Assembly (NCBI GenBank): GCA_005656395.1
Contig: SRSI01000003.1
Location: 372,001-436,000, forward strand
Length of the DNA stretch: 64,000 nt
DNA from: Strongyloides papillosus
Taxonomy: Eukaryota; Nematoda; Chromadorea; Rhabditida; Strongyloididae
Direction of reading: 5' to 3'
The notes under the pieces were generated by a model. It did not search any database. It was not told the origin of the DNA and was given only the letters and a program-made list of their open reading frames with translations. Position 1 is the first letter of the stretch, and every line of letters begins with the position of its first letter. Below are positions 1-64,000 of the stretch, one piece after another. The position numbers and the translations under genes are program-made.

Positions 1-3000
1 GTCATTCTAAGAATTCTGCCATAACTAATATGGCCTATCGTCTCGTGTTAAATAAAAGTAAGTTTTATATATGTTGAAAATTGTTACCAATAGTTATAAT
101 CAACTTATAAAATCTTAAAATAATGAACACAAATTTTTTTAATATAAAAATAAAAAAATTAAACTTACCTCTCTATAGTTATAAACTTCCAACAAATTGA
201 GAAAATAAGTTTTAAAAATTTGATTATTATTATTTTGTTTTTTCCTTACTCTAAGAATAAAAATTTAACGATTTATTTATCAATTTTTAGATGATTTTGA
301 GAAACCAAGTAATTATCAGTCAAAACTTTTTCATTTTCGTCCATTTGCTCTCTGTTTTCAAAAAATATCAAAGTTATCTAAATACAAGAATGTAATTACT
401 TTTATGATGGAAGAATTCAAAAATTTAAAAGTAGGATTAAATGATGGTCGAATAATAAGAGTTAATGTTCATTCATTCATTGGTATGTTTACAAAGTAAA
501 ATTTTAAAGTTTAGATAAGACGAAGAAAATATATAATTTTACTAGAGTTATAACTGTTCAGTTTAATTTGAAGTTTAAATTTTATTTAAATATAAAAATA
601 AAAGCACCTACGAAAAATAAGTTATTCATGTTAATAATAATAAATTCAAGTAAAAAATATAATGATAGTTGATTTTTGTCAATAAACAATAATTTCTAAT
701 CATAGTTTTAAGTTGCAAATTGCAAAAATCAGCAAGAATACTCTCTAGTAACATGAAATTTAAACATTTGTTTTCAAAAATATCTTTTCATCTAAAAAAA
801 ATCTATATTAGTTATTAAATGTGAAAAAATACTTTTTTTAAATTATTAAGAATTGTTTTTGAGATCTAATATCTCTTTTATAAACTTTTATATTATTAAC
901 AGAAGATAATATATTCATAACAAAGAACTAAAGTTTTGTTTAATTTTCTTCGTCAGAAAAATGCTTTTCATATAACATGAAATAAAAATTAGATATATTG
1001 TAAATATGTAAACATAAATTGATTAAGAAACACAAAGTTAATAAAATACTTAACTTTTATAATGTTAGTGAATATATAAATTTTATTTTTATTACAGGTG
1101 ATCATGTCATTATGCAACATGCTTATTCAAAGAAATTAAATTTTCAAAATTTTGGAAATGAAAGTGTTTGCATAAGTTGCAAATTAATTCCAGACCAGTA
1201 TGATGAAATATATTTATGCAGTGAAATCCGTAATTATTTATATGAGGTAAATATTAATTTCGTCTGTTTTATGTCTAATGTGTACTTAAAAATTAAATGA
1301 GCCACATATTTTGATAGAACGTAAAAAATGATGCCCTACTAGAGTATTAAAGATGAATGAGATGTAGTTATGTAGAGAATAACTTATAGAATAAGAATAT
1401 TGTTAGATTATAACTATCCTATGTTAATTTTATTTTCAGAATAACTCTAACAAAGTACTACCGGATAAAAATTATCTCTTCTCAGACTGCTTTCACGATA
1501 TAGCAGAAGTAAGTTTTTAGCAGATAATATTTTAAAATTTTCAATAATTGTTAAAATTAAGAAATTTAATATCTCTACAATGTAAACAAGCATTATAGAA
1601 AATTAATGGTGTGTAAAAAATGGCATAAACTATACGATTTTTTTGTTCTATATATGTTTAGTATTTACATAGAACTTGTATAGCAATATTATTGTTTTTA
1701 GTTTTGTAGTAATTATTAAACTGTTAAAAGCATGAATAAGTAAATGCACAACAGTTTTACTTATATATTATAATGCAATTTCATTCTAAAATATTTATTT
1801 TGGTGAAAGAAGGGGATTCATTTCCTTAAATTGATAGTTTAAAAATATCAATAACATTGTATTTCTCAAATAAAATATTATTGTTATTTTAAACAAATGG
1901 TTACAATATATTTACAAAAGTTCTAGTAAAATTAATTTACTATTTTTTGTTAAAACTACTCTATATTCATTGTGTAATTAAATTATTAGAATCTTTTTTA
2001 CGACACTTATAAGGGATATTATAAACTATTAATATTAAATTTAAAATTGAATTCCTGATAGAAATGTATTTCTGTATTAACATTTAATTATTTTATTAAA
2101 TTTAGGGATTAACAGCTGATATCAATTACTGTACAATTAATTTATTTTTAATATGTACAGATATAAGTCCTTACGATTTTTACACCTCAATTCAGAAGCT
2201 TTGCAAAGATCATAATTGTAACAGTTTGGTTTCTGTTTTAAATAGCCAGTATTTTAATATAAATACTGAAAAAAAAAAGATTTTTAAAAAATCTCATTTT
2301 CAGCTTTCTGGTATGTTTTATTTATTTTAATATTAAAAACATTTTTGATTAAGGTATTCAACAAATTCAATTAATGAAGGTTTTTTATTTTTACTTAAAA
2401 ACATACAATAATAAAAAAAATGATTCATCAAGTTATGATATTATAGTGACATGTATATTTTATTTAATAGAATCTCTCTGTGATCTATGGTTTGTACTTC
2501 AAGATGTTACCTTATCAAGAACGTTCATAATGAGTATTATTGACAACGTAATTGATGCTGTTCATGATAACATGAAAATTACTTTATGTATGTTTTGCTA
2601 AATGGTATAACAATTTTTTTACTAAAATAATCTCTAAAATAGTGAATCCTTACATTTTAGCAACAGTAGAAGATAGTTTTTTAAATGACATATCCTTTAC
2701 TACATATATTGTTATAATTATATATAATAATAGATTAGAGGGTATTACTATTATCTTATAATTGTTTCAACTGTTGAACCGAAAAAGTAAAAAACAAATT
2801 TTAAATGCTGAAAAAAGTATTTATAACTAATTAAAAATAAATAAAAATATTATAGTAAATAAAAGCAAAAGAAAAACACAATGATTATTTTATTTTGCTA
2901 TTTTAAAGATGATTCTTTTAACTGATAATGTATTAAATATCTTAACAATTTATTTATAATAAACAATTAGCTTTTTTAAATTGAAAAATATGTACAAAAT

Positions 3001-4121
3001 TTATTTCACTATACATAAATTGTTAGGATATTCAATAGTTTACTGATTGATAATAATTTTTTAGATGGATACACTCATTCTTTCAAATCACATTGCATCA
3101 CTCATTACAAGGATATGATTATGGAACTGGGACATCCGTATTACTTGAACACGATTAGATTTGAGGTATGTTAAGATATACTGGGTAACCCAGCAATTTA
3201 TGTATTGTGAATGTTAAGTTTTTCTTTCTACAATAGAAAAATGTGTGCAAAACCCCCCTCATTATACATAAATTCATGGGATACTTGGTGTACTTTGATA
3301 ATAAAATACTTTTTTTTTAAATTGTTATTTTATTAGCTTACTAGATACCATATTTTTATATAAAGATATAAAGTTTGTCTAATTATTTATAGCAAATATA
3401 GCATAGTAAAATATATTAAATATATTGTAAACTGAGTAATAACACGTAGTAATACATAAATCGGTTTTATTGAATTAAATAGTAGATATTAAGAAGTTTA
3501 CTTTTAAAATTAAAGATATAAGTATTGATGATTTATGTAAACATTATTTTAAATTTTAGATTGTTAGACTGAATTTCCTTTATATAGATCTTATTTTTCA
3601 ATACGTTTTGTTTATTTCATGAGAAATTATTGTTTATAGTTGTTGATCTAAAAGAGAGATTTAAATATGTGTTGCAACATGATGATTTGATCTCTTGCTT
3701 GTATACAATTATATGAAAAAGCTCTAAAATACTTAAGAATAGTTTTATTATTAAAAATTAGATTAACCTAAGGAAAATTAAATTTTAATTAATATAATTA
3801 AAATATTTATAGTCTTCAAATAAAGTTGTTAAGGACTGCTCAAGGATTTCAAAATGTAAAAAGACACTTCTAAAAACAACATTGGGTAAACTACTTTTTT
3901 TTAACAAGTGCAGTAGTCGTTTACCTTATATTGGGGAAGATGTAATTGATGCAACAAAAAAAGAATGGTTGTATCATTTTGGAGAAACTTCAATAAAGGA
4001 TAATTTCAAGACAATCTTTAGTAATAAGTATAGTACTATTGAAGATGTTATTAATACATTAAAAACTGAATATACTCGACTAAAAGATGAAAAAAAAATA
4101 TCAATTAATATACGAGAATAG
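1..4121 (+). CDS. Spliced gene, 5' partial; GDH/CxxC/FHDxxEG/RFE-motif protein, probably transposon-derived
   Basis: I rebuilt eight exons from GT..AG sites: 1-57, 291-482, 1098-1246, 1440-1508, 2106-2310, 2354-2587, 3065-3165 and 3813-4121. Reading phase is preserved at all seven junctions, giving 437 residues after the window edge and a TAA stop at 4119-4121. Motifs in order: a GLNDG stretch near the end of exon 2; GDHVIMQ followed by CISC in exon 3; FSDCFHDIAE joined to GLTAD across exons 4 and 5; and NTIRFE closing exon 7. From memory these positions match an uncharacterised, often multicopy metazoan family with GDN..CRxC, MHDxxEG and RFExKH motifs that looks transposon-derived; I recall no proven activity. 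Introns are 43-647 bp, longer than in the neighbouring genes. The exon structure is well supported, the family assignment moderately so. The start lies outside the window. Confidence 0.68.
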
Positions 4122-4867
4122 TTTTTTTTAAGTGTTAAAACTTTTTATATATTGCTTATTACTCTTTTTATTTTATGTTATAACATTTATTGTGTTTAAT
4201 ATATTAAAAAACTATTCTTAATAAAAATCATTGGACAAAGTTATAAGCAAATTAGTAGAAACATTGTTTCACAACAAATTACTAATAATAATAACTTAAG
4301 AACTTTTAAATTAAAAAATATTTTAGGCATCAGCAATAAATATTTACAAATATAAGGTGTATTATAAACTTTGAATGAAAATCAAAGGTAATTAAGCAAA
4401 ATATTTGAGAAAAGTAAAGTAATAACTGTAAGATTCTGATTTGTTTGATTATATAGTTGAAAGTTCCAAGATCAAAAAATTCCTTATATTAAATACAATA
4501 ACTGAGACAAAATGCCATTATAACAGCAAACCACTTTTAGATAGTAACGTTTCATAAATAAAAATGATACTGTGCAACAGTTGATAATGATACATTTATT
4601 ATAGACATTAGATATTCATTAATGAAATCAAAGGAAAACAGGTACGTGATTATTTCCACTTTTTCTTGCAATCATTTTTTAAAAAACAACAAAATAATAA
4701 TTTATTTTAATTTTACTTTTTTGTAGCATTTTAACTTTTTACTTTCTAAATATTAAAAAATAAATGCTATATTATTAGTTGTGATATTTTATGAATTATT
4801 TATTCGACAGATATTTATAAAACCTCTAAAAATTTAACGAATTATATATATAATTGAAATTGATTAA

Positions 4868-6081
4868 CTAAAAATGTAATGCTATGCTTGCTAAAGAGTC
4901 AATTTTATCAACAAATTGGCTTATTTTTTTTCGCTTATTTTTTTGGTAAGTGTCTACGTCAAATTTTCCAATTTTCATTAACAAATAATGTAACATTTCA
5001 GTTGAATTATATAGTTTAAAATTTGGATTTAGAAACTGAAAATAATATAACGATGTTTTTAAAAAACTACTTACATTCATAATTAAATAAATTTTAAATA
5101 CTACTTCCAAAGAAACATCTTCAAAAATAATAAGCCCATCAATAGCAATTTGGTAAATTAGTGATTTGTAGTCATTTAAATAACATTGCAATATTATTCC
5201 GTATCGTCTATAAGATGTTCTGGTAGATTCGAATAAAAAAGCACCATTATATTTAATATGTGCAAATATTTTATTTAAATCTTGATGCAATTTGTCACAT
5301 GTCATTGGAAAATTTCGAGAGGGATGAGATTGATTTGCAACTTTATGAATTGATTTAATACAATTATCAATGTCTAGTAGTGTTGGCATTCCTTGCATCA
5401 AGTCATAAAAATATATTAATTCATGATTAACAAAAAATTTGAGCTGTTCATTAGAATTAAACAGTTCCATTACGTGAATAGTTTTTGTTAATTGCGTATA
5501 CAGAAATAGCCAAACCTTAAATGCATTATAAAATATAATATTAAAAATTGCAATTTACTTTTTGAGGTGAATTATTCATATTTTGAAACATTCTAAAATA
5601 TGTTTTAATATCAAAATTAAAGTTTTGTAATGTTACGTCAAATACCTGTATAATTTTTTACATTGTTTCTCTGAGCGTCTTCTTTTATTATCTAGTGATA
5701 AAGATATGTTTTTTGGTAAAACTAACATATTAAAATGGAAAAAACCTATAACATTTGTAGCATATAATTCTCTATGTTTTTCATATTTCCAGGTTGTTGG
5801 TTCAAAAGAGGTACTTAAAGGTTAAAATTAATCATTATTATATTTAAACATACAAATAAAGATTACGTAAAAACTTCAATAATAATCTTCCATCACTACA
5901 TAACAAGGAAGCACCATGTCCTTTATTTAACGCAGTTTCTCTAATATTTTTAAGCCTAAATTTTGATTGTAAATTTAAAGAAAAAGTTTTATTACCATTC
6001 CTTCATCCATGAAAGATGTACTACAACTTTCAATACGTCAAAAACAAATTCATTAAAATTGCTTGAATCTTGGAAATTCAT
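4868..6081 (-). CDS. Spliced gene of unknown function, 345 aa
   Basis: Five exons on the minus strand: 6081-5996, 5955-5854, 5813-5646, 5592-5559 and 5515-4868. All four introns (40, 40, 53 and 43 bp) have GT..AG ends, and the phases agree at every junction. The ATG at 6081-6079 opens MNFQDSSNF. The product has no signal peptide or obvious membrane segment. The last exon encodes two thirds of the protein, is rich in Leu, Ile, Tyr and Phe, and looks like a compact alpha-helical domain; a basic patch KNKRKK sits near the C-terminus. I recognise no family. It lies tail to tail with the gene ending at 4121 and points the same way as the gene at 6337-7507, with a 255-bp gap. The gene model is well supported because five exons stay open in this very AT-rich DNA; the function is unknown. 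Confidence 0.68.
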
Positions 6082-6336
6082 AATTGATATACTCTTTAGA
6101 GTAATTTATGATAGAAGAAATATAATTTATTATTATATCTAATTAAAAAATGAAAATCACTATATATTTAATTTTTGCATTTAAAATATTTTAACTGATA
6201 GGTTGCATTGATATATAAAAAATTACATAAAATCTTAGTGAATTAATAAATTGTCACTGTACAATTATAAATGATAAAAATTAAGAGAAGTTAGATATAC
6301 TTTTTTAAAATTATTATATTATGACTTCATTTTTAT

Positions 6337-7507
6337 TTATATTTCATCGTCACTCTCACATTCACAGCCTTCATATGAAATAACTTCAGTACAATAATTT
6401 CCTAAAAATTGAAATGTCAAATTATTTTAATATTGGAAACTTACCTTTAAAACTATTTTGATTGTAAGATATATAAGCACTCAATTTATCCAAAAAACGA
6501 CTTTTAGATTTCTTTAAGAACGTTACGTGATAGTTAGCATTTATATGTCTCATATAGTTATATAATAATGATATTTGATCATTATCAAGTACAATTTTTG
6601 AATCTTTTCCATTTTCAATATCTGAAAGTAGCTCAATTTCAGTTAAACGTAATCCAGCAACAATGACTTTTATTTTTTTGTTTGTAGTTTTTTTATCTAA
6701 ACCATCATCTAAACCTTTTATCAAGAGCTAAAAAAACATTAATATTTAATAAAAGTATCTTACTTTTAGATAATATTTTGTCAATCCGTCATCGCCATTA
6801 AAATCATGTTCTAAATTATTGCTATTTAAATCTAGCATAAATTTCCTTTCTTTCTCACTTTGATCTCTCACATTTACTATCATTTTTTCTCTATATGCAT
6901 TGATAACCATCTCTTTGATTGTTTTTGCGAAAGCTACTTTATAGAAATTAATTTGTATAAAACAATCGAATGATTCAAATGACTTTATCAATAAATTACA
7001 TTTTGATAAAAGAAAAGAATCAATTTCTTTTTGCTTTATTTCAGTACCAGTACCCAACCTTCTCTTTCTTTTACATATCAACTCTTGTTCTAAATTATCA
7101 ACATTTATTTTTTCTTTCTCATTACCACTATTCAAATTATTATTTTGATTTTTTAATTTCAAAAAATCTTCTTTTAATTGTTGATATAAAATAATTATAT
7201 TATTTTTTTTTCTTTCATATTCTATATAATGCCAACTGTGCAAAACGTATGCTTTGTTATAAGCATATTCAGAAGTTATTAAACTCGCACCAAGATCAGT
7301 ATTTGTTTCTTTACATTTAGCTTCAATTTCCATTTTATTTTCTTTTATTTTACCAACAGTTTTTGAAATTTCATTTATTTTGTAATTAAAATCTTCTGAT
7401 AAAATCTTTAATTCATTATTCATTTTTTTATTAAGAGAATCTTCCCAAGATTTCCAATCTTCATTGCTTATTAACTCTATTGATATAGGAAACAGTTGTT
7501 CTTCCAT
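6337..7507 (-). CDS. Spliced coiled-coil protein of unknown function, 363 aa
   Basis: Three exons on the minus strand: 7507-6764, 6727-6445 and 6401-6337, separated by GT..AG introns of 36 and 43 bp with consistent phase. The ATG at 7507-7505 opens MEEQLFPISIELI. Residues about 20-150 are rich in Glu, Lys, Asn and Leu with heptad-like spacing, so a coiled coil is likely. A basic KRKRR patch lies near residue 148. The short last exon encodes an acidic, Cys-containing tail (EGCECESDDEI). I do not recognise the family; a structural, DNA-binding or scaffold role would be speculation. The gene starts 380 bp from the oppositely transcribed gene at 7888, so the two may share a promoter region. Confidence 0.66.
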
Positions 7508-7887
7508 ATTTAGAAAAATATTTTAAAAAAAATGATATTTATGTGTAATTTATGAGTTATTTTTATGCTATTTATGGTTATTTATGTTTTATTTATATTC
7601 TATATTTGGTTATTTATGTTTCATTTATATGCTAGTTTTGGGTTAATTCTATTATATTTCTGATTAATTTTATGCAATTTTTAATTACTTTATTACCATT
7701 TTTTGTTAATTTATGCTATTTTGGTTAAATTTTATATTATTTTTAGGTTATATATGCATGAATTATATGAAATATGTTTTTTAATAATATGTAAAATATA
7801 TTTTTATAGTTTGATATTAAAATTTCACTATGCTTTATAAATCATGTTATAATTGTTTAAAAGACTATAAAAATTTTTCTAAAAGTT
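7508..7887. promoter_or_regulatory. Divergent intergenic region between two head-to-head genes
   Basis: This 380-bp gap separates the ATG of the minus-strand gene (7507) from the ATG of the plus-strand gene (7888). It consists of low-complexity DNA in which TTATTTATG/TTTTATG-like words recur from about 7540 to 7780. A shared bidirectional promoter is inferred from the arrangement only; I see no unambiguous TATA box or initiator. Confidence 0.35.
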
Positions 7888-9080
7888 ATGGAGAAATCAT
7901 TGTTTATTGATCTGTCTAATACCAAGAAATCAAACGATGATATAAAAGATGGAATACTTTTTGCTCTTAAACACAGGTATAGAAAAGTTTTACGGTAATT
8001 TTATAGTTGTAGAGAATATTTCATAGCGGATCTTCAAAAATTGTCATTATCATATATTCAAAGCAGTTTACTTAAAAGTAAGCATTAATTAATAAAAGTT
8101 ATAGAAAAAATATTACAGAACTCGAAAAATTGAATTTATTTACAAAGCTTAACATTTTAAGAAAGATTGGTGTGGTTGATACATATGAAAAATATTTTGC
8201 TGAAATTACTAAGTTTGCTGAAATATTAGGATTAAAAAATCATTCTGTTTGTATATGCCTTTTCAATATTAGTAGTAGTAATTTTTTGGAACAAGAAACA
8301 CAACTGATACCTTCAATGGAATGGTCAATTGAAGAATGGAGAAATTTTTTTAAACAACTAGACTCAAAAAAAAGAAAACAAAACAAAGATAATGAACGTG
8401 TAGAAGAATCTCATCCTTTACCTGAATTATCAAGAACAATTACAAGTGAAAATCTCAAAGAATCATATAGTCCAGAAAAAATAGCTGCTGCCCGAGCAAA
8501 ATCAAACGATAATGTAAATTTTGAAAAAGTGTTAAATTTTCTAATTTTTGCTTTTATTTTTAACAAATTTTAGTCAATTATTACAACAACAAAAATAGAA
8601 TATTATGAAGTTAGTACTTCTGATGAATTATCCATATTAACAAATGAAAATTTTATTCATTTTCATCTAGGTTTTTTTGTATTGGATACAAGGATTGCTT
8701 ATTGTTATTCCTACACAGAGAAGAATACTGTTAATTTCAAAAAAATGTTAGGTAAAAGCAATTCAGTTCATGAAAATTTCAAAGCAAAAGCAATTTTAAA
8801 TTTGTTAACAACTGTAAAAATGAAAAAGTTTGAAAAAGTATTGATCACCATATTTGATAAAGATCTTTTTAATTCATTGAAAAAAAGTACATCGTTTAAT
8901 AATACAAACAATGAAACCAAAACTTCGTACTCAGAAGTAACTGAAAATATGTGGCTAAAGCTTGTTCTTGTTAAAGAAACTATCTCTAATAGATTGATTG
9001 ATAAGACAAACACTGTTATCAAATCTTGTACTAAAGAAGATACAAAGAATTATGAAATTGATGGTGTAATTGCGGAATAA
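7888..9080 (+). CDS. Spliced gene of unknown function, 353 aa
   Basis: Four exons: 7888-7976, 8007-8077, 8119-8513 and 8574-9080, with the stop at 9078-9080. Introns 2 and 3 (41 and 60 bp) have normal GT..AG ends. Intron 1 would be only 30 bp (GTATAG..TTATAG), but it is the one choice I found that keeps the frame open into exon 2. The product starts MEKSLFIDLSN. The middle, around SKKRKQNKDNERVEE, is charged and probably disordered; the C-terminal exon is a mixed Lys/Thr/Leu-rich region. There is no signal peptide, membrane helix or recognised motif. The position opposite the coiled-coil gene at 6337-7507 suggests co-expression, but nothing in the sequence reveals the job of either. The exon 1-2 junction is the weakest part of the model. 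Confidence 0.6.
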
Positions 9081-9769
9081 TTTTTTCATTTATATTTTTT
9101 TTATATAATCTAATAGTTTCATCGTCATACATAATATAAATAATATTTAAATAATTTATACAAACCATATATAATATTTTACTTACATATATGGAAAAAA
9201 ATTAATTAAATAATTTAGAATATAATTTATGTATTATCAATGTCAATAATATCATAAGTTATTTTAATTTTAGTATAATTTTTTATATATTTAAGAAATT
9301 CTTTTAAAATGATATCCTTTAATAAAAATTTATTTTCTTTCACTTGGATTCTAGTGTAAACATTAAAAATGACCAATAATTTTTTATCAACTAATAAATA
9401 ATGGAAATTCTTATTATTTAAATTATATTACATAACAACTTAACATTTTTCATAAATATGATTTATTATATAAAGACTCTTAAGTAATGATAAAACTAAA
9501 TAAGTTTTATGTATAAAAAACATTTCTGGAGTATTATAAAGTTATTTATGCTAAATTCTTTCAGTATAAATTAATATTAATGAACAAAATTTTCAAGAGT
9601 TCATCAAAAGATGTTTTATCGAAGATAATTAATTTCAAATGAAATTAAGATCATTACATAATTTTTTTGAAATATCTATAACGTCTTTAAGTTTCAAGTC
9701 ATCTGTTTCCATAGACATTTCTTGATTTCTAAAATACTTATAAATAAAAATATAAATTTATTTTAAAAC
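9081..9769. other. Intergenic AT-rich DNA with a possible stray minus-strand exon
   Basis: Mostly featureless AT-rich DNA. On the minus strand an acceptor-like TTTTAG near 9736 is followed by about 30 open codons containing MSMETDDLKLKDVIDISKK, with a stop near 9640. It could be an alternative 3' exon of the small gene at 9770-10101 or the remnant of another gene. I could not join it in frame to the gene upstream. Confidence 0.3.
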
Positions 9770-10101
9770 TTAATTTTTATTAAGAAGAATTTGATCTAAT
9801 TTTGCATTAAGTACAAATAATGATTTTTTAATATCACTAATTTCACTCAATAAATATTTTTGAATATCAAAAATATTTCCTTGAACAGCTGCTGTACCTA
9901 ATTCTAAATTATTATTTATGTCATTGAGATGTTTGAAAAATGTTTTCGTCAGACCATCAAAGACTAATTGTCTATCTTCACTTGATAAGTTCTTTAATGA
10001 AATAAATAGTTCTTGATTATCTAAAAAATTTATTTGGTTTTAGTCTGTGTGAAATGCTTACCATCAATTAAAGATAATTCTTGTTTTATTTCTTCAGTCA
10101 T
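9770..10101 (-). CDS. Small two-exon coiled-coil protein, 96 aa
   Basis: Exon 1 is 10101-10062 and exon 2 is 10020-9770, separated by a 41-bp intron (GTAAGC..TTTTAG) with consistent phase. The product begins MTEEIKQELSLID and is a short acidic, Leu/Ile/Asn-rich chain with an amphipathic helical pattern, for example around IFDIQKYLLSEISDIKKSL. That pattern suggests an oligomerising coiled coil. It is below the length at which a family could be recognised. It belongs to the same cluster of short-intron genes at 4868-10101. Its shortness makes it less certain than its neighbours, but the correctly phased intron is in its favour. Confidence 0.5.
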
Positions 10102-11090
10102 AATTTTAATAGAAAAAAATAAGAAAAAATATTTTATTATTAATGTAAAAAACACTTAAGATCCATCAATATAAAAAAAAAATTTATTTAAATTTTATAC
10201 ATAATTTGCATTTAAAAAAATAGCGAAAATATAACAAATTTTAAAAAACGATTAACTAATAAAAGAAAAATTGAACTTTTTATATTATTAAATAATCTAC
10301 TATTCATGTGAGATAACATAATATGAAGAAGGTAATATTAATTTTAACACATTTAATTGAAATGGATTTTTTCCAAGTAATAAAAAGTACACAAAAATTT
10401 TATTTATTTATTATAAAAAGAAAATAATTCAAAGATTTTAGTAGTAAAATCAATTAATTAAAATGAAGATTAATCGCATTTTTGTTATAAATCTTCAACA
10501 ACAAAAAATTAATTTCATAAAAATGTAGTTAGAATACTTCTGCTTTTCTATTGAAATAATAATTTTTTATTTGATTGTTTTGAATCAAAATATAAACAAT
10601 ATATTATAATATTACTTTATTATATAAAGATATACAAATTTTAGAATATCAACTTCATATTGATAGTTATGGAATATCCGTGTTGAAACTTATAACATTA
10701 ATCTTGGTAGCATGAAACTAAATATTCATATTATAATGTGTCAAAATAACTTAAATTTGAAATTGAATATATTTCAACCTATTTTTTCTTATGATTTTTA
10801 CGAAAGTCAAAAATTTTTTAATTTGAACGGAATAATCTTTTCATCTGTTATAAAATTTTCTGAAAGTTATAGAAATTATTTTAACATTCAAAATCATTTT
10901 CATTTTATTTAATGTTTAATACAAAATAATTAATTTTTACTGGTATGTTCTGTAATTTATTTAAATCATATTTTTCCAATAGTTAAATATTACCTTTCAA
11001 TTTCTTCAAAATAAAGTTTTGATCTAATCGTATTTATTTATTTTACTAAATGTTATTTAATTAAAATTTGTAATAATTTTAATTTTACAT
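10102..11090. other. AT-rich intergenic DNA
   Basis: No gene supported. The only open frame of note (10712-10912) has low-complexity, AT-driven amino-acid content and no neighbouring exons. Confidence 0.6.
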
Positions 11091-11210
11091 AAATGGTCCG
11101 AGAAATGACAAAGTGGTCCGAGAAATGATAAGGTAGTCCGGAAATTGATGAAGTGGTCCGAAAAATGACAAGTTGGTCCGGAGATTGATAAAATAGTCTT
11201 CGTTTTGATG
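11091..11210 (+). repeat. 20-bp tandem repeat, six units
   Basis: Six consecutive units of exactly 20 bp start at 11091, 11111, 11131, 11151, 11171 and 11191. The consensus is close to AAGTGGTCCGAGAAATGATA; the last unit is the most diverged. The GGTCCG core stands out in such AT-rich DNA. The array ends just before an integrase-like open frame (11221-11436) and may belong to the same old retroelement. Confidence 0.85.
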
Positions 11211-11220
11211 AAAAAATTGT

Positions 11221-11436
11221 TTGTGTGTAGGAATCAAAGAGGAAATTTTTTCTCCACCATTGGATGGCTATTTTCAAAGGAAACCAGATATTAATAAACA
11301 ATGGTCTAAAGCAAAAATTTTAAAGAAACTCTCAAAACACACATACTTAATTGAAGATGTTATTGATGGTACTCATCATATTAAAACAGATAAATGCACA
11401 AAAATCATACACAAACCTAGTGGAAAAACTTTTTAG
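11221..11436 (+). pseudogene. C-terminal tail of a retroelement integrase
   Basis: The 71-codon open frame contains KAKILKKLSKHTYLIED and ends in TAG at 11434-11436. This fits the C-terminal beta-barrel of Ty3/gypsy integrases, where the element's polyprotein usually ends with a pattern like (W)xxxxIxKxLxxHTYLIED. No catalytic core, RNase H or RT is found upstream, where the 20-bp tandem repeat begins instead. It is therefore a fragment or a decayed element. The intact mariner copy inserted 28 bp downstream probably landed in the relic's 3' region. The match rests on a short segment, so confidence is moderate. Confidence 0.45.
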
Positions 11437-11463
11437 TATTACAAAAAAGTAGCGGGGATGTTA

Positions 11464-12749
11464 TTAGGTTGTCCCATGCAAAATGACTATTTTTTACCCT
11501 AATTTTTAAATACACATAACTTTTTTAAAAATAAATATTTTTATTCAAAATAACAACCACTACAATCTAATCATCGTTGCCAACGAGATACGAGCTTATT
11601 GATTTCATCAACATAAAAATCCGGGCTTCTAGATTCGATGAAAGCTTCAAAGGCAGTTTTTGCTTCCTCATCGTTCCTGAAGATTTTCTCCGTTAAGAAA
11701 TTGTTCAGATGTTTGAAAAAGTGGTAATCTGTTGGAGAAAGGTCAGGTAATTATGCCGGATGAGGTAGAGTTTCATACCCCAATTCCCTCAATTTCTGAA
11801 CGGTTCTTTTTGAAACGTGCGACTTTGCGTTATCGTGGAGAAGAATCGGTCCTTTTCTGTTGACTAAAGCGGGAACTTTCTGGGACAATTTCTGGTGCAT
11901 TTTTTCAATTTGTTGAAAGTAGGATTCCGAAGTAATAGTTTCACCAGGTTTCATAAAGTCGTAGTGGATAATTCCTATAGCAGACCACCAAACAGTCACC
12001 ATAATCTTCTTTGGGGAAAGTTTGGGTTTCGGGAACTGTTTCGGTGATTCATCCTTGTCCAACCATTGTCCAGATCTTTTGCAGTTGTCGTAGGGGATCC
12101 ATTTTTCATCACAAGTAATAAGACGACCAAGAAATGGATCGTTCTTGTTCCTCAAAATGAGAGATGAGCAAATTTCATAACGACTTAATTTTTGGTAGTC
12201 GTTTAATTCATGAGGTGTCCATTGATCAAGCTTTTTTGTCTTTTCTATCTCCTGTAAGTGACGGGAAACTGTTGATTTGGATACATTTAGTTCTCTAGCA
12301 AGTTTCCTGACCGTTGTACGTGGATTTGCTTCAACAACTTCTCGTAGCACGTCGTTATCAAGAACCGACTCAGGCTTCTCACGCTTCTCATTCTCGAGAT
12401 CTTCACTGCCTTCTCTGAATTTTTTAAACCATTTTTGAACCGTAGAAGGAGAGACGAGATTTTCTCCGAAAGTTTCGTTGATTTCTTGTGTTGTTTTTGC
12501 GGCATTAGTACCGCGTTTGAACTCGTATAGCATCATGGCGCGAATATCACGTTTTGACAGCATTGTTTGTTTTTAAGATAAGATGATAATAAACAGAGCT
12601 CATGGCAATGATATATGTATCAACGTGTAGAGGAGATTTAGGAGAATCTAACAGTTTGATTTTTATACCAAAACATAGCCAATCATTTGAGAAAACGCGT
12701 ATCAAACAACGCATATCAAAAAATAGTCATTTTGGATGGGACAACCTAA
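11464..12749 (-). mobile_element. Complete mariner element, 1286 bp
   Basis: Terminal inverted repeats of about 31 bp start TTAGGTTGTCCCAT and differ at one position between the two ends (11464-11494 and 12719-12749). The element is flanked by the TA target duplication expected of mariner (11462-11463 and 12750-12751). The transposase lies on the minus strand and fills most of the element. The nearly identical repeats indicate a fairly recent insertion, but the transposase carries an in-frame stop, so this copy is non-autonomous. Confidence 0.93.
11571..12563 (-). pseudogene. Mariner transposase with one nonsense codon
   Basis: The frame opens with MLSKRDIRAMMLYEF at 12563 and runs to a TGA at 11573-11571, the full mariner length of 330 codons. 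The N-terminal half contains paired helix-turn-helix regions (VQKWFKKFREGSED; VRKLARELNVSKSTVSRHL). The catalytic triad is D in TCDEKW, D in LLHDNAKSH and D in LSPTDYHFF, with 34 residues between the last two, which is the mariner DD34D signature. A TAA at 11753-11751 replaces the usual Tyr just before the PDLSP segment. The third aspartate therefore lies beyond the stop and the product as read would be inactive. Otherwise the frame is intact, pointing to recent inactivation or a read error. The transposase would cut and paste the element at TA sites. Confidence 0.92.
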
Positions 12750-12988
12750 TATATTGAAATTTAAAGATAATTTAAATATTAAATATATTATATATCGTAC
12801 GTGTTTTGAGATAATAAATGAATGACTCGCTCATCCACATTCACATATTTAGTTAATACTTGGAGAGACCTTCTCGGCCTCCAAGATAACACAAATCAAA
12901 GAATTTTTATTATTTATGATAAGGTAACGTTCATTGTATTCAGGAAAATATCATGGATATGAAGTCTAAAAATTATGCCAGATTTTTC

Positions 12989-14460
12989 TATAAAAAAATG
13001 AAATAAGAAAAAAAATTTTGTCTCTCTCATAACTCCTCTCAAACTTAACCGATTTTTATGGGTAAATAGCCAAAAGATGTGTTTTTTTCTAACTTAGTGA
13101 GGAAGATAGGTCTCAAAAGTTTTTGGGCCATAATTGGCCATGTTATCTTTAAAAAACATCGTTTTTTTGGCCTTTTTTAGCATAGATTTGACCAGGGGTA
13201 AACGTTATTTCAAAATAGATAATATATAACAGTTTATATACCATTTGAAAGGTCTACTACCAGAATAGGGGGGAAACACAATTCTATTGAATTTTAACAA
13301 AACTTGGCGGAGTTATGATACAAAGAGTGGTGACCATTTTTAAAAAATGATTAAAAAGTTAAATAGTTATAACTTAGTTAAAACTTGATGAAATGAAATA
13401 AAATAGTATCTGTTATATAGATATTAGTCTAACTTAAAAAACAAGTATCTAACGAACTTTATAGCTCAACTATGAAAGAAGTTATATTAATTTGAATGTC
13501 AACTTTTTTGCCTTTTTTTCATTTTTATTGTAAAAATCAATTTTGTTCCAGACATAACTTTTTTAACTCGATCAATTTTTATAGTCAAATAGTCATTTGA
13601 TGTATTTTTTCCTAACTTAAAGGGGAAAATAAGTTACAAAACTTTTGGTTTACAATTTGACCAAGTTATGTTTAAAAAACACCAATTTTCCGAAACATTT
13701 TTGTATAGTTTTTACCAGAAATAAATCTTTTCAAAGTTAATGAAATTTAACGGTTTATGACGCATTTGAAAAATACAATTTAGAAATAAGAATGTAACTT
13801 AATATAAAAAAGATTAATAAAAAATGAATCAAGTAATGGATCAAAAGATGATGATCATTTTTTTAGTAAAAATTAAAATTTTTCAATATTATAATTTTAT
13901 GCAAAGTTGTTTAAAGAAAATTAAACTAAATTTAGTATATAGAACAAACTCTTACATATAATATAAAAACATTAACGAAGTTTGTAGTTCAAAAACGAAA
14001 AAAGTTATTTTAGGTATTAATTTTTTTGTTTTTTCATTTTTATTATTTGTAAAATTAAGGTAGATATGTAGTTAATAGAGCAATGATATTGAATTATTTT
14101 TACTAATTTAAATAATATAATAGAAAGTCACTTTAATTATTACTTGGAATGATTCAAATGTCCATTTTTATCTACTTTTTGGATATAAACAAATTTATTT
14201 TTGTTGTGTAAATTTTTTACTTAACTAATCAGTTTATATAAATGCAAACGTTATAAAGTGATTTTTAAACTTAAAAATATTTCATATTTTATAACAATGT
14301 ATTTTCGGTTATCTTATATCTTCAGAAATGTATAATTTAATGAAACACTTTTTTTATACACATACTTTAATTAACAATTTAGTATTAAAATGCTTTAATA
14401 AAAATTTTGCTCTGCGGACCAGCTATGACCTGCCGTAGGCAGGTCTATGGCTGATTAAAT
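12989..14460 (+). repeat. Satellite-like dispersed repeat, copy 1, ending in a palindrome
   Basis: This block is nearly identical to 53818 onward and, reversed, to 40326-42656. It has internal periodicity: a CATAACT...CAATTTTTATGG-type segment recurs at 13028 and 13553, 525 bp apart. The right end holds a hairpin centred on GACCTGCC-GTA-GGCAGGTC (14427-14445) with imperfect outer arms (about 14420-14453). The same palindrome closes the copy at 40.3 kb. There are no open frames. The start is taken at the AAATAAG-A-rich motif shared by all three large copies. Confidence 0.8.
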
Positions 14461-14666
14461 AAAATAAATCAATATTTATTGTTCCACTAATTTTCACTAA
14501 CACAAAAAAATACAATATTACATTTAGTTTTTATCAATAGATTATTGTGTAATTAATTTTTCATCAATAAAAGTTCAGGAATTATTTAAAAATTTTAATT
14601 TGAATATAACATACACTATAATATTAACTATTTTAAAAAAAATATTTATTAAACTATTACATTATA

Positions 14667-15566
14667 CAGGGTGGGCAAAAATATGCATCACAGTTGCAAT
14701 ATAACACTTTATTACTTTTTTTGTAGGTGACATATTTTTTTGGTATTATACGCATTTTGCAGAGAATTTGTTAGAGAACAATATATTACAAGATCGTTTT
14801 CAAGAATGAACTTAAAAAAAAGTTTTTTAATTTCTTAATATTTTACATTTAAAAAAATATTTCTTAATTTTTTTCAATTTAAACTTATTTTTAAGTTTAA
14901 AACACATAGATACAATTCGTAATAAGTCAATATTTCACGCAATTATGTATGAAAAATGTAATCTTTTAAATGATCGCTATTTAATTTCTTGCACAAGCTT
15001 GTTAATTATAAAACATTAATTATTACTCTTATTAAATTGTTTTTTTTTACTCTTTGAAATGATTTACCACACTTAATATTGCATGTCTTGACGAAGTTTG
15101 GGTCAAATTGTAGTAGGTTTTGAATAAATTATGAGTTGTAACAATTAAACATTTGTTGGTGTAGTAATCACAAACTGTTTTTGTCCGTGCTTCAGTAGAA
15201 TACTTTTTTAAAGAGGTAACAACGGTAAAAAATATTTAAAATATATGGAAGAAATTAATATTGTATAAACAAAATATTTTATAAAGAGAAATGTTCCAAA
15301 GTAACATTTTAAACATCTAGCATTTATTTTTAAATAAATTGGAATATTTTAAGATGCACTTTTAAAACAAAAATACAAACATTTTTATTTAACTTAATAC
15401 AACCTTTTATAAAGACCATTCTTTAAAACGATCTTGTGGTATATTATTCTATAAATTGTTCTGTACAAAATGAGTATAATATCATAAAAATACGTCAACA
15501 ATAAAAAAAGTTATAACAGTTATAAACTGTTTCATGCAACTGTTATGCATATTTTGGACCACCTTA
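14667..15566. mobile_element. Palindromic Tc1/mariner-type MITE, about 900 bp
   Basis: The left end begins CAGGGTGGGCAAAAATATGC after a TA at 14665-14666. The right end, reversed, reads AAGGTGGTCCAAAATATGC. Similarity between the arms continues for roughly 150 bp, including an ACAAGATCGTTTT segment present on both sides, so the element could fold into a long hairpin. There is no transposase frame. The exact right end is uncertain by a few bases because of a TATATA run. Confidence 0.7.
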
Positions 15567-16934
15567 TATATCACCTTATTTTTTAAGAATTAACGGCAAT
15601 AATTTATTACTAATATTGTAATTAATAACGTATAAAAAAATTAAAATAGAATAATTAAGAAAATAAAGATTTTTTAATTCTAAACTTTTTTAAGAAACAG
15701 CTTCGTAATACCTTATTAAATCTATCTTAAATATTTAAGAATTTTCAAAAAATTTAATATCTAATCATCTTGTATAAATGTTTTTAATGTAGAATTGTAC
15801 TCTTCAATTTTATAAAATTCATTTTAATCTACTTCTAAAAAATTTGAAAACAAACAGTAGTTTAATAAAATACACGCTGTAGAATTAAAAAATTAAATTA
15901 GTTATGTTGTAATAAACAAAAGTTTTATTACTGAGAAATAAACCTATATCGTTCTTTAGTAAAATTTAGATATTTTTTTAACAAAAAGATTTTAATGATT
16001 TCATTTAATAAAAACATAATCATTAGATACAAAAGCGAATTGTGCTTTATAAAATAAATAAAACATATAGTTTGCCACAGAAGTATTAACTGGCGAAAAG
16101 AAATTTTTGTAAAATGAGTTAATCTAAAACAATTTATTTCTTAAATTAACTTTACAAAAGTAGTTAAAAAAAGTGTCGAAATGACATATAAAATTCTATG
16201 TTTATATAATTTTTGTGATAAGAATATTATTTCTAATAAATACAAATTTGTATTAAAGTTTGATAAATAATAAAAATATTTTTTAACAAAAGGCATTAAA
16301 GAAATCACGAGTTTTACAAATTTTTTATCGATTGACTATAAATTTTTATTCATAAAAAAACTTTTTATAAAAAAAAACTTTATAAGTAATTATTATTCAC
16401 CTTTTTAATGTCAAATATTATTAAAGCATTTAAACATATTTGCGTTCAGGATGAACAATTTCATCTGTTTTTGTAGATTATCATGAATAACCATTAACTA
16501 CAAAAAGCAGAGTAGATATTTTAGCGATTTTAAAAAAAAAAACTCATTTATAAAAAATATTTAATGATAAAAATAATCAGTAAAAAGCAACGAATTAATA
16601 ATAATAAGTTAAATAGTCATTAAATTCATTAATTAAAGGATAAATTATCACAATTTAGAATATTTATAGTCAAATCTTCGAAATAGTGATAGGTATAGAG
16701 CTCTTTTTATTTTTTATCTTATAAATATTCCATATAGTAACATTGAAAATATCATGTCAAGTAGAGTTATCAATCTATATAATTGCTCTAATTATAATTT
16801 CTTATACACATAAACAACTTTATTTTTTTTAAAAATAGTATTTATAAACATTACGTAATTATTCATGCAATTGATGTAAGTTTCCATAACTTTTGAAAAT
16901 TGAAATTTTAGTTTAATAAGTTTATTTAAACTTT
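15567..16934. other. AT-rich intergenic DNA
   Basis: No coding frame, RNA gene or repeat boundary is supported in this stretch. Confidence 0.6.
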
Positions 16935-19900
16935 TTATCGTACACATAACCTAAACATGTATTTTAGACCAATACGATTTATATAAAAAAGGGCCATATT
17001 CGATAGCATTTTGGGGCTTAGATTTTTTATCCGTTTTGCAAACACATTCTTGCTCATTTTGCAAGTACATTCCATCTTATTTTGCATATACAAAACGAGT
17101 TTGAATTTGTGTTCAAAGTGAGGTAGAATGTACATACAAAATTGGTTATAATGTAGCCTATAGTTTACTACCAGTTTGTAACTTTCATAGTTTCTTACAT
17201 ATTATGTTAAATTAAAAGATTTTTAAAACTTTTTTCAGTAAGTTGATAGAAATATTTATTCTCTATCGATAGAATATGGCATCGCTACTTAATATTAATA
17301 AGTAACAAAACAAACAAAAATAAATGATAGATATTTTAGAAGTTTTTTTTAACCATTCTGTTAAAAATATTATAAGCAAACAAAGTAAAAAATATTCATA
17401 TTATTTTGAGAATAAACTTTACAATAAGTGAGTTTTTCTCACAATGCTCACTAAAAAACCACATCATTTACAGTACATTCTTGATTCGCCTCAATCAACT
17501 AACAATTAAGAGTTTCCTAGTAATTTTTTAAAAGTTCATACACACATAAAATCACCACCTAAAACTGCTAATAATCATAATCCTTACTTTATAATATAAT
17601 CATGCAACATTTAATACCTAAAATTGTTGTAGTAATAAGTGATTGTAAAATTTCTTTTATGTTAACATATTATGATCTTAGTTTTGTATCAATATAAAAA
17701 GTTCCAAATCTTATTATTTTTATAATATCACTAACTAAAACTAAAAATTTTGAATTTCATAGTAATGGCGGTCTATCGCGTTTATATCAAATCAAACTTT
17801 TTAAGTACGTCTAATTTGGTGAGAGACTTCAACAGGTGAAAAATCTAATTAATTATTATTAATATTATTGTACTTGATATTAATTAGATCTATAAGACTA
17901 GTAAAATAATTTTTACTGTTTTAAAGTGAATGTAATGATGTAAAAATACATAAGAGTATGTGTTTTTTAAAACTGATACCATTATTTTTTTCTTTATTAT
18001 TTTATATTTGTTATTACCTTTTAGTATCGACTTTCAAATTTGTGTAAAAACATTAATAAGTCTGTGAAATAGTATAAAATAGGTAAATAAACAAATAAAA
18101 ATTTTTAATAACTTTAAAAAAAGGGTCAATTACTAAAAAAATTGTACACGCGATTTACTATTTCTGATTCAATAAACTTAAAGTAACAAATATGCTAAAG
18201 TTTTTATTTTTTTAGTAAATTAAGTAACAAAAAAAATAAATCAGTTTATGTTTTAAAAAATTAATGAAGTAATATTTTTAATAACTTTTAACAGTTAATT
18301 GACTTTAACTTCTAAAAAATTAACATTTTTAAAATAATCGAAAAATAAGGAAACTCAATAATATCAATTATATTTATACTTATGACTTTTTTAAATACTA
18401 TGTTGTTCATCTATTAATATAATTTTATTTTTGTAATTATATACTACCAATTTTTTATATTGTCATTATATTAATAGTTCAGTCGCTCATCTTGTCCAAT
18501 TTGATTAATTTGACTAAAATTTCATACAACGAATGTTTGTAATAGTGTCAACTGTTTACAAAATTTAATATATGTAAAATGCTATAGAGTATGTATATTA
18601 ACAACATAAATGATTGAAGACTCTACGAAATTAAAATATGAATACATTGAAATGTTAATTTATTAATTAATATGGAACGTAGAAATTTATATATGAAGTG
18701 CTAAAAGCAACAATATCTTAGGAATTTTGATTATTTATAATTTTTATTAAATCAGTGAAGGCTTTGCGTCTTCATGCCTTTGTTTAACATTTTAACATAT
18801 TTTACTTTGACTTTTGAATAAAAATATTCACCACTCTTTGATTCTTAATTGGGGTAATTATCAATTAACCTTAGTGATATTAATTTACCCTCTTATTCTG
18901 GCGTTAAGATTTTCAAATGAGCCATTATTTACTTTATTTTGTTAACTTTCAAAATATTATTTGAAAACAAACCTAAAAAAATTATTTCAAAAAGAGGTGT
19001 TATTTGAAAATGACTTGATCTATTGCAACTAAAACGTTTTGGTACCCGTTTTCAGCACTAAGTCAAAAAATAGATCTATTGACTCTTTAACAGGAAAATG
19101 AGTTAAGTTTAAAAAGAGTTATGATATAGAAAAAATTAATTTTCCTATTTTTTTTGTTATGGACATGCCATTTGAACTTTAAAATAATACTTATTTTCAC
19201 TACAAAATATTTATTCATTAGAAATTTAAGACTTCATATATTTGTATTTAAAATTCTTACGTTTCATATCAATTAATAAATTAACGTTTCAATATATTTA
19301 CATTTTAATTTTAGAAAATCTTCAATCATTTATGTTGTTAATATACATACTCTATAGCATTTTACATATATTAAATTTTTTAAACAGTTGATACTATTAA
19401 AAACATTCTTTGCATGAAAATTTAGTCAAATTAATCAAATTGAACTACTAAAACTATTATAACTATTAAAATATAAATAATATAAAAAAAATGGTAGTAT
19501 AGAATTACAAAAATAAAATAACATTAATTGATAAACATCCTGGTATTTAAAAAAGTCATAAGTATAAATGTAAATGATATTATTGAGTTCCTTTATTTTT
19601 TGATTATTTGAAACTTTTAGTTTACTCAGAAATTAATGTCAATTATTTTTTTAAAATTATTAAAAATATTACTTTATTATTTTTTTAAAAGGTAAACTAA
19701 TTTATTTTCTTTGCTGCCCAATTTACTAGTAAAATAAAAACTTTAGCATATTTGTTACTTTAAGTTTGTTGAACTAGGGATAGTAAATCGTGTGTAAGTC
19801 TAAAAAACATTTAAGATAGATAAAACTACAGGCTAAAATTTCAAGCTCATTTTGCACATACAAAACAAGGTAGAAATGTATATTCAAGACAAAGTTAATG

Positions 19901-20105
19901 TATACACAAAATGATCTAAAAATATATATGCAAAATGTTTATAACAATAGGATAAAAAATGACTTAGAATGAAGATGTAAAATGGGGTAGAATGTAGCCT
20001 TCGCTTACCCCATTTTGGTATCGGTTATTTTAACATCACCTGCATTTTGTAGCATTCTGAGCATTTTTTGGTCGAAAAGACATGTTTAGGTTTTGTGTGT
20101 TTAGT
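16935..20105. repeat. Large interrupted inverted repeat (foldback structure)
   Basis: Left segments 16935-17165 and 18120-18700 match, as reverse complements, 19840-20105 and 19210-19805. Clear anchors are CCTAAACATGT (left) with ACATGTTTAGG (right), and GTACACGCGATTTACTAT (left) with ATAGTAAATCGTGTG (right). About 950 bp in the left arm (17165-18120) has no partner, which means an insertion there or a deletion on the right. The spacer (18700-19210) contains a diverged, reversed piece of the dispersed satellite, marked by CACCACTCTTTGATTC. No transposase is present. It could be a foldback transposon or a fold-over duplication. Confidence 0.7.
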
Positions 20106-20692
20106 ATACTTTTATGATAAATTCATTTTATATGCACATAAAAGAATGAAAATAAATTATTATTATTATATTATCAGTTAACCTGGCATAATAAAATTAT
20201 CATCGTCTTATACATTTAAATATTTAATTAGAAACTAAAAAAAATATCGCAGCATATTAAATAATAGAAGTTTTTCTCATCGAACAATTTCTAACAAATA
20301 AACGAATAAAAATAAAAAACTATTTAAAAAAAATTTACTACATATATAGTTTAATTATAGGTGTTAAAACATTCAAATGTCTTAGACAGCGCTACTCTTA
20401 TTATATCAGATAAATTAATAATATAATAATCACAATTAATTTTTCTATTTTTTTAATTCGTAAAATTTAATTTTATCATTTTACATGGTCAAAAAGAAAA
20501 TTTTTTATAAAAGTAAATATATTATCAAAAACGTAGGTTTTAAGTATTATTATTTTGTTTTTTGATTAGTAATATTTAAGAGTTTAATTATATTTGTTTT
20601 CACTTTTTGTTTTGATAATTTTTAACAAAAATTATATAAATAATTATTAATATAAAAGAAATTATTTTAGTTAAAAATTATAAAATTTTAGT
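20106..20692. promoter_or_regulatory. Upstream region of the transthyretin-like gene
   Basis: AT-rich DNA without repeats or frames. A TATATAA-like word near 20634-20640, about 55 bp before the ATG, could serve as a TATA box. That is weak evidence given the base composition. Confidence 0.3.
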
Positions 20693-21197
20693 ATGATAGC
20701 ATTTAAAAATTTTTTAATATTTTTAATAATTTTTATCTATCAAACTACTGGAAAAGACGAAGATATAACAGATCAGTATATAACTCAAGTTAATGGTAAA
20801 TTAAATTGTAGACTACCTGGTAAAGGAAAAAAAGCTTTTGTTGCAATATCGCTTGATCCACCTCAATCATCTCCAACATATATTAGTCAAATTGTTTCCG
20901 AAAGCTATGGTGAAAATTTTTCTATTCAAGGGAAAACTAAAAAAAAACAAAATAAAAAACCAAGTAAGTGATAACATTCTGAAAATAAAAATTTATTTTT
21001 AAGAACTATATTTTCATGTTCGTCATGATTGTTTTAAAAGAGAGGGTAAAGATTCGAGATGTATTATAAAAATAATTGGTGTAGAAATTCCTGATAAATA
21101 CATTATAGAAGGACATGGAGAACAAGTAGAGGCTTGGAATATAGGAACTTTGGATGTATTCAAACCAAATAGTAGTTTTCAAGAACATTGTAATTAA
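20693..21197 (+). CDS. Secreted transthyretin-like (TTL) family protein
   Basis: Two exons, 20693-20963 and 21004-21197, are joined across a 40-bp intron (GTAAGT..TTTTAAG) with consistent phase, giving 154 residues. The N-terminus (MIAFKNFLIFLIIFIYQTTG) is a signal peptide. The mature part has the layout of nematode transthyretin-like proteins: GKLNC early, then HVRHDC, SRC, EIPDKYI, NIGTLDV and a final EHCN. The four cysteines sit where the family forms its disulfides. These are small secreted beta-sandwich proteins, abundant in nematodes, with mostly unknown ligands; one Caenorhabditis member bridges apoptotic cells to a phagocyte receptor. A Lys-rich stretch (KTKKKQNKKPK) just before the splice site replaces the usual central loop. 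It is the clearest host-type gene in the window and the main pointer to a nematode. Confidence 0.8.
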
Positions 21198-21356
21198 TTA
21201 ATAAATATCGTTTAAATAATAATTCTACTAATAATAATAAAATAATTTTTTAAATTTGGTAAATTTTGATTAATAATAATAATTTTTTTTTAAAAATACT
21301 TTAAACTTATTTTTTATTATTATTTTATGAAAACATTTTTTTATATAGTAAATATA

Positions 21357-23025
21357 CAGGGTGTTATATTTGGAGGTATCATATTTTAAATTTTAATAAC
21401 TTTTTTAATTTTCAATGAAATTTTAATTTTTTTTTTTAATTGAAAGTAAACACTTGGGAAAATTGTTCTAAATTAAAAAGAGTATAAAAAATAACCAAAA
21501 AAGCATAAAAAAAATCATTCAAAAAAATCTTGGAATAACGACCTAAAATTACTATATCATGCAATAAGTTAAAGTTGAAGTCCAAAGGTAATTGATATAA
21601 GATCATTATTTTCTTGATGATATAAATTGGTAAAGTGATGGGATTTGATAAATTTAATTAATTTAAAAAGTTTTTATCAACTTAACGAAAAAATGTCAAC
21701 TTACACAGTTCAAATGAAAGCCGAAATCGTCATGCTTTTCGCAAAAAATCGAGAAAGCTACACTAAGACAAGAAGGGAATACAAAGGAATCTACAAATGC
21801 AGGAATTTCCCCACTTTTAAAAGTGTTTGAAATTGAGTAGACAATTTTTTAATGAGTAAGATAAATGGGTTTTTTTACAATAAATTTAGAAATTTTTAGC
21901 TGGAAATGTTGAAAAGCCGCCGATGAAACGCGGACTTACAAAAGTTAATGAAGCTAAGAAGGAGTTTGCTGCTATTCTTAAAAGCGAACCAAAGACATCA
22001 ATAAGGAGGCTCAGTGCAATGACAGGGTCATCAATTTTTACGGTGTGGAGGGCTTTAAAGGCTATGAAGTTCCACCCATATCGCATGTTGACGGTCCAAA
22101 AACTCGAAACATGTGATTATGAAAAGCGCCGTAAATTTTGTATGGAGGAGCTTGAAAACATTGAGGAAGATTCTAACTATCTTATGAATTTGATGTTTTC
22201 GGATGAAGCTCATTTTCATTTAGATGGTGGTGTCAATCGCCATAACTGTAGGATGTGGTCCAATGAAAATCCAAAATGGATTGAGGAGCAGCCTCTCCAC
22301 TCTCCCCGAGTGACTGTATGGGGCGCAATAACGTTTGATAGAATCATTGGTCCTTACTTTTTCGAAGGTAATGTGACTGGAGATTCCTATCTTAGTTTGT
22401 TGCAAACCCAATTCTGGCCTGAAATTTCAAATAATGGAATATCAGAAAGGGTTGTTTTTATGCAAGACGGGGCTCCACCTCATTACACTAAGAAGGTGCG
22501 TGAGTGGCTTGATAGCAATCTTCAAGATCGCTGGATAGGTCGTGGCAGTAGAAGTCTAGCTTGGCCACCTAGATCTCCTGATTTGACACCAATGGATTAT
22601 TTCTTTTGGGGGTATGTCAAATCCCTTGTTTATAGTGTAAAATGCACTACACTGGAAGAACTTAAAGATAGAATACGGGAAGCCTTTATAAAAGTAAATG
22701 AGGAAAAGGAGATGTTACAGAGGACCTTTCAAAACTATCAAAGAAGGTTAACAATGTGTTTAGTAAAGGACGGTGGTCATTTTGAGAAAGATTCTTAAGG
22801 TTTTTTTCAATAAATTTAATAAAATTTAATAAAAATTTTTCTAAAAAAAAGACATTTTTCCAAGAACCATATTACTAACAAAAAACAAATTTTTTGCATA
22901 AATTATGATTTGGAACAATTTTCCCAACAGTTTACTATCAAATAAAAAAAAAAGATTAAATTTTCATTAAAAATTAGCAAAGTTATTAAAATTTAAAATA
23001 TGATACCTCCAAATATAACACCCTG
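21357..23025 (+). mobile_element. Tc1/mariner-superfamily element, 1669 bp, long inverted repeats
   Basis: Inverted repeats of about 118 bp (21357-21474 and 22908-23025) start CAGGGTGTTATATTTGGAGG and agree at roughly 90% by eye. TA target duplications flank the element (21355-21356 and 23026-23027). One transposase gene lies inside in the plus direction. The long, well-preserved repeats suggest that the element was active not long ago. Confidence 0.9.
21693..22798 (+). pseudogene. Broken, intron-containing DDE transposase (about 42-residue D-D spacing)
   Basis: The protein opens MSTYTVQMKAEIVMLFAKNR, a helix-turn-helix start. The same frame meets TGA at 21828-21830 and 21834-21836, then continues through a likely 44-bp intron (21856-21899, GTAAG..TTTTTAG) into the main frame. 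Downstream lie TSIRRLSAMTGSS (second helix-turn-helix) and the catalytic motifs SDEAHFHLDG, FMQDGAPPHYT and WPPRSPDLTPMDYFFWGYVK. By hand count 42 residues separate the second and third catalytic aspartates, nearer the DD41D-type groups than DD34D mariner or DD34E Tc1. The C-terminus is intact to TAA at 22796-22798. Two nonsense codons make this copy inactive. The intron is inferred from splice signals and from restored continuity with the family's N-terminal layout. Confidence 0.85.
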
Positions 23026-23159
23026 TACTTTTATTCTTTTAATTTCTTTCTTTTTTTCTTCTTTTTTTAATTTAAATGTTTGAAATTTCTGAAAAAAACT
23101 TTATTCCAAAATATTCTCTCTTATGTACAAATTACCACTGTACATTTACATTTCTGTTT

Positions 23160-23198
23160 ATGACGCGTATACGCGTCATCCGGGCGTGAAAGGGTTAA
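23160..23198. repeat. PiggyBac-like terminal end with a 20-bp perfect palindrome
   Basis: ATGACGCGTATACGCGTCAT (23160-23179) is a perfect palindrome. It is followed by CCGGGCGTGAAAGGG and then TTAA (23195-23198). Read in reverse the end is TTAA-CCCTTT..., the pattern of piggyBac-family termini and their TTAA target. The GC-rich palindrome is striking here. I found no matching opposite end, so it is a relic. Confidence 0.5.
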
Positions 23199-23239
23199 AT
23201 AAAAAATCTATTATTATGCATATTTTGTCACTATACAAT

Positions 23240-23901
23240 GATTGCATTTTGTCTTGAAATTAAATTTGTGTTTAGGCCATCTAAAATTTTTACTCTATAG
23301 CAAAATTAAAGACAGTATTAACAACAATATAGAATTGCTGATGTCTTTAGCTGTAGTAGATCCTTGTAAACGTCAAGAGAATTTTAAAGAAACATGTGAT
23401 GTGCTATCGTGGAATATTGATTTATTATTAAAATATATTGTAAATGATAAAAATGTGACATTAATTGTTCGGGTAAATGTTGGTAATCTTGATGGCAGTT
23501 ACTTCAGGTGCATGAGTAAATGAGCTAAAAAAAATTCAAAATGGTAGACTACGTGAATCAAAATGTGGTACTGAGACATACTAAATGTACTGTAAAAATA
23601 TAGATAAAAAAGCCACTTTTACGTATTTTATTTTCAAATAAAGAATTTAGCAATTAGACATCAGTAGAATCACTATTTAAAGGTTATATTTTATTGATCA
23701 AGGTTTCTGAATATCACAATTATCTTTCTATTAGTGCAATTAAAAAGACTAAAGCTAAAAAGTACTACAATTTTAAGATGGATAAAAAGATATGTTCCTG
23801 ATGCTTATATAAATATTAGTAAAACACATGAAACTAAAGCAGTTGCTTCAAGTATTGTTAATACAACATATTCGTTGAAAGTGGAGTTGAAAACTGTTTA
23901 G
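23240..23901 (+). pseudogene. Decayed tyrosine recombinase fragment (DIRS- or Crypton-like)
   Basis: An open stretch at 23242-23523 contains LLMSLAVVDPCKRQENF, compatible with the early Arg-containing region of a tyrosine recombinase. A second open stretch at about 23742-23901 reads STTILRWIKRYVPD followed by KTHETKAVASS. It resembles the conserved sTisRWik...HStRaAsaS block that carries the His and second Arg. The expected Arg appears as Lys, and the final Tyr region is lost after the TAG at 23899-23901. Between the pieces the frame is broken. The family call rests on pattern similarity only. The active enzyme would splice DNA circles of a mobile element. Confidence 0.4.
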
Positions 23902-26277
23902 TAGTCATCTAGTACTATAATTTTAAGATACTATAATAAAACAATCAAGAAAAATAATAAAGCAATTTCTATTGAATCTATGTTAAAGTTAAGAAAAAAT
24001 AAATGAATTCTGAAAGGTATAGAATACGACATGACAATTTATTGATGTGGTCTAATTGCTTCAACAGGTTTAAAAAATACATGTAAATATTTTGGCAAAT
24101 AATTTATGGCACATCGTCATTGTAATAAGGTTAATTTAATAATTAAGAGTTCCTGTTTTAATAATTGGAATACTACTCTGAGAAAATATTTTTCAATTAA
24201 ACTAATAATTAGTATTAAATATGGTAATCATGGCATTAAAGTAATTGTTAATATGCTGATTAATGTATGTAAAATATATTTATTCATAACATGAAGATCC
24301 TGGAAGACAATTGTTCATTTGCTAAAAGATTGAAAAAAAATGTTTTGCTATCCGAAGACCTTGAAATATCAAAAATAAAATTTTTTCTCCTGGTGCTTCC
24401 CACTTATAAGGCATAAAATCAAATAAAATAAAAAATAATAGCCAAATAAAGAGAGATTATGAGATTGAAAGAGATTTATTAAACAGTTGGTAACATGTCA
24501 ATTAATGTATGAAAAATATATTAATACATTTAGTTACAACATTTCAGGTTTTTAAAAAAATACAACTTATCTTCTATTCTAAACATAAGCAAAAATTAAA
24601 AAATCTTTTAACTTTTTTATGTGGTTTTACTAAACTCAAATATGTAATAGAAATTATTTTTAAATTGTAACTGTATTACATTTATCTTTTTGGTTATTTT
24701 TTTATATATTTTTTTAAAGTCAACTAATTTTGTATTATGGTAATAAGTAGTATATATAATTAATTTTCAAATTTAATTAATGAATGAATCTCAGTGAAGA
24801 TATATAATAGTTAAAATGATAGCATTATGTCGTTTTTCTGTAGATTGAGAAACACAATATGGTTTTGAAACTTATCGTGAATATCGAAAATGTGTTTTAG
24901 GTATATTAACAATGCATGAAAAGTAGTTCAAAAGAACATCTTATTTCAAATACTACTCTTCAGAAATTTTGCATAAATTATAGAAATATTTTCAACACTT
25001 TTCAGAAACATTATTCAATATTTTTATAATTATTTCCTAAAAATTATATTTTTATGTATAAATTATTTTATGAGTTGTATTCCATGTACATCATACATAT
25101 AATACGAACGATATTACCTAGAGTTTACACCCTAGGCTACAAACAAAGATTTTATATACCCGGAATTTTTCAGTTGTGCGCATTTTATAAAATCTTCATG
25201 TTTTAATTTTCTAATTATTCATTTACTTATTGTATGTAATTTTAGGGGTCTAGAGGCCAGATTTTATTTTATATAATAAAAATTTAACTTTTGCAAATGA
25301 TAGGTAAAAAATACTATATAATTAATTACTTTTTTTGTGCTTTGATAATTTATACTTTCTTTTATGAAATTACAATATCATATACATAACATTTTTTAGG
25401 TTTTTATTGTGTAAAGTCATAAATGCTTTAAAATCTGAAGTTTATTTTCAATTATGCTTAATGTTAGAAATAATCTAATTTCATTAAAAAATTATGTTAA
25501 ATATTGAATAAGAAAATAAATAGTTGGTGTTAAAAGAATAACGGAAGCTGAGTAATATAAATAGACTTCTAAAACATAGTTCAAAATCAAATTATATTAA
25601 CAAAACAAAAATATCTTTATAAATAAATTTCATAAAAGTTAACATAAGATTATTTATCTCGATAATAAAAATTTTTTTAGTTACAGAATCAATCAATTCA
25701 ATCAAAATACTTACTACTAACACTAATGCCTGAATTTAATCTTGCAATAAAAATTCAAATGTTTTAACGTATGAAAGCTAATAAGAAATAGATTTAGTGA
25801 AGGTAAAAAACGAAACGAAATAACATAACTTGAATTGTTCAATTTTAAATATTATTTCAACACATCACATTTTGAATTCTTAAAAAATAATATTAACCTT
25901 CTTCTATTAATCAATTCAATAGAAGTAAATTATTGATTTTATCACAATACTTCTTAACTTAACAAATTTTTATGGATTATAAAAAGTTATAGAGAAGAAT
26001 TTCTGCCATAGAATTGCAAACAGATTACACCATCATCGAGATTCAAACTATCATCACTGAATTTCTTTATAAATTTCGTATATTACACATTTTTTGAAGG
26101 TTTTATTTTTGTTAGTTGTTCGAAAGCTATTTTTCTCATGTGATAGAAGAAAAATTATGATTTACACTATATTAAGTAATTGTATCCCTATAAATATCTA
26201 ATTTGCTTAAAGATATTTTTAAAATTACTAGTTTTTAAAGTCTCAAATCTTATTAATTAGTTTTTTTTCAATAACTA
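23902..26277. other. AT-rich intergenic DNA
   Basis: No gene or repeat boundary is supported. Short open frames (for example 24106-24294) have AT-driven composition only. Confidence 0.6.
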
Positions 26278-27198
26278 TTGGGTTGGTGCATAATTATTGC
26301 GGCATTTTTCCGCGAACTTTTTCTTCTTTTAAAATTGACATTTGTTAGAATTTTTTCGATAAAAATAATTCTCACATTCCAATTAGTGGGATGCAAATTG
26401 AAAATTATATTCATATTCGCCATATTATGCTCTGGCATTTCGAGAAAGATTGGGATGAAAAACAGTAATTTAGCGATATAAACGAACTTTTTGTGAAAGA
26501 ATAATCAGCAAAAATCATGTTGGAAGATTGTTCAGGAAATTGAAATTTGGTAATTTTAATTGAGTTTTCTTTAAATTTGATTTCTGTTGATTGTTTTTTT
26601 GCCAATAAGTTCGTTAAAATTGCAAAACGAATGTGCTGCTTTCTAACCTTTCTCAAAGTGTTAGTGCATGATATGATGAATATGGATATAATTTTCGATT
26701 TGTATCTCAATATTTGAAATGTGAGAATTATTTTTATAAAAAAATAAATTAAAAAAACGCCAATTTTTAAAGAAAAAAAAATTCACAAAAAAAATGCCGC
26801 AATAATTATGCTCTAGTACTTCAAGAAAAGCGGAAGGTAGCACAATTATTTCGTGATTTCCACAAACTTTCTTGACGAAAAAGCAGTCAACAAAAGCCAA
26901 ATTAAAGGAAAATTCAATTTGAATTACCGAATTTGAATTTCTCAACCATCTTTCAACGTGGCTTTTGTTGATTATTCCTTCACCTAAAGTTCGTTTGGAT
27001 CGCTAAATTATTGTTTTTCATCCCAATTTTTCTTAAAGTGCCAGAATATAAAATGGTGAATATGAATATAATTTTCAATTTGCATCCCACTAATTGGAAT
27101 GTGAGAATTATTTTTATCGAAAAAATTCTAACAAATGTCAATTTTAAAAGAAGAAAAAGTTCGCGGAAAAATGCCGCAATAATTATGCACCAACCCAA
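26278..27198. mobile_element. Palindromic mariner-type MITE, 921 bp
   Basis: Both ends read TTGGGTTGGTGCATAATTAT inward and are flanked by TA (26276-26277 and 27199-27200). The arms are about 260 bp and nearly identical as inverted copies. The TIR resembles that of the cecropia/Hsmar group of mariners (TTGGGTTGGTGCA...). A third, diverged copy of the right-end sequence lies inside at about 26676-26813, again ending in GCCGCAATAATTATGC, so the element appears to be built from nested ends. There is no transposase; the open frames in it are shadows of the repeats. Confidence 0.88.
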
Positions 27199-27200
27199 TA

Positions 27201-29159
27201 ATTTTATTAATCAATGCAGAATGGTAAAAAATTGAATATTAAAGTAAATTTTTATTTTATGAAAATTAAATTTTTAATAATATTTTATCAATTTTTATAT
27301 TGTAATAATTTAGTTGTATGTATTTTTTAAATAAGTAGAATGTTGGTTAAAGATGTATTATAATTTTGCGTTATTGTAAGACAACTAAGAGACTTAAACA
27401 AATATTCAAAGTAGGTTGCTTTCTATGTTTATTATTTAGTTGTTTTTAAATTGTTTTTTACATTTTTATTTTATTTATTAATATTATTATTATATAATAA
27501 TGCTTTATTTTATTTATTCCTAGTCCCTTTTAGACACAGTTGTATGTTGTAGATAGTTTTAAATGATTAAAGATAGTAAGAGATAAATATGTATTAATAT
27601 TTTATTCAAATTGAATTATAAAATAACTTCTAATTTTTTTTTAATTTCTAAATATAGAATGTGATTATTTAAAAATCTTTTTCTGATAAAAAAGTAAACA
27701 TTATAAGTAAAATATAAGAATTTAAAAATAATGTAATTACAAATAAAATTAAAAAACACGACAATTCAGTATGTCATTAATATTCAAGAAATTAATAACA
27801 TTGCATAATATTTAGAAAAAAATGTTAAATTTGTCTAATTAAGGGTGTAAAAACATTAAGATAGTAGAAAAGAAGGAAAATCAAGATTTGAGGTTTTGCG
27901 TAATTAATTAATTAATAATTCTTTATAACTTAGTAATAATTAAACATTTTGTTTGATATCACACCTCTAGAAATTTCAGAATAAAATTAATATGTATTAT
28001 TAAAGTTATCTTAAAATATAAGTATTTTCCTTATTAACTCAAAAAGGTTTCCTATCCTTACTATCAATAACACAAAATCTAATGCTAAAATAAATGACTA
28101 TTAAATATTATGAGATTTAAAAATAGCATTGTTATTTTTTATCAAAAAATGTATGTTATTTTAAGATGTGCCTTATATCATGTCAAAAGTTATAAAAATA
28201 AATTTTAGTTCTAAAATTATTATAGTTCGACTGTTTTAATAATTTCTAATAAGTTGGTTTGATTTCTTTTTAATAAAATTATTATAATAAATTACATAAA
28301 GTAATTAAGAATGTAAGTCATGATGAATAATACAAGGTGATACTTCCTAATATCTTAAGAACAATAAAATTAGAGTAAATATAAAAAATCATTTTAATTT
28401 GAAATATTGTGAATTAATTTCAAGATGATTATTTAGCACAAATACTATTGATAAATAATATAAAGTTTTCGTTAAAGAAAAAACAATTTATTCAATTAAA
28501 AAGTTTATTTTTGAAAAGTCATTTAAATCTATTATAAAAAAATTAATAGTACTTTAAAAATGTTTTACTGATACTTTACTTTAAATCCTATTGTATAAGA
28601 TTTTCCTCCAACTATGAATTTTACTTAAATTATTTTCTACAAAAATCAACATTTTTTAACATTAGTATTTGGAAATAATGTATATTCATTATTATAAAAA
28701 TTTTGTCTCAATTTATAAAATAAAATGTACTTTATTTTTACTGTGTATACATTAATGTTGTAAAATCCATACACTTTAATAAAAAGTATGAGAATTTTTA
28801 TGCAATTAATACGGTATTTATATGCACTCTGTGATTAAAAATAATATAAAGTATTTGATCATTAACATGACATAAGTCTGCTGTATTATTCATGACCGCA
28901 TAATTTTCATTTATAAAAACAGTTTATAGTTTTAAATGTAGTTAACATTTTTACAGTGTAAATTTTATAATATTTAGTTTTAAAATTTTTTTATTCCAAT
29001 GATATTATAAAATAGATAAAGCTCACTTAAGAAATAATAACTTAAAACAATGAAAAAGGCATTAATTTGCATTTGTAATACAAGGGTAAGTATCATATTC
29101 TTAAAGAAATCTTAAAATAACACGGAATCTTTTAATAGATAAAGTCTATAATAAAAATA
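27201..29159. other. AT-rich intergenic DNA
   Basis: Nothing beyond low-complexity AT-rich sequence can be supported. Confidence 0.6.
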
Positions 29160-29530
29160 ATATAAAAAAAATTTTCTTCCCTATAAATCTTTTCAAATTA
29201 AACTAATTTTTATGAGTAAATAGCCAAAGATGAGTTTTTTCTAACTTGAGAAAAAAATGAGTCTCACAAAATTAAGATCATAATTGGCCAAATCATTTTT
29301 TTAAAATGTTTTATTTTTATAACATTTTTGTACAATTATGACATAAATAACTTTCTTTAAAATTACTAAAACTTTTGTTTAATAACTTACTTGAAATGTA
29401 CGATTCAGCAATAAAGATGAAAAGTAAAAAATATTGGTATGATTAATATCTAGTCAAGTTATTGACCAAAAAGTAGTGATTATTCTTTATAATAAAAATA
29501 CTATAGTAGAATGCATTGAAAGATTAAACA
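29160..29530 (+). repeat. Diverged fragment of the dispersed satellite
   Basis: GAGTAAATAGCCAAAGATGA, then a TAATTGGCCAAATCA-like segment and a CAAAAAGTAGTGATTATT-like segment, follow the same order as in the large copies at 13 and 53.8 kb, at clearly lower identity. Confidence 0.6.
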
Positions 29531-32500
29531 AAGACATCTTAAGAAAGGGATTTCGGCAGTTTATTAAAATTTGATAATCAGACACTACGACATAGACGTA
29601 TTTTGCAAAAACGGGTCTACAGTTGAATTATTAAAGATAAATAAAAATTGAAGTATTTATTACAATAGTGTATTTAAACGAATGTAAAAAAATGAGCAAT
29701 TTTTAATTTTGATTCATTGCAAAATGTATTGATAAGGTGGTATCATGTCTGATACCGCCTCTGAATTGAAATAATGTACACTTTGTCCTTATAAAAAGTA
29801 TCAATATTTTATAATGTAAAATATATTTAACATAATAAAGCATTTACATTAAATACCATTGCAATAATTTATGATAGACATGAAGGAAACAGTATGATTA
29901 AAAATAATTTAGATAGGTTATATTATTACAGCTTTGAATGATTTCTAATTTCAAAAAACTCTGAAAGGTATTCCTTTTTCTGATCTTAATTCTAATTTTC
30001 TATAAATTTAATCAGATAAAAAATGAAGCTTCAATAAACAACTATTTAAAGATTTAAATAAAACTTTTAACTGGTTTGTAAGATATTGCTAGATTTTAAT
30101 TTTAAAACACATCAAATTATAGAAAAAATTAATGAATTTAAAGAATTAAATGTTACAACATCCACGATGTCTCAAAAGATACTCAATCCAATTGAATATC
30201 AAAAATTTTATTAAAACTTTTAGAATTTTATGATATTATATGCATTTGATCGTCTCACTTGTTTTTCACAATATACTTCAAGATCGTTCTTAAATCTTAT
30301 GTAAATAAAGTTATAAAGATTTATATGGATTTAATTTTTTCCAGTAACTTTTTGCAAAAGAATAAAATTTTGTCTGCACAAAAACTATAGCAATTTTTTA
30401 CTTTTTGATATTTCTTTAAAATATTATAGTCATTTGATATCCTAACTTTTTTCTTAAAAAAAATATAGAGATTTTTTGTTAAAACTCAATAGTAAGTAAA
30501 GTTATAAAATATCAAGCATTGTGTGCTTTAGTTCATAATAAAAAAGATATAATCTAAATTTTAAGAATATTTTACTAAAAAACGAAACCAAGTAGTTAAA
30601 TGGTATTGTTAATTATGATATTTTATAAGTTTAAATCATTATTATTATGTATTTGTTATGGTTTTATTAATGCTTAAATTTCTCGACTTATTATTGTTAA
30701 TAAATTATAGAAAAATGCTTACTACACAAATATATATAACTTTACTTATGATTGATCTCTAGTAATGTTTTTTCTATACTTTATAAAAAATTAGACTGTC
30801 AAATAAGAGTAATATTATAGAAAAATTATCATTTAAAAAAAGTTATGCTTATTTTTTTTATTAGAAACTATAGAAAAAATGTTACTCATGAAAATCTATA
30901 TAACTTTCATAAAACTCAAGATTTAAAAAAGATTTTGAAGTATATTGTAAAAAATAAGTAAGGTTGTCATATGGATATAATATCAAAAATGTATAGAGTG
31001 TAATCAAAGTTTTGATACTCAATAAAATTATGTATCTTTTAAGATATCCCGTACAATGGGATCAATCACTAAATTATCTGCAAAGTATTAACGATGTCAT
31101 CGTAAACGTTTGAAAAAATGCATCTTTATCAAAACCTATTTTTTGTTTGTAATATTATATCAACAAGATAGGCATAATTATTTTTGCAACATAGTTCAAG
31201 ATTAATTCTTAAATATTAATTTTGGATAAAGTTATGAAGCATTAAACATTACCTATTTTTCCATAGTAAAAATAAATGTTTTTTATCATTTTAATAAAAA
31301 ATAAAGAGTAAATATACAACTACAATATCTAATTAATAATATTTTATATGTTTAAATATTTTTTTGCCCTTCATTATCACAAATATGGATATTTTTAAAA
31401 ACTTATTAACTTGAGAATTGTTGAAAATGTTCACTATAAAATATATTTCATATCTAACTTGACTTATAATAGATATTTAATGAAGAATTCTGAAAAAAGT
31501 TGCTGAAAAGAATTCAGAACACTAAATGTTTATAATTTCATCAAAAGTTATTATGTTTAGAAAAAATTACATACTTTTGAAAGTTTAACAAATCTGGAAA
31601 TTTTTTAAAGAAAGGAGAAATCATACAACCATTTAGAATTTTGTTGTGAATAAATCTTTTTTCACACATCTTAAAAACAATTTTTAGTGAGATTTTAAGC
31701 TTTCATATAGATATAAGATTATTTAAAAAAATTGACATTTAAAAAGGTTTAACTTTTTTAAATTGTTGTAATTACTTCGTTTACTCCTACTGCATTTAAA
31801 TTTTTTCTTTGTTTTATAAATATTTAGATTTATATTTGAATAATAAGTGTATTCCCCATTTGAAACAAAGACATTGCAAATTTTACACCTAATTTTAAAA
31901 GTCTTTTAAACCCTTAATTATATTTGATTGAAAAGGCTCTGGATACCTCAATAATATTCATTATGAATAAAATACTTATTCTCCTCTTCAATTTTTGAAC
32001 TTTTTACTGTTTGTTTTATAATGTTGAAAATCATTTTTGACGATTTTTCTGCATTTCCTTTATTATTATTAGAATTTTTAATAGAAGTGTCTATTTTTTT
32101 TTCATTATCTTTTAACTAAAACTTTATATGTTTTCATTTAGTATTTGACAGAAAATTTCTATGATTGCATTGCTTAGATTATACTAAATTTAAACAAATT
32201 TTGGTTTGTTAATTTGATCTCCAAATGATTTACTGTGATTTACAAAACTCTATTTACCACCGCTACATTCAAAATAATCAGCTAACCAAAATATGCAAAA
32301 AAAAAGTCATAATATTTATTGTATTCAATTTGGAAGTAGAAATTAAAATCAAATATTTTATCTTGGCTATACATATTTTAATATTTATGTTATTGATCAT
32401 TCTACAATGTTAATTTAGTATATATTGAATCTATATAATCTTTAAAATTTTATACAAGGAACTATATATTTTCTAAATGGTATGGCTTTCATAAATATTC

Positions 32501-35500
32501 ATGATTATGAACATAATAATTTTTTATTATTAGTAAGAAATTTAGTTCATGATTAACGCAAAGAAATTATTTAAATTTTTGTTTCATTAGAATACTTTGA
32601 TTCATATATAAAAATTTGACGAACGAAAATTAAATCTTGATTTCTGTATTATCACTTCATTTATTTAAAAAAATAGCGCCTTAAATATTTAATAATTTTC
32701 TACTCTTATTTATATTAAAGTATTTGAAGGAAAAAATTGAAATTTTTATTATGCCGATAATTTACATTTAATTGTTAAAGGGAAAAAATGGATGGTGTTC
32801 GTAAAAAAAGTAATTTATATGCAATGATGTAGTTTGATAAGTTCATTGTAATATTTGTCTGATTAAAATAACTTTACTTTTATAATAAATGAAGCGATAG
32901 CATTATAGTAGAGATTTATTTTCTTCCTTATTTTTGATAAATGATTAATTACTTTAAAAAATTCTAAAAATAAATAATTTATACAAAAAATAGCCTGCTT
33001 TATAATTTAATGCTACGCTATTTTCAATAACACCATTCGCAAAATATTTAGCTTTCAATACTAGTATTTTAATTTTAGGACAATTTAATTGCGTACTATG
33101 AAAAATTATTTTAAATTTTTGCCTATAGAGATTCTAAATTTCTAAAATATAGAAAACATGTATCTTTTTGAATTCGCTTTTGATATTAATACTGTTGTCA
33201 CAAAATAGCGATCTGAAATCTACTTCAACTTTTTAGTAAGACAAAGCTATGTGTCACAATATATAAAACCACATTGTGAACACTGCTTGAAATACACAAT
33301 TTCGGTAAATTTTTAACAGTAATTTTTGCTGTTAGAATATAAGAATTGAAACAATAATTTAAATAAAAATAATCTCTGAAATCCAAAACTTTAGACAATA
33401 TAAATTTAACTTTTGAAATTATACAAAAATAAAGAAGTTAAAATAAAATACTATAATTTAAAAAAGTTCAATTTGTATAAAGTGTTTATAGAGTAAAGAA
33501 GAATTTTAAAAAACAATTTATCACTATTATAATTTTAATATAAAATGTTGGTATCTCTTCTCCAATGATTTTTGTTATCATACTTTGTAGGGTTCAACTC
33601 TTTGATAAATTCTATATAATTGTGATTTCATTTTTTCTAATAATAACTGCGCATATTGATTATATAAAAATTATACAAATATGGAATTTATATATGTTGA
33701 TTTAAAAATGTTTTTAAAATGGTAATAGTCATAAATTTTCATTTTTAAAGTGCGGCCAGGATGAAAAAAACAAAAAAATGTTTTTACGATACTTTGAAAA
33801 CAATTTCCTGTTTTTTAAAGCATTAAAATTAATTTTTTTTAATTCTAATGCTATTTATAATATTTTATCTTTATAACAAATTTCAACCTTGGCTTTATTG
33901 ATTTACATTAATACTTATGTTATATTTATCACTGCTTATATTACATTGTTAAATAGTTATAAAATAAATTGCATTTATAAAACATTATAATATTTTAAAT
34001 TAAAATGACTTTTTAATCTTTAAGTTAATTTCTTAATCTTTATTTTCAAAATATAATTATTTAGAGCTTTGTTGTACATTTACTTTTTATTAAAAAAGGT
34101 ACAATCAGTAGTAAGACTAATTTAATTATTGATTATGTCAAAAATAGAAATTATAATAGCAAACATGTTCTTATAGATAATTATAATTAAGTTTTTATTA
34201 GATTTAAAAATAGTAGTTCTTGGAATTCATTTACATTCCTAAAAATTTCTAAAAGTTTGAAAAAATACAAGAAATTTCATTAAAATCTAAAAATTTTATC
34301 TACAGAAATTTACTCTTTTATCAGATACTTTTTCTTACTATAAAGAATAGTAACAAATCAATGAATATATATTTATGTTGTATTTACGAAACCAATAGAT
34401 GTTTGGAAAATACAAAATAATAAAAAATACTAAGGATACTAATTATTAAATATTAAAAATACTTTACGTTGCCTACAAATTCTGTTTGATTACTATTATA
34501 GCATTAGTAATATAAATTTTTTAAGTGGTGTTATCCAAAAATTTACCAAACGCGTATATAAAATTACATTCAAAATTACAATATATTATTTATTTTTCAC
34601 TCATAATATTATAATGTGATGTTTTGAGTACATGTAAATATTCGTACACTGTTCCACGTTGAAAAAAAGAAATTATTCATTTAATCTAAAAATAAAATAA
34701 TAAATATTTAACTTGTAATTTATCTGTTCGTTTTTTAATATTTTTCAAATTATATAATAAATTACAAAGTATGTAATTTATCCAATTAAGAGGCTAGACT
34801 AACTTCAAGCTTTTCGATAATATTAGAATAAATGTTTTTTTAAAGAAAATATCTTTTTTAGTTTTTTTGTAGACAATTTTATATAATAAATTTTTTTTGT
34901 GATAAATAATTCTATGAAACTTTTATTTCTCAATTAAAGAATGTAAATTGTGTTTATTAGTGTATACTTACTACATTTTACTGCTTTATTGTGAGTTATA
35001 TCAGACATTTTTTTTAATATAATGTTCTAAATTAATAATTTTTACGATATCATTCTTATCTGAAAACACACATTTCTTAATAAATTTAAAAAAATTCATT
35101 TAAAAATTAACATTAAAAAGTTATAAATTTTTTTGAATAAATGAAATTAAGATCTAAACGTAACTAAATTTCTCTCTTAAATATAAATTCGCGTAAATAT
35201 GCATATTATTATGAATTTATATTATGAGCTTTTTCATATGCTCATTAAAATTAAAGTAAAACTTTTGTTGTATAAAAAAATTTTCCAATAATTTATTGAT
35301 TTTTATAAATATCACTTTAAGAAGGTGATTTCGTGATATCACATCTAAAACCAATTAAATTATCTAATGAAAATATAATATAATGGAATGTTTTAGATGT
35401 AAAATGTCATTATTATTCAAGCAAAGCATTTTATTGATTGAAATTCATTCTCAAATAAATAACAATTTAGTCTATATTTTTTAAGATCTCTTTTTGGAAT

Positions 35501-38412
35501 GCAATGTTTAGTTAAATTAATGACTATGTTAATGAGATCTTACATATAAAAATTTTAACTTACTCAATAATTTCAATATATATTTTACTTTTCTCAATAA
35601 ATTTAAGTCATGTTAATAATAAATAAATAAAGAAAAATATATAAAAAGTAACATCCGATTATTTTCTTAGAAGATTATACAAGGTAGTCCACGTAAAATT
35701 CTTCATATATCCACATTAATAACTTTTTTTATTATTTGAAATACAAATGTGATATAATAGTAATTTTTTTGTCAAGTTACAAATACATATCATTATTTGC
35801 TATGGGTCCTATAAAGAAATCTACATTCCAGGCGGAGTTATTATTATCAAAATTTTAGTACATGTGGTAAATTTAAATAAACGTATCTTTGTGATGTGGA
35901 AAGGCAATATTTTAACTGTTTTAATTATAAAAAAGCACCTTATCTTCTATCTATTTCTAAAATACTATGGATATAGAAGTCAAAAACAATGTTTTAACAA
36001 AGAAAAAAAACCATTAATTTTGTCGAAATTTCGGTGACTTTTAAGAATAAATATTTAGTAAGGTAATTTTTGATATTGCGGTAATATTAATTAAAAAAAA
36101 TAAATAGATATCTATTGAATGAATATAATACCTTTAACTGCAATTAAGTTTTGAGAAAGTTATGGTTAGTCAAATATAAACTATTTTCCACAATATTTTT
36201 AACAATTAGTAAAAGTTTGACATTTTTATTTCATTTTTTGACATCGATTATGTTATATCATCGAAATAATTCATATTCTTATCCTTGTTTTTGATCATTA
36301 AATTTTCGTATTTCAAGCATAGAGTTAAAATTTATTAATTAAACTGGGGTATAGTCACTAAATTACAATAAACATAAAATCATATAATTGTACAACCTAC
36401 CTTCTAGACAAGCGACCTTTTTCTTAACTGAGTATTTTTATGACACTAGCTGTTTTTATATTAAATGGTTACTCTTTTCTAGAAGGTTCTGTCCTTTTCA
36501 TGACAGTTGATTGCTATTTTATCATGTACGCGTTACTATGTTATAATAAAGATGTGTTATATGTTAACTATAGGGAATATTAAAATTATTTTAAATATCT
36601 AATATAAAAAGATACGTAAACATGTTAATATAGGGTGGTAGCTATGCAAAATAGTATAAAATCGTAGTAAATACTGTAAAAATATTGAAAAATTATTTTT
36701 TTAAAATAATTTTGAGTAATAGAAGGTATTACAGTTTCTTGGACGATATAAAATTAATAAGTAATATTATGCTATCTAACATGTGTAAGTAATTATAACA
36801 ATGATATTCAGCACTATAAAGTTAAAAAATATAATAATTATAATTTCTTTGTTACCAAAAGCATGACATTGGCAATATTTGACAAATCATAACTATCTTC
36901 AACATCAATTGTTATTATTGATACTATGTTCAATCGATAGAAATTTATTTACTCTATCAGAATAATCATAGCGTATTGTTAGAAATTACTTGATTTTAAT
37001 TTTATTATTTAAAAAATTCAAATTTTTTTTAGAAATTTTTAGTTTTTTTATCTTAAAGAATTGATCATAATTGTTAAACTTCTATGTCTATGATATTTCT
37101 AGAATATGTAGAAATAAGTTACTTTTTATAAACAACAACAGTCATTAAAAATTTTTTTAATTAAAAAAAGTTACATTTGTTAAATAGTAAAAAATACTTC
37201 TAAATTTTAAAGAGCTATAACTTCGCCAAAAGTCCAAATAATGTTATGGACTCTCGAAAAAATAATTATATGTACCTTGGCAACAAAATTACTATAATTT
37301 CAAATTTATATTTTAAGAATTAGCACATTTATGTATGCGAACACCTGAAGTGACTTATATGAACTACACTGTATATATTGTTACTAACAGAAATTATTTT
37401 GAACTAATATTCTTTAAGTTAAAATAAGCTTATATAATTTTTATCATTGCCATAGTTTTGACTAAAATATTATATTATTGATAAATTTACTATGGTTTTA
37501 TTGTTGCAAGCCTAAATTTTTTATTATGAACTAGTAATTAATAATTTATATACTATTATTGAGAAAAGGGACATTAGTCTAATGGCTATATAGCCAATCG
37601 CGCCGCTACTTAATTTTTGCCGCGTAATTTTTACAATAAACAAATTTCAAAAATATTTGATCTAACAGTTCAGCTAAAAATTGTTATTTAGCGCGATTTT
37701 TTTGGAATAAAAGATATCCTAAGCATGAAGAATAATAAATAAACATATTTTGAAGCATTTTCAGTAATTTTTTTTGCAGAATTTGTGTTTTTAAGTTAAT
37801 TTTTATAGTTTTTTTTCCGAAAAAAGCACATTATTTTTATTCATTTATTGATAAGGCAAGGCTTGTGGCATCTTTTTGACTGGCACTGCCGTAATCTAGC
37901 CCCCGTATAAGGATAAATTAAAACATTTTTACGAATTATTTATTTATTATTAATAAATACTTATATAATTATTTAATTATATAGATATTTCTACTCTAAT
38001 GTTTACAAAAAATTATCTTTTTTACTTTCTAAATTTCAGTAGTCTAAACATTTTGTTTTCTCAACTGAAAGTAAGTTTATTATTTTTATTCATATAAAAG
38101 AATTTCGTAAAAATGTCGTTGTCATACTGTTTTTAAGTAATATTTTCCATTATTTTGTTAAATTAAATTTTAAATAGAAAATGCTTTGTTAAACTTATTT
38201 CCACATTAATATACGCTACAAGTTTTAAAAAAATTGTACAATTTAATTATATTACCAGATGATGGTCATATAATAACCCTTAGAAAGGGAAAAACTTTCT
38301 AAAAAGTCAAAAGAAAATAATTAATTCTAATATTTCAAATTCATATCACTATTAATTATTTTAAAAAAATTAATTTCACATCAATCTTTATATTTAAATC
38401 AACTACTGAACA
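29531..38412. other. Nearly 9 kb of AT-rich non-coding DNA
   Basis: No gene is supported on either strand. At 30.2-31.7 kb phrases such as TAAAGTTATAAA with A/T-rich flanks recur irregularly, suggesting very old copies of satellite-type sequence. At 37590-37606 there is a small perfect palindrome (TGGCTATATAGCCA) beside a GC-richer patch; see rejected items for the SINE idea. Confidence 0.55.
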
Positions 38413-38523
38413 TGTACACACCTCCGGTATGTGTATATATAAATATTAAATATCTTGTATTATCGCCACTATTATTATTACCATTCTTACCTAAATAAAT
38501 CTTCTCTCATAATATTGTTTACA
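38413..38523 (+). mobile_element. Solo LTR, 111 bp, of the same family as the retrotransposon at 44588
   Basis: It begins TGTACACACCTCCGG and ends ATATTGTTTACA (TG..CA). It is flanked by a perfect 4-bp target duplication AACA (38409-38412 and 38524-38527). The start, a TATATAA box, a CTAAATAAAT poly(A)-signal region and the end align with the 107-bp LTR at 44588-44694. It was left by recombination between the two LTRs of an earlier insertion. Confidence 0.85.
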
Positions 38524-39632
38524 AACAAATAAGTAGTAAAAGTTTTTTCTCAGCATTAATTCATAAAATAAGATGTTGAAACAAGAAATGTTTACAAATG
38601 TTTTATCAGCTTTTTAGAAGGCCCTATATAACTTATATCTTTTGCTATAAGAATAACTGAAAAAATACGAATTGTTTGAACTTTGTTGTAAAGTAAGAAT
38701 AATATTGATTACTTTATTTATTCAAAATGAAAATCGACATTTAATATTCACTGATGATATTTGCTAGAAATAATTCAATTTTTTTAATATATACGCTGTT
38801 TAAAAACAATTATTTTGTTTAAAAAAATAATATCTACATGTAATTAAGAATGATACTAAAGCTATTTCTCTAATAACCTATGTAATGATTAATCATCAAT
38901 AGTTTGTGGTAAATCAAAATATCAGGTTTCATATTTAATTTTTGTTTGATTGATATAGCGTCATCGTCACTGATTGATAGGAAAAGAGAAACAAACACGT
39001 ATCATCAAATAATTTATTTATAGATAAAAGAGAAGTTGCAAAAATAGTCATTGTTTAAAAAAACCTTGCTAAATATTCTCTACATTTACAAGGGTAAGGA
39101 CTATTTGTAAGGCTTTTATTTTTCTTTGTATTAGTTTTTTTTACTGCCAATAAATCTTTCTTTTATAATTACTAACAATGAATTTAAACAGCTACAATGG
39201 CTCCAAAAACATCATCACAAATTTATTATATAAACCACAATGCTGAAACTATTACAATCATTTACATTATTAACGTGTACTAACAGTTTTATTTACAGAT
39301 TTAGATTACTAACGTACTATTTTGTTTGAAACCTCCACAGATAGTAGGAGGTAAGTTAATTAATTATTATCATCAATTATTGTTAGGCTTTTTGGTATTG
39401 ATAAATAAAAGATTTATATTGATAGGTCTCGACGACCAAGAATTAGACAATTTTCATTGTTTAACTTAACTTATTTAGTTTTTTTGTATCACTTTAACAA
39501 CAAAATTCACTAAAAGTTGTAGCACAACCTTACAAATAATATCTGACTAATATAGCACAACAGTTTTCTTCCTAACATACACTATAAATTAATATTTAGT
39601 AAACACAATATTTAAATTTTATAAAAAGACGT
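38524..39632. other. AT-rich intergenic DNA
   Basis: No gene or repeat could be supported. Confidence 0.6.
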
Positions 39633-40065
39633 TCAAATATTTTTAAAATATATTAAATTGTCCGTGAAAAATATTTGAACAAAACCAATTTTACAGCTAA
39701 AATAATCGCAGTTTATGAGATTTGAGAATTGCAATGGCACTAATGCAGTGTTCTCGATATTATTGCTTATTGCTATTATATTAATTCCTTGAGAATATGC
39801 CAAATTACCTGCTTCTTGAGCTTCTTGAGTAATTTGAAAACCACCATTATTTATCAAAAAAACAAATATATTGACATTTGAGTTTATATTGGAGATATGC
39901 TTGATTCTTATTTAAAATATACATTGCTTTGTTTGAAAATGTTGTTTTTAATCTTGATTTTTTACTAGCGTTAATAAAATTCTTGATGTAATTAAGTGTT
40001 TCATAATTGCTAAACTTAAAAGAAAAAAAACAAAAATTGTTTTCCTCATAATATTTTTCGAACAT
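39633..40065 (-). pseudogene. Truncated, frameshifted vWA-domain fragment
   Basis: Two overlapping minus-strand frames (40065-39847 and 39857-39633) read as one domain broken by a small indel near 39890. The first gives FCFFSFKFSNYETLNYIKNF and KTTFSNKAMYIL; the second gives FLINNGGFQITQEAQEAGN and GINIIAISNNIE. The order matches a von Willebrand factor A domain: a strand, a helix with a Thr-Asn/Ala region, a hydrophobic strand ending near TDG, a helix and GIxIIAIG. The metal-site residues are poorly kept (NNGG in place of TDG). Dispersed-satellite sequence begins directly upstream, so the N-terminal DxSxS part is missing. It is probably a gene relic. Confidence 0.45.
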
Positions 40066-40075
40066 AATTTATTCT

Positions 40076-40310
40076 TTAAGTAAATAGCCAAAAAATGCGT
40101 TTTTTACGAACATGAGAAGAAAAGTGGTTCTTATAAATTTTAAACTATAATTATCTAGTTAATTTATTTTTAAAATTAATAAAAATTTTATTAGCCCTTT
40201 AAAACATAGTTATAAACAGAAATAACTTTTTTTTAAAATAGATAAGATACGATGCTTTTGTAAATCATTTGAAAAGTTCAACTTTGGAACAGCATGGAAA
40301 TATAATATTG
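40076..40310 (+). repeat. Fragment of the dispersed satellite, plus orientation
   Basis: It starts AAGTAAATAGCCAAAAAATG and continues through the segments that follow this phrase in the large copies. It abuts the reversed copy at 40326, so two satellite pieces meet head to head here. Confidence 0.6.
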
Positions 40311-40325
40311 GAGAAATTTATTCTT

Positions 40326-42656
40326 AATTAACCAGCCTTAGACCTGCCTTCGGCAGGTCAGAGCTGGTCCGCAAAGCTTGTTTTTTTCTAAATTATAAAT
40401 CAAAATATTTGTATAAAAATTGTTTTATCGAATTACATATTATTGGAGAAGTAGAATACCCAAAAAAACATTGTTTTAATATATGAATATTTCTGATTTT
40501 AAGGATCACTTTATAACGTCTATATTTATTGTAACTGTTTAGTTTAATAAAAAAATTACAAAACAAAAAGAATTTTACTAATATCTAAAGGGTGAATAAA
40601 AATGAATGTTTGAATCATTCCAAATAAATATTTAATTGATCTTCTATTATATTTTTAAGATTGATATAAACGATTTAATATCATTTTTCCATTAACAACA
40701 TATTTACCTTAATTTTACAATTGTTAAATGAGAAATAGCAAACTATTAATACCTAAAATAAGTTTTATCATTTTAAAGCTAAAAACTTCGTTATAGTTTC
40801 AAATTTAAAGTTAGGCTTTGAAGTATATTCTAAATTTAGTTTTTGTTACTTTAAATAACCATTATTAAGGTTAAAACATTAGGAAAATTTTATTTTTACT
40901 AATAAAAATGATCATCGTCTTTAGATTCATAACATAACTAATTTTTTATTAACCTTTTTAATATTAAATTTCCTTTTTATTCCATATTTGTACCTTCTAG
41001 ATAAGTTATAAAACAAAATTTCTTATTAATTTTGAAAAGAATTGTTTCTAAAACAAACCTTAACGAAACGTGTTCAAAAAATTGGTATTTTTAATAGATG
41101 ACTTTGTTAATTTTAGTTAAAAAAATTTAAAAGCTTTTTTTCTCTTCTTAAGCTAGAAAAGAATACATTTACTGAACATTAAACTATAAAAATTAATCAA
41201 GTTTGAATACAGTTATGCTGAAAACAAAACCGATATTTGTGTAAAAAATGAAGAAAATACAAGGAAATTGTCACTAAAATTAGTATAATCCGTTTCGCAA
41301 ATAAGCAATAAACTTTCCAATAGTTTGACTTTTTAAGTTAGACTTAAATTTATATAAAAGAAACTATATTTATTTAATTTTATAGAGATTCCATTAAGTA
41401 ATAGCTATTTAACATTTTAATTTTTACCAAAAAAATAGTCATCACTTGTTGACCCATAACTTGACTAATTCGCTATCAATCTTAATACTGCTGTGTTTCC
41501 CCCTTATTTTATGTTAGTATCTTTCTAATGAGTCATAAACCATAAAATTCCACTAACTTTGATAAGAGTTATTTCCGGAACAAAACTATGCAAAAATGTG
41601 TTTTAAAAGCGATGTTTTCTAAAAATAATTTCGCCAGTTATTTACTAAAAGTTTTGAGATACACTTTCCCCCCTAAGTTGAAAAAAAATACATCAAATGA
41701 CTATTTGACCATAAAAATTGATTAAGTTTAAAAAGAGTTATGTCTAGAGCAAAATTGACTTTTACAAAAGAAATAGAAAAAAGCAAGAAAAATGACACTA
41801 AAATTTGCATAAATCGTTTTCTAGATAAGCTATAAAATTTGCAATAGTTTCATTTTTTAAGTTAGATCTAGATCTATTTAATAAATATGTTGTCTATTTT
41901 ATTTTTATAAGTTACTTTAAAGTAATAACTATTTAACTTTTTAATTTTTATTAAAAAAATCGTTATTACTTTTTGCCCCATATCTTGGCCAATTATTTAT
42001 CAATCTTAATGTTATTGTGTTTCCCCTTTATTCCTGACTTGTACCTTTCAAATAAGTAGTAAACCATAAAATTTCATTAACTTTAAAAAGAGTTATTTCT
42101 GGAACAAAATTGATTTTTACAATAAAAATGGAAAAAAGGAGAAAAAATCAATATTCAAATTAATATAACTTCTTACGTAGTTGAGCTATAAACTTTCTTA
42201 GACCCTTGTTTTTTAAGTTAGACATAGATCTATAAAAACTGTATTACTTTATTTGTTTCCATCAAGTTATGACTGAATTATGATTATTTAACTTTTAAGA
42301 TGTTTTTTCAAAATGGTCACCACTCTTTGGACCATAACTCAGCCAATTATAAATCAAATTCAATATCATTAGGCTTCCGCACTATTCTGGAAGTATACCT
42401 TTCGAATGAGATATAAAGCAATTTATTTCGTTAACCTTGAGGAGAGTTAGTCGAGTAACAAAACTATGTAAAAAAGGCCCTAAAAAAGAGTGTTTTTTAA
42501 AGATAACTTGGCCAATTATGGCCCAAAACATTTAAGACCCATTTTACCCCTAAGTTAGAAAAAAACACATCTTTAAGCTATTTATTCATTAAAATCGGTT
42601 AACTTTGAAGAGAGTTATGTTGAAGACAAATTTTTTTTTCTTATTTCTTTTTGTTA
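40326..42656 (-). repeat. Satellite-like dispersed repeat, reversed copy with palindromic end
   Basis: Read on the minus strand it begins near 42656 with the same AGAAATAAGAAAAAAAA start as the other large copies. Repeated GAGTTAT-type segments lie at about 42614, 42090 and 41566, a period near 524 bp. It ends with the palindrome GACCTGCC-TTC-GGCAGGTC (40341-40359). It is longer and more diverged than the copies at 13 and 53.8 kb. No coding frame. Confidence 0.8.
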
Positions 42657-43470
42657 TAGATCAATTTTTAAACTTAAAAACGGTACAGATTTCACTTAAA
42701 AAATTCTAAGTAAAATAAGATGAAAGGTTAAACAAAGTCACGTAGATACACGACCGTTGCCTAGTTAGATAAAGCCGAATAAATATTTTCGTTAACCAAG
42801 ATGAAATTTAAAAATAAAATGAAAAATTTTAATACAGTCTCTGTTATAAAACGTTATTTATAATACAAATGGCATACTTATTTAATCTCTTTTTTATATC
42901 CTTAACTTCGAAACATTTCCTTTGTTATCAATAATATTATTATTCGGCATTAATTAAAAATCAAAAAAGACTGCAATAACGAAAACAGTATAAATATATT
43001 TATTTTAAAATTATATAAAAATACAAAAATATGAAGTATTGAAGAGTATTACCCAATTATACAACTTAAATAAATATATTTATTAATACAACTAAATTAA
43101 TTTTATTAACTTTGTAACAACACAAATAAGATTACAGATTTCAGAATACAATTTAGTTTTTATTATTCCACATATAAAAATTCAGAATCTCTTAATTTCT
43201 AGTTTCCAATGTATTCAAATTTTAAGAAGTTGCCATCGACTAAAAGAAAAATTTTTAAATTCATAAATTGTACATAGTTTTTTAAGTTTTTTATAGAAAG
43301 TATGCATTAAATTCTCCGATTTTTTTTAAAAAGATCATGTGCTAAGTATTTTTTTACTAAATAAAGTTTAGAATATTATAATTATACTTTTTGAAAATAG
43401 TAAACATTTAACATGGTATTATTTTAATGTTTATATAAATTTAAACTTAGTTAAACGAGAGAGACCTCGT
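42657..43470. other. AT-rich intergenic DNA
   Basis: No gene or element boundary is supported. Confidence 0.55.
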
Positions 43471-43479
43471 TTCTTTTTA

Positions 43480-43725
43480 TCTTATTTTGATGACCAAAAG
43501 GGTTATGTGACCCAGTCATTCTTACCATTTCTTTACCTATATAAGGAAGATTACCAAATCCTCCTGGCTTATTATTTCCTTCTCATATTATCAACCTGTT
43601 CACCCATTAATTGTCTACTACTATTCTCCCTACTACACTGGTGATTCTTTTTTGTATCCTATATTTTATATAATAAAGTTTCTATATTTATCACCTGTGT
43701 ACTATCCTTAGAAAAATTGGAGACC
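43480..43725 (+). promoter_or_regulatory. LTR-like or Pol II promoter/terminator block
   Basis: A GC-richer patch with TATATAAGG at about 43540, pyrimidine-rich stretches, and AATAAAG at about 43671 resembles a U3-R-U5 arrangement. TTGGAGACCAGGC just after it could be the start of a primer-binding site. I cannot find paired ends or a target duplication, and no coding follows, so a solo or partial LTR of another family is only a suggestion. Confidence 0.3.
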
Positions 43726-44587
43726 AGGCAAAAACTACTAAATTTTTGCTACTTAAATTACCAGTTTTAGTACTATTGCGTAGTTTAAAAATAAAAGAAA
43801 CCTTAAATTTATTGAATGATAATTTTCAAATAAGAAATCTTCTGTATCACGTTTATTTGACATAATATTGGAAATCATTTTTAAAAACACGTGGCAAAAT
43901 TATACAATGCAATTCACTAAATCAAAGAACAAATAAACTCTCATTAAATAATTTTTTCTCTCTACTTAATCTATTTTTTAATATTTCACATTGTTTTACC
44001 TTAGTAACACGTGGTAGTTTTTGACTATGTTCAGAAGATAATAATATCTTATTTATTTTTAACATATGCATTTTAATTGTTGTGAAAAAAAGTAAGTTTT
44101 TAAAAAGTTTTGTAATAACTTATAATTCAGACCACTGTTGTTAAAATTTTACAACAATAGTTAGAAAAGAAGGAGAAAGAATATGTCAGTGATATGAATT
44201 GTAAAAAAAAATTGCTTAAGTTGATGTACTTTTACTTTTTCAATCATTATTAAAAGGTATTTGTCAACAATTGATTTCAGTATAATCTTTCTTAGTCTAT
44301 GGATAGAACATCATAATATATTGTTTTCTTCGGCTATGAATATCTTGAAATGAACTAGAAACCTTTTTTCAGAAGTCACAAACAATAACAATGGATGCTA
44401 GGCTGTAATTAAAACATTTCTCTTCACATAAAAAAATTTAAAAAATAAACATACCACTCGCAAATCTCTGAAGATGGAATTTCGAATATATCTAGTTTTT
44501 GTCATTTCAAATTCTTATTAACTAATTAGGAATTCATAATTTCTAGTTCGGATGAACTAAAAGTTGTTATAAAGAACAAGTATTTTT

Positions 44588-44694
44588 TGTACACACCCAC
44601 GGATGTGTGTATATAAGTAATAATTATTTAGCATAAATTGTCATTCCTATTCTTTCTTTAAATAAATTCCTTTTCTTATCTAATATTGTTAACA
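44588..44694 (+). repeat. 5' LTR, 107 bp
   Basis: It runs from TGTACACACCCACGG to AATATTGTTAACA (TG..CA). It contains a GTGTATATAAG TATA-type box and a TTTAAATAAATTCC poly(A)-signal region. ACACA..TGTGT arms at the 5' end could form a small hairpin. It is unusually short for a gypsy LTR. Its alignment with the solo LTR at 38413 and the primer site directly after it fix both ends. Confidence 0.85.
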
Positions 44695-44712
44695 TGGAGG
44701 TTCCACCGAGAT
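44695..44712 (+). promoter_or_regulatory. Primer-binding site complementary to tRNA-Gln
   Basis: The 18 bases TGGAGGTTCCACCGAGAT are the exact complement of the 3' end of animal tRNA-Gln including CCA (acceptor strand, discriminator U, and the T-stem as I know them). They begin directly after the LTR. The annealed tRNA would prime minus-strand DNA synthesis by the element's reverse transcriptase. Confidence 0.88.
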
Positions 44713-44836
44713 CTGGTGGCGAGTAGATGGAGCAATCTGTCTACGGCTGCCAGATCTCGATGACGTGGAAGAAAACCGCTACCATAAAAAAAATTCATTA
44801 GTATAGTATGATCTTCGAAAAGATCAATCCTCAAGG

Positions 44837-45116
44837 ATGTCTAGAAAAGACCAAAAAGAGAACGAATTCCGTCAACCACCGCCTCCCGTGAAACCAGATA
44901 AGCCCATCAAGTAAGTTTGCCAAATGATAATCTAGTTTATGCAGGCGCGCCCCAAATACGGAGAAAAAAAGGTGGGGTTGATGCGGCGTATAAAAAGAAA
45001 GAAAATTTCAAGTCTGACACATTCTTTTCTTTTTACCGTTTAGTTGTTTGAATACAACTATTGCTGCTGCTGCCGAATTTACTTCAAAAAGTAAATTGAA
45101 TAATTTACCGTTATAA
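44837..45116 (+). CDS. Possible spliced upstream ORF in the retrotransposon leader, 48 aa
   Basis: An ATG at 44837 opens MSRKDQKENEF followed by a Pro-rich stretch. At 44911 a perfect GTAAGT donor occurs, and a pyrimidine-rich acceptor (CTTTTTACCGTTTAG) ends at 45043. Joining 44837-44910 to 45044-45116 keeps the frame open to TAA at 45114-45116. Unspliced, the frame stops inside the donor itself. The intron includes a GC-rich patch with GGCGCGCC and a TATAAAA box at 44989. The stop lies 2 bp before the first leader hairpin. Whether the peptide is made, or the element only regulates gag translation, cannot be told from sequence. Confidence 0.4.
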
Positions 45117-45118
45117 TA

Positions 45119-45330
45119 GTATTGACGATTAGTTGTCAATACCAATATTATCAATTAAATCATATCGACGATTCGTTTTCGATATTAAATATCTTATATT
45201 CACATTATTGAAGATTCGTCTTCAATAAATAAAATATTTTCAAATAAACAATCTAAAAACCGTTTATAAGATTCGTTTTATAAACTACATAATTATTATC
45301 ATCAATTTCATACGATTCGTCTTGTGAAAT
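45119..45330 (+). promoter_or_regulatory. Array of five hairpins with a shared GATTCGTY loop
   Basis: Hairpins lie at 45119-45142, 45162-45185, 45205-45228, 45262-45285 and 45305-45330. Stems: GTATTGAC/GTCAATAC; ATATCGA/TCGATAT; TTATTGAA/TTCAATAA; GTTTATAA/TTATAAAC; ATTTCATA/TGTGAAAT (one G-U pair). Loops are GATTAGTT, GATTCGTT, GATTCGTC, GATTCGTT and GATTCGTC; the second and fifth have a C-T mismatch just below the loop. Start-to-start spacings are 43, 43, 57 and 43 nt. The stems differ in sequence while pairing is kept and the loops are nearly fixed, the pattern expected of a structured RNA selected for its loop. They lie in the leader, ending about 240 nt before the gag ATG. A role in RNA packaging, Gag binding or translation is inferred. 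Confidence 0.85.
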
Positions 45331-45569
45331 ATAAATACTTATAACCACTGAATAAGCTACCAGTTTATTCTACAACAGACTATACTATACAGTATATACA
45401 CAAATAACAATATAAAGTTATACTTACTAAGTATACACATAAATAAAAACAAAACTGTCCTACTCTAACGAGTATACAAATAATTAAATAACTCTTTCCA
45501 ATAAGGAAATACAAATTAGACTGATAAACAGCAAAAACAAAAAGTAAAAGTGTTTGAACTTTGAGCGTA

Positions 45570-48500
45570 ATGAATACCACTAATAGTAATCCACTCCCAA
45601 CGGCTCCTAATGCCCAAGAAACTCCTAGATCCTCTAGGATGGCAAATTTCGATGCCATCTTCACCATTCGATCAAAACAATGGAAAGATGAGCAAAGGCT
45701 CCTATCAGTAGGACGAATTCCTACAAAAGAGGAAAAAAAGCGATTAATAAAAGCTCAAATGGATGAGTTAACTGAACTCATGGCATTATGTGAGATTCCA
45801 GAGGGAAGATCAGCCGTATTACCCGTAATATGGGACACGAGAAAAGCTGATCCGCTTCAAGACGAGTTGTCTAGAACAATATTAGGATATATTCAAAAAG
45901 GTGTTGTACTACAACCTTTTACAAAAGGATCAGATACCGATTTCAATAAGTGGAAAGATAAACTTTTCAACATGTTATCAGGCATAACTGCAACCGATTA
46001 TTCATTTGGATTAGCATGTGAAGTCTGTGTCAAATTCATTGACATCTTCATACCCGAATCTAGCGATGCTTACAGATTCTTAACACAAGTACGCCCAATG
46101 TTTTCTGATGAAACAGGGAAACTAAAAGTAGGTACTCAATTACCTGCATTGTTAGAAGCTGTATATCTTCAAATGAGAAGCTCTGCTACAAAAAGCAGAA
46201 CCCAGATGTTGGCAAAGAGACCATATTGGCACAGACGCACCGATAACATGGTAAAATTCATAAAGAAATACGAAAAGTATCTTCAACAACGATTCGATGT
46301 AACATCAATAGATGCATATCTTAATGACAACCCAGCTCTCATGAGATCTGAAGTCATGAACTTCTGTGATGCAGTACCTCACATAATTCGCAAAGAAGCG
46401 AGAATCGAGTTAGGAAGAGACTGGAGATGGAATGAGTTCACCAATCACTTTACTGAAGCTGAGTCTTCTTTAGCCTATCATAACCCAAATTATAAAATAA
46501 ACAAAGGGGATGAGGCAATAGATATCGACAAGACAAGCGATAAATATAAACATGATAATAATAAAAGCCATAACAATAATAGGCATAAAAATAATTACAA
46601 TAAAGGTAATAACCATAAAAACCATAACAATAATTATGATAAGAATAGACAAAAAGGTAAAAATAACTATACTAAACATAACGGTAATAAAAATAATCAC
46701 GGAAACGGTGGTAACCGTGAGAGGAACAACGCTAAGAGTAATAATAATAACTCTAATAATAACTATAAAAATAATAGTAAAACCTACATTAAAGGTAAAG
46801 GTACCAAAAATGGCAAACAACACTCTGGTACAGTCCAGGTGAATAGCGTTGAGGAAGCATCAATGGCAGATTACGTCAATAAATTGGTACTTACTAGTTT
46901 AGCCAATGCGAAGTACAATATGACGTTAATGATGGCCTGCATTATGCTCATCCTGTTGCCAATGACAAGTGCAACATTACCACTCAGCTATGAGGTTGAA
47001 CCGTGCGATCAACCCATGGCTCCTGCATTCTATGCTCTCGCTAAATGGGACGCCAAAATAGCGACAGCAGCTCAATTTAGAGTAATACCCCCAGCCTGTT
47101 TTCCAGTGGGAAGATATGAAATCACTGGCACGTTAATGCATCAAATACTTATACGGGAAAAACCCGGAAATAAGATTTCTGAGATAGCCTTTCAGAAGAA
47201 ACGCGTAAATGAATGCAATTACAAAAATTTATACGTTAGTAAAGATGGTACCTGGTATGAGAAATCACCAGAACAAGGACCTAGTGTGGCCAATGAGGCA
47301 AAACGATACATCGACATGGCAAAAGCATACAATGCTAAATGTAAGCCCAAAAAGACGACAGGAGCCAAGGCCAAGGCACCTGAAAACGTCATATCAATTA
47401 ATTCAATTGATAGTGTATCATTACCTAGTGATAAATCCAAAAAGTCGGATGACGAAATGAGCATAACAAGCGAAACATCCGATGGATCACAAAGGACAGC
47501 ACAACCATTAAGTGCTGATAGCTTCAAACTTCCTGAATACGGGAAGAATAATATGGTAGATAATCTCCGTAGCTCCGGCCAAGAATATGAGGCTGAAGCC
47601 AAAATACAATTCAACGGATTACAACGGTATGCTAAAGGTCTCGAAGAGATGATAGCAGATACCATTAACAAAAAAGATAAATGGTTAAGTAATGACATAT
47701 TACTCAGAGATGCTCAACAAAAGGTAATAGAGTTAGAGAAATCAGAAAAATCTCTTAAAACACAATTAGAATCTAAAAATACAGAGTTAAGTAATACTCA
47801 GACAGATCTTCGTAATACTAAAGATCAGCATCAAAAACTATTAAAAGATAAAGATGATCGCATTCGTGACGAAATAAATACTCATAGAGATACACAAAAA
47901 CAACTAAATGATTGTTTAACTGAAAGAAATCAGTTTGAATTAGATCTACAAAGGGAAACAGATAAGGCAAAACAATGTCTTGATGATAAAAAGGCAATTG
48001 AAGAAATTGCTGAAAATAGGAAAATCCTTTTAGACCAAATATCGACAGATAGGAGTAATGAACCTCCTAGCGTTCAAACAGATGAGTTAAATAAATGTCT
48101 CGATGAAAAGAATAAGATGACTGAAACACATCTTAAAGAAATAAACGATCTTCGTAAAAAATGTGATGATGACAAATCTGAGTTAAATAATAAATTAACA
48201 TCTACACAGCATGAGTTAAATAAATACGATTCATTACGTACCAATACTTACCATAATATAAAAAAGATAACACACGAAATACTAACTATTCAAGGGATAC
48301 CAAAAGGTACAGCCTGTATCCATAAAGAAGCTCTTATATATAGACTTAATAACGTAGAAGGCATAATTGATACCACACAGGAATTAGAGTACTTAAATGT
48401 AAACGATCTTCGTAAACAAATACAACAAAATAAAAAAGAAGACAAATCTAGTTTCACAGACCAATTGAATAATTCAATTAAAAATCTAAACTTTGAGGGT

Positions 48501-49457
48501 AAAGGACTAGATTATGAGTCCTTTCTATCATTCCTCATTGGGGTATTTTCTGCCATAGCAGGCAGAATGGCTAAAGAGAAGATTGGGGGCACAATCTCTC
48601 GAACAGTAGCACGGTTAAGAACACCAAATAACGTATCGAATGATCCTTTCGGACCAGGAGGAAGTGGTATACCTCTGGTACACCGAGTTTCGGAATATTC
48701 ACGTCCGATCCAAAATGGAATAACAGTAACACGATCAGGTGTTCGGGAATATCCTGTATTTAATATTACAGATTCCGATAGTAAGACATTATTACCAACG
48801 GTAGATGTCCAAATTAGTGATGTCGAATTTAAAGCACTGGTAGACACAGGTGCAGCAATTAATATGATCAGCAAAACGGTAGCTGACCCATTAAACCTGG
48901 AAATACATAATTCCGATATAGCAGCAGTATCTGCATCTGGCCATAATATTAACATAAATGGTTATACCAATGTCGACATTACCTATAGAGGTGAAAAATA
49001 CAACGTTCGTTTTGAAATATGCTCTATACCATTAAGGTATGAGATAGTATTGGGTTATAAAACAATAAGACATATTGGCATAGGAAAATTATTCCTAGAT
49101 GAAAAATTAAATCATAATAAAAATTCTATCTTCACTGAAGAAGAAATAAAAATTAAACCCAACAGTTGCACAATATTTCATGTCACTTTGAAAAACAAAC
49201 ACATGAACAATACTGATGTATCAGTAAAAATAGATAAATATTGGAAAGAATCTAATATGTTGCTTACAATGGAGCAACTATGTAAAGTACATGATAATAA
49301 AATACCCATAGTGGTATTAAACGCTGGAAAAAATCCAGTTAAAATACCAAAACATTCTTATATTGGTGACGTTTTTGCAATTGAGGAAATTGATAAAGAC
49401 ACTTTACGTGTCCATAGTGAGGAAATAATTCCGGAAGACGCGGATTGGGAAGATTAA
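45570..49457 (+). CDS. Gag-protease polyprotein with envelope-like and coiled-coil segments
   Basis: The ATG at 45570 (MNTTNSNPLP) is the first Met in frame; an in-frame stop lies just upstream at 45555. Domains in order: capsid-like helical region (to about 46500); Asn/Lys/His-rich low-complexity region (46520-46830), probably RNA-binding in place of a zinc knuckle; a strongly hydrophobic segment (MTLMMACIMLILLPMTSA, about 46920-46975) followed by a Cys-containing ectodomain-like stretch; a long Glu/Lys/Leu/Gln-rich coiled coil (about 47700-48260); a second hydrophobic stretch (FLSFLIGVFSAIAG, about 48520); and a retroviral-type aspartic protease with FKALVDTGAAINMI (about 48830-48870). The membrane-type segment and coiled coil between gag and protease are unusual. 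The frame ends in TAA at 49455-49457, and pol continues in the same frame. GC content is clearly higher than that of the flanks. Confidence 0.8.
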   Translation: MNTTNSNPLPTAPNAQETPRSSRMANFDAIFTIRSKQWKDEQRLLSVGRIPTKEEKKRLIKAQMDELTELMALCEIPEGRSAVLPVIWDTRKADPLQDELSRTILGYIQKGVVLQPFTKGSDTDFNKWKDKLFNMLSGITATDYSFGLACEVCVKFIDIFIPESSDAYRFLTQVRPMFSDETGKLKVGTQLPALLEAVYLQMRSSATKSRTQMLAKRPYWHRRTDNMVKFIKKYEKYLQQRFDVTSIDAYLNDNPALMRSEVMNFCDAVPHIIRKEARIELGRDWRWNEFTNHFTEAESSLAYHNPNYKINKGDEAIDIDKTSDKYKHDNNKSHNNNRHKNNYNKGNNHKNHNNNYDKNRQKGKNNYTKHNGNKNNHGNGGNRERNNAKSNNNNSNNNYKNNSKTYIKGKGTKNGKQHSGTVQVNSVEEASMADYVNKLVLTSLANAKYNMTLMMACIMLILLPMTSATLPLSYEVEPCDQPMAPAFYALAKWDAKIATAAQFRVIPPACFPVGRYEITGTLMHQILIREKPGNKISEIAFQKKRVNECNYKNLYVSKDGTWYEKSPEQGPSVANEAKRYIDMAKAYNAKCKPKKTTGAKAKAPENVISINSIDSVSLPSDKSKKSDDEMSITSETSDGSQRTAQPLSADSFKLPEYGKNNMVDNLRSSGQEYEAEAKIQFNGLQRYAKGLEEMIADTINKKDKWLSNDILLRDAQQKVIELEKSEKSLKTQLESKNTELSNTQTDLRNTKDQHQKLLKDKDDRIRDEINTHRDTQKQLNDCLTERNQFELDLQRETDKAKQCLDDKKAIEEIAENRKILLDQISTDRSNEPPSVQTDELNKCLDEKNKMTETHLKEINDLRKKCDDDKSELNNKLTSTQHELNKYDSLRTNTYHNIKKITHEILTIQGIPKGTACIHKEALIYRLNNVEGIIDTTQELEYLNVNDLRKQIQQNKKEDKSSFTDQLNNSIKNLNFEGKGLDYESFLSFLIGVFSAIAGRMAKEKIGGTISRTVARLRTPNNVSNDPFGPGGSGIPLVHRVSEYSRPIQNGITVTRSGVREYPVFNITDSDSKTLLPTVDVQISDVEFKALVDTGAAINMISKTVADPLNLEIHNSDIAAVSASGHNININGYTNVDITYRGEKYNVRFEICSIPLRYEIVLGYKTIRHIGIGKLFLDEKLNHNKNSIFTEEEIKIKPNSCTIFHVTLKNKHMNNTDVSVKIDKYWKESNMLLTMEQLCKVHDNKIPIVVLNAGKNPVKIPKHSYIGDVFAIEEIDKDTLRVHSEEIIPEDADWED

Positions 49458-49472
49458 TTACCTCCCTATCCA

Positions 49473-52287
49473 ATGTCTTCTGAACCTCTATCACAAGAGG
49501 CATTCGAAACTCTGATAACATCATCAAACTTGTCCGAAAAAGGACATAAAGAATTGATAAAAATACTATGGCGTAATCGCGTAGCTTTCCATGAATATGA
49601 TGGTAAAAGTGGACTATACAATGGCCCACAACGGTTAAAGATCGATCTTAAAAACACGGATGATATCCCTAAAAAGATAAAACCTGCTCGAATGAGTAGA
49701 GAAAAGGAAAATGAAATCAGCAAACAAATAGCTGATATGCTTGCAAATGGCATGATAGAACCTAGTCGTTCTCCCTATCTCTCACGAGTAGTATTAGTCC
49801 GTAAAAAGGACCAACAATGGAGATTTGTTGTAGATTTCCGATATACAAATAGTTTAATAAAACAACAATCCCATGTGATTCCTCGCATCGATCGAATTAC
49901 AACTGAAGCAGCTGGAAAGCGCTTCTATACCTCCTTTGATTTAAAGGCAGGCTTCCATCAAATACCATTAGATGACAACAGCAAACAAATTGCTGCCTTC
50001 GTTACACACGAAGGAATTTTCTAATACAAGGTAATGCCTATGGGTCTCACAGGTAGCCCAGACAAATTTCAAGAAATTATGGACGAAGTCCTTGATGGCA
50101 TTCCAGAATGTTACGTCTACCTTGACGACATTCTTACGTGCAGCAACGATGAATCTAATCATCTAAACGCTATTAATCAAATATTACAACGTATCATTAC
50201 ATATGGTATGAAAATTTCTCTCGCCAAATGTCAATTTAGCCAAAACAGCGTTAAATATTTAAGCTTCAGATTAGACTCTGAAGGAATTCATGTTAATCCT
50301 GAAAAGGTCAAAGCACTACAGGATAAACCAGTACCAAGAATTGTAAAAGAAGTTAAAAGCTTCCTTGGCGCTGTTTCCTACTTTAGGAAACATATTAAAA
50401 ATTTCGCTGCAATAGCGGCACCTCTATACGGTCTTGAAAAAGACTTTAAATGGGAACAAAAGCACACGGATGCTTTTGAGGCCATGAAAAAGGCATTAAT
50501 AGATGCCGCAGTATTATCACCACCTGATAATACCAAAAATTACACAATTTTCACTGATGCTAGCTTCCAAGATTTAGGAGCAGCTTTAACGCAACAAGGG
50601 CGACCAATAGCTTTTGCATCACGATCTCTGAAACCAGCAGAGAAAAATTATCCAATAATAAAACTTGAGGCATTAGGTCTAGTATATGCTCTCAAGCAAT
50701 TTCGTCCATACATTTATGGCAAACACACGTTAGTGATTACAGATCTGTTGAGTTCGGAGCACTTCTCCTTAAAGAGTGCTCCTATTTTGTCTTCCACTGA
50801 AGACATAAGAAAGAAGAAAATAGAAGGAAAATAAATTTTATTTGTGTAAAAAATATCATTATTTATAAATAAGAGCATATATAAAATTATAATATTATTG
50901 TGTAATATTTAAATTTTAACAAGATCACAAACCATTACTATCTTTATTAAAGAATAAAGAACTTGAAAGTATTCTGCAAAGATACCAAATGGCTATCATA
51001 GAATATGATCTAACAATACAATATGTAAAAGGTAAAGATAATGCAGTAGCAGATTATCTTAGTCGTAACGATTTTCTATCGATAACAATTAAGGAAGAAG
51101 CATTTAAAGATGTTTTCCCTGATATGGTAACACCATATGATAAACCTTATATCATAGAAAATATGAAACATCATCTTAGCGATGACGAAGCTAAAAAGGC
51201 CAAAGATGGCATTTTCACTTTAAAGAAAGGTGGAATACGAGTATATGTACCATCTCTTCTTAAAGAGAAACTATTAAAAAGGTTTCATAATTCAGTTACA
51301 CTAGGTAATCATTTAAGCTTGGCCAAAATTGGACCAAAATTTAAAGAAATATTCTATTGGGAATCAATGAATTCAGACATGAATAAAATATGGACTGCAT
51401 GTGACATTTGTAATGCTAGTAAACATCATGTAGGAAGACTAGTTGAAACAACTAAAAGACACCTTCCAACGGCACCAGGAAATTGGGCCATATTAAACGC
51501 AGATTATATGCAAGTAGATGATGAAAACATCTTAGTTATAGTTGACGAATACAGCAAATTTGCTTATGCTGTGGTAACAAAGAACCAAAACGGTCCTACA
51601 ACAAGATTACAATTATCTAGATGCTTTACGACATTAGAATTTCCATTAATCCTAAGAAGCGATAATGAACCTGCTTCAATTTCAAAAGCTGTACAAGAAT
51701 ATACAACATCAATAGGTGTTGAACAACAATTTGGTTCACCATATAACCATAAAAGCAATGCTTGTGTTGAAAGATTCAACAGAACGATAAGAGAAGCCAT
51801 TCGTGTGGAACGATTAATAGCTAAACAGGAAAAGAGAAATCCTATGATGCTTAGTGATATTGTTTATCACTTTACTTATGCTTATAACAGATCGAAACAT
51901 CTTACAACTGGTATTGCACCAGCAACTTTGTTATTAAATACACCAGACAACTTAACAAATAATATTTCCATTCATAATGGATATAGTGGCATTTTGCAAC
52001 TATATAAAAACACTAAAACAGAGTTGATAGATAATGATACCAGAAGAAAAGGTATACAAATACAACCTAACGATCTTGTTATGAAGAAAGTAGTTAGTAG
52101 AAAAGACACTTCTACATCTAATAAAAACCAACCTACTTGGGATGGTCCTTATAAAGTCATCCAACGATTATATGGAGACACATATGAAATCGAGAAACTT
52201 GGGAAATCTCGTAAAACTAGACAAAATATTGAAAAAATTCATGGAGATATGCTAAAATTGCACAATAATCAAAGTCATAAGACATGA
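49473..52287 (+). pseudogene. Pol (RT, RNase H, integrase), interrupted by a stop and a nested LTR
   Basis: Same frame as gag-protease. RT runs from about 49680: RWRF-like motif (QQWRFVVDFRYTN), FTSFDLKAGFHQI, then a TAA at 50022-50024 within the segment before MPMGLTGSP, and YVYLDDIL (about 50115). RNase H has FTDASFQDLGAAL and a LEAL block, then is split by the insertion at 50746-50921; its remainder (HKPLLSLL...) follows. Integrase has an HHCC-type region (FHNSVTLGNH...ACDIC), catalytic D in NADYM, D in RSDNEP and E in ERFNRTIREAI, and a C-terminal barrel with WDGPYKVIQRLYGDTYEI. The stop is TGA at 52285-52287. RT copies the RNA, RNase H removes it and integrase inserts the DNA. The breaks make this copy non-functional as read. 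Confidence 0.9.
50746..50921 (+). mobile_element. Nested solo LTR, 176 bp, in the RNase H domain
   Basis: The insert starts TGTTGAGTTCGG and ends ATTTTAACA (TG..CA). It is flanked by a perfect 5-bp duplication AGATC (50741-50745 and 50922-50926). It interrupts the conserved TDHKPL region of RNase H, and the frame agrees on both sides when insert plus duplication (181 bp) are discounted. It contains two small hairpins (GGAGCAC/GTGCTCC at 50756-50782; GTCTTC/GAAGAC at 50789-50804), an AATAAA word and a CATATATAAAA box. It is unlike the 107-bp LTR, so it comes from a second LTR family. Confidence 0.85.
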
Positions 52288-52448
52288 CTTAATATCATAA
52301 ATAAACCAATTTAATACATAACAAATAAAAGTCCAAGACAAGACTTTAATAATACTAAATGATAATTTACACGATTGAATAAATAAAATTTTTATTTCAA
52401 CAACAAAACATTATCGTTTTTAAAATAAAACATAATGAGAAAAAAAAA

Positions 52449-53603
52449 TTAAAAGAAAGAGCCTTCAGCAGCAGAAGACCTAACTTTCTTTCGCTCAACC
52501 TCGAGCTCAGCAATGTCATCCGGTAATTCACATTTGGCAAACTTCTTTATTTGATGGGAATTCTTGTAGTAGACAGTTCCTATTCTATTGAAGAAACTGT
52601 TCTTTTGGACAGCTACGTTTTCTGTGATTACCTGAGCATTGTATTTCTTATCAGGAACGATGGCTACACGGTATGGCAAGTCCAACGAGGCTGCAGCTCG
52701 GATATGCTTCTCACATAAGCACTTATGTGGTTTACAAAGTGAAATAATCACTTTGATAGGAACACTTTTATCCAGCTGAGACAATATTAGCTTCAAGGTG
52801 TCACAACTATTGACGATTAAAGTCTGTAAAACAGACATTCCTGACAAACTTAATGTTGATTTTCTTGATGGTACAATAATTCCCTCTATCCATAAGAGAT
52901 TTAAGTTTCCGGGCAATTTTCCAGACAGATGGCCAGAAGTATGCTTAATCTTCAATTCAGTAAGACTTGGCAAATTAATAGTAGCTGGAAAATTGATAAT
53001 TCCTGAACCATTTGTGCATACTAATACACGTACTGCATCTATCTTCGCGATAGATTGATACATCGCCATTACTTCCTCAGTGGTACGCACAACAAGATAA
53101 TCCAATCTCCTCGGAATGCTGGCTTTTGCACGAGTGCCAATGGCGTCCGACTGTTGAGCATTTGGTTCGCCCTGAAAAGCAGCCAATAATGCCGCCTTAC
53201 GGCGAACAAAAGCAAGCCGAGCATCATGGATGCTCGACAAATCATCGAACTTTCGAAGCACATTAATGTGCGATTCGCTACCCCATAGCAATTTCCGCTC
53301 CATAGTGACCACTTCTTCTCCCAACTCCATTAGGATATACACCGACTCCAGGGTGGCATTCAATCCTCTCATGGTTTTGAAATAACGTCCCATGATGACG
53401 TCAACATCAGCTTCTCCTTCAAGATCCATCAGGTTCAAAAAAGCTAAATCATCCTTATCATCAGGTTGGGTTGGTGGAACTGGAGGATCGTTGATAGCCG
53501 GCGCATTTATTCGTTGACGACGCTTTCGTTCATTAACTTGAGAACCTTGGTCTTGCTCATCATCATTTAACAATGCGTTATCTGCGTGGTCATGAAGAGA
53601 CAT
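52449..53603 (-). CDS. Antisense gene downstream of pol; unrecognised 384-aa protein with LRR-like stretch
   Basis: The first ATG in frame is at 53603-53601 (MSLHDHADNALL); the open frame begins slightly earlier at a TTG, and a stop lies upstream at 53654-53652. The N-terminus is acidic and probably disordered, with a basic KRRQR patch near residue 26; a helical region follows (FKTMRGLNATLESVYILMEL). Residues about 210-280 have leucine-rich-repeat-like spacing (LPSLTELKI, LPGNLNLLWIEG, MSVLQTLIVNSCDTLKLI). A Cys cluster (KPHKCLCEKH) follows. I recognise no family. The gene is intronless, much richer in GC than its surroundings and similar in that respect to gag-pol. It lies where an LTR element would have env or its 3' LTR, but on the opposite strand. 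It may be a retrotransposon antisense gene or an unrelated neighbour. Confidence 0.65.
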   Translation of the reverse strand: MSLHDHADNALLNDDEQDQGSQVNERKRRQRINAPAINDPPVPPTQPDDKDDLAFLNLMDLEGEADVDVIMGRYFKTMRGLNATLESVYILMELGEEVVTMERKLLWGSESHINVLRKFDDLSSIHDARLAFVRRKAALLAAFQGEPNAQQSDAIGTRAKASIPRRLDYLVVRTTEEVMAMYQSIAKIDAVRVLVCTNGSGIINFPATINLPSLTELKIKHTSGHLSGKLPGNLNLLWIEGIIVPSRKSTLSLSGMSVLQTLIVNSCDTLKLILSQLDKSVPIKVIISLCKPHKCLCEKHIRAAASLDLPYRVAIVPDKKYNAQVITENVAVQKNSFFNRIGTVYYKNSHQIKKFAKCELPDDIAELEVERKKVRSSAAEGSFF

Positions 53604-53654
53604 GCTTGGGGATACAATGGATTTCAAAAATCTAAAATGACAAAAAGTATATTA

Positions 53655-53667
53655 AATATATATAAAC
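53655..53667 (-). promoter_or_regulatory. TATA-like box for the antisense gene
   Basis: TATATATAAACAT on the plus strand (TTTATATATA on the minus strand) lies about 55 bp before the ATG at 53603. A start of transcription near 53625 would fit. The evidence is weak because the region is AT-rich. Confidence 0.35.
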
Positions 53668-53817
53668 ATATGGAAAATATAGTATAACGTATTAATTAGC
53701 AATAAATACAATAGACAAATAAATTGTTAAAAAAAAAAAAAAAACTAAACTACGTAATAGTAGCAAATTAACTTTTATAATACCCTATCTTTTAATTGGG
53801 GGTGAAAATACACATAG

Positions 53818-55680
53818 TCTATAACAAAAAGAAATAAGAAAAAAAATTTTGTCTCTCTCATAACTCCTCTCAAACTTAACCGATTTTTATGAGTAAATAG
53901 CCAAAAGATGTGTTTTTTTCTAACTTAGTGGGGAAGATAGGTCTCAAAAGTTTTTGGGCCATAATTGGCCATGTTATCTTTAAAAAACATCGTTTTTTTA
54001 ACCTTTTTTAGCATAGATTTGACCAGGGGTAAACGTTATTTCAAAATAGATAATATATAACAGTTTATATACCATTTGAAAGGTCTACTACCAGAATAGG
54101 GGGGAAACACAATTCTATTGAATTTTAACAAAAATTGGCGGAGTTATGATACAAAGAGTGGTGACCATTTTTAAAAAATGATTAAAAAGTTAAATAGTTA
54201 TATCTTAGTTAAAACTTGATGAAATGAAATAAAATAGTATCTGTTATATAGATATTAGTCTAACTTAAAAAACAAGTATCTAACGAACTTTATAGCTCAA
54301 CTATGAAAGAAGTTATATAAATTTGAATGTCAATTTTTTTGCCTTTTTTCTATTTTTATTGTAAAAATCAATTTTGTTCCAGACATAACTCTCTGCAAAC
54401 TTGATCAATTTTTATGCTTAAATACTCATTTGATGTATTTTTCTTCAACTTAGTGCGGAAAGTGGGTCTCAAAACTTTTGGTTCATAACTGGACAAATTA
54501 TTTTTAGAAAACATCACTTTTTTAGACACTTTTTTGTATAGTTTTGTCTTTCAGAAAACTTTTGTAAAAGTGAACGGATTTTTTTGGTTTTTAACTCATT
54601 TGAAATGTGAAAGTCAGGAATAAGGGGGAAACTTAATAGATTTTGGATTAATAAAGAATTAGTAAAGTTATGGGTTAATTAGTGATGATCATTTTTTCAA
54701 TAAATAATAAAAATTTAAATAGTTCTTAAATAATGGAAACTTGAACAAATAAAGTAAACATAATTTTTTTAATAGATCTAGGTCTAACTTAAAAAATGAA
54801 ACTATTGCGAAGTTTATAGCTTATCTAGAAAACGATTTATGCCAATTTTAATGTCATTTTTCTTGCATTTTTCCATTTTAATTGTAAAAATCAATTTTAT
54901 TCCAGACATAACTCTCTTCAAACTTGATCAATTTTTATGGTCAAATAGTCATTTGATGTATTTTTTCCTAACTTAAAGGGGAAAATAAGTTACAAAACTT
55001 TTGGTTTTCAATTTGACCAAGTTATGTTTAAAAAACACCAATTTTCCGAAACATTTTTGTATAGTTTTTACCAGAAATAACTCTTTTTAAAGTTAATGGA
55101 ATTTTACTGTTTATGACTCACTTGAAAGATACAACTCAGAAATAAGGGAGAAAATAAATACTTAAAAGATTTATAAAAAATTAATCAACTAATGGATCAA
55201 AAGATGATGATCATTTTTTTAGTAAAAATTAATATTTTCTAATATTATAATTTTATGCAAAGTTGTTTAAAGAAAATAAAACTAATGTTAGTATATATAA
55301 CGAAGTCTGGCATAAAATATAAAAACTATAGCAAAGTTTGTAGCTTAAAAATGAAAGAAGTTATTTTAAAGTATTAATTTTTTTGGTTGTTTTTTCATTT
55401 ATATATTTGTAAAATTCAGGTAAATATGCAATTAACAAAAGAATGACATTGAATTGTTTATATCAATATCAAAATTACAATGAAAAGCCATTTAAATAGT
55501 TACTTGAATTAATTCAAATACTTATTTTTATTCAACTTTTGGATATAAATAAGATTCTTTTTGTTTTGTAATTTTTTTATCTAGCTAAATAAGTTCAATA
55601 AATGTAAACATTATTAAATGATTTTCACAATCAGAAATATTTAATATAATAATACATTATAACAATGTATTATTTTTGTA
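53818..55680 (+). repeat. Satellite-like dispersed repeat, longest plus-strand copy
   Basis: The first about 520 bp are nearly identical to 12989-13510. The segment CATAACTC..CAAACTT..ATTTTTATG recurs at 53859, 54384 and 54907, a period of 523-525 bp. The copy runs on to ACAATGTATT, also seen at about 14295 in copy 1, but the terminal palindrome of the other two copies is missing here. No coding frame. Confidence 0.82.
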
Positions 55681-55759
55681 AACAAAAAATTATTTTTAAT
55701 TTATTTATAATAATAATTATTAATATTATTAATAACTTTAATATTCTTGCCCTGAGGAA

Positions 55760-56092
55760 TCATGACAAGTGGTCCATCTGCTTTTTTATTTTGAAAAAAT
55801 TTTTTTTTCTCCACTTTTTTTTCATTTCCTTTACCACCTCCTTCTTCACCTCCTTCTGCATCTCCTTCTTCATTTCCTTCTTTTTTTCTTTTTGCTTCTC
55901 TCTCCTTTTTTTATTTTTCTCTTTCGTTTGCTGCTTGAACTTTTCCTCAGCTTTCCTTCTTAATTCTATCAAGTCCTCCCCTGGATTATCATTGCAAATC
56001 TCCAGCTCTTTCATTAACTCTATATTTTAAAAATATTTTTTAATTATAAGAATATACTTACTTAAAATCTTCTTTTCCTTCCACGTAGACAT
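55760..56092 (-). CDS. Small spliced Lys/Glu-rich coiled-coil protein, 96 aa
   Basis: Exon 1 is 56092-56062 and exon 2 is 56019-55760, joined across a 42-bp intron (GTAAGT..ATATAG) with consistent phase. The product starts MSTWKEKKILK, then ELEICNDNPGEDLIELRRK, and continues as a long run of Lys/Glu-rich heptad-like sequence (KKEMKKEMQKEVKKEV). That suggests a single charged helix or coiled coil. The pyrimidine-rich coding repeat could equally be a simple-sequence expansion that happens to be open. The correctly phased intron and the normal start argue for a gene. It lies between the satellite block and the Helitron. Confidence 0.42.
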
Positions 56093-58500
56093 CCTGATAA
56101 TTTAGAAATTTGAATTTTTTCTTCAACAAAATAATAAAACAATTTTAATTTAAAAAATTTATTCAATATATACATTAAATTCTACAATAAATTTGAATAA
56201 TCATTTAAAATATTAAAATTCATACAATAAATACATTTAATATTAAAATAGATTTGAATAATTAATTAAAATAATAAAATTCAAACAAAAAAATTAAATA
56301 CAAGATGTTTAAATAAAGAAAGTGATAATATTGATGACAATTATTAGATTAAGTTTAATATATAAATTAAAAAAAGGTTTTTTTGTTATTTTAAGTTAAT
56401 TTTATTTTATAAGAGTTGTTTTTATATTTAATTTAATTGTTATATATTATTACAGTGCCGTAAAACTTAACAAACTTATTACTATAATTAAATATATAAA
56501 ATTAATTTCAAATTCCACCACAGACAAGAATTAAGAAGAATTTTTAATCAAATAATAGTTGAAAATAAAAAATTGAAACTTTAGATTTGTATCAGTATTT
56601 TGTGTAATTAATTTTTTATGTTTTAATGTTTAAAATAAAATATTTATCAAAACTTTTTGTTCATAATCTATGATCGTTTTATTAACAATTTTAAAATAAA
56701 TTCATTTTTCATATGCCTTTTTAAAATCTTAAATGATTTTATAGCACATAATTATCTATTACAGATTTTGTGATTTTATATTTATGATAAAGTTTAGATT
56801 TTCAAATGATATTAATAATAATTAGATTATAATATTATTTTATTATTAATAAGAAAAATTTAAATGTTAATTTCATAATATTTTTTACTAGACATATTAT
56901 TATTGTGTTATAAATAACTTTCTTCAAAGTTATTAAAAGTTTTTAGACTAATAATGTTTTAGAAGATAACATTCAGGAATAAGAAGAAAACTTAGTATTA
57001 AAAAAATTGATCATTAATTGTCTAAGCTGTCGACCAAATTTTGTACATGTTTTCTTTCAAAATTTTAATATAAAATATGTGGATATTTTAATTTTTTATT
57101 GTACGACTGATATAAAATTTAAATAACTTAAATAAATATTGTAATTTATGTACATTTAAAATTTATATAAGAGTTGTGTTTTTTTGATTGCAGTCATAAA
57201 ATTTTATTTATAACAAATATGCTTATGCCAGATATTTTTCGGTACTTCCCCAAAATTATTATATTAATTAACTAATAATTAGAAATTTTCATTAATCAAA
57301 AAATAGGTGATTAAATTTATATTTAAATTTTTAACGTGCTATTTATTTAATCTATAACAAATTAATTTGAATGTTAATTTTATAATATTTAGTTTATTAG
57401 TAATGCTATTATATTTTAATTAAGAGTTTCTTTAACTTATTTGCTATCTCTAAATATATGTTTTGTATGTCATTATTTAAAATATTTATTTGTTTAAAGT
57501 TTTCCCTCCCCCATTATTTTATATATATTTATCTTACAGGCTATTCTTATTGTGTTTTCTAGATCATTCATAATTGCTTATTCATTATTTTATTAATATT
57601 GAAAGTTTATTTTTATTAATTTTAAAAGATTTAATAATATAGTATATTGGTTCATTTTTATAAACTTTTTCCGGTACTTTTTCGTTTTGATATCTTACTC
57701 AAAAACGTGATTTTTGGTTATTAAATTATATTTACATATTATTCTTATTAAAATACACCTTACGTAACAATGTTTATATTATTTATTAGTAATTGACTTT
57801 ATCAATTTTTGCTAGAGGAAGCAAACATGCTACAATATCGCGCAATACTTACTCAAAAATATAATATTCTATGTTCATTTTCCACAAAGTAAAGTTAGTT
57901 AAAAATTATTTACCATATTTCTAGCTGTTTTTCGTGCTTTTATTTCTTCACTTGGTGATACTCCTTTTATTTAAATTATCAAGGTGTAAGCTTTTATTGC
58001 AGAATCCACAACGTTACGTTCGCAAATAACTTTAAAATAGATAAAATCTTAAGCCTTCAGTTTATTAAACTTTAAGAATCTTCAACTATAATAATGAATT
58101 GTTGAATTTTCCTTATCAAGGATCTCAATAATTGCCATCAGGGTCTTGAAATCTTTATTTAACATTGTGTTAATGAATAGTTTACCATCTCTACTACACA
58201 CCTATCCAAATTTCTATAGATATAATTAATTTAGCTTAGTAAAGTTATAAAAATTTAGTTAAAATTATTTTTTGTTTTAGAATTTTCCTCATTGTCACTG
58301 AGAAAGCATCACATAATCATTTTTACCATTGAAATTCAAATTTAAAAATAGCTTTACCGAAACAAATATGTACCAAATTATAAGTTTAAACATTTTGTCA
58401 CTTTAAATCTCATATTAATTAAATTTTCCATTAATATCGTTCTTATAAATGTGTTTTTTATCTTATGTTTGTAATAAAAATTATTTTTTACTAATTTTTT
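56093..58500. other. AT-rich DNA upstream of the Helitron gene
   Basis: No gene is supported. A pyrimidine run ending in TTTTAATTTTAG at about 58511 could be a splice acceptor just before the protease ORF, so a 5' non-coding exon may lie in this stretch. The Helitron 5' terminus (expected TC at an A/T site) cannot be located by eye. Confidence 0.45.
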
Positions 58501-58530
58501 TTTAATTTTAGACAGAAAAAACAGGAGAAA

Positions 58531-59697
58531 ATGGAATTCGTCAACAATTTTTTGAAAAAAGTCAATAAAATTGACATTCCAAAAGATCCAAATTGTGGAA
58601 CTGTTGACTCAGGGCACCATAATTTTAGACGTGATTTCGTTCGCTCGAGCCATGTCACTGTTTTGAATGGCAACGTTAAATTAACGTGTGTTCTTGATAT
58701 TAATGCTATCGTTTACTCGATTATCATTAAAAATAATAGCGAAATCATTAACATGGTTAAAACTATTAAAACTAAAAAAAGTTGTGCTGGAGGCATAGTA
58801 ATTCAAAATAATTACTTGCCAATAAATTCCAATAGTACAACTTTTTTTAATATTTTACAAGCTGATATGTGCCAAGCGTCTTTAGGACGAAATAACCAAT
58901 GTACTGCAATGTCATCTGCAGCATTGATTATGGCATGTATTAAATCACCATTAAATTGGGATAAATCTGATATAAACAATGTCTTAAATCAAGGAAATAT
59001 TTTGTACGAAAGAAGCGTTAATCATTTGCGCAGTACAAATGATCCAATTGATAGTAGAGGTTATTTATCAGTAACCAACATTATACGAGAAACAACTTTG
59101 TTCAATCGTAAAATAACTTTTAGCACAGCTTCGTGCTATTCATTTGTAGGAAGAGGGATGACGGTTTCCAGAGACGAAGTTGTCTTTGGTTACGTTTCAC
59201 TTTCAGAAGCATTGAATAGATTAGTAAACAGGCACAAGTTTCTAATCTTGATTGCAAATGAAAGAACCTCTTCAATAATGCACCATGATGGAGCATTTTT
59301 CTTATTTGATCCACATTCCATGGATCAATTTGGAAAATATTGCTCAAATGGTGTTGCATGTATGATAATGTTTAACACAATAAGCGATTTGATTGAACAT
59401 CTACAAGCTAATCAAGTTTGTAACAATTCAATATTTGACCTTGATGGTGTAAACATTAGTGTTGAAAATATATCAGAAAGTAATTCTGATATTTCTACAA
59501 TAAGAAATAATGTTAAGGGTAGATTATCAAAGATAGTTAAAAAAGAGCCCACACATTTATCTAAAAAAAATAAGAAAATCGATTCTAAATTAAATGAAGA
59601 GATATCTTTATTAAAAATTAGATATGATAAGTGTAAAAAACTAAGTGAAAAAAAGAAAATACAAAAACAGTTAAATAGATTAGAAAAAAAAATTTAA
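58531..59697 (+). CDS. Helitron N-terminal part: herpes tegument-type (C76) cysteine protease, then repeat unit 1
   Basis: Starts [10 protein letters not shown] at an ATG preceded by GGAGAAA. Residues about 110-310 follow the layout of the herpesvirus large-tegument deubiquitinase (peptidase C76): a Gln (ILQADMCQ), a Cys in GRNNQCTAM, then [34 protein letters not shown], and [15 protein letters not shown] providing the Asp-x-His pair. Active members remove ubiquitin. The last 60 residues are Lys/Glu-rich and form the first of three 92-residue repeats continued in the next frame. The stop at 59695-59697 follows a run of nine A (59684-59692). Discounting one A would run this frame straight into the Rep-helicase frame, so the two are probably one polyprotein. 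The family call is from motif layout, not a search. Confidence 0.78.
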
Positions 59698-62600
59698 TGA
59701 TACTGTTAAAGAAAATTGCATCGAAATTTTAAAAATAAATGAGGCATTAGATAAAAATCTCAAAAAAGGTTTCGATTTAAAAAAAGACGAACCAATGGAG
59801 GTTGATAATTGTAGAAAAAATACATCGCAAAATCTGATGGAGTTTGATGTAGACATTGATTCTACATTAAAAGAAATAATTGTAGTTGAAACTAAAATTA
59901 AAAACTGCAAAAAAGCACATGAAAAAAAGAAATTGCAAGTACATTTAAATAGATTACAAAAAAGATTATCAAAAGATACTATTAACCCAGAATCTTCTGA
60001 TATTTCGAAAGTAAATAAGATAATTGATAATGATCTAAATAAAAATGTTATAGTAAGTAATGGAGAACCAATGGAAATTGATATATCTGAAAATAATATA
60101 TCAAAAGATCCAATAGAGCTTAATATAGATCTTGAATCTACATTAAAGCGAGTAAATAATACTAGAAATAAAATTAGAAATTGCAAAAGGAAATCGGAAA
60201 TTAATAAATTACGAGTGCAATTAGTAAGATCTAGAAAAAACTTACCAAAAAGTTTAAAAAATATTGCAAAAAGGGATAAATTAGACACGAGTAGTGACAA
60301 ATTTTCTGTAGTTAGCGATTTATTAGTAAACTTAATTGATTTAAATAAGTCTAAAAAAGGAATAAATAGAAATAAATTGACAAAAAGAATTAAAAGATTG
60401 TCAAGTAACATTAAAAAATGTGATGATATATCTTTAAATAAAAATCCTCAGGTAGATTCTATTGTAAAAGCTCTTGATTCAATTCAAGTAACTAATGATT
60501 CTACTAAAAAAAGGGGAAAAAGCAGAAAGAGTTTGAAAAAACAAAAAGTTTATCCGGCTAGAGATGAAAAAATTATCCCAAATGAGCATTATTTGGGTTC
60601 TCTTTCAACTAACTGTGAACATTGTCAAGCAATGTTTTACGAAAAAGAAACTAAATATAAACAATGCTGTGAATTTGGGGCAGTTAAAGAATATGAAAGA
60701 CTATTTAATAACTTCCCAAAATTTATAAAAGATTTATTTATTGGTGAAGATGAAGAAAGTATATACTTTAAAAAGCATTGTAGGCGAATTAATAACAAAT
60801 TTGCCTTTGCGAGTTATACCGGTCAACAAAGAGATTTTAAAACACCAGGACCTCCAACATTTGTGTTGCACGGTGAAGCTAAACGTGTAATAAACACAGC
60901 TGTACCTGAAAATAAAGATAATTTGTCCTATGGACAATTATATTTTTATGGACCTGATGTTGCTGAAGATATCAGAAATAAAAATGTTAATGCATTCAAT
61001 GAGATATCAGTTATTAGTAATCTCACTCATATAATTTCAAAAATAAATATGTTAGCATTATCATATAAACATTTTGGAGATTATATTCGTGAGCAGGAAC
61101 TAAAATATAAAAATGAGAATAAAGCTGTGCCAATTTATAAGTTGGTTTTGAGACCTCCAGCAAATAAGAATGATAGAGTTCGTAATTTGCCAGAGGTTAC
61201 AGAAATAGCAGCTATATTTCAAAGTGAAGATGGTGAAGTTCCTGACTATAATGTTTTGTTGTGTAATAAAACGGGAAAATTGGAAACTTTGAGTCATTAT
61301 AGTCCTTTAAAAGATCCTGCAACATATCCATTGTTCTTCCCAACAGGAGCTTTTGGATGGGAAGAGAAAAAAACATATAAAAAAGGTAATGAACAAAGAT
61401 CTCTAACGAAATTGGTTTATTACCAAAATCTAATTGCTGTGAGGCCATCATTTAATTCTTTACATCATGGAGGATTATTATTTCAACTTTTTGTTGTTGA
61501 TGCTTACACAGCAATAGAAAGAGATCGTCTAAATTATGTTATTAAGCTTAACAAAGAGCTTAAACAAAAAAACAATAAACAAATAGAAGATCTTCTTGAA
61601 GATTATCTTATCGATGATGAAGATAATGAAGAAGCTGCAAAAAAAAGCGAACGAATTAAGCTTTTTAGCAGTTACATTGGTTCAAGAAGATTCATGCATT
61701 TAGGCTATCAAGATGGTATGGCTATTGTTAGGAAATTTGGGAAACCAGATTTCTTTATTACAATGACCACAAACCCAAATTGGAGAGAGATTACAGAAAA
61801 TCTTTATCCAGGGCAACTACCGAATGATCGCCATGACTTGATTGCAAGAGTGTTTAAGCATAAATCTGATGCTTTAATACATGACTTGAAGGAAAACAAA
61901 ATAATGGGCAATGTAGTTTATCTACAGTCAACCATTGAGTTTCAGAAAAGATCTTTACCACATATCCATATATTGGTAAAAGTTTCTAAAGAAGACTTCA
62001 GATTAACTTCTGATCAGGTAGATGAATGTGTCAAAGCAGAATTCCCTGATAAAGAAAAAAATCCACGTCTTTTTGAAATTGTTACAAAAACAATGGTACA
62101 TTCGAGATGTGATATTTCAAAAACAAAAGTACCCTGTTGGGATGAGGCAAAAAATATTTGCACTAAAAAATTCCCAGAACAGTACCGTAAAGTAACTTTT
62201 ATTACTTTTAAAGGTAAAGTTAACATTAAGAGATCTTTTAATCCCTTATTAGATATTACCGATAGATTTGGTAACAAAGTAAATAACGATTTTTGTGTAA
62301 CATATAATCCTTATTTAAGCTTGAAATACAATTCACATATTAATGTTAAAATTTGTGAAAGTGTTTTAAGTCCTAAATATTTGTTTAAGTATACACATAA
62401 ATCTAATGGTGATAAAATTGCTGCAGATGTAGTTGAAACCGTTGAATCAAAAGATGAGGTTAAACTTCATATTGATGGTAGATATGTAGGACCATCAGAA
62501 GCAGTTTGGAGAATTATGGAGTATCCAATACTTTATAAAGATTGGACTGTTGTAAGATTAGCAGTTCACTTGATAAATGAGGATTGCACAGTTGCTGATG

Positions 62601-63994
62601 AAATGAATAATGGCAACAATAATTGTTTCAAAGCAGATAAAGGTTATAAGTCTACATTATTAGCATTTTATAATCTTAATAAAAACGATATTAATGCTAG
62701 AAAGTATCTCTATAATGAGATACCGGAGTATTATTGGTTTGACTTAAAAACCAGAGAATGGAAATTGAGACATCGCCAAAGGCGTACAATAGGAAGAATA
62801 TTTACTGTATCACCTATGAATGTCGAATTGTTTTCACTTCGTCAACTTTTGCTCCATGTACCTGGAGCAACATGTGAAGGTGATTTTAAAATTGTTAATG
62901 GTTTTCAATGGCCCTCATTCAGAGATGCTGCCATAGCAAGAGGCTTACTTGATACTGAAGACAATTACAATGAATTGTTTGAAGAAGCATGTGAAAGCGC
63001 AATGCCTAACATGCTTCGTAATTACTTCGGTCTCATGATTTGCTATTGGCCATCTTTTACAAGGCATTATGATACCTTCATTAAGTTTAAAAATTACTTA
63101 ATCGAAGATTACTTAATGAAATACAACGGTAATGAAGAAAGAGCGGAAGCTCAAGCCATTTTTGATATTAGAAATGTTCTACAATCTAATAACTTTAATG
63201 GCTATACTGATTTACCTGAAGTCAATTTCGATATTATAAAGATTGATTATGTTGAAGATAAAGATGTTCTAAAAAGGTTAGGTGACGAAAATTTAAAATC
63301 AGCTAATGAAGAACAGAGAAACTTAATTAATAGGATATTAAATATCATTGTTAATAATTTCTCAGATAAACGTTGCTTCTTTTTAGAAGGACCTGCAGGA
63401 ACAGGTAAGACATTCGTCTACACAACGTTATATTATTTGCTTAGAGCTGAAGATAAGATAGTACTTAATTGTGCTTCAACAGGTATTGCGGCTACTCTTC
63501 TTAGAAATGGACAAACAGTTCATTCTATGTTTTCAGTACCTATTACCTTATACGACAGTAATTTTAGGCTATCCAAGCTTAATAAATTACGTACTACTAT
63601 GCTTGAAAAACCTTCATTAATAATAATTGATGAAGCACCTATGCTTAGTAAGTATGTAATTGATTATCTTGATCAGCAGCTAAAAAAAGTTTGCAAGAAT
63701 GATCTTCCATTCGGTGGAAAAGTCATCATATGTGGTGGTGATTTTAGGCAAACATTGCCCATCTTACCAAATTCTACAAGGCACCAAAATGTTTTGTTCT
63801 CAATTAAGTATAGCCCTCTTTGGAATGTTCACTTTGAGACAGTGAAACTTACCAGAAACATGAGGGTTAAAGAGGACGAGATAGATTTCGCCAAGTGGAT
63901 TTTAGATATTGGTGATGATGCTCTTCAAAAAAATGAAGCATGGCGAAGTGGATATACCACTAAATATCCAATCAACTGGAAATTTAGTGAATGA
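59698..63994 (+). CDS. Helitron Rep-helicase (partial)
   Basis: The frame is open from before 59698; its first Met is at 59795 (numbering from there). Residues 1-150: two 92-aa repeats (EPMEVDN.., EPMEIDI..). About 274: CEHC...QCC zinc-finger-like motif. About 620-870: Rep domain, with [24 protein letters not shown], the HUH-type motif HIH at 723-725 and catalytic-site tyrosines Y862 and Y866 (KYLFKYTHK). About 1180-1390: Pif1 helicase with Walker A GPAGTGKT (1199-1206), Walker B IIIDEAP (D1279), and GGDFRQTLP and LTRNMR motifs. The frame stops at TGA 63992-63994, before the last helicase motifs. So a nonsense codon, frameshift or intron lies there, or the rest continues in another frame beyond the window. 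Rep nicks DNA and the helicase unwinds it. Confidence 0.88.
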
Positions 63995-64000
63995 TATCTT

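What the first reader, a model, noticed from the sequence alone, without database searches (positions are those of the whole stretch)
45119..45330. Five regularly spaced hairpins with a common loop and compensating stems in a retrotransposon leader
Seen directly: five perfect or near-perfect 7-8-bp stems, all different, each presenting GATTCGTY (once GATTAGTT). Starts are 43, 43, 57 and 43 nt apart. Conserved loop, varied but paired stems and regular spacing are the hallmarks of a selected RNA structure. I know of no described gypsy-type leader with such an array. It could be a multivalent Gag/packaging signal, a translation element between the upstream ORF and gag, or a protein-binding array.
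Basis: partly seen in the sequence, partly recalled or inferred. Interest (0 to 1): 0.92.

Follow-up and report, generated by a model that had tools for sequence, protein, structure and literature searches.

The report
Same-loop RNA hairpin chain in retrotransposon
The leader RNA of a mobile element in a parasitic worm carries a row of small hairpins whose stems change but stay paired while showing the same loop, and a sister element carries a row with a different shared loop, which points to a built-in docking platform, perhaps for the element's own coat protein.

Summary
The window lies in a Strongyloides genome, most likely S. papillosus. The five hairpins sit in the leader of a Ty3/gypsy element, between its primer-binding site and gag.

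Ten copies found in the genome carry 3 to 7 GATTNGTY units each (54 in all, 21 distinct). Across the distinct units all 7 arm pairs change on both sides, and 90% of arm cells pair. An exact whole-genome pattern for neighbouring units hits only this family. Three copies of a sister family (gag 47-51% identical) carry an array at the same place with a different common loop, ACACCA, and stronger covariation. One orthologous hairpin has a TACACC-type loop in four copies and GATTCGTC in six, so the loop has switched on a conserved stem position.

The array lies in a 586-nt AUG-free stretch that begins at a TATA box, so a second promoter for a gag mRNA is possible (inferred). RNA-level selection is well supported; the binding partner is not shown. 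I favour a multivalent Gag docking/packaging platform (just under even odds), then translation control. The paper searches made, whose lists were capped, showed no description of such an array.

The parts
44588..44694 (+). 5' LTR, 107 bp (TGTACACACCC...GTTAACA), with a TATATAAG box at 44610
   Evidence: Left edge of homology at 44585-44588 in seven of nine other copies (44650 and 44658 in L030 and L029); the same sequence recurs at the 3' end of L018 (76%) and L024 (88%); nothing convincing in window 52300-60000 (best E 0.026)
44695..44712 (+). Primer-binding site TGGAGGTTCCACCGAGAT, directly after the LTR
   Evidence: Position; TGGAGGTTCCA (or TGGAAGTTCCA) also in the other leaders searched for it; tRNA not identified
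44837..44914 (+). Upstream ORF of 25 codons (MSRKDQKENEFRQPPPPVKPDKPIK) and stop
   Evidence: start, most codons and stop kept in the six aligned leaders
44911..44918 (+). Splice-donor-like GTAAGTTT overlapping the uORF stop (GTGAGTTT in L031)
   Evidence: splicing itself not tested
44989..44997 (+). TATA box TATAAAAAG in the leader; predicted start about 45015-45025 (inferred)
   Evidence: same in five of the six aligned leaders, TATTTAAG in L031. Four other TATA[AT]A lie further down the AT-rich leader, so the motif alone is weak evidence
44984..45569 (+). AUG-free stretch up to the gag start codon
   Evidence: ATG at 44727, 44760, 44808, 44837, 44924, 44939, 44981, then 45570; 0 in 45030-45569 against 7.4 expected from composition
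45041..45060 (+). Flanking hairpin TAGTTGT/ACAACTA (other loop)
45076..45097 (+). Flanking hairpin AATTTACTT CAAA AAGTAAATT
45119..45142 (+). Array hairpin 1, motif GATTAGTT
   Evidence: model hit
45162..45185 (+). Array hairpin 2, GATTCGTT
45205..45228 (+). Array hairpin 3, GATTCGTC
45262..45285 (+). Array hairpin 4, GATTCGTT
45305..45330 (+). Array hairpin 5, GATTCGTC; its ortholog in L027, L029, L030 and L031 has a TACACC-type loop
45350..45370 (+). Flanking hairpin GAATAAGCT ACC AGTTTATTC
45570..49457 (+). gag-protease ORF of the same element
   Evidence: aspartyl protease near the C-terminus; no CCHC zinc knuckle among hits with E up to 0.01
49473..52287 (+). RT, RNase H and integrase, in three separate ORFs in this copy

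Best explanation
It is a selected RNA hairpin array in the leader of a Ty3/gypsy retrotransposon of Strongyloides (well supported). Each short AU-rich stem lifts the same loop (GAUUCGUY, in effect a UUCG tetraloop closed by two inner pairs), mostly every 39-57 nt. The stem sequence is free to drift as long as it pairs. The number of units changes by tandem duplication and loss, and the loop is kept largely uniform within a family but differs between families. Most likely mechanism (inferred): the loops are repeated binding sites for the element's own Gag, so several Gag molecules assemble on one genomic RNA and select it for packaging, as dispersed packaging hairpins do in other RNA-packaging systems. 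The loop would change together with the Gag of each family. A possible additional feature (inferred) is a second, internal promoter at 44989 that makes a gag mRNA without primer-binding site and begins just upstream of the array.
For: Covariation in 21 distinct GATTNGTY units chosen by motif only: 92.6% of 189 cells paired against 74.8% shuffled (0 of 500), 7 of 9 pairs with a change on both sides (1 of 500), score 0.489 against 0.167 (0 of 500), slid registers at most 0.125. The two innermost pairs are fixed by the choice of motif; of the 7 arm pairs all 7 change on both sides and 133 of 147 cells pair. Sister-family units with loop ACACCA: 88.7% of 168 cells against 45.5%, 8 of 8 pairs changed on both sides, score 1.027 against 0.237 (0 of 500), slid at most 0.320 (21 of 22 units). 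+ strand folding beats shuffles in 10 of 10 regions of 8 leaders (z -4.5 to -10.0; minus strand -1.8 to -4.8). In the ten leaders 54 GATTNGTY lie in sense and 1 in antisense, outside the array (L031); in the three sister leaders 22 ACACCA and 0 TGGTGT. Arrays by the exact pattern occur only in this family in 58 Mb (32 hits in nine of the ten copies). Loop identity follows the Gag family: GATTCG copies have gag pieces 86-100% identical to the window's, ACACCA copies 47-51%. Loop switch on a conserved stem position. Position between PBS and gag, the usual place of packaging signals (recalled). No zinc knuckle among the Pfam hits of gag, so recognition may rest on RNA structure (inference).
Against: No binding or packaging data exist here; Gag as partner rests on two families only. 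The array is downstream of the inferred internal start, so a gag mRNA would carry it as well, which fits translation as easily as packaging. Some units have uncompensated mismatches: the arm pair next to the motif is unpaired in 9 of 21 units (C.U in 8, A.C in 1), and one ACACCA hairpin has an A.C mismatch in 2 of 3 copies. One unit in L031 pairs only partly (21 bits). In the variable arms G.U (4) hardly exceeds A.C (2) in the first family, and it is 6 to 4 in the second. The raw energy of the minus strand is lower in all ten regions. Two of the five shuffle measures are not exceptional (388 and 211 of 500). Units are related by descent, so they are not independent.
Confidence: 0.47

Rival explanations
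1. Translation element: the array is the 5' UTR structure of a gag mRNA started at the internal TATA box. A chain of weak AU hairpins with a common loop binds a host or element protein and sets the rate of scanning or initiation at gag.
For: 0 AUG in 540 nt against 7.4 expected, with 7 AUG in the 335 nt upstream. Last upstream AUG and a TATA box nearly coincide in the window (44981/44989), L027 (-596/-588), L030 (-627/-619) and L064 (-300/-281), more loosely in L065 (-210/-145). Hairpin-rich leaders also in distant families.
Against: AUG avoidance shows scanning or purged uORFs, not that the hairpins act in it. In L066 and L067 the nearest TATA-like box is about 87 nt after the last AUG, L068 is AUG-free from its PBS on, L063 has an AUG at -51, L069 lacks the box. 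A uniform loop is not needed for a scanning barrier. Loops differ between families of one host, which speaks against one host factor.
Confidence: 0.25
2. Binding array for a host RNA-binding protein (localisation, stability, nuclear export), with family-specific loops reflecting different host partners or escape from one.
For: Uniform loop with free stem, turnover of units, and array identity of 69-79% beside 99-100% in the upstream leader in L023, L027 and L030.
Confidence: 0.15
3. DNA-level array (insulator or transcription-factor sites), as in the Drosophila gypsy leader with its repeated Su(Hw) sites.
For: Same place in a gypsy-type element (recalled; search listing); the array lies just downstream of a TATA box.
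Against: Arms of varied sequence keep mirror complementarity; double-stranded DNA binding would conserve arm sequence instead. + strand z-scores are stronger in 10 of 10 regions.
Confidence: 0.08
4. Neutral amplification of a DNA palindrome by slippage and recombination between element lineages, without function.
For: Tandem pairs of units 81-83 nt apart in L029/L030; the leader is mosaic or fast-changing.
Against: Double changes at paired positions, the same loop on different stems, a second family with another loop.
Confidence: 0.05

Closest known systems
Retroviral and Ty-type packaging (psi) leader structures
   Same: Hairpins between PBS and gag, in the genomic RNA, likely bound by Gag
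   Different: Here 3 to 7 units (up to 9 in the sister family) share one loop and vary in number; retroviral psi has a few distinct hairpins (recalled). [quoted passage not shown]
Multiple dispersed packaging signals of single-stranded RNA viruses (MS2, STNV, enterovirus) and HBV
   Same: Many stem-loops presenting a motif to a coat protein (search listing with starts of abstracts only)
   Different: Those are dispersed over the genome; here they form one chain in the leader of an LTR retrotransposon
BARE two-TATA retrotransposon of barley
   Same: Two TATA boxes giving distinct RNA pools, capped and translated from TATA2, uncapped from TATA1 (PMC3735527, abstract and one section seen)
   Different: BARE belongs to Ty1/copia (recalled) and has both boxes in the LTR; here the second box is in the leader and only inferred
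Drosophila gypsy insulator in the 5' untranslated region
   Same: Repeated sites between LTR and gag (recalled; listing)
   Different: DNA-binding sites, not compensated stems (recalled)
Sirevirus palindromic repeated motifs
   Same: Repeated palindromic motifs in non-coding parts of LTR elements (PMC2829016, passages seen)
   Different: CGG-CCG core in LTR or near env, discussed there as transcriptional; no varied stems with a common loop in the passages seen

Membership tests
Ty3/gypsy (Metaviridae) element | gag-protease, RT, RNase H, integrase in that order | tested here: met
   Pfam hits in order along the + strand; RT split over two ORFs in this copy
Ty3/gypsy (Metaviridae) element | LTRs and primer-binding site | tested here: met
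   107-bp 5' LTR and PBS; of five 3' stretches searched, full LTR in L018 and L024, a 38-nt part in L022 and L028, none in L026; none in window 52300-60000
Selected RNA structure | Stem pairs that change on both sides across related units | tested here: met
   with shuffle and slide controls
Selected RNA structure | Folding better than shuffled sequence on the transcribed strand | tested here: met
   10 of 10 regions, z -4.5 to -10.0; the minus strand also beats its shuffles, z -1.8 to -4.8
Retroelement packaging signal | Located in the genomic RNA between PBS and gag | tested here: met
Retroelement packaging signal | Binds Gag and is needed for packaging | not testable with these tools
   Needs protein and RNA
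Retroelement packaging signal | Downstream of a splice donor so that spliced RNA lacks it | tested here: inconclusive
   GTAAGTTT at 44911, and GTAAGTTT directly before the array in L063, L069, L070; no RNA data
Drosophila gypsy-type insulator | Repeated conserved double-stranded DNA site | tested here: not met
   6 of 28 columns are invariant, all in the motif by which the units were picked; three arm columns are 90% conserved; the arms otherwise vary with compensation. Su(Hw) sites themselves were not searched
Known Rfam family | Match above the curated score | tested here: not met
   43000-46000: 3 weak hits (E up to 5), all below gathering score and all on the minus strand

The most novel reading that the evidence does not exclude
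A retrotransposon lineage carries a self-renewing, multivalent RNA recognition array whose units multiply and are lost while the loop 'password' is kept uniform within a family and is swapped between families (ACACCA to GAUUCGUY), one hairpin at a time, in step with the element's own Gag. It would act as a genome-identity code that lets sister retrotransposons in one nucleus package only their own RNA.
Probability: 0.3. Interest if true: 0.9.

Novelty: new variant of a known kind. Interest (0 to 1): 0.74.

Why it matters
How Ty3/gypsy elements choose their own RNA for packaging is poorly defined: a 2016 review says so for Ty1 and Ty3 (PMC4974528, passages). Here a single nematode genome offers natural loop and stem variants, two loop 'alphabets' and copies with 3 to 7 units, so recognition, multivalency and loop switching can be tested directly on short RNAs.

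Tried and rejected
Rfam: no family above its gathering score. Phage records: no match. Loop pairing elsewhere: the exact 7-nt complement ACGAATC does not occur on the + strand of the element, nor does TGGTGT; the 6-mers CGAATC and AACGAA occur once each, and wobble pairing was not tried, so long-range pairing is not supported rather than excluded. A conserved tandem DNA repeat was considered: three units in the window are 64-73% alike to a fourth, and in L029/L030 pairs of units repeat every 81-83 nt, so duplication explains number, not pairing. T-arm mimicry was considered from memory and dropped. An env gene behind pol was looked for in the window and five 3' stretches: the longest ORF behind integrase runs antisense in each; plus-strand ORFs of 100-171 codons also occur there and were not examined. 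No copy with the array but without gag was seen: the array hits (best candidates only) fall in ten copies, and all ten have gag hits. The 25% family (L071, L073-L075) has a few long hairpins without a common loop. L062 showed no array because its array lies further upstream; it was found in L070. The ACACCA triple pattern alone is not specific (40 hits against 26 for the reversed control). Regions of the distant families were chosen after I had seen their hairpin lists, so those counts lean towards structure. Literature: searches listed no paper whose title or abstract start describes such an array; several lists were capped (10 of 127, 10 of 31, 8 of 14, 10 of 11, 6 of 11).

Full report
Where it is. 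The window is part of a 58.2-Mb genome in 79 contigs; the window itself has 25% GC. The antisense ORF behind pol is 100% identical over 85% of its length to a protein named S. papillosus, and gag has only two relatives in the protein search, S. venezuelensis (76%) and S. papillosus (45%). I take the genome to be most likely Strongyloides papillosus; that this very gag is not listed for that species speaks mildly against it or for gaps in the protein set. The element is Ty3/gypsy: LTR, PBS, gag-protease, RT, RNase H, integrase. Its copy in the window has pol in separate ORFs and no detectable 3' LTR in 52300-60000; copies with one long open frame exist (four of 2181-2183 aa).

The observation. 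All five hairpins are present at the given place. The 'loop' GATTCGTY can itself be partly paired: G and A with Y and T, so the RNA would be a 10-bp stem closed by UUCG (UUAG once), or a 7-8 bp stem with a C.U mismatch and then these inner pairs. Hairpins with 8 bp or more number 7 in 45030-45569 against 1.03 expected (maximum 4 of 200 shuffles). Further hairpins with other loops precede and follow the array.

Related copies. The array search and the gag search place ten copies of the family in the genome (window plus L017, L019, L021, L023, L025, L027, L029, L030, L031); the search scores only its best candidates, so this is a lower bound. In that order they carry 5, 5, 5, 5, 7, 7, 3, 6, 6 and 5 GATTNGTY units: 54 units, 21 distinct. 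The leaders hold one antisense occurrence, in L031 outside the array. Spacing is 39-57 nt, apart from gaps of 91 (L027) and 72 (L031). A pattern search of the whole genome for two exact GATTCGTY 25-55 nt apart gave 32 hits, all in nine of these ten copies (not L027), against 2 for the reversed control. A covariance model of the unit, run over the window and 23 held loci (not the genome), gave 23 hits: 22 array units and the reverse strand of one of them.

Covariation. The 21 distinct units were chosen by motif alone, not by pairing. Nine pairs were counted: 92.6% of 189 cells pair (shuffled 74.8%); 7 pairs change on both sides (1 of 500 shuffles reach this); score 0.489 against 0.167 (0 of 500); slid registers reach at most 0.125. 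The two inner pairs are fixed by the motif; in the 7 arm pairs 133 of 147 cells pair. The units are paralogs as well as orthologs, so they are not independent draws; the slide control keeps relatedness. The arm pair next to the motif is unpaired in 9 of 21 (C.U in 8, A.C in 1). Orthologous examples: hairpin 5 ATTTC/GAAAT in the window against ATTCC/GGAA in L023; hairpin 4 outer pair G-C in the window, A-T in L031, and another compensated pair in L027.

Sister family. Three copies with gag pieces 47-51% identical (L063 on C8, L069 on C6, L070 on C24) have an array at the same place with the loop ACACCA. 22 ACACCA were found in these leaders (7, 6 and 9), and no TGGTGT: 18 sit at the tip of a stem in one register, three (one per copy) on a stem that I read as bulged, and one in a shifted register. 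21 of the 22 entered the count, the shifted one was dropped: 88.7% paired against 45.5%, 8 of 8 pairs changed on both sides, score 1.027 against 0.237 (0 of 500), slid at most 0.320; two measures were not exceptional (388 and 211 of 500). Elsewhere in the window 21 ACACCA have at most 6 of 8 flanking positions paired. L070 carries a mariner-like insert inside its array (read by eye). L063 lacks two units that L069 and L070 have. More distant families (gag 28-34%) have hairpin-rich leaders without a common loop, as L066 (6 hairpins against 1.88 expected, maximum 6 of 200, region chosen after seeing the hairpins); the 25% family has few.

Loop switch. In the alignment of six leaders the last array hairpin sits between the same flanks in all. 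The window and L023 show GATTCGTC (as do L017, L019, L021 and L025); L027, L029, L030 and L031 show TACACT, TACACC, TACACC and TACATC, near the sister family's ACACC. So the loop changed on a conserved hairpin position. This suggests, but with so few lineages does not prove, that the ACACC type is older and that the array is being made uniform.

Fast or mosaic block. Against the window, L023, L027 and L030 are 99-100% identical from PBS to the TATA box, but 79%, 75% and 69% in the array with many gaps; L029 and L031 differ in both parts (86% and 85%, then 70% and 70%). Gag is 98% identical at protein level in L023, L027 and L030. Recombination between lineages at the array, rapid turnover, or both would do this.

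Transcripts. Everything between the LTRs of a retrotransposed copy has passed through its RNA, so the array is in the genomic RNA (established knowledge of LTR elements). In addition a TATA box at 44989 stands where the AUG-free stretch begins (last ATG 44981, next 45570): 0 AUG in 45030-45569 against 7.4 expected, 7 AUG in 44695-45029. The same coincidence is seen in L027, L030 and L064, more loosely in L065; L066 and L067 have the nearest TATA-like box about 87 nt after the last AUG, L063 has one AUG at -51, L068 is AUG-free from its PBS, and L069 lacks the box (the window itself was not measured because my slice was too short). Four other TATA-like hexamers lie further down the window's leader. 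I infer an internal promoter for a gag mRNA; no RNA was examined.

RNA or DNA. For RNA: compensated arms of varied sequence, motifs in sense, z-scores stronger on the + strand in 10 of 10 regions. The constant inner G-U or G-C pair (15 and 6 of 21) follows from the motif chosen and is weak support. Against a clean strand signal: G.U against A.C in the variable arms is only 4 to 2 and 6 to 4, and the raw energy of the minus strand is lower in all ten regions. A hairpin in single-stranded DNA during reverse transcription is not excluded.

Mechanism. Shown: hairpins kept paired, common loop per family, variable number. Inferred: that the loops are read by a protein; that this protein is Gag; that many sites give cooperative packaging. 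The choice of Gag over a host factor rests on the loop following the Gag family (two families), on position, and on the absence of a zinc knuckle among Pfam hits. Translation control is the main rival because of the AUG-free leader.

Known or not. The searches named in Tried and rejected listed no description of such an array in a nematode or gypsy-type element; lists were capped and the library lacks most subscription journals. I rate it a new variant of a known kind (leader hairpins of retroelements), with an unusual array form and loop switching.

Noticed in passing
window 52449-53603 (-): Antisense ORF of 384 aa behind pol, inside the element; long in 5 of the 6 3' ends listed (in two pieces in L018); relatives 57% (S. 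papillosus) and 58% (S. venezuelensis); no Pfam hit for the window ORF; pS 0.76 against pN 0.34 between the window and L022 variants (dS saturated), but 0.09 against 0.06 between L022 and L028. Possibly an antisense gene of a gypsy element.
   Followed up: partly
window 41243-42660 and 53818-55278: Repeats with a period of about 524 nt flank the element in inverted orientation (70-93% complementary over the pairs listed); homology of the element to L024 ends at 53823, at the repeat.
   Followed up: partly
window 44837-44918: 25-codon upstream ORF whose stop overlaps a splice-donor-like GTAAGTTT, kept in six aligned leaders (GTGAGTTT in L031); the sister family has GTAAGTTT directly before its array.
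   Followed up: partly
window 45570-49457: After its basic, Asn/Lys-rich part the gag ORF holds a signal-peptide-like hydrophobic stretch (MTLMMACIMLILLPMTSATLPLSYEV) and a Cys-containing part, then a coiled-coil-like part, before the protease: unusual for gag (read by eye).
   Followed up: no
window 43436-43750: Stretch with TATA box and AATAAA-like signal that recurs 73% identical in L031 (5833-6151); looks like a solo LTR of another element (read by eye).
   Followed up: no
window 11751-12563 (-), 21923-22798 (+), 59795-63994 (+): ORFs that look like mariner and Tc1-type transposases and a Helitron helicase (read by eye).
   Followed up: no
L063-L075 leaders: TGGAGGTTCCA primer-binding site recurs in all the leaders of other gypsy families searched for it; tRNA not identified.
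   Followed up: no
leaders L023, L027, L030: Array block 69-79% identical beside 99-100% identical upstream leader: mosaic or fast-evolving block.
   Followed up: partly
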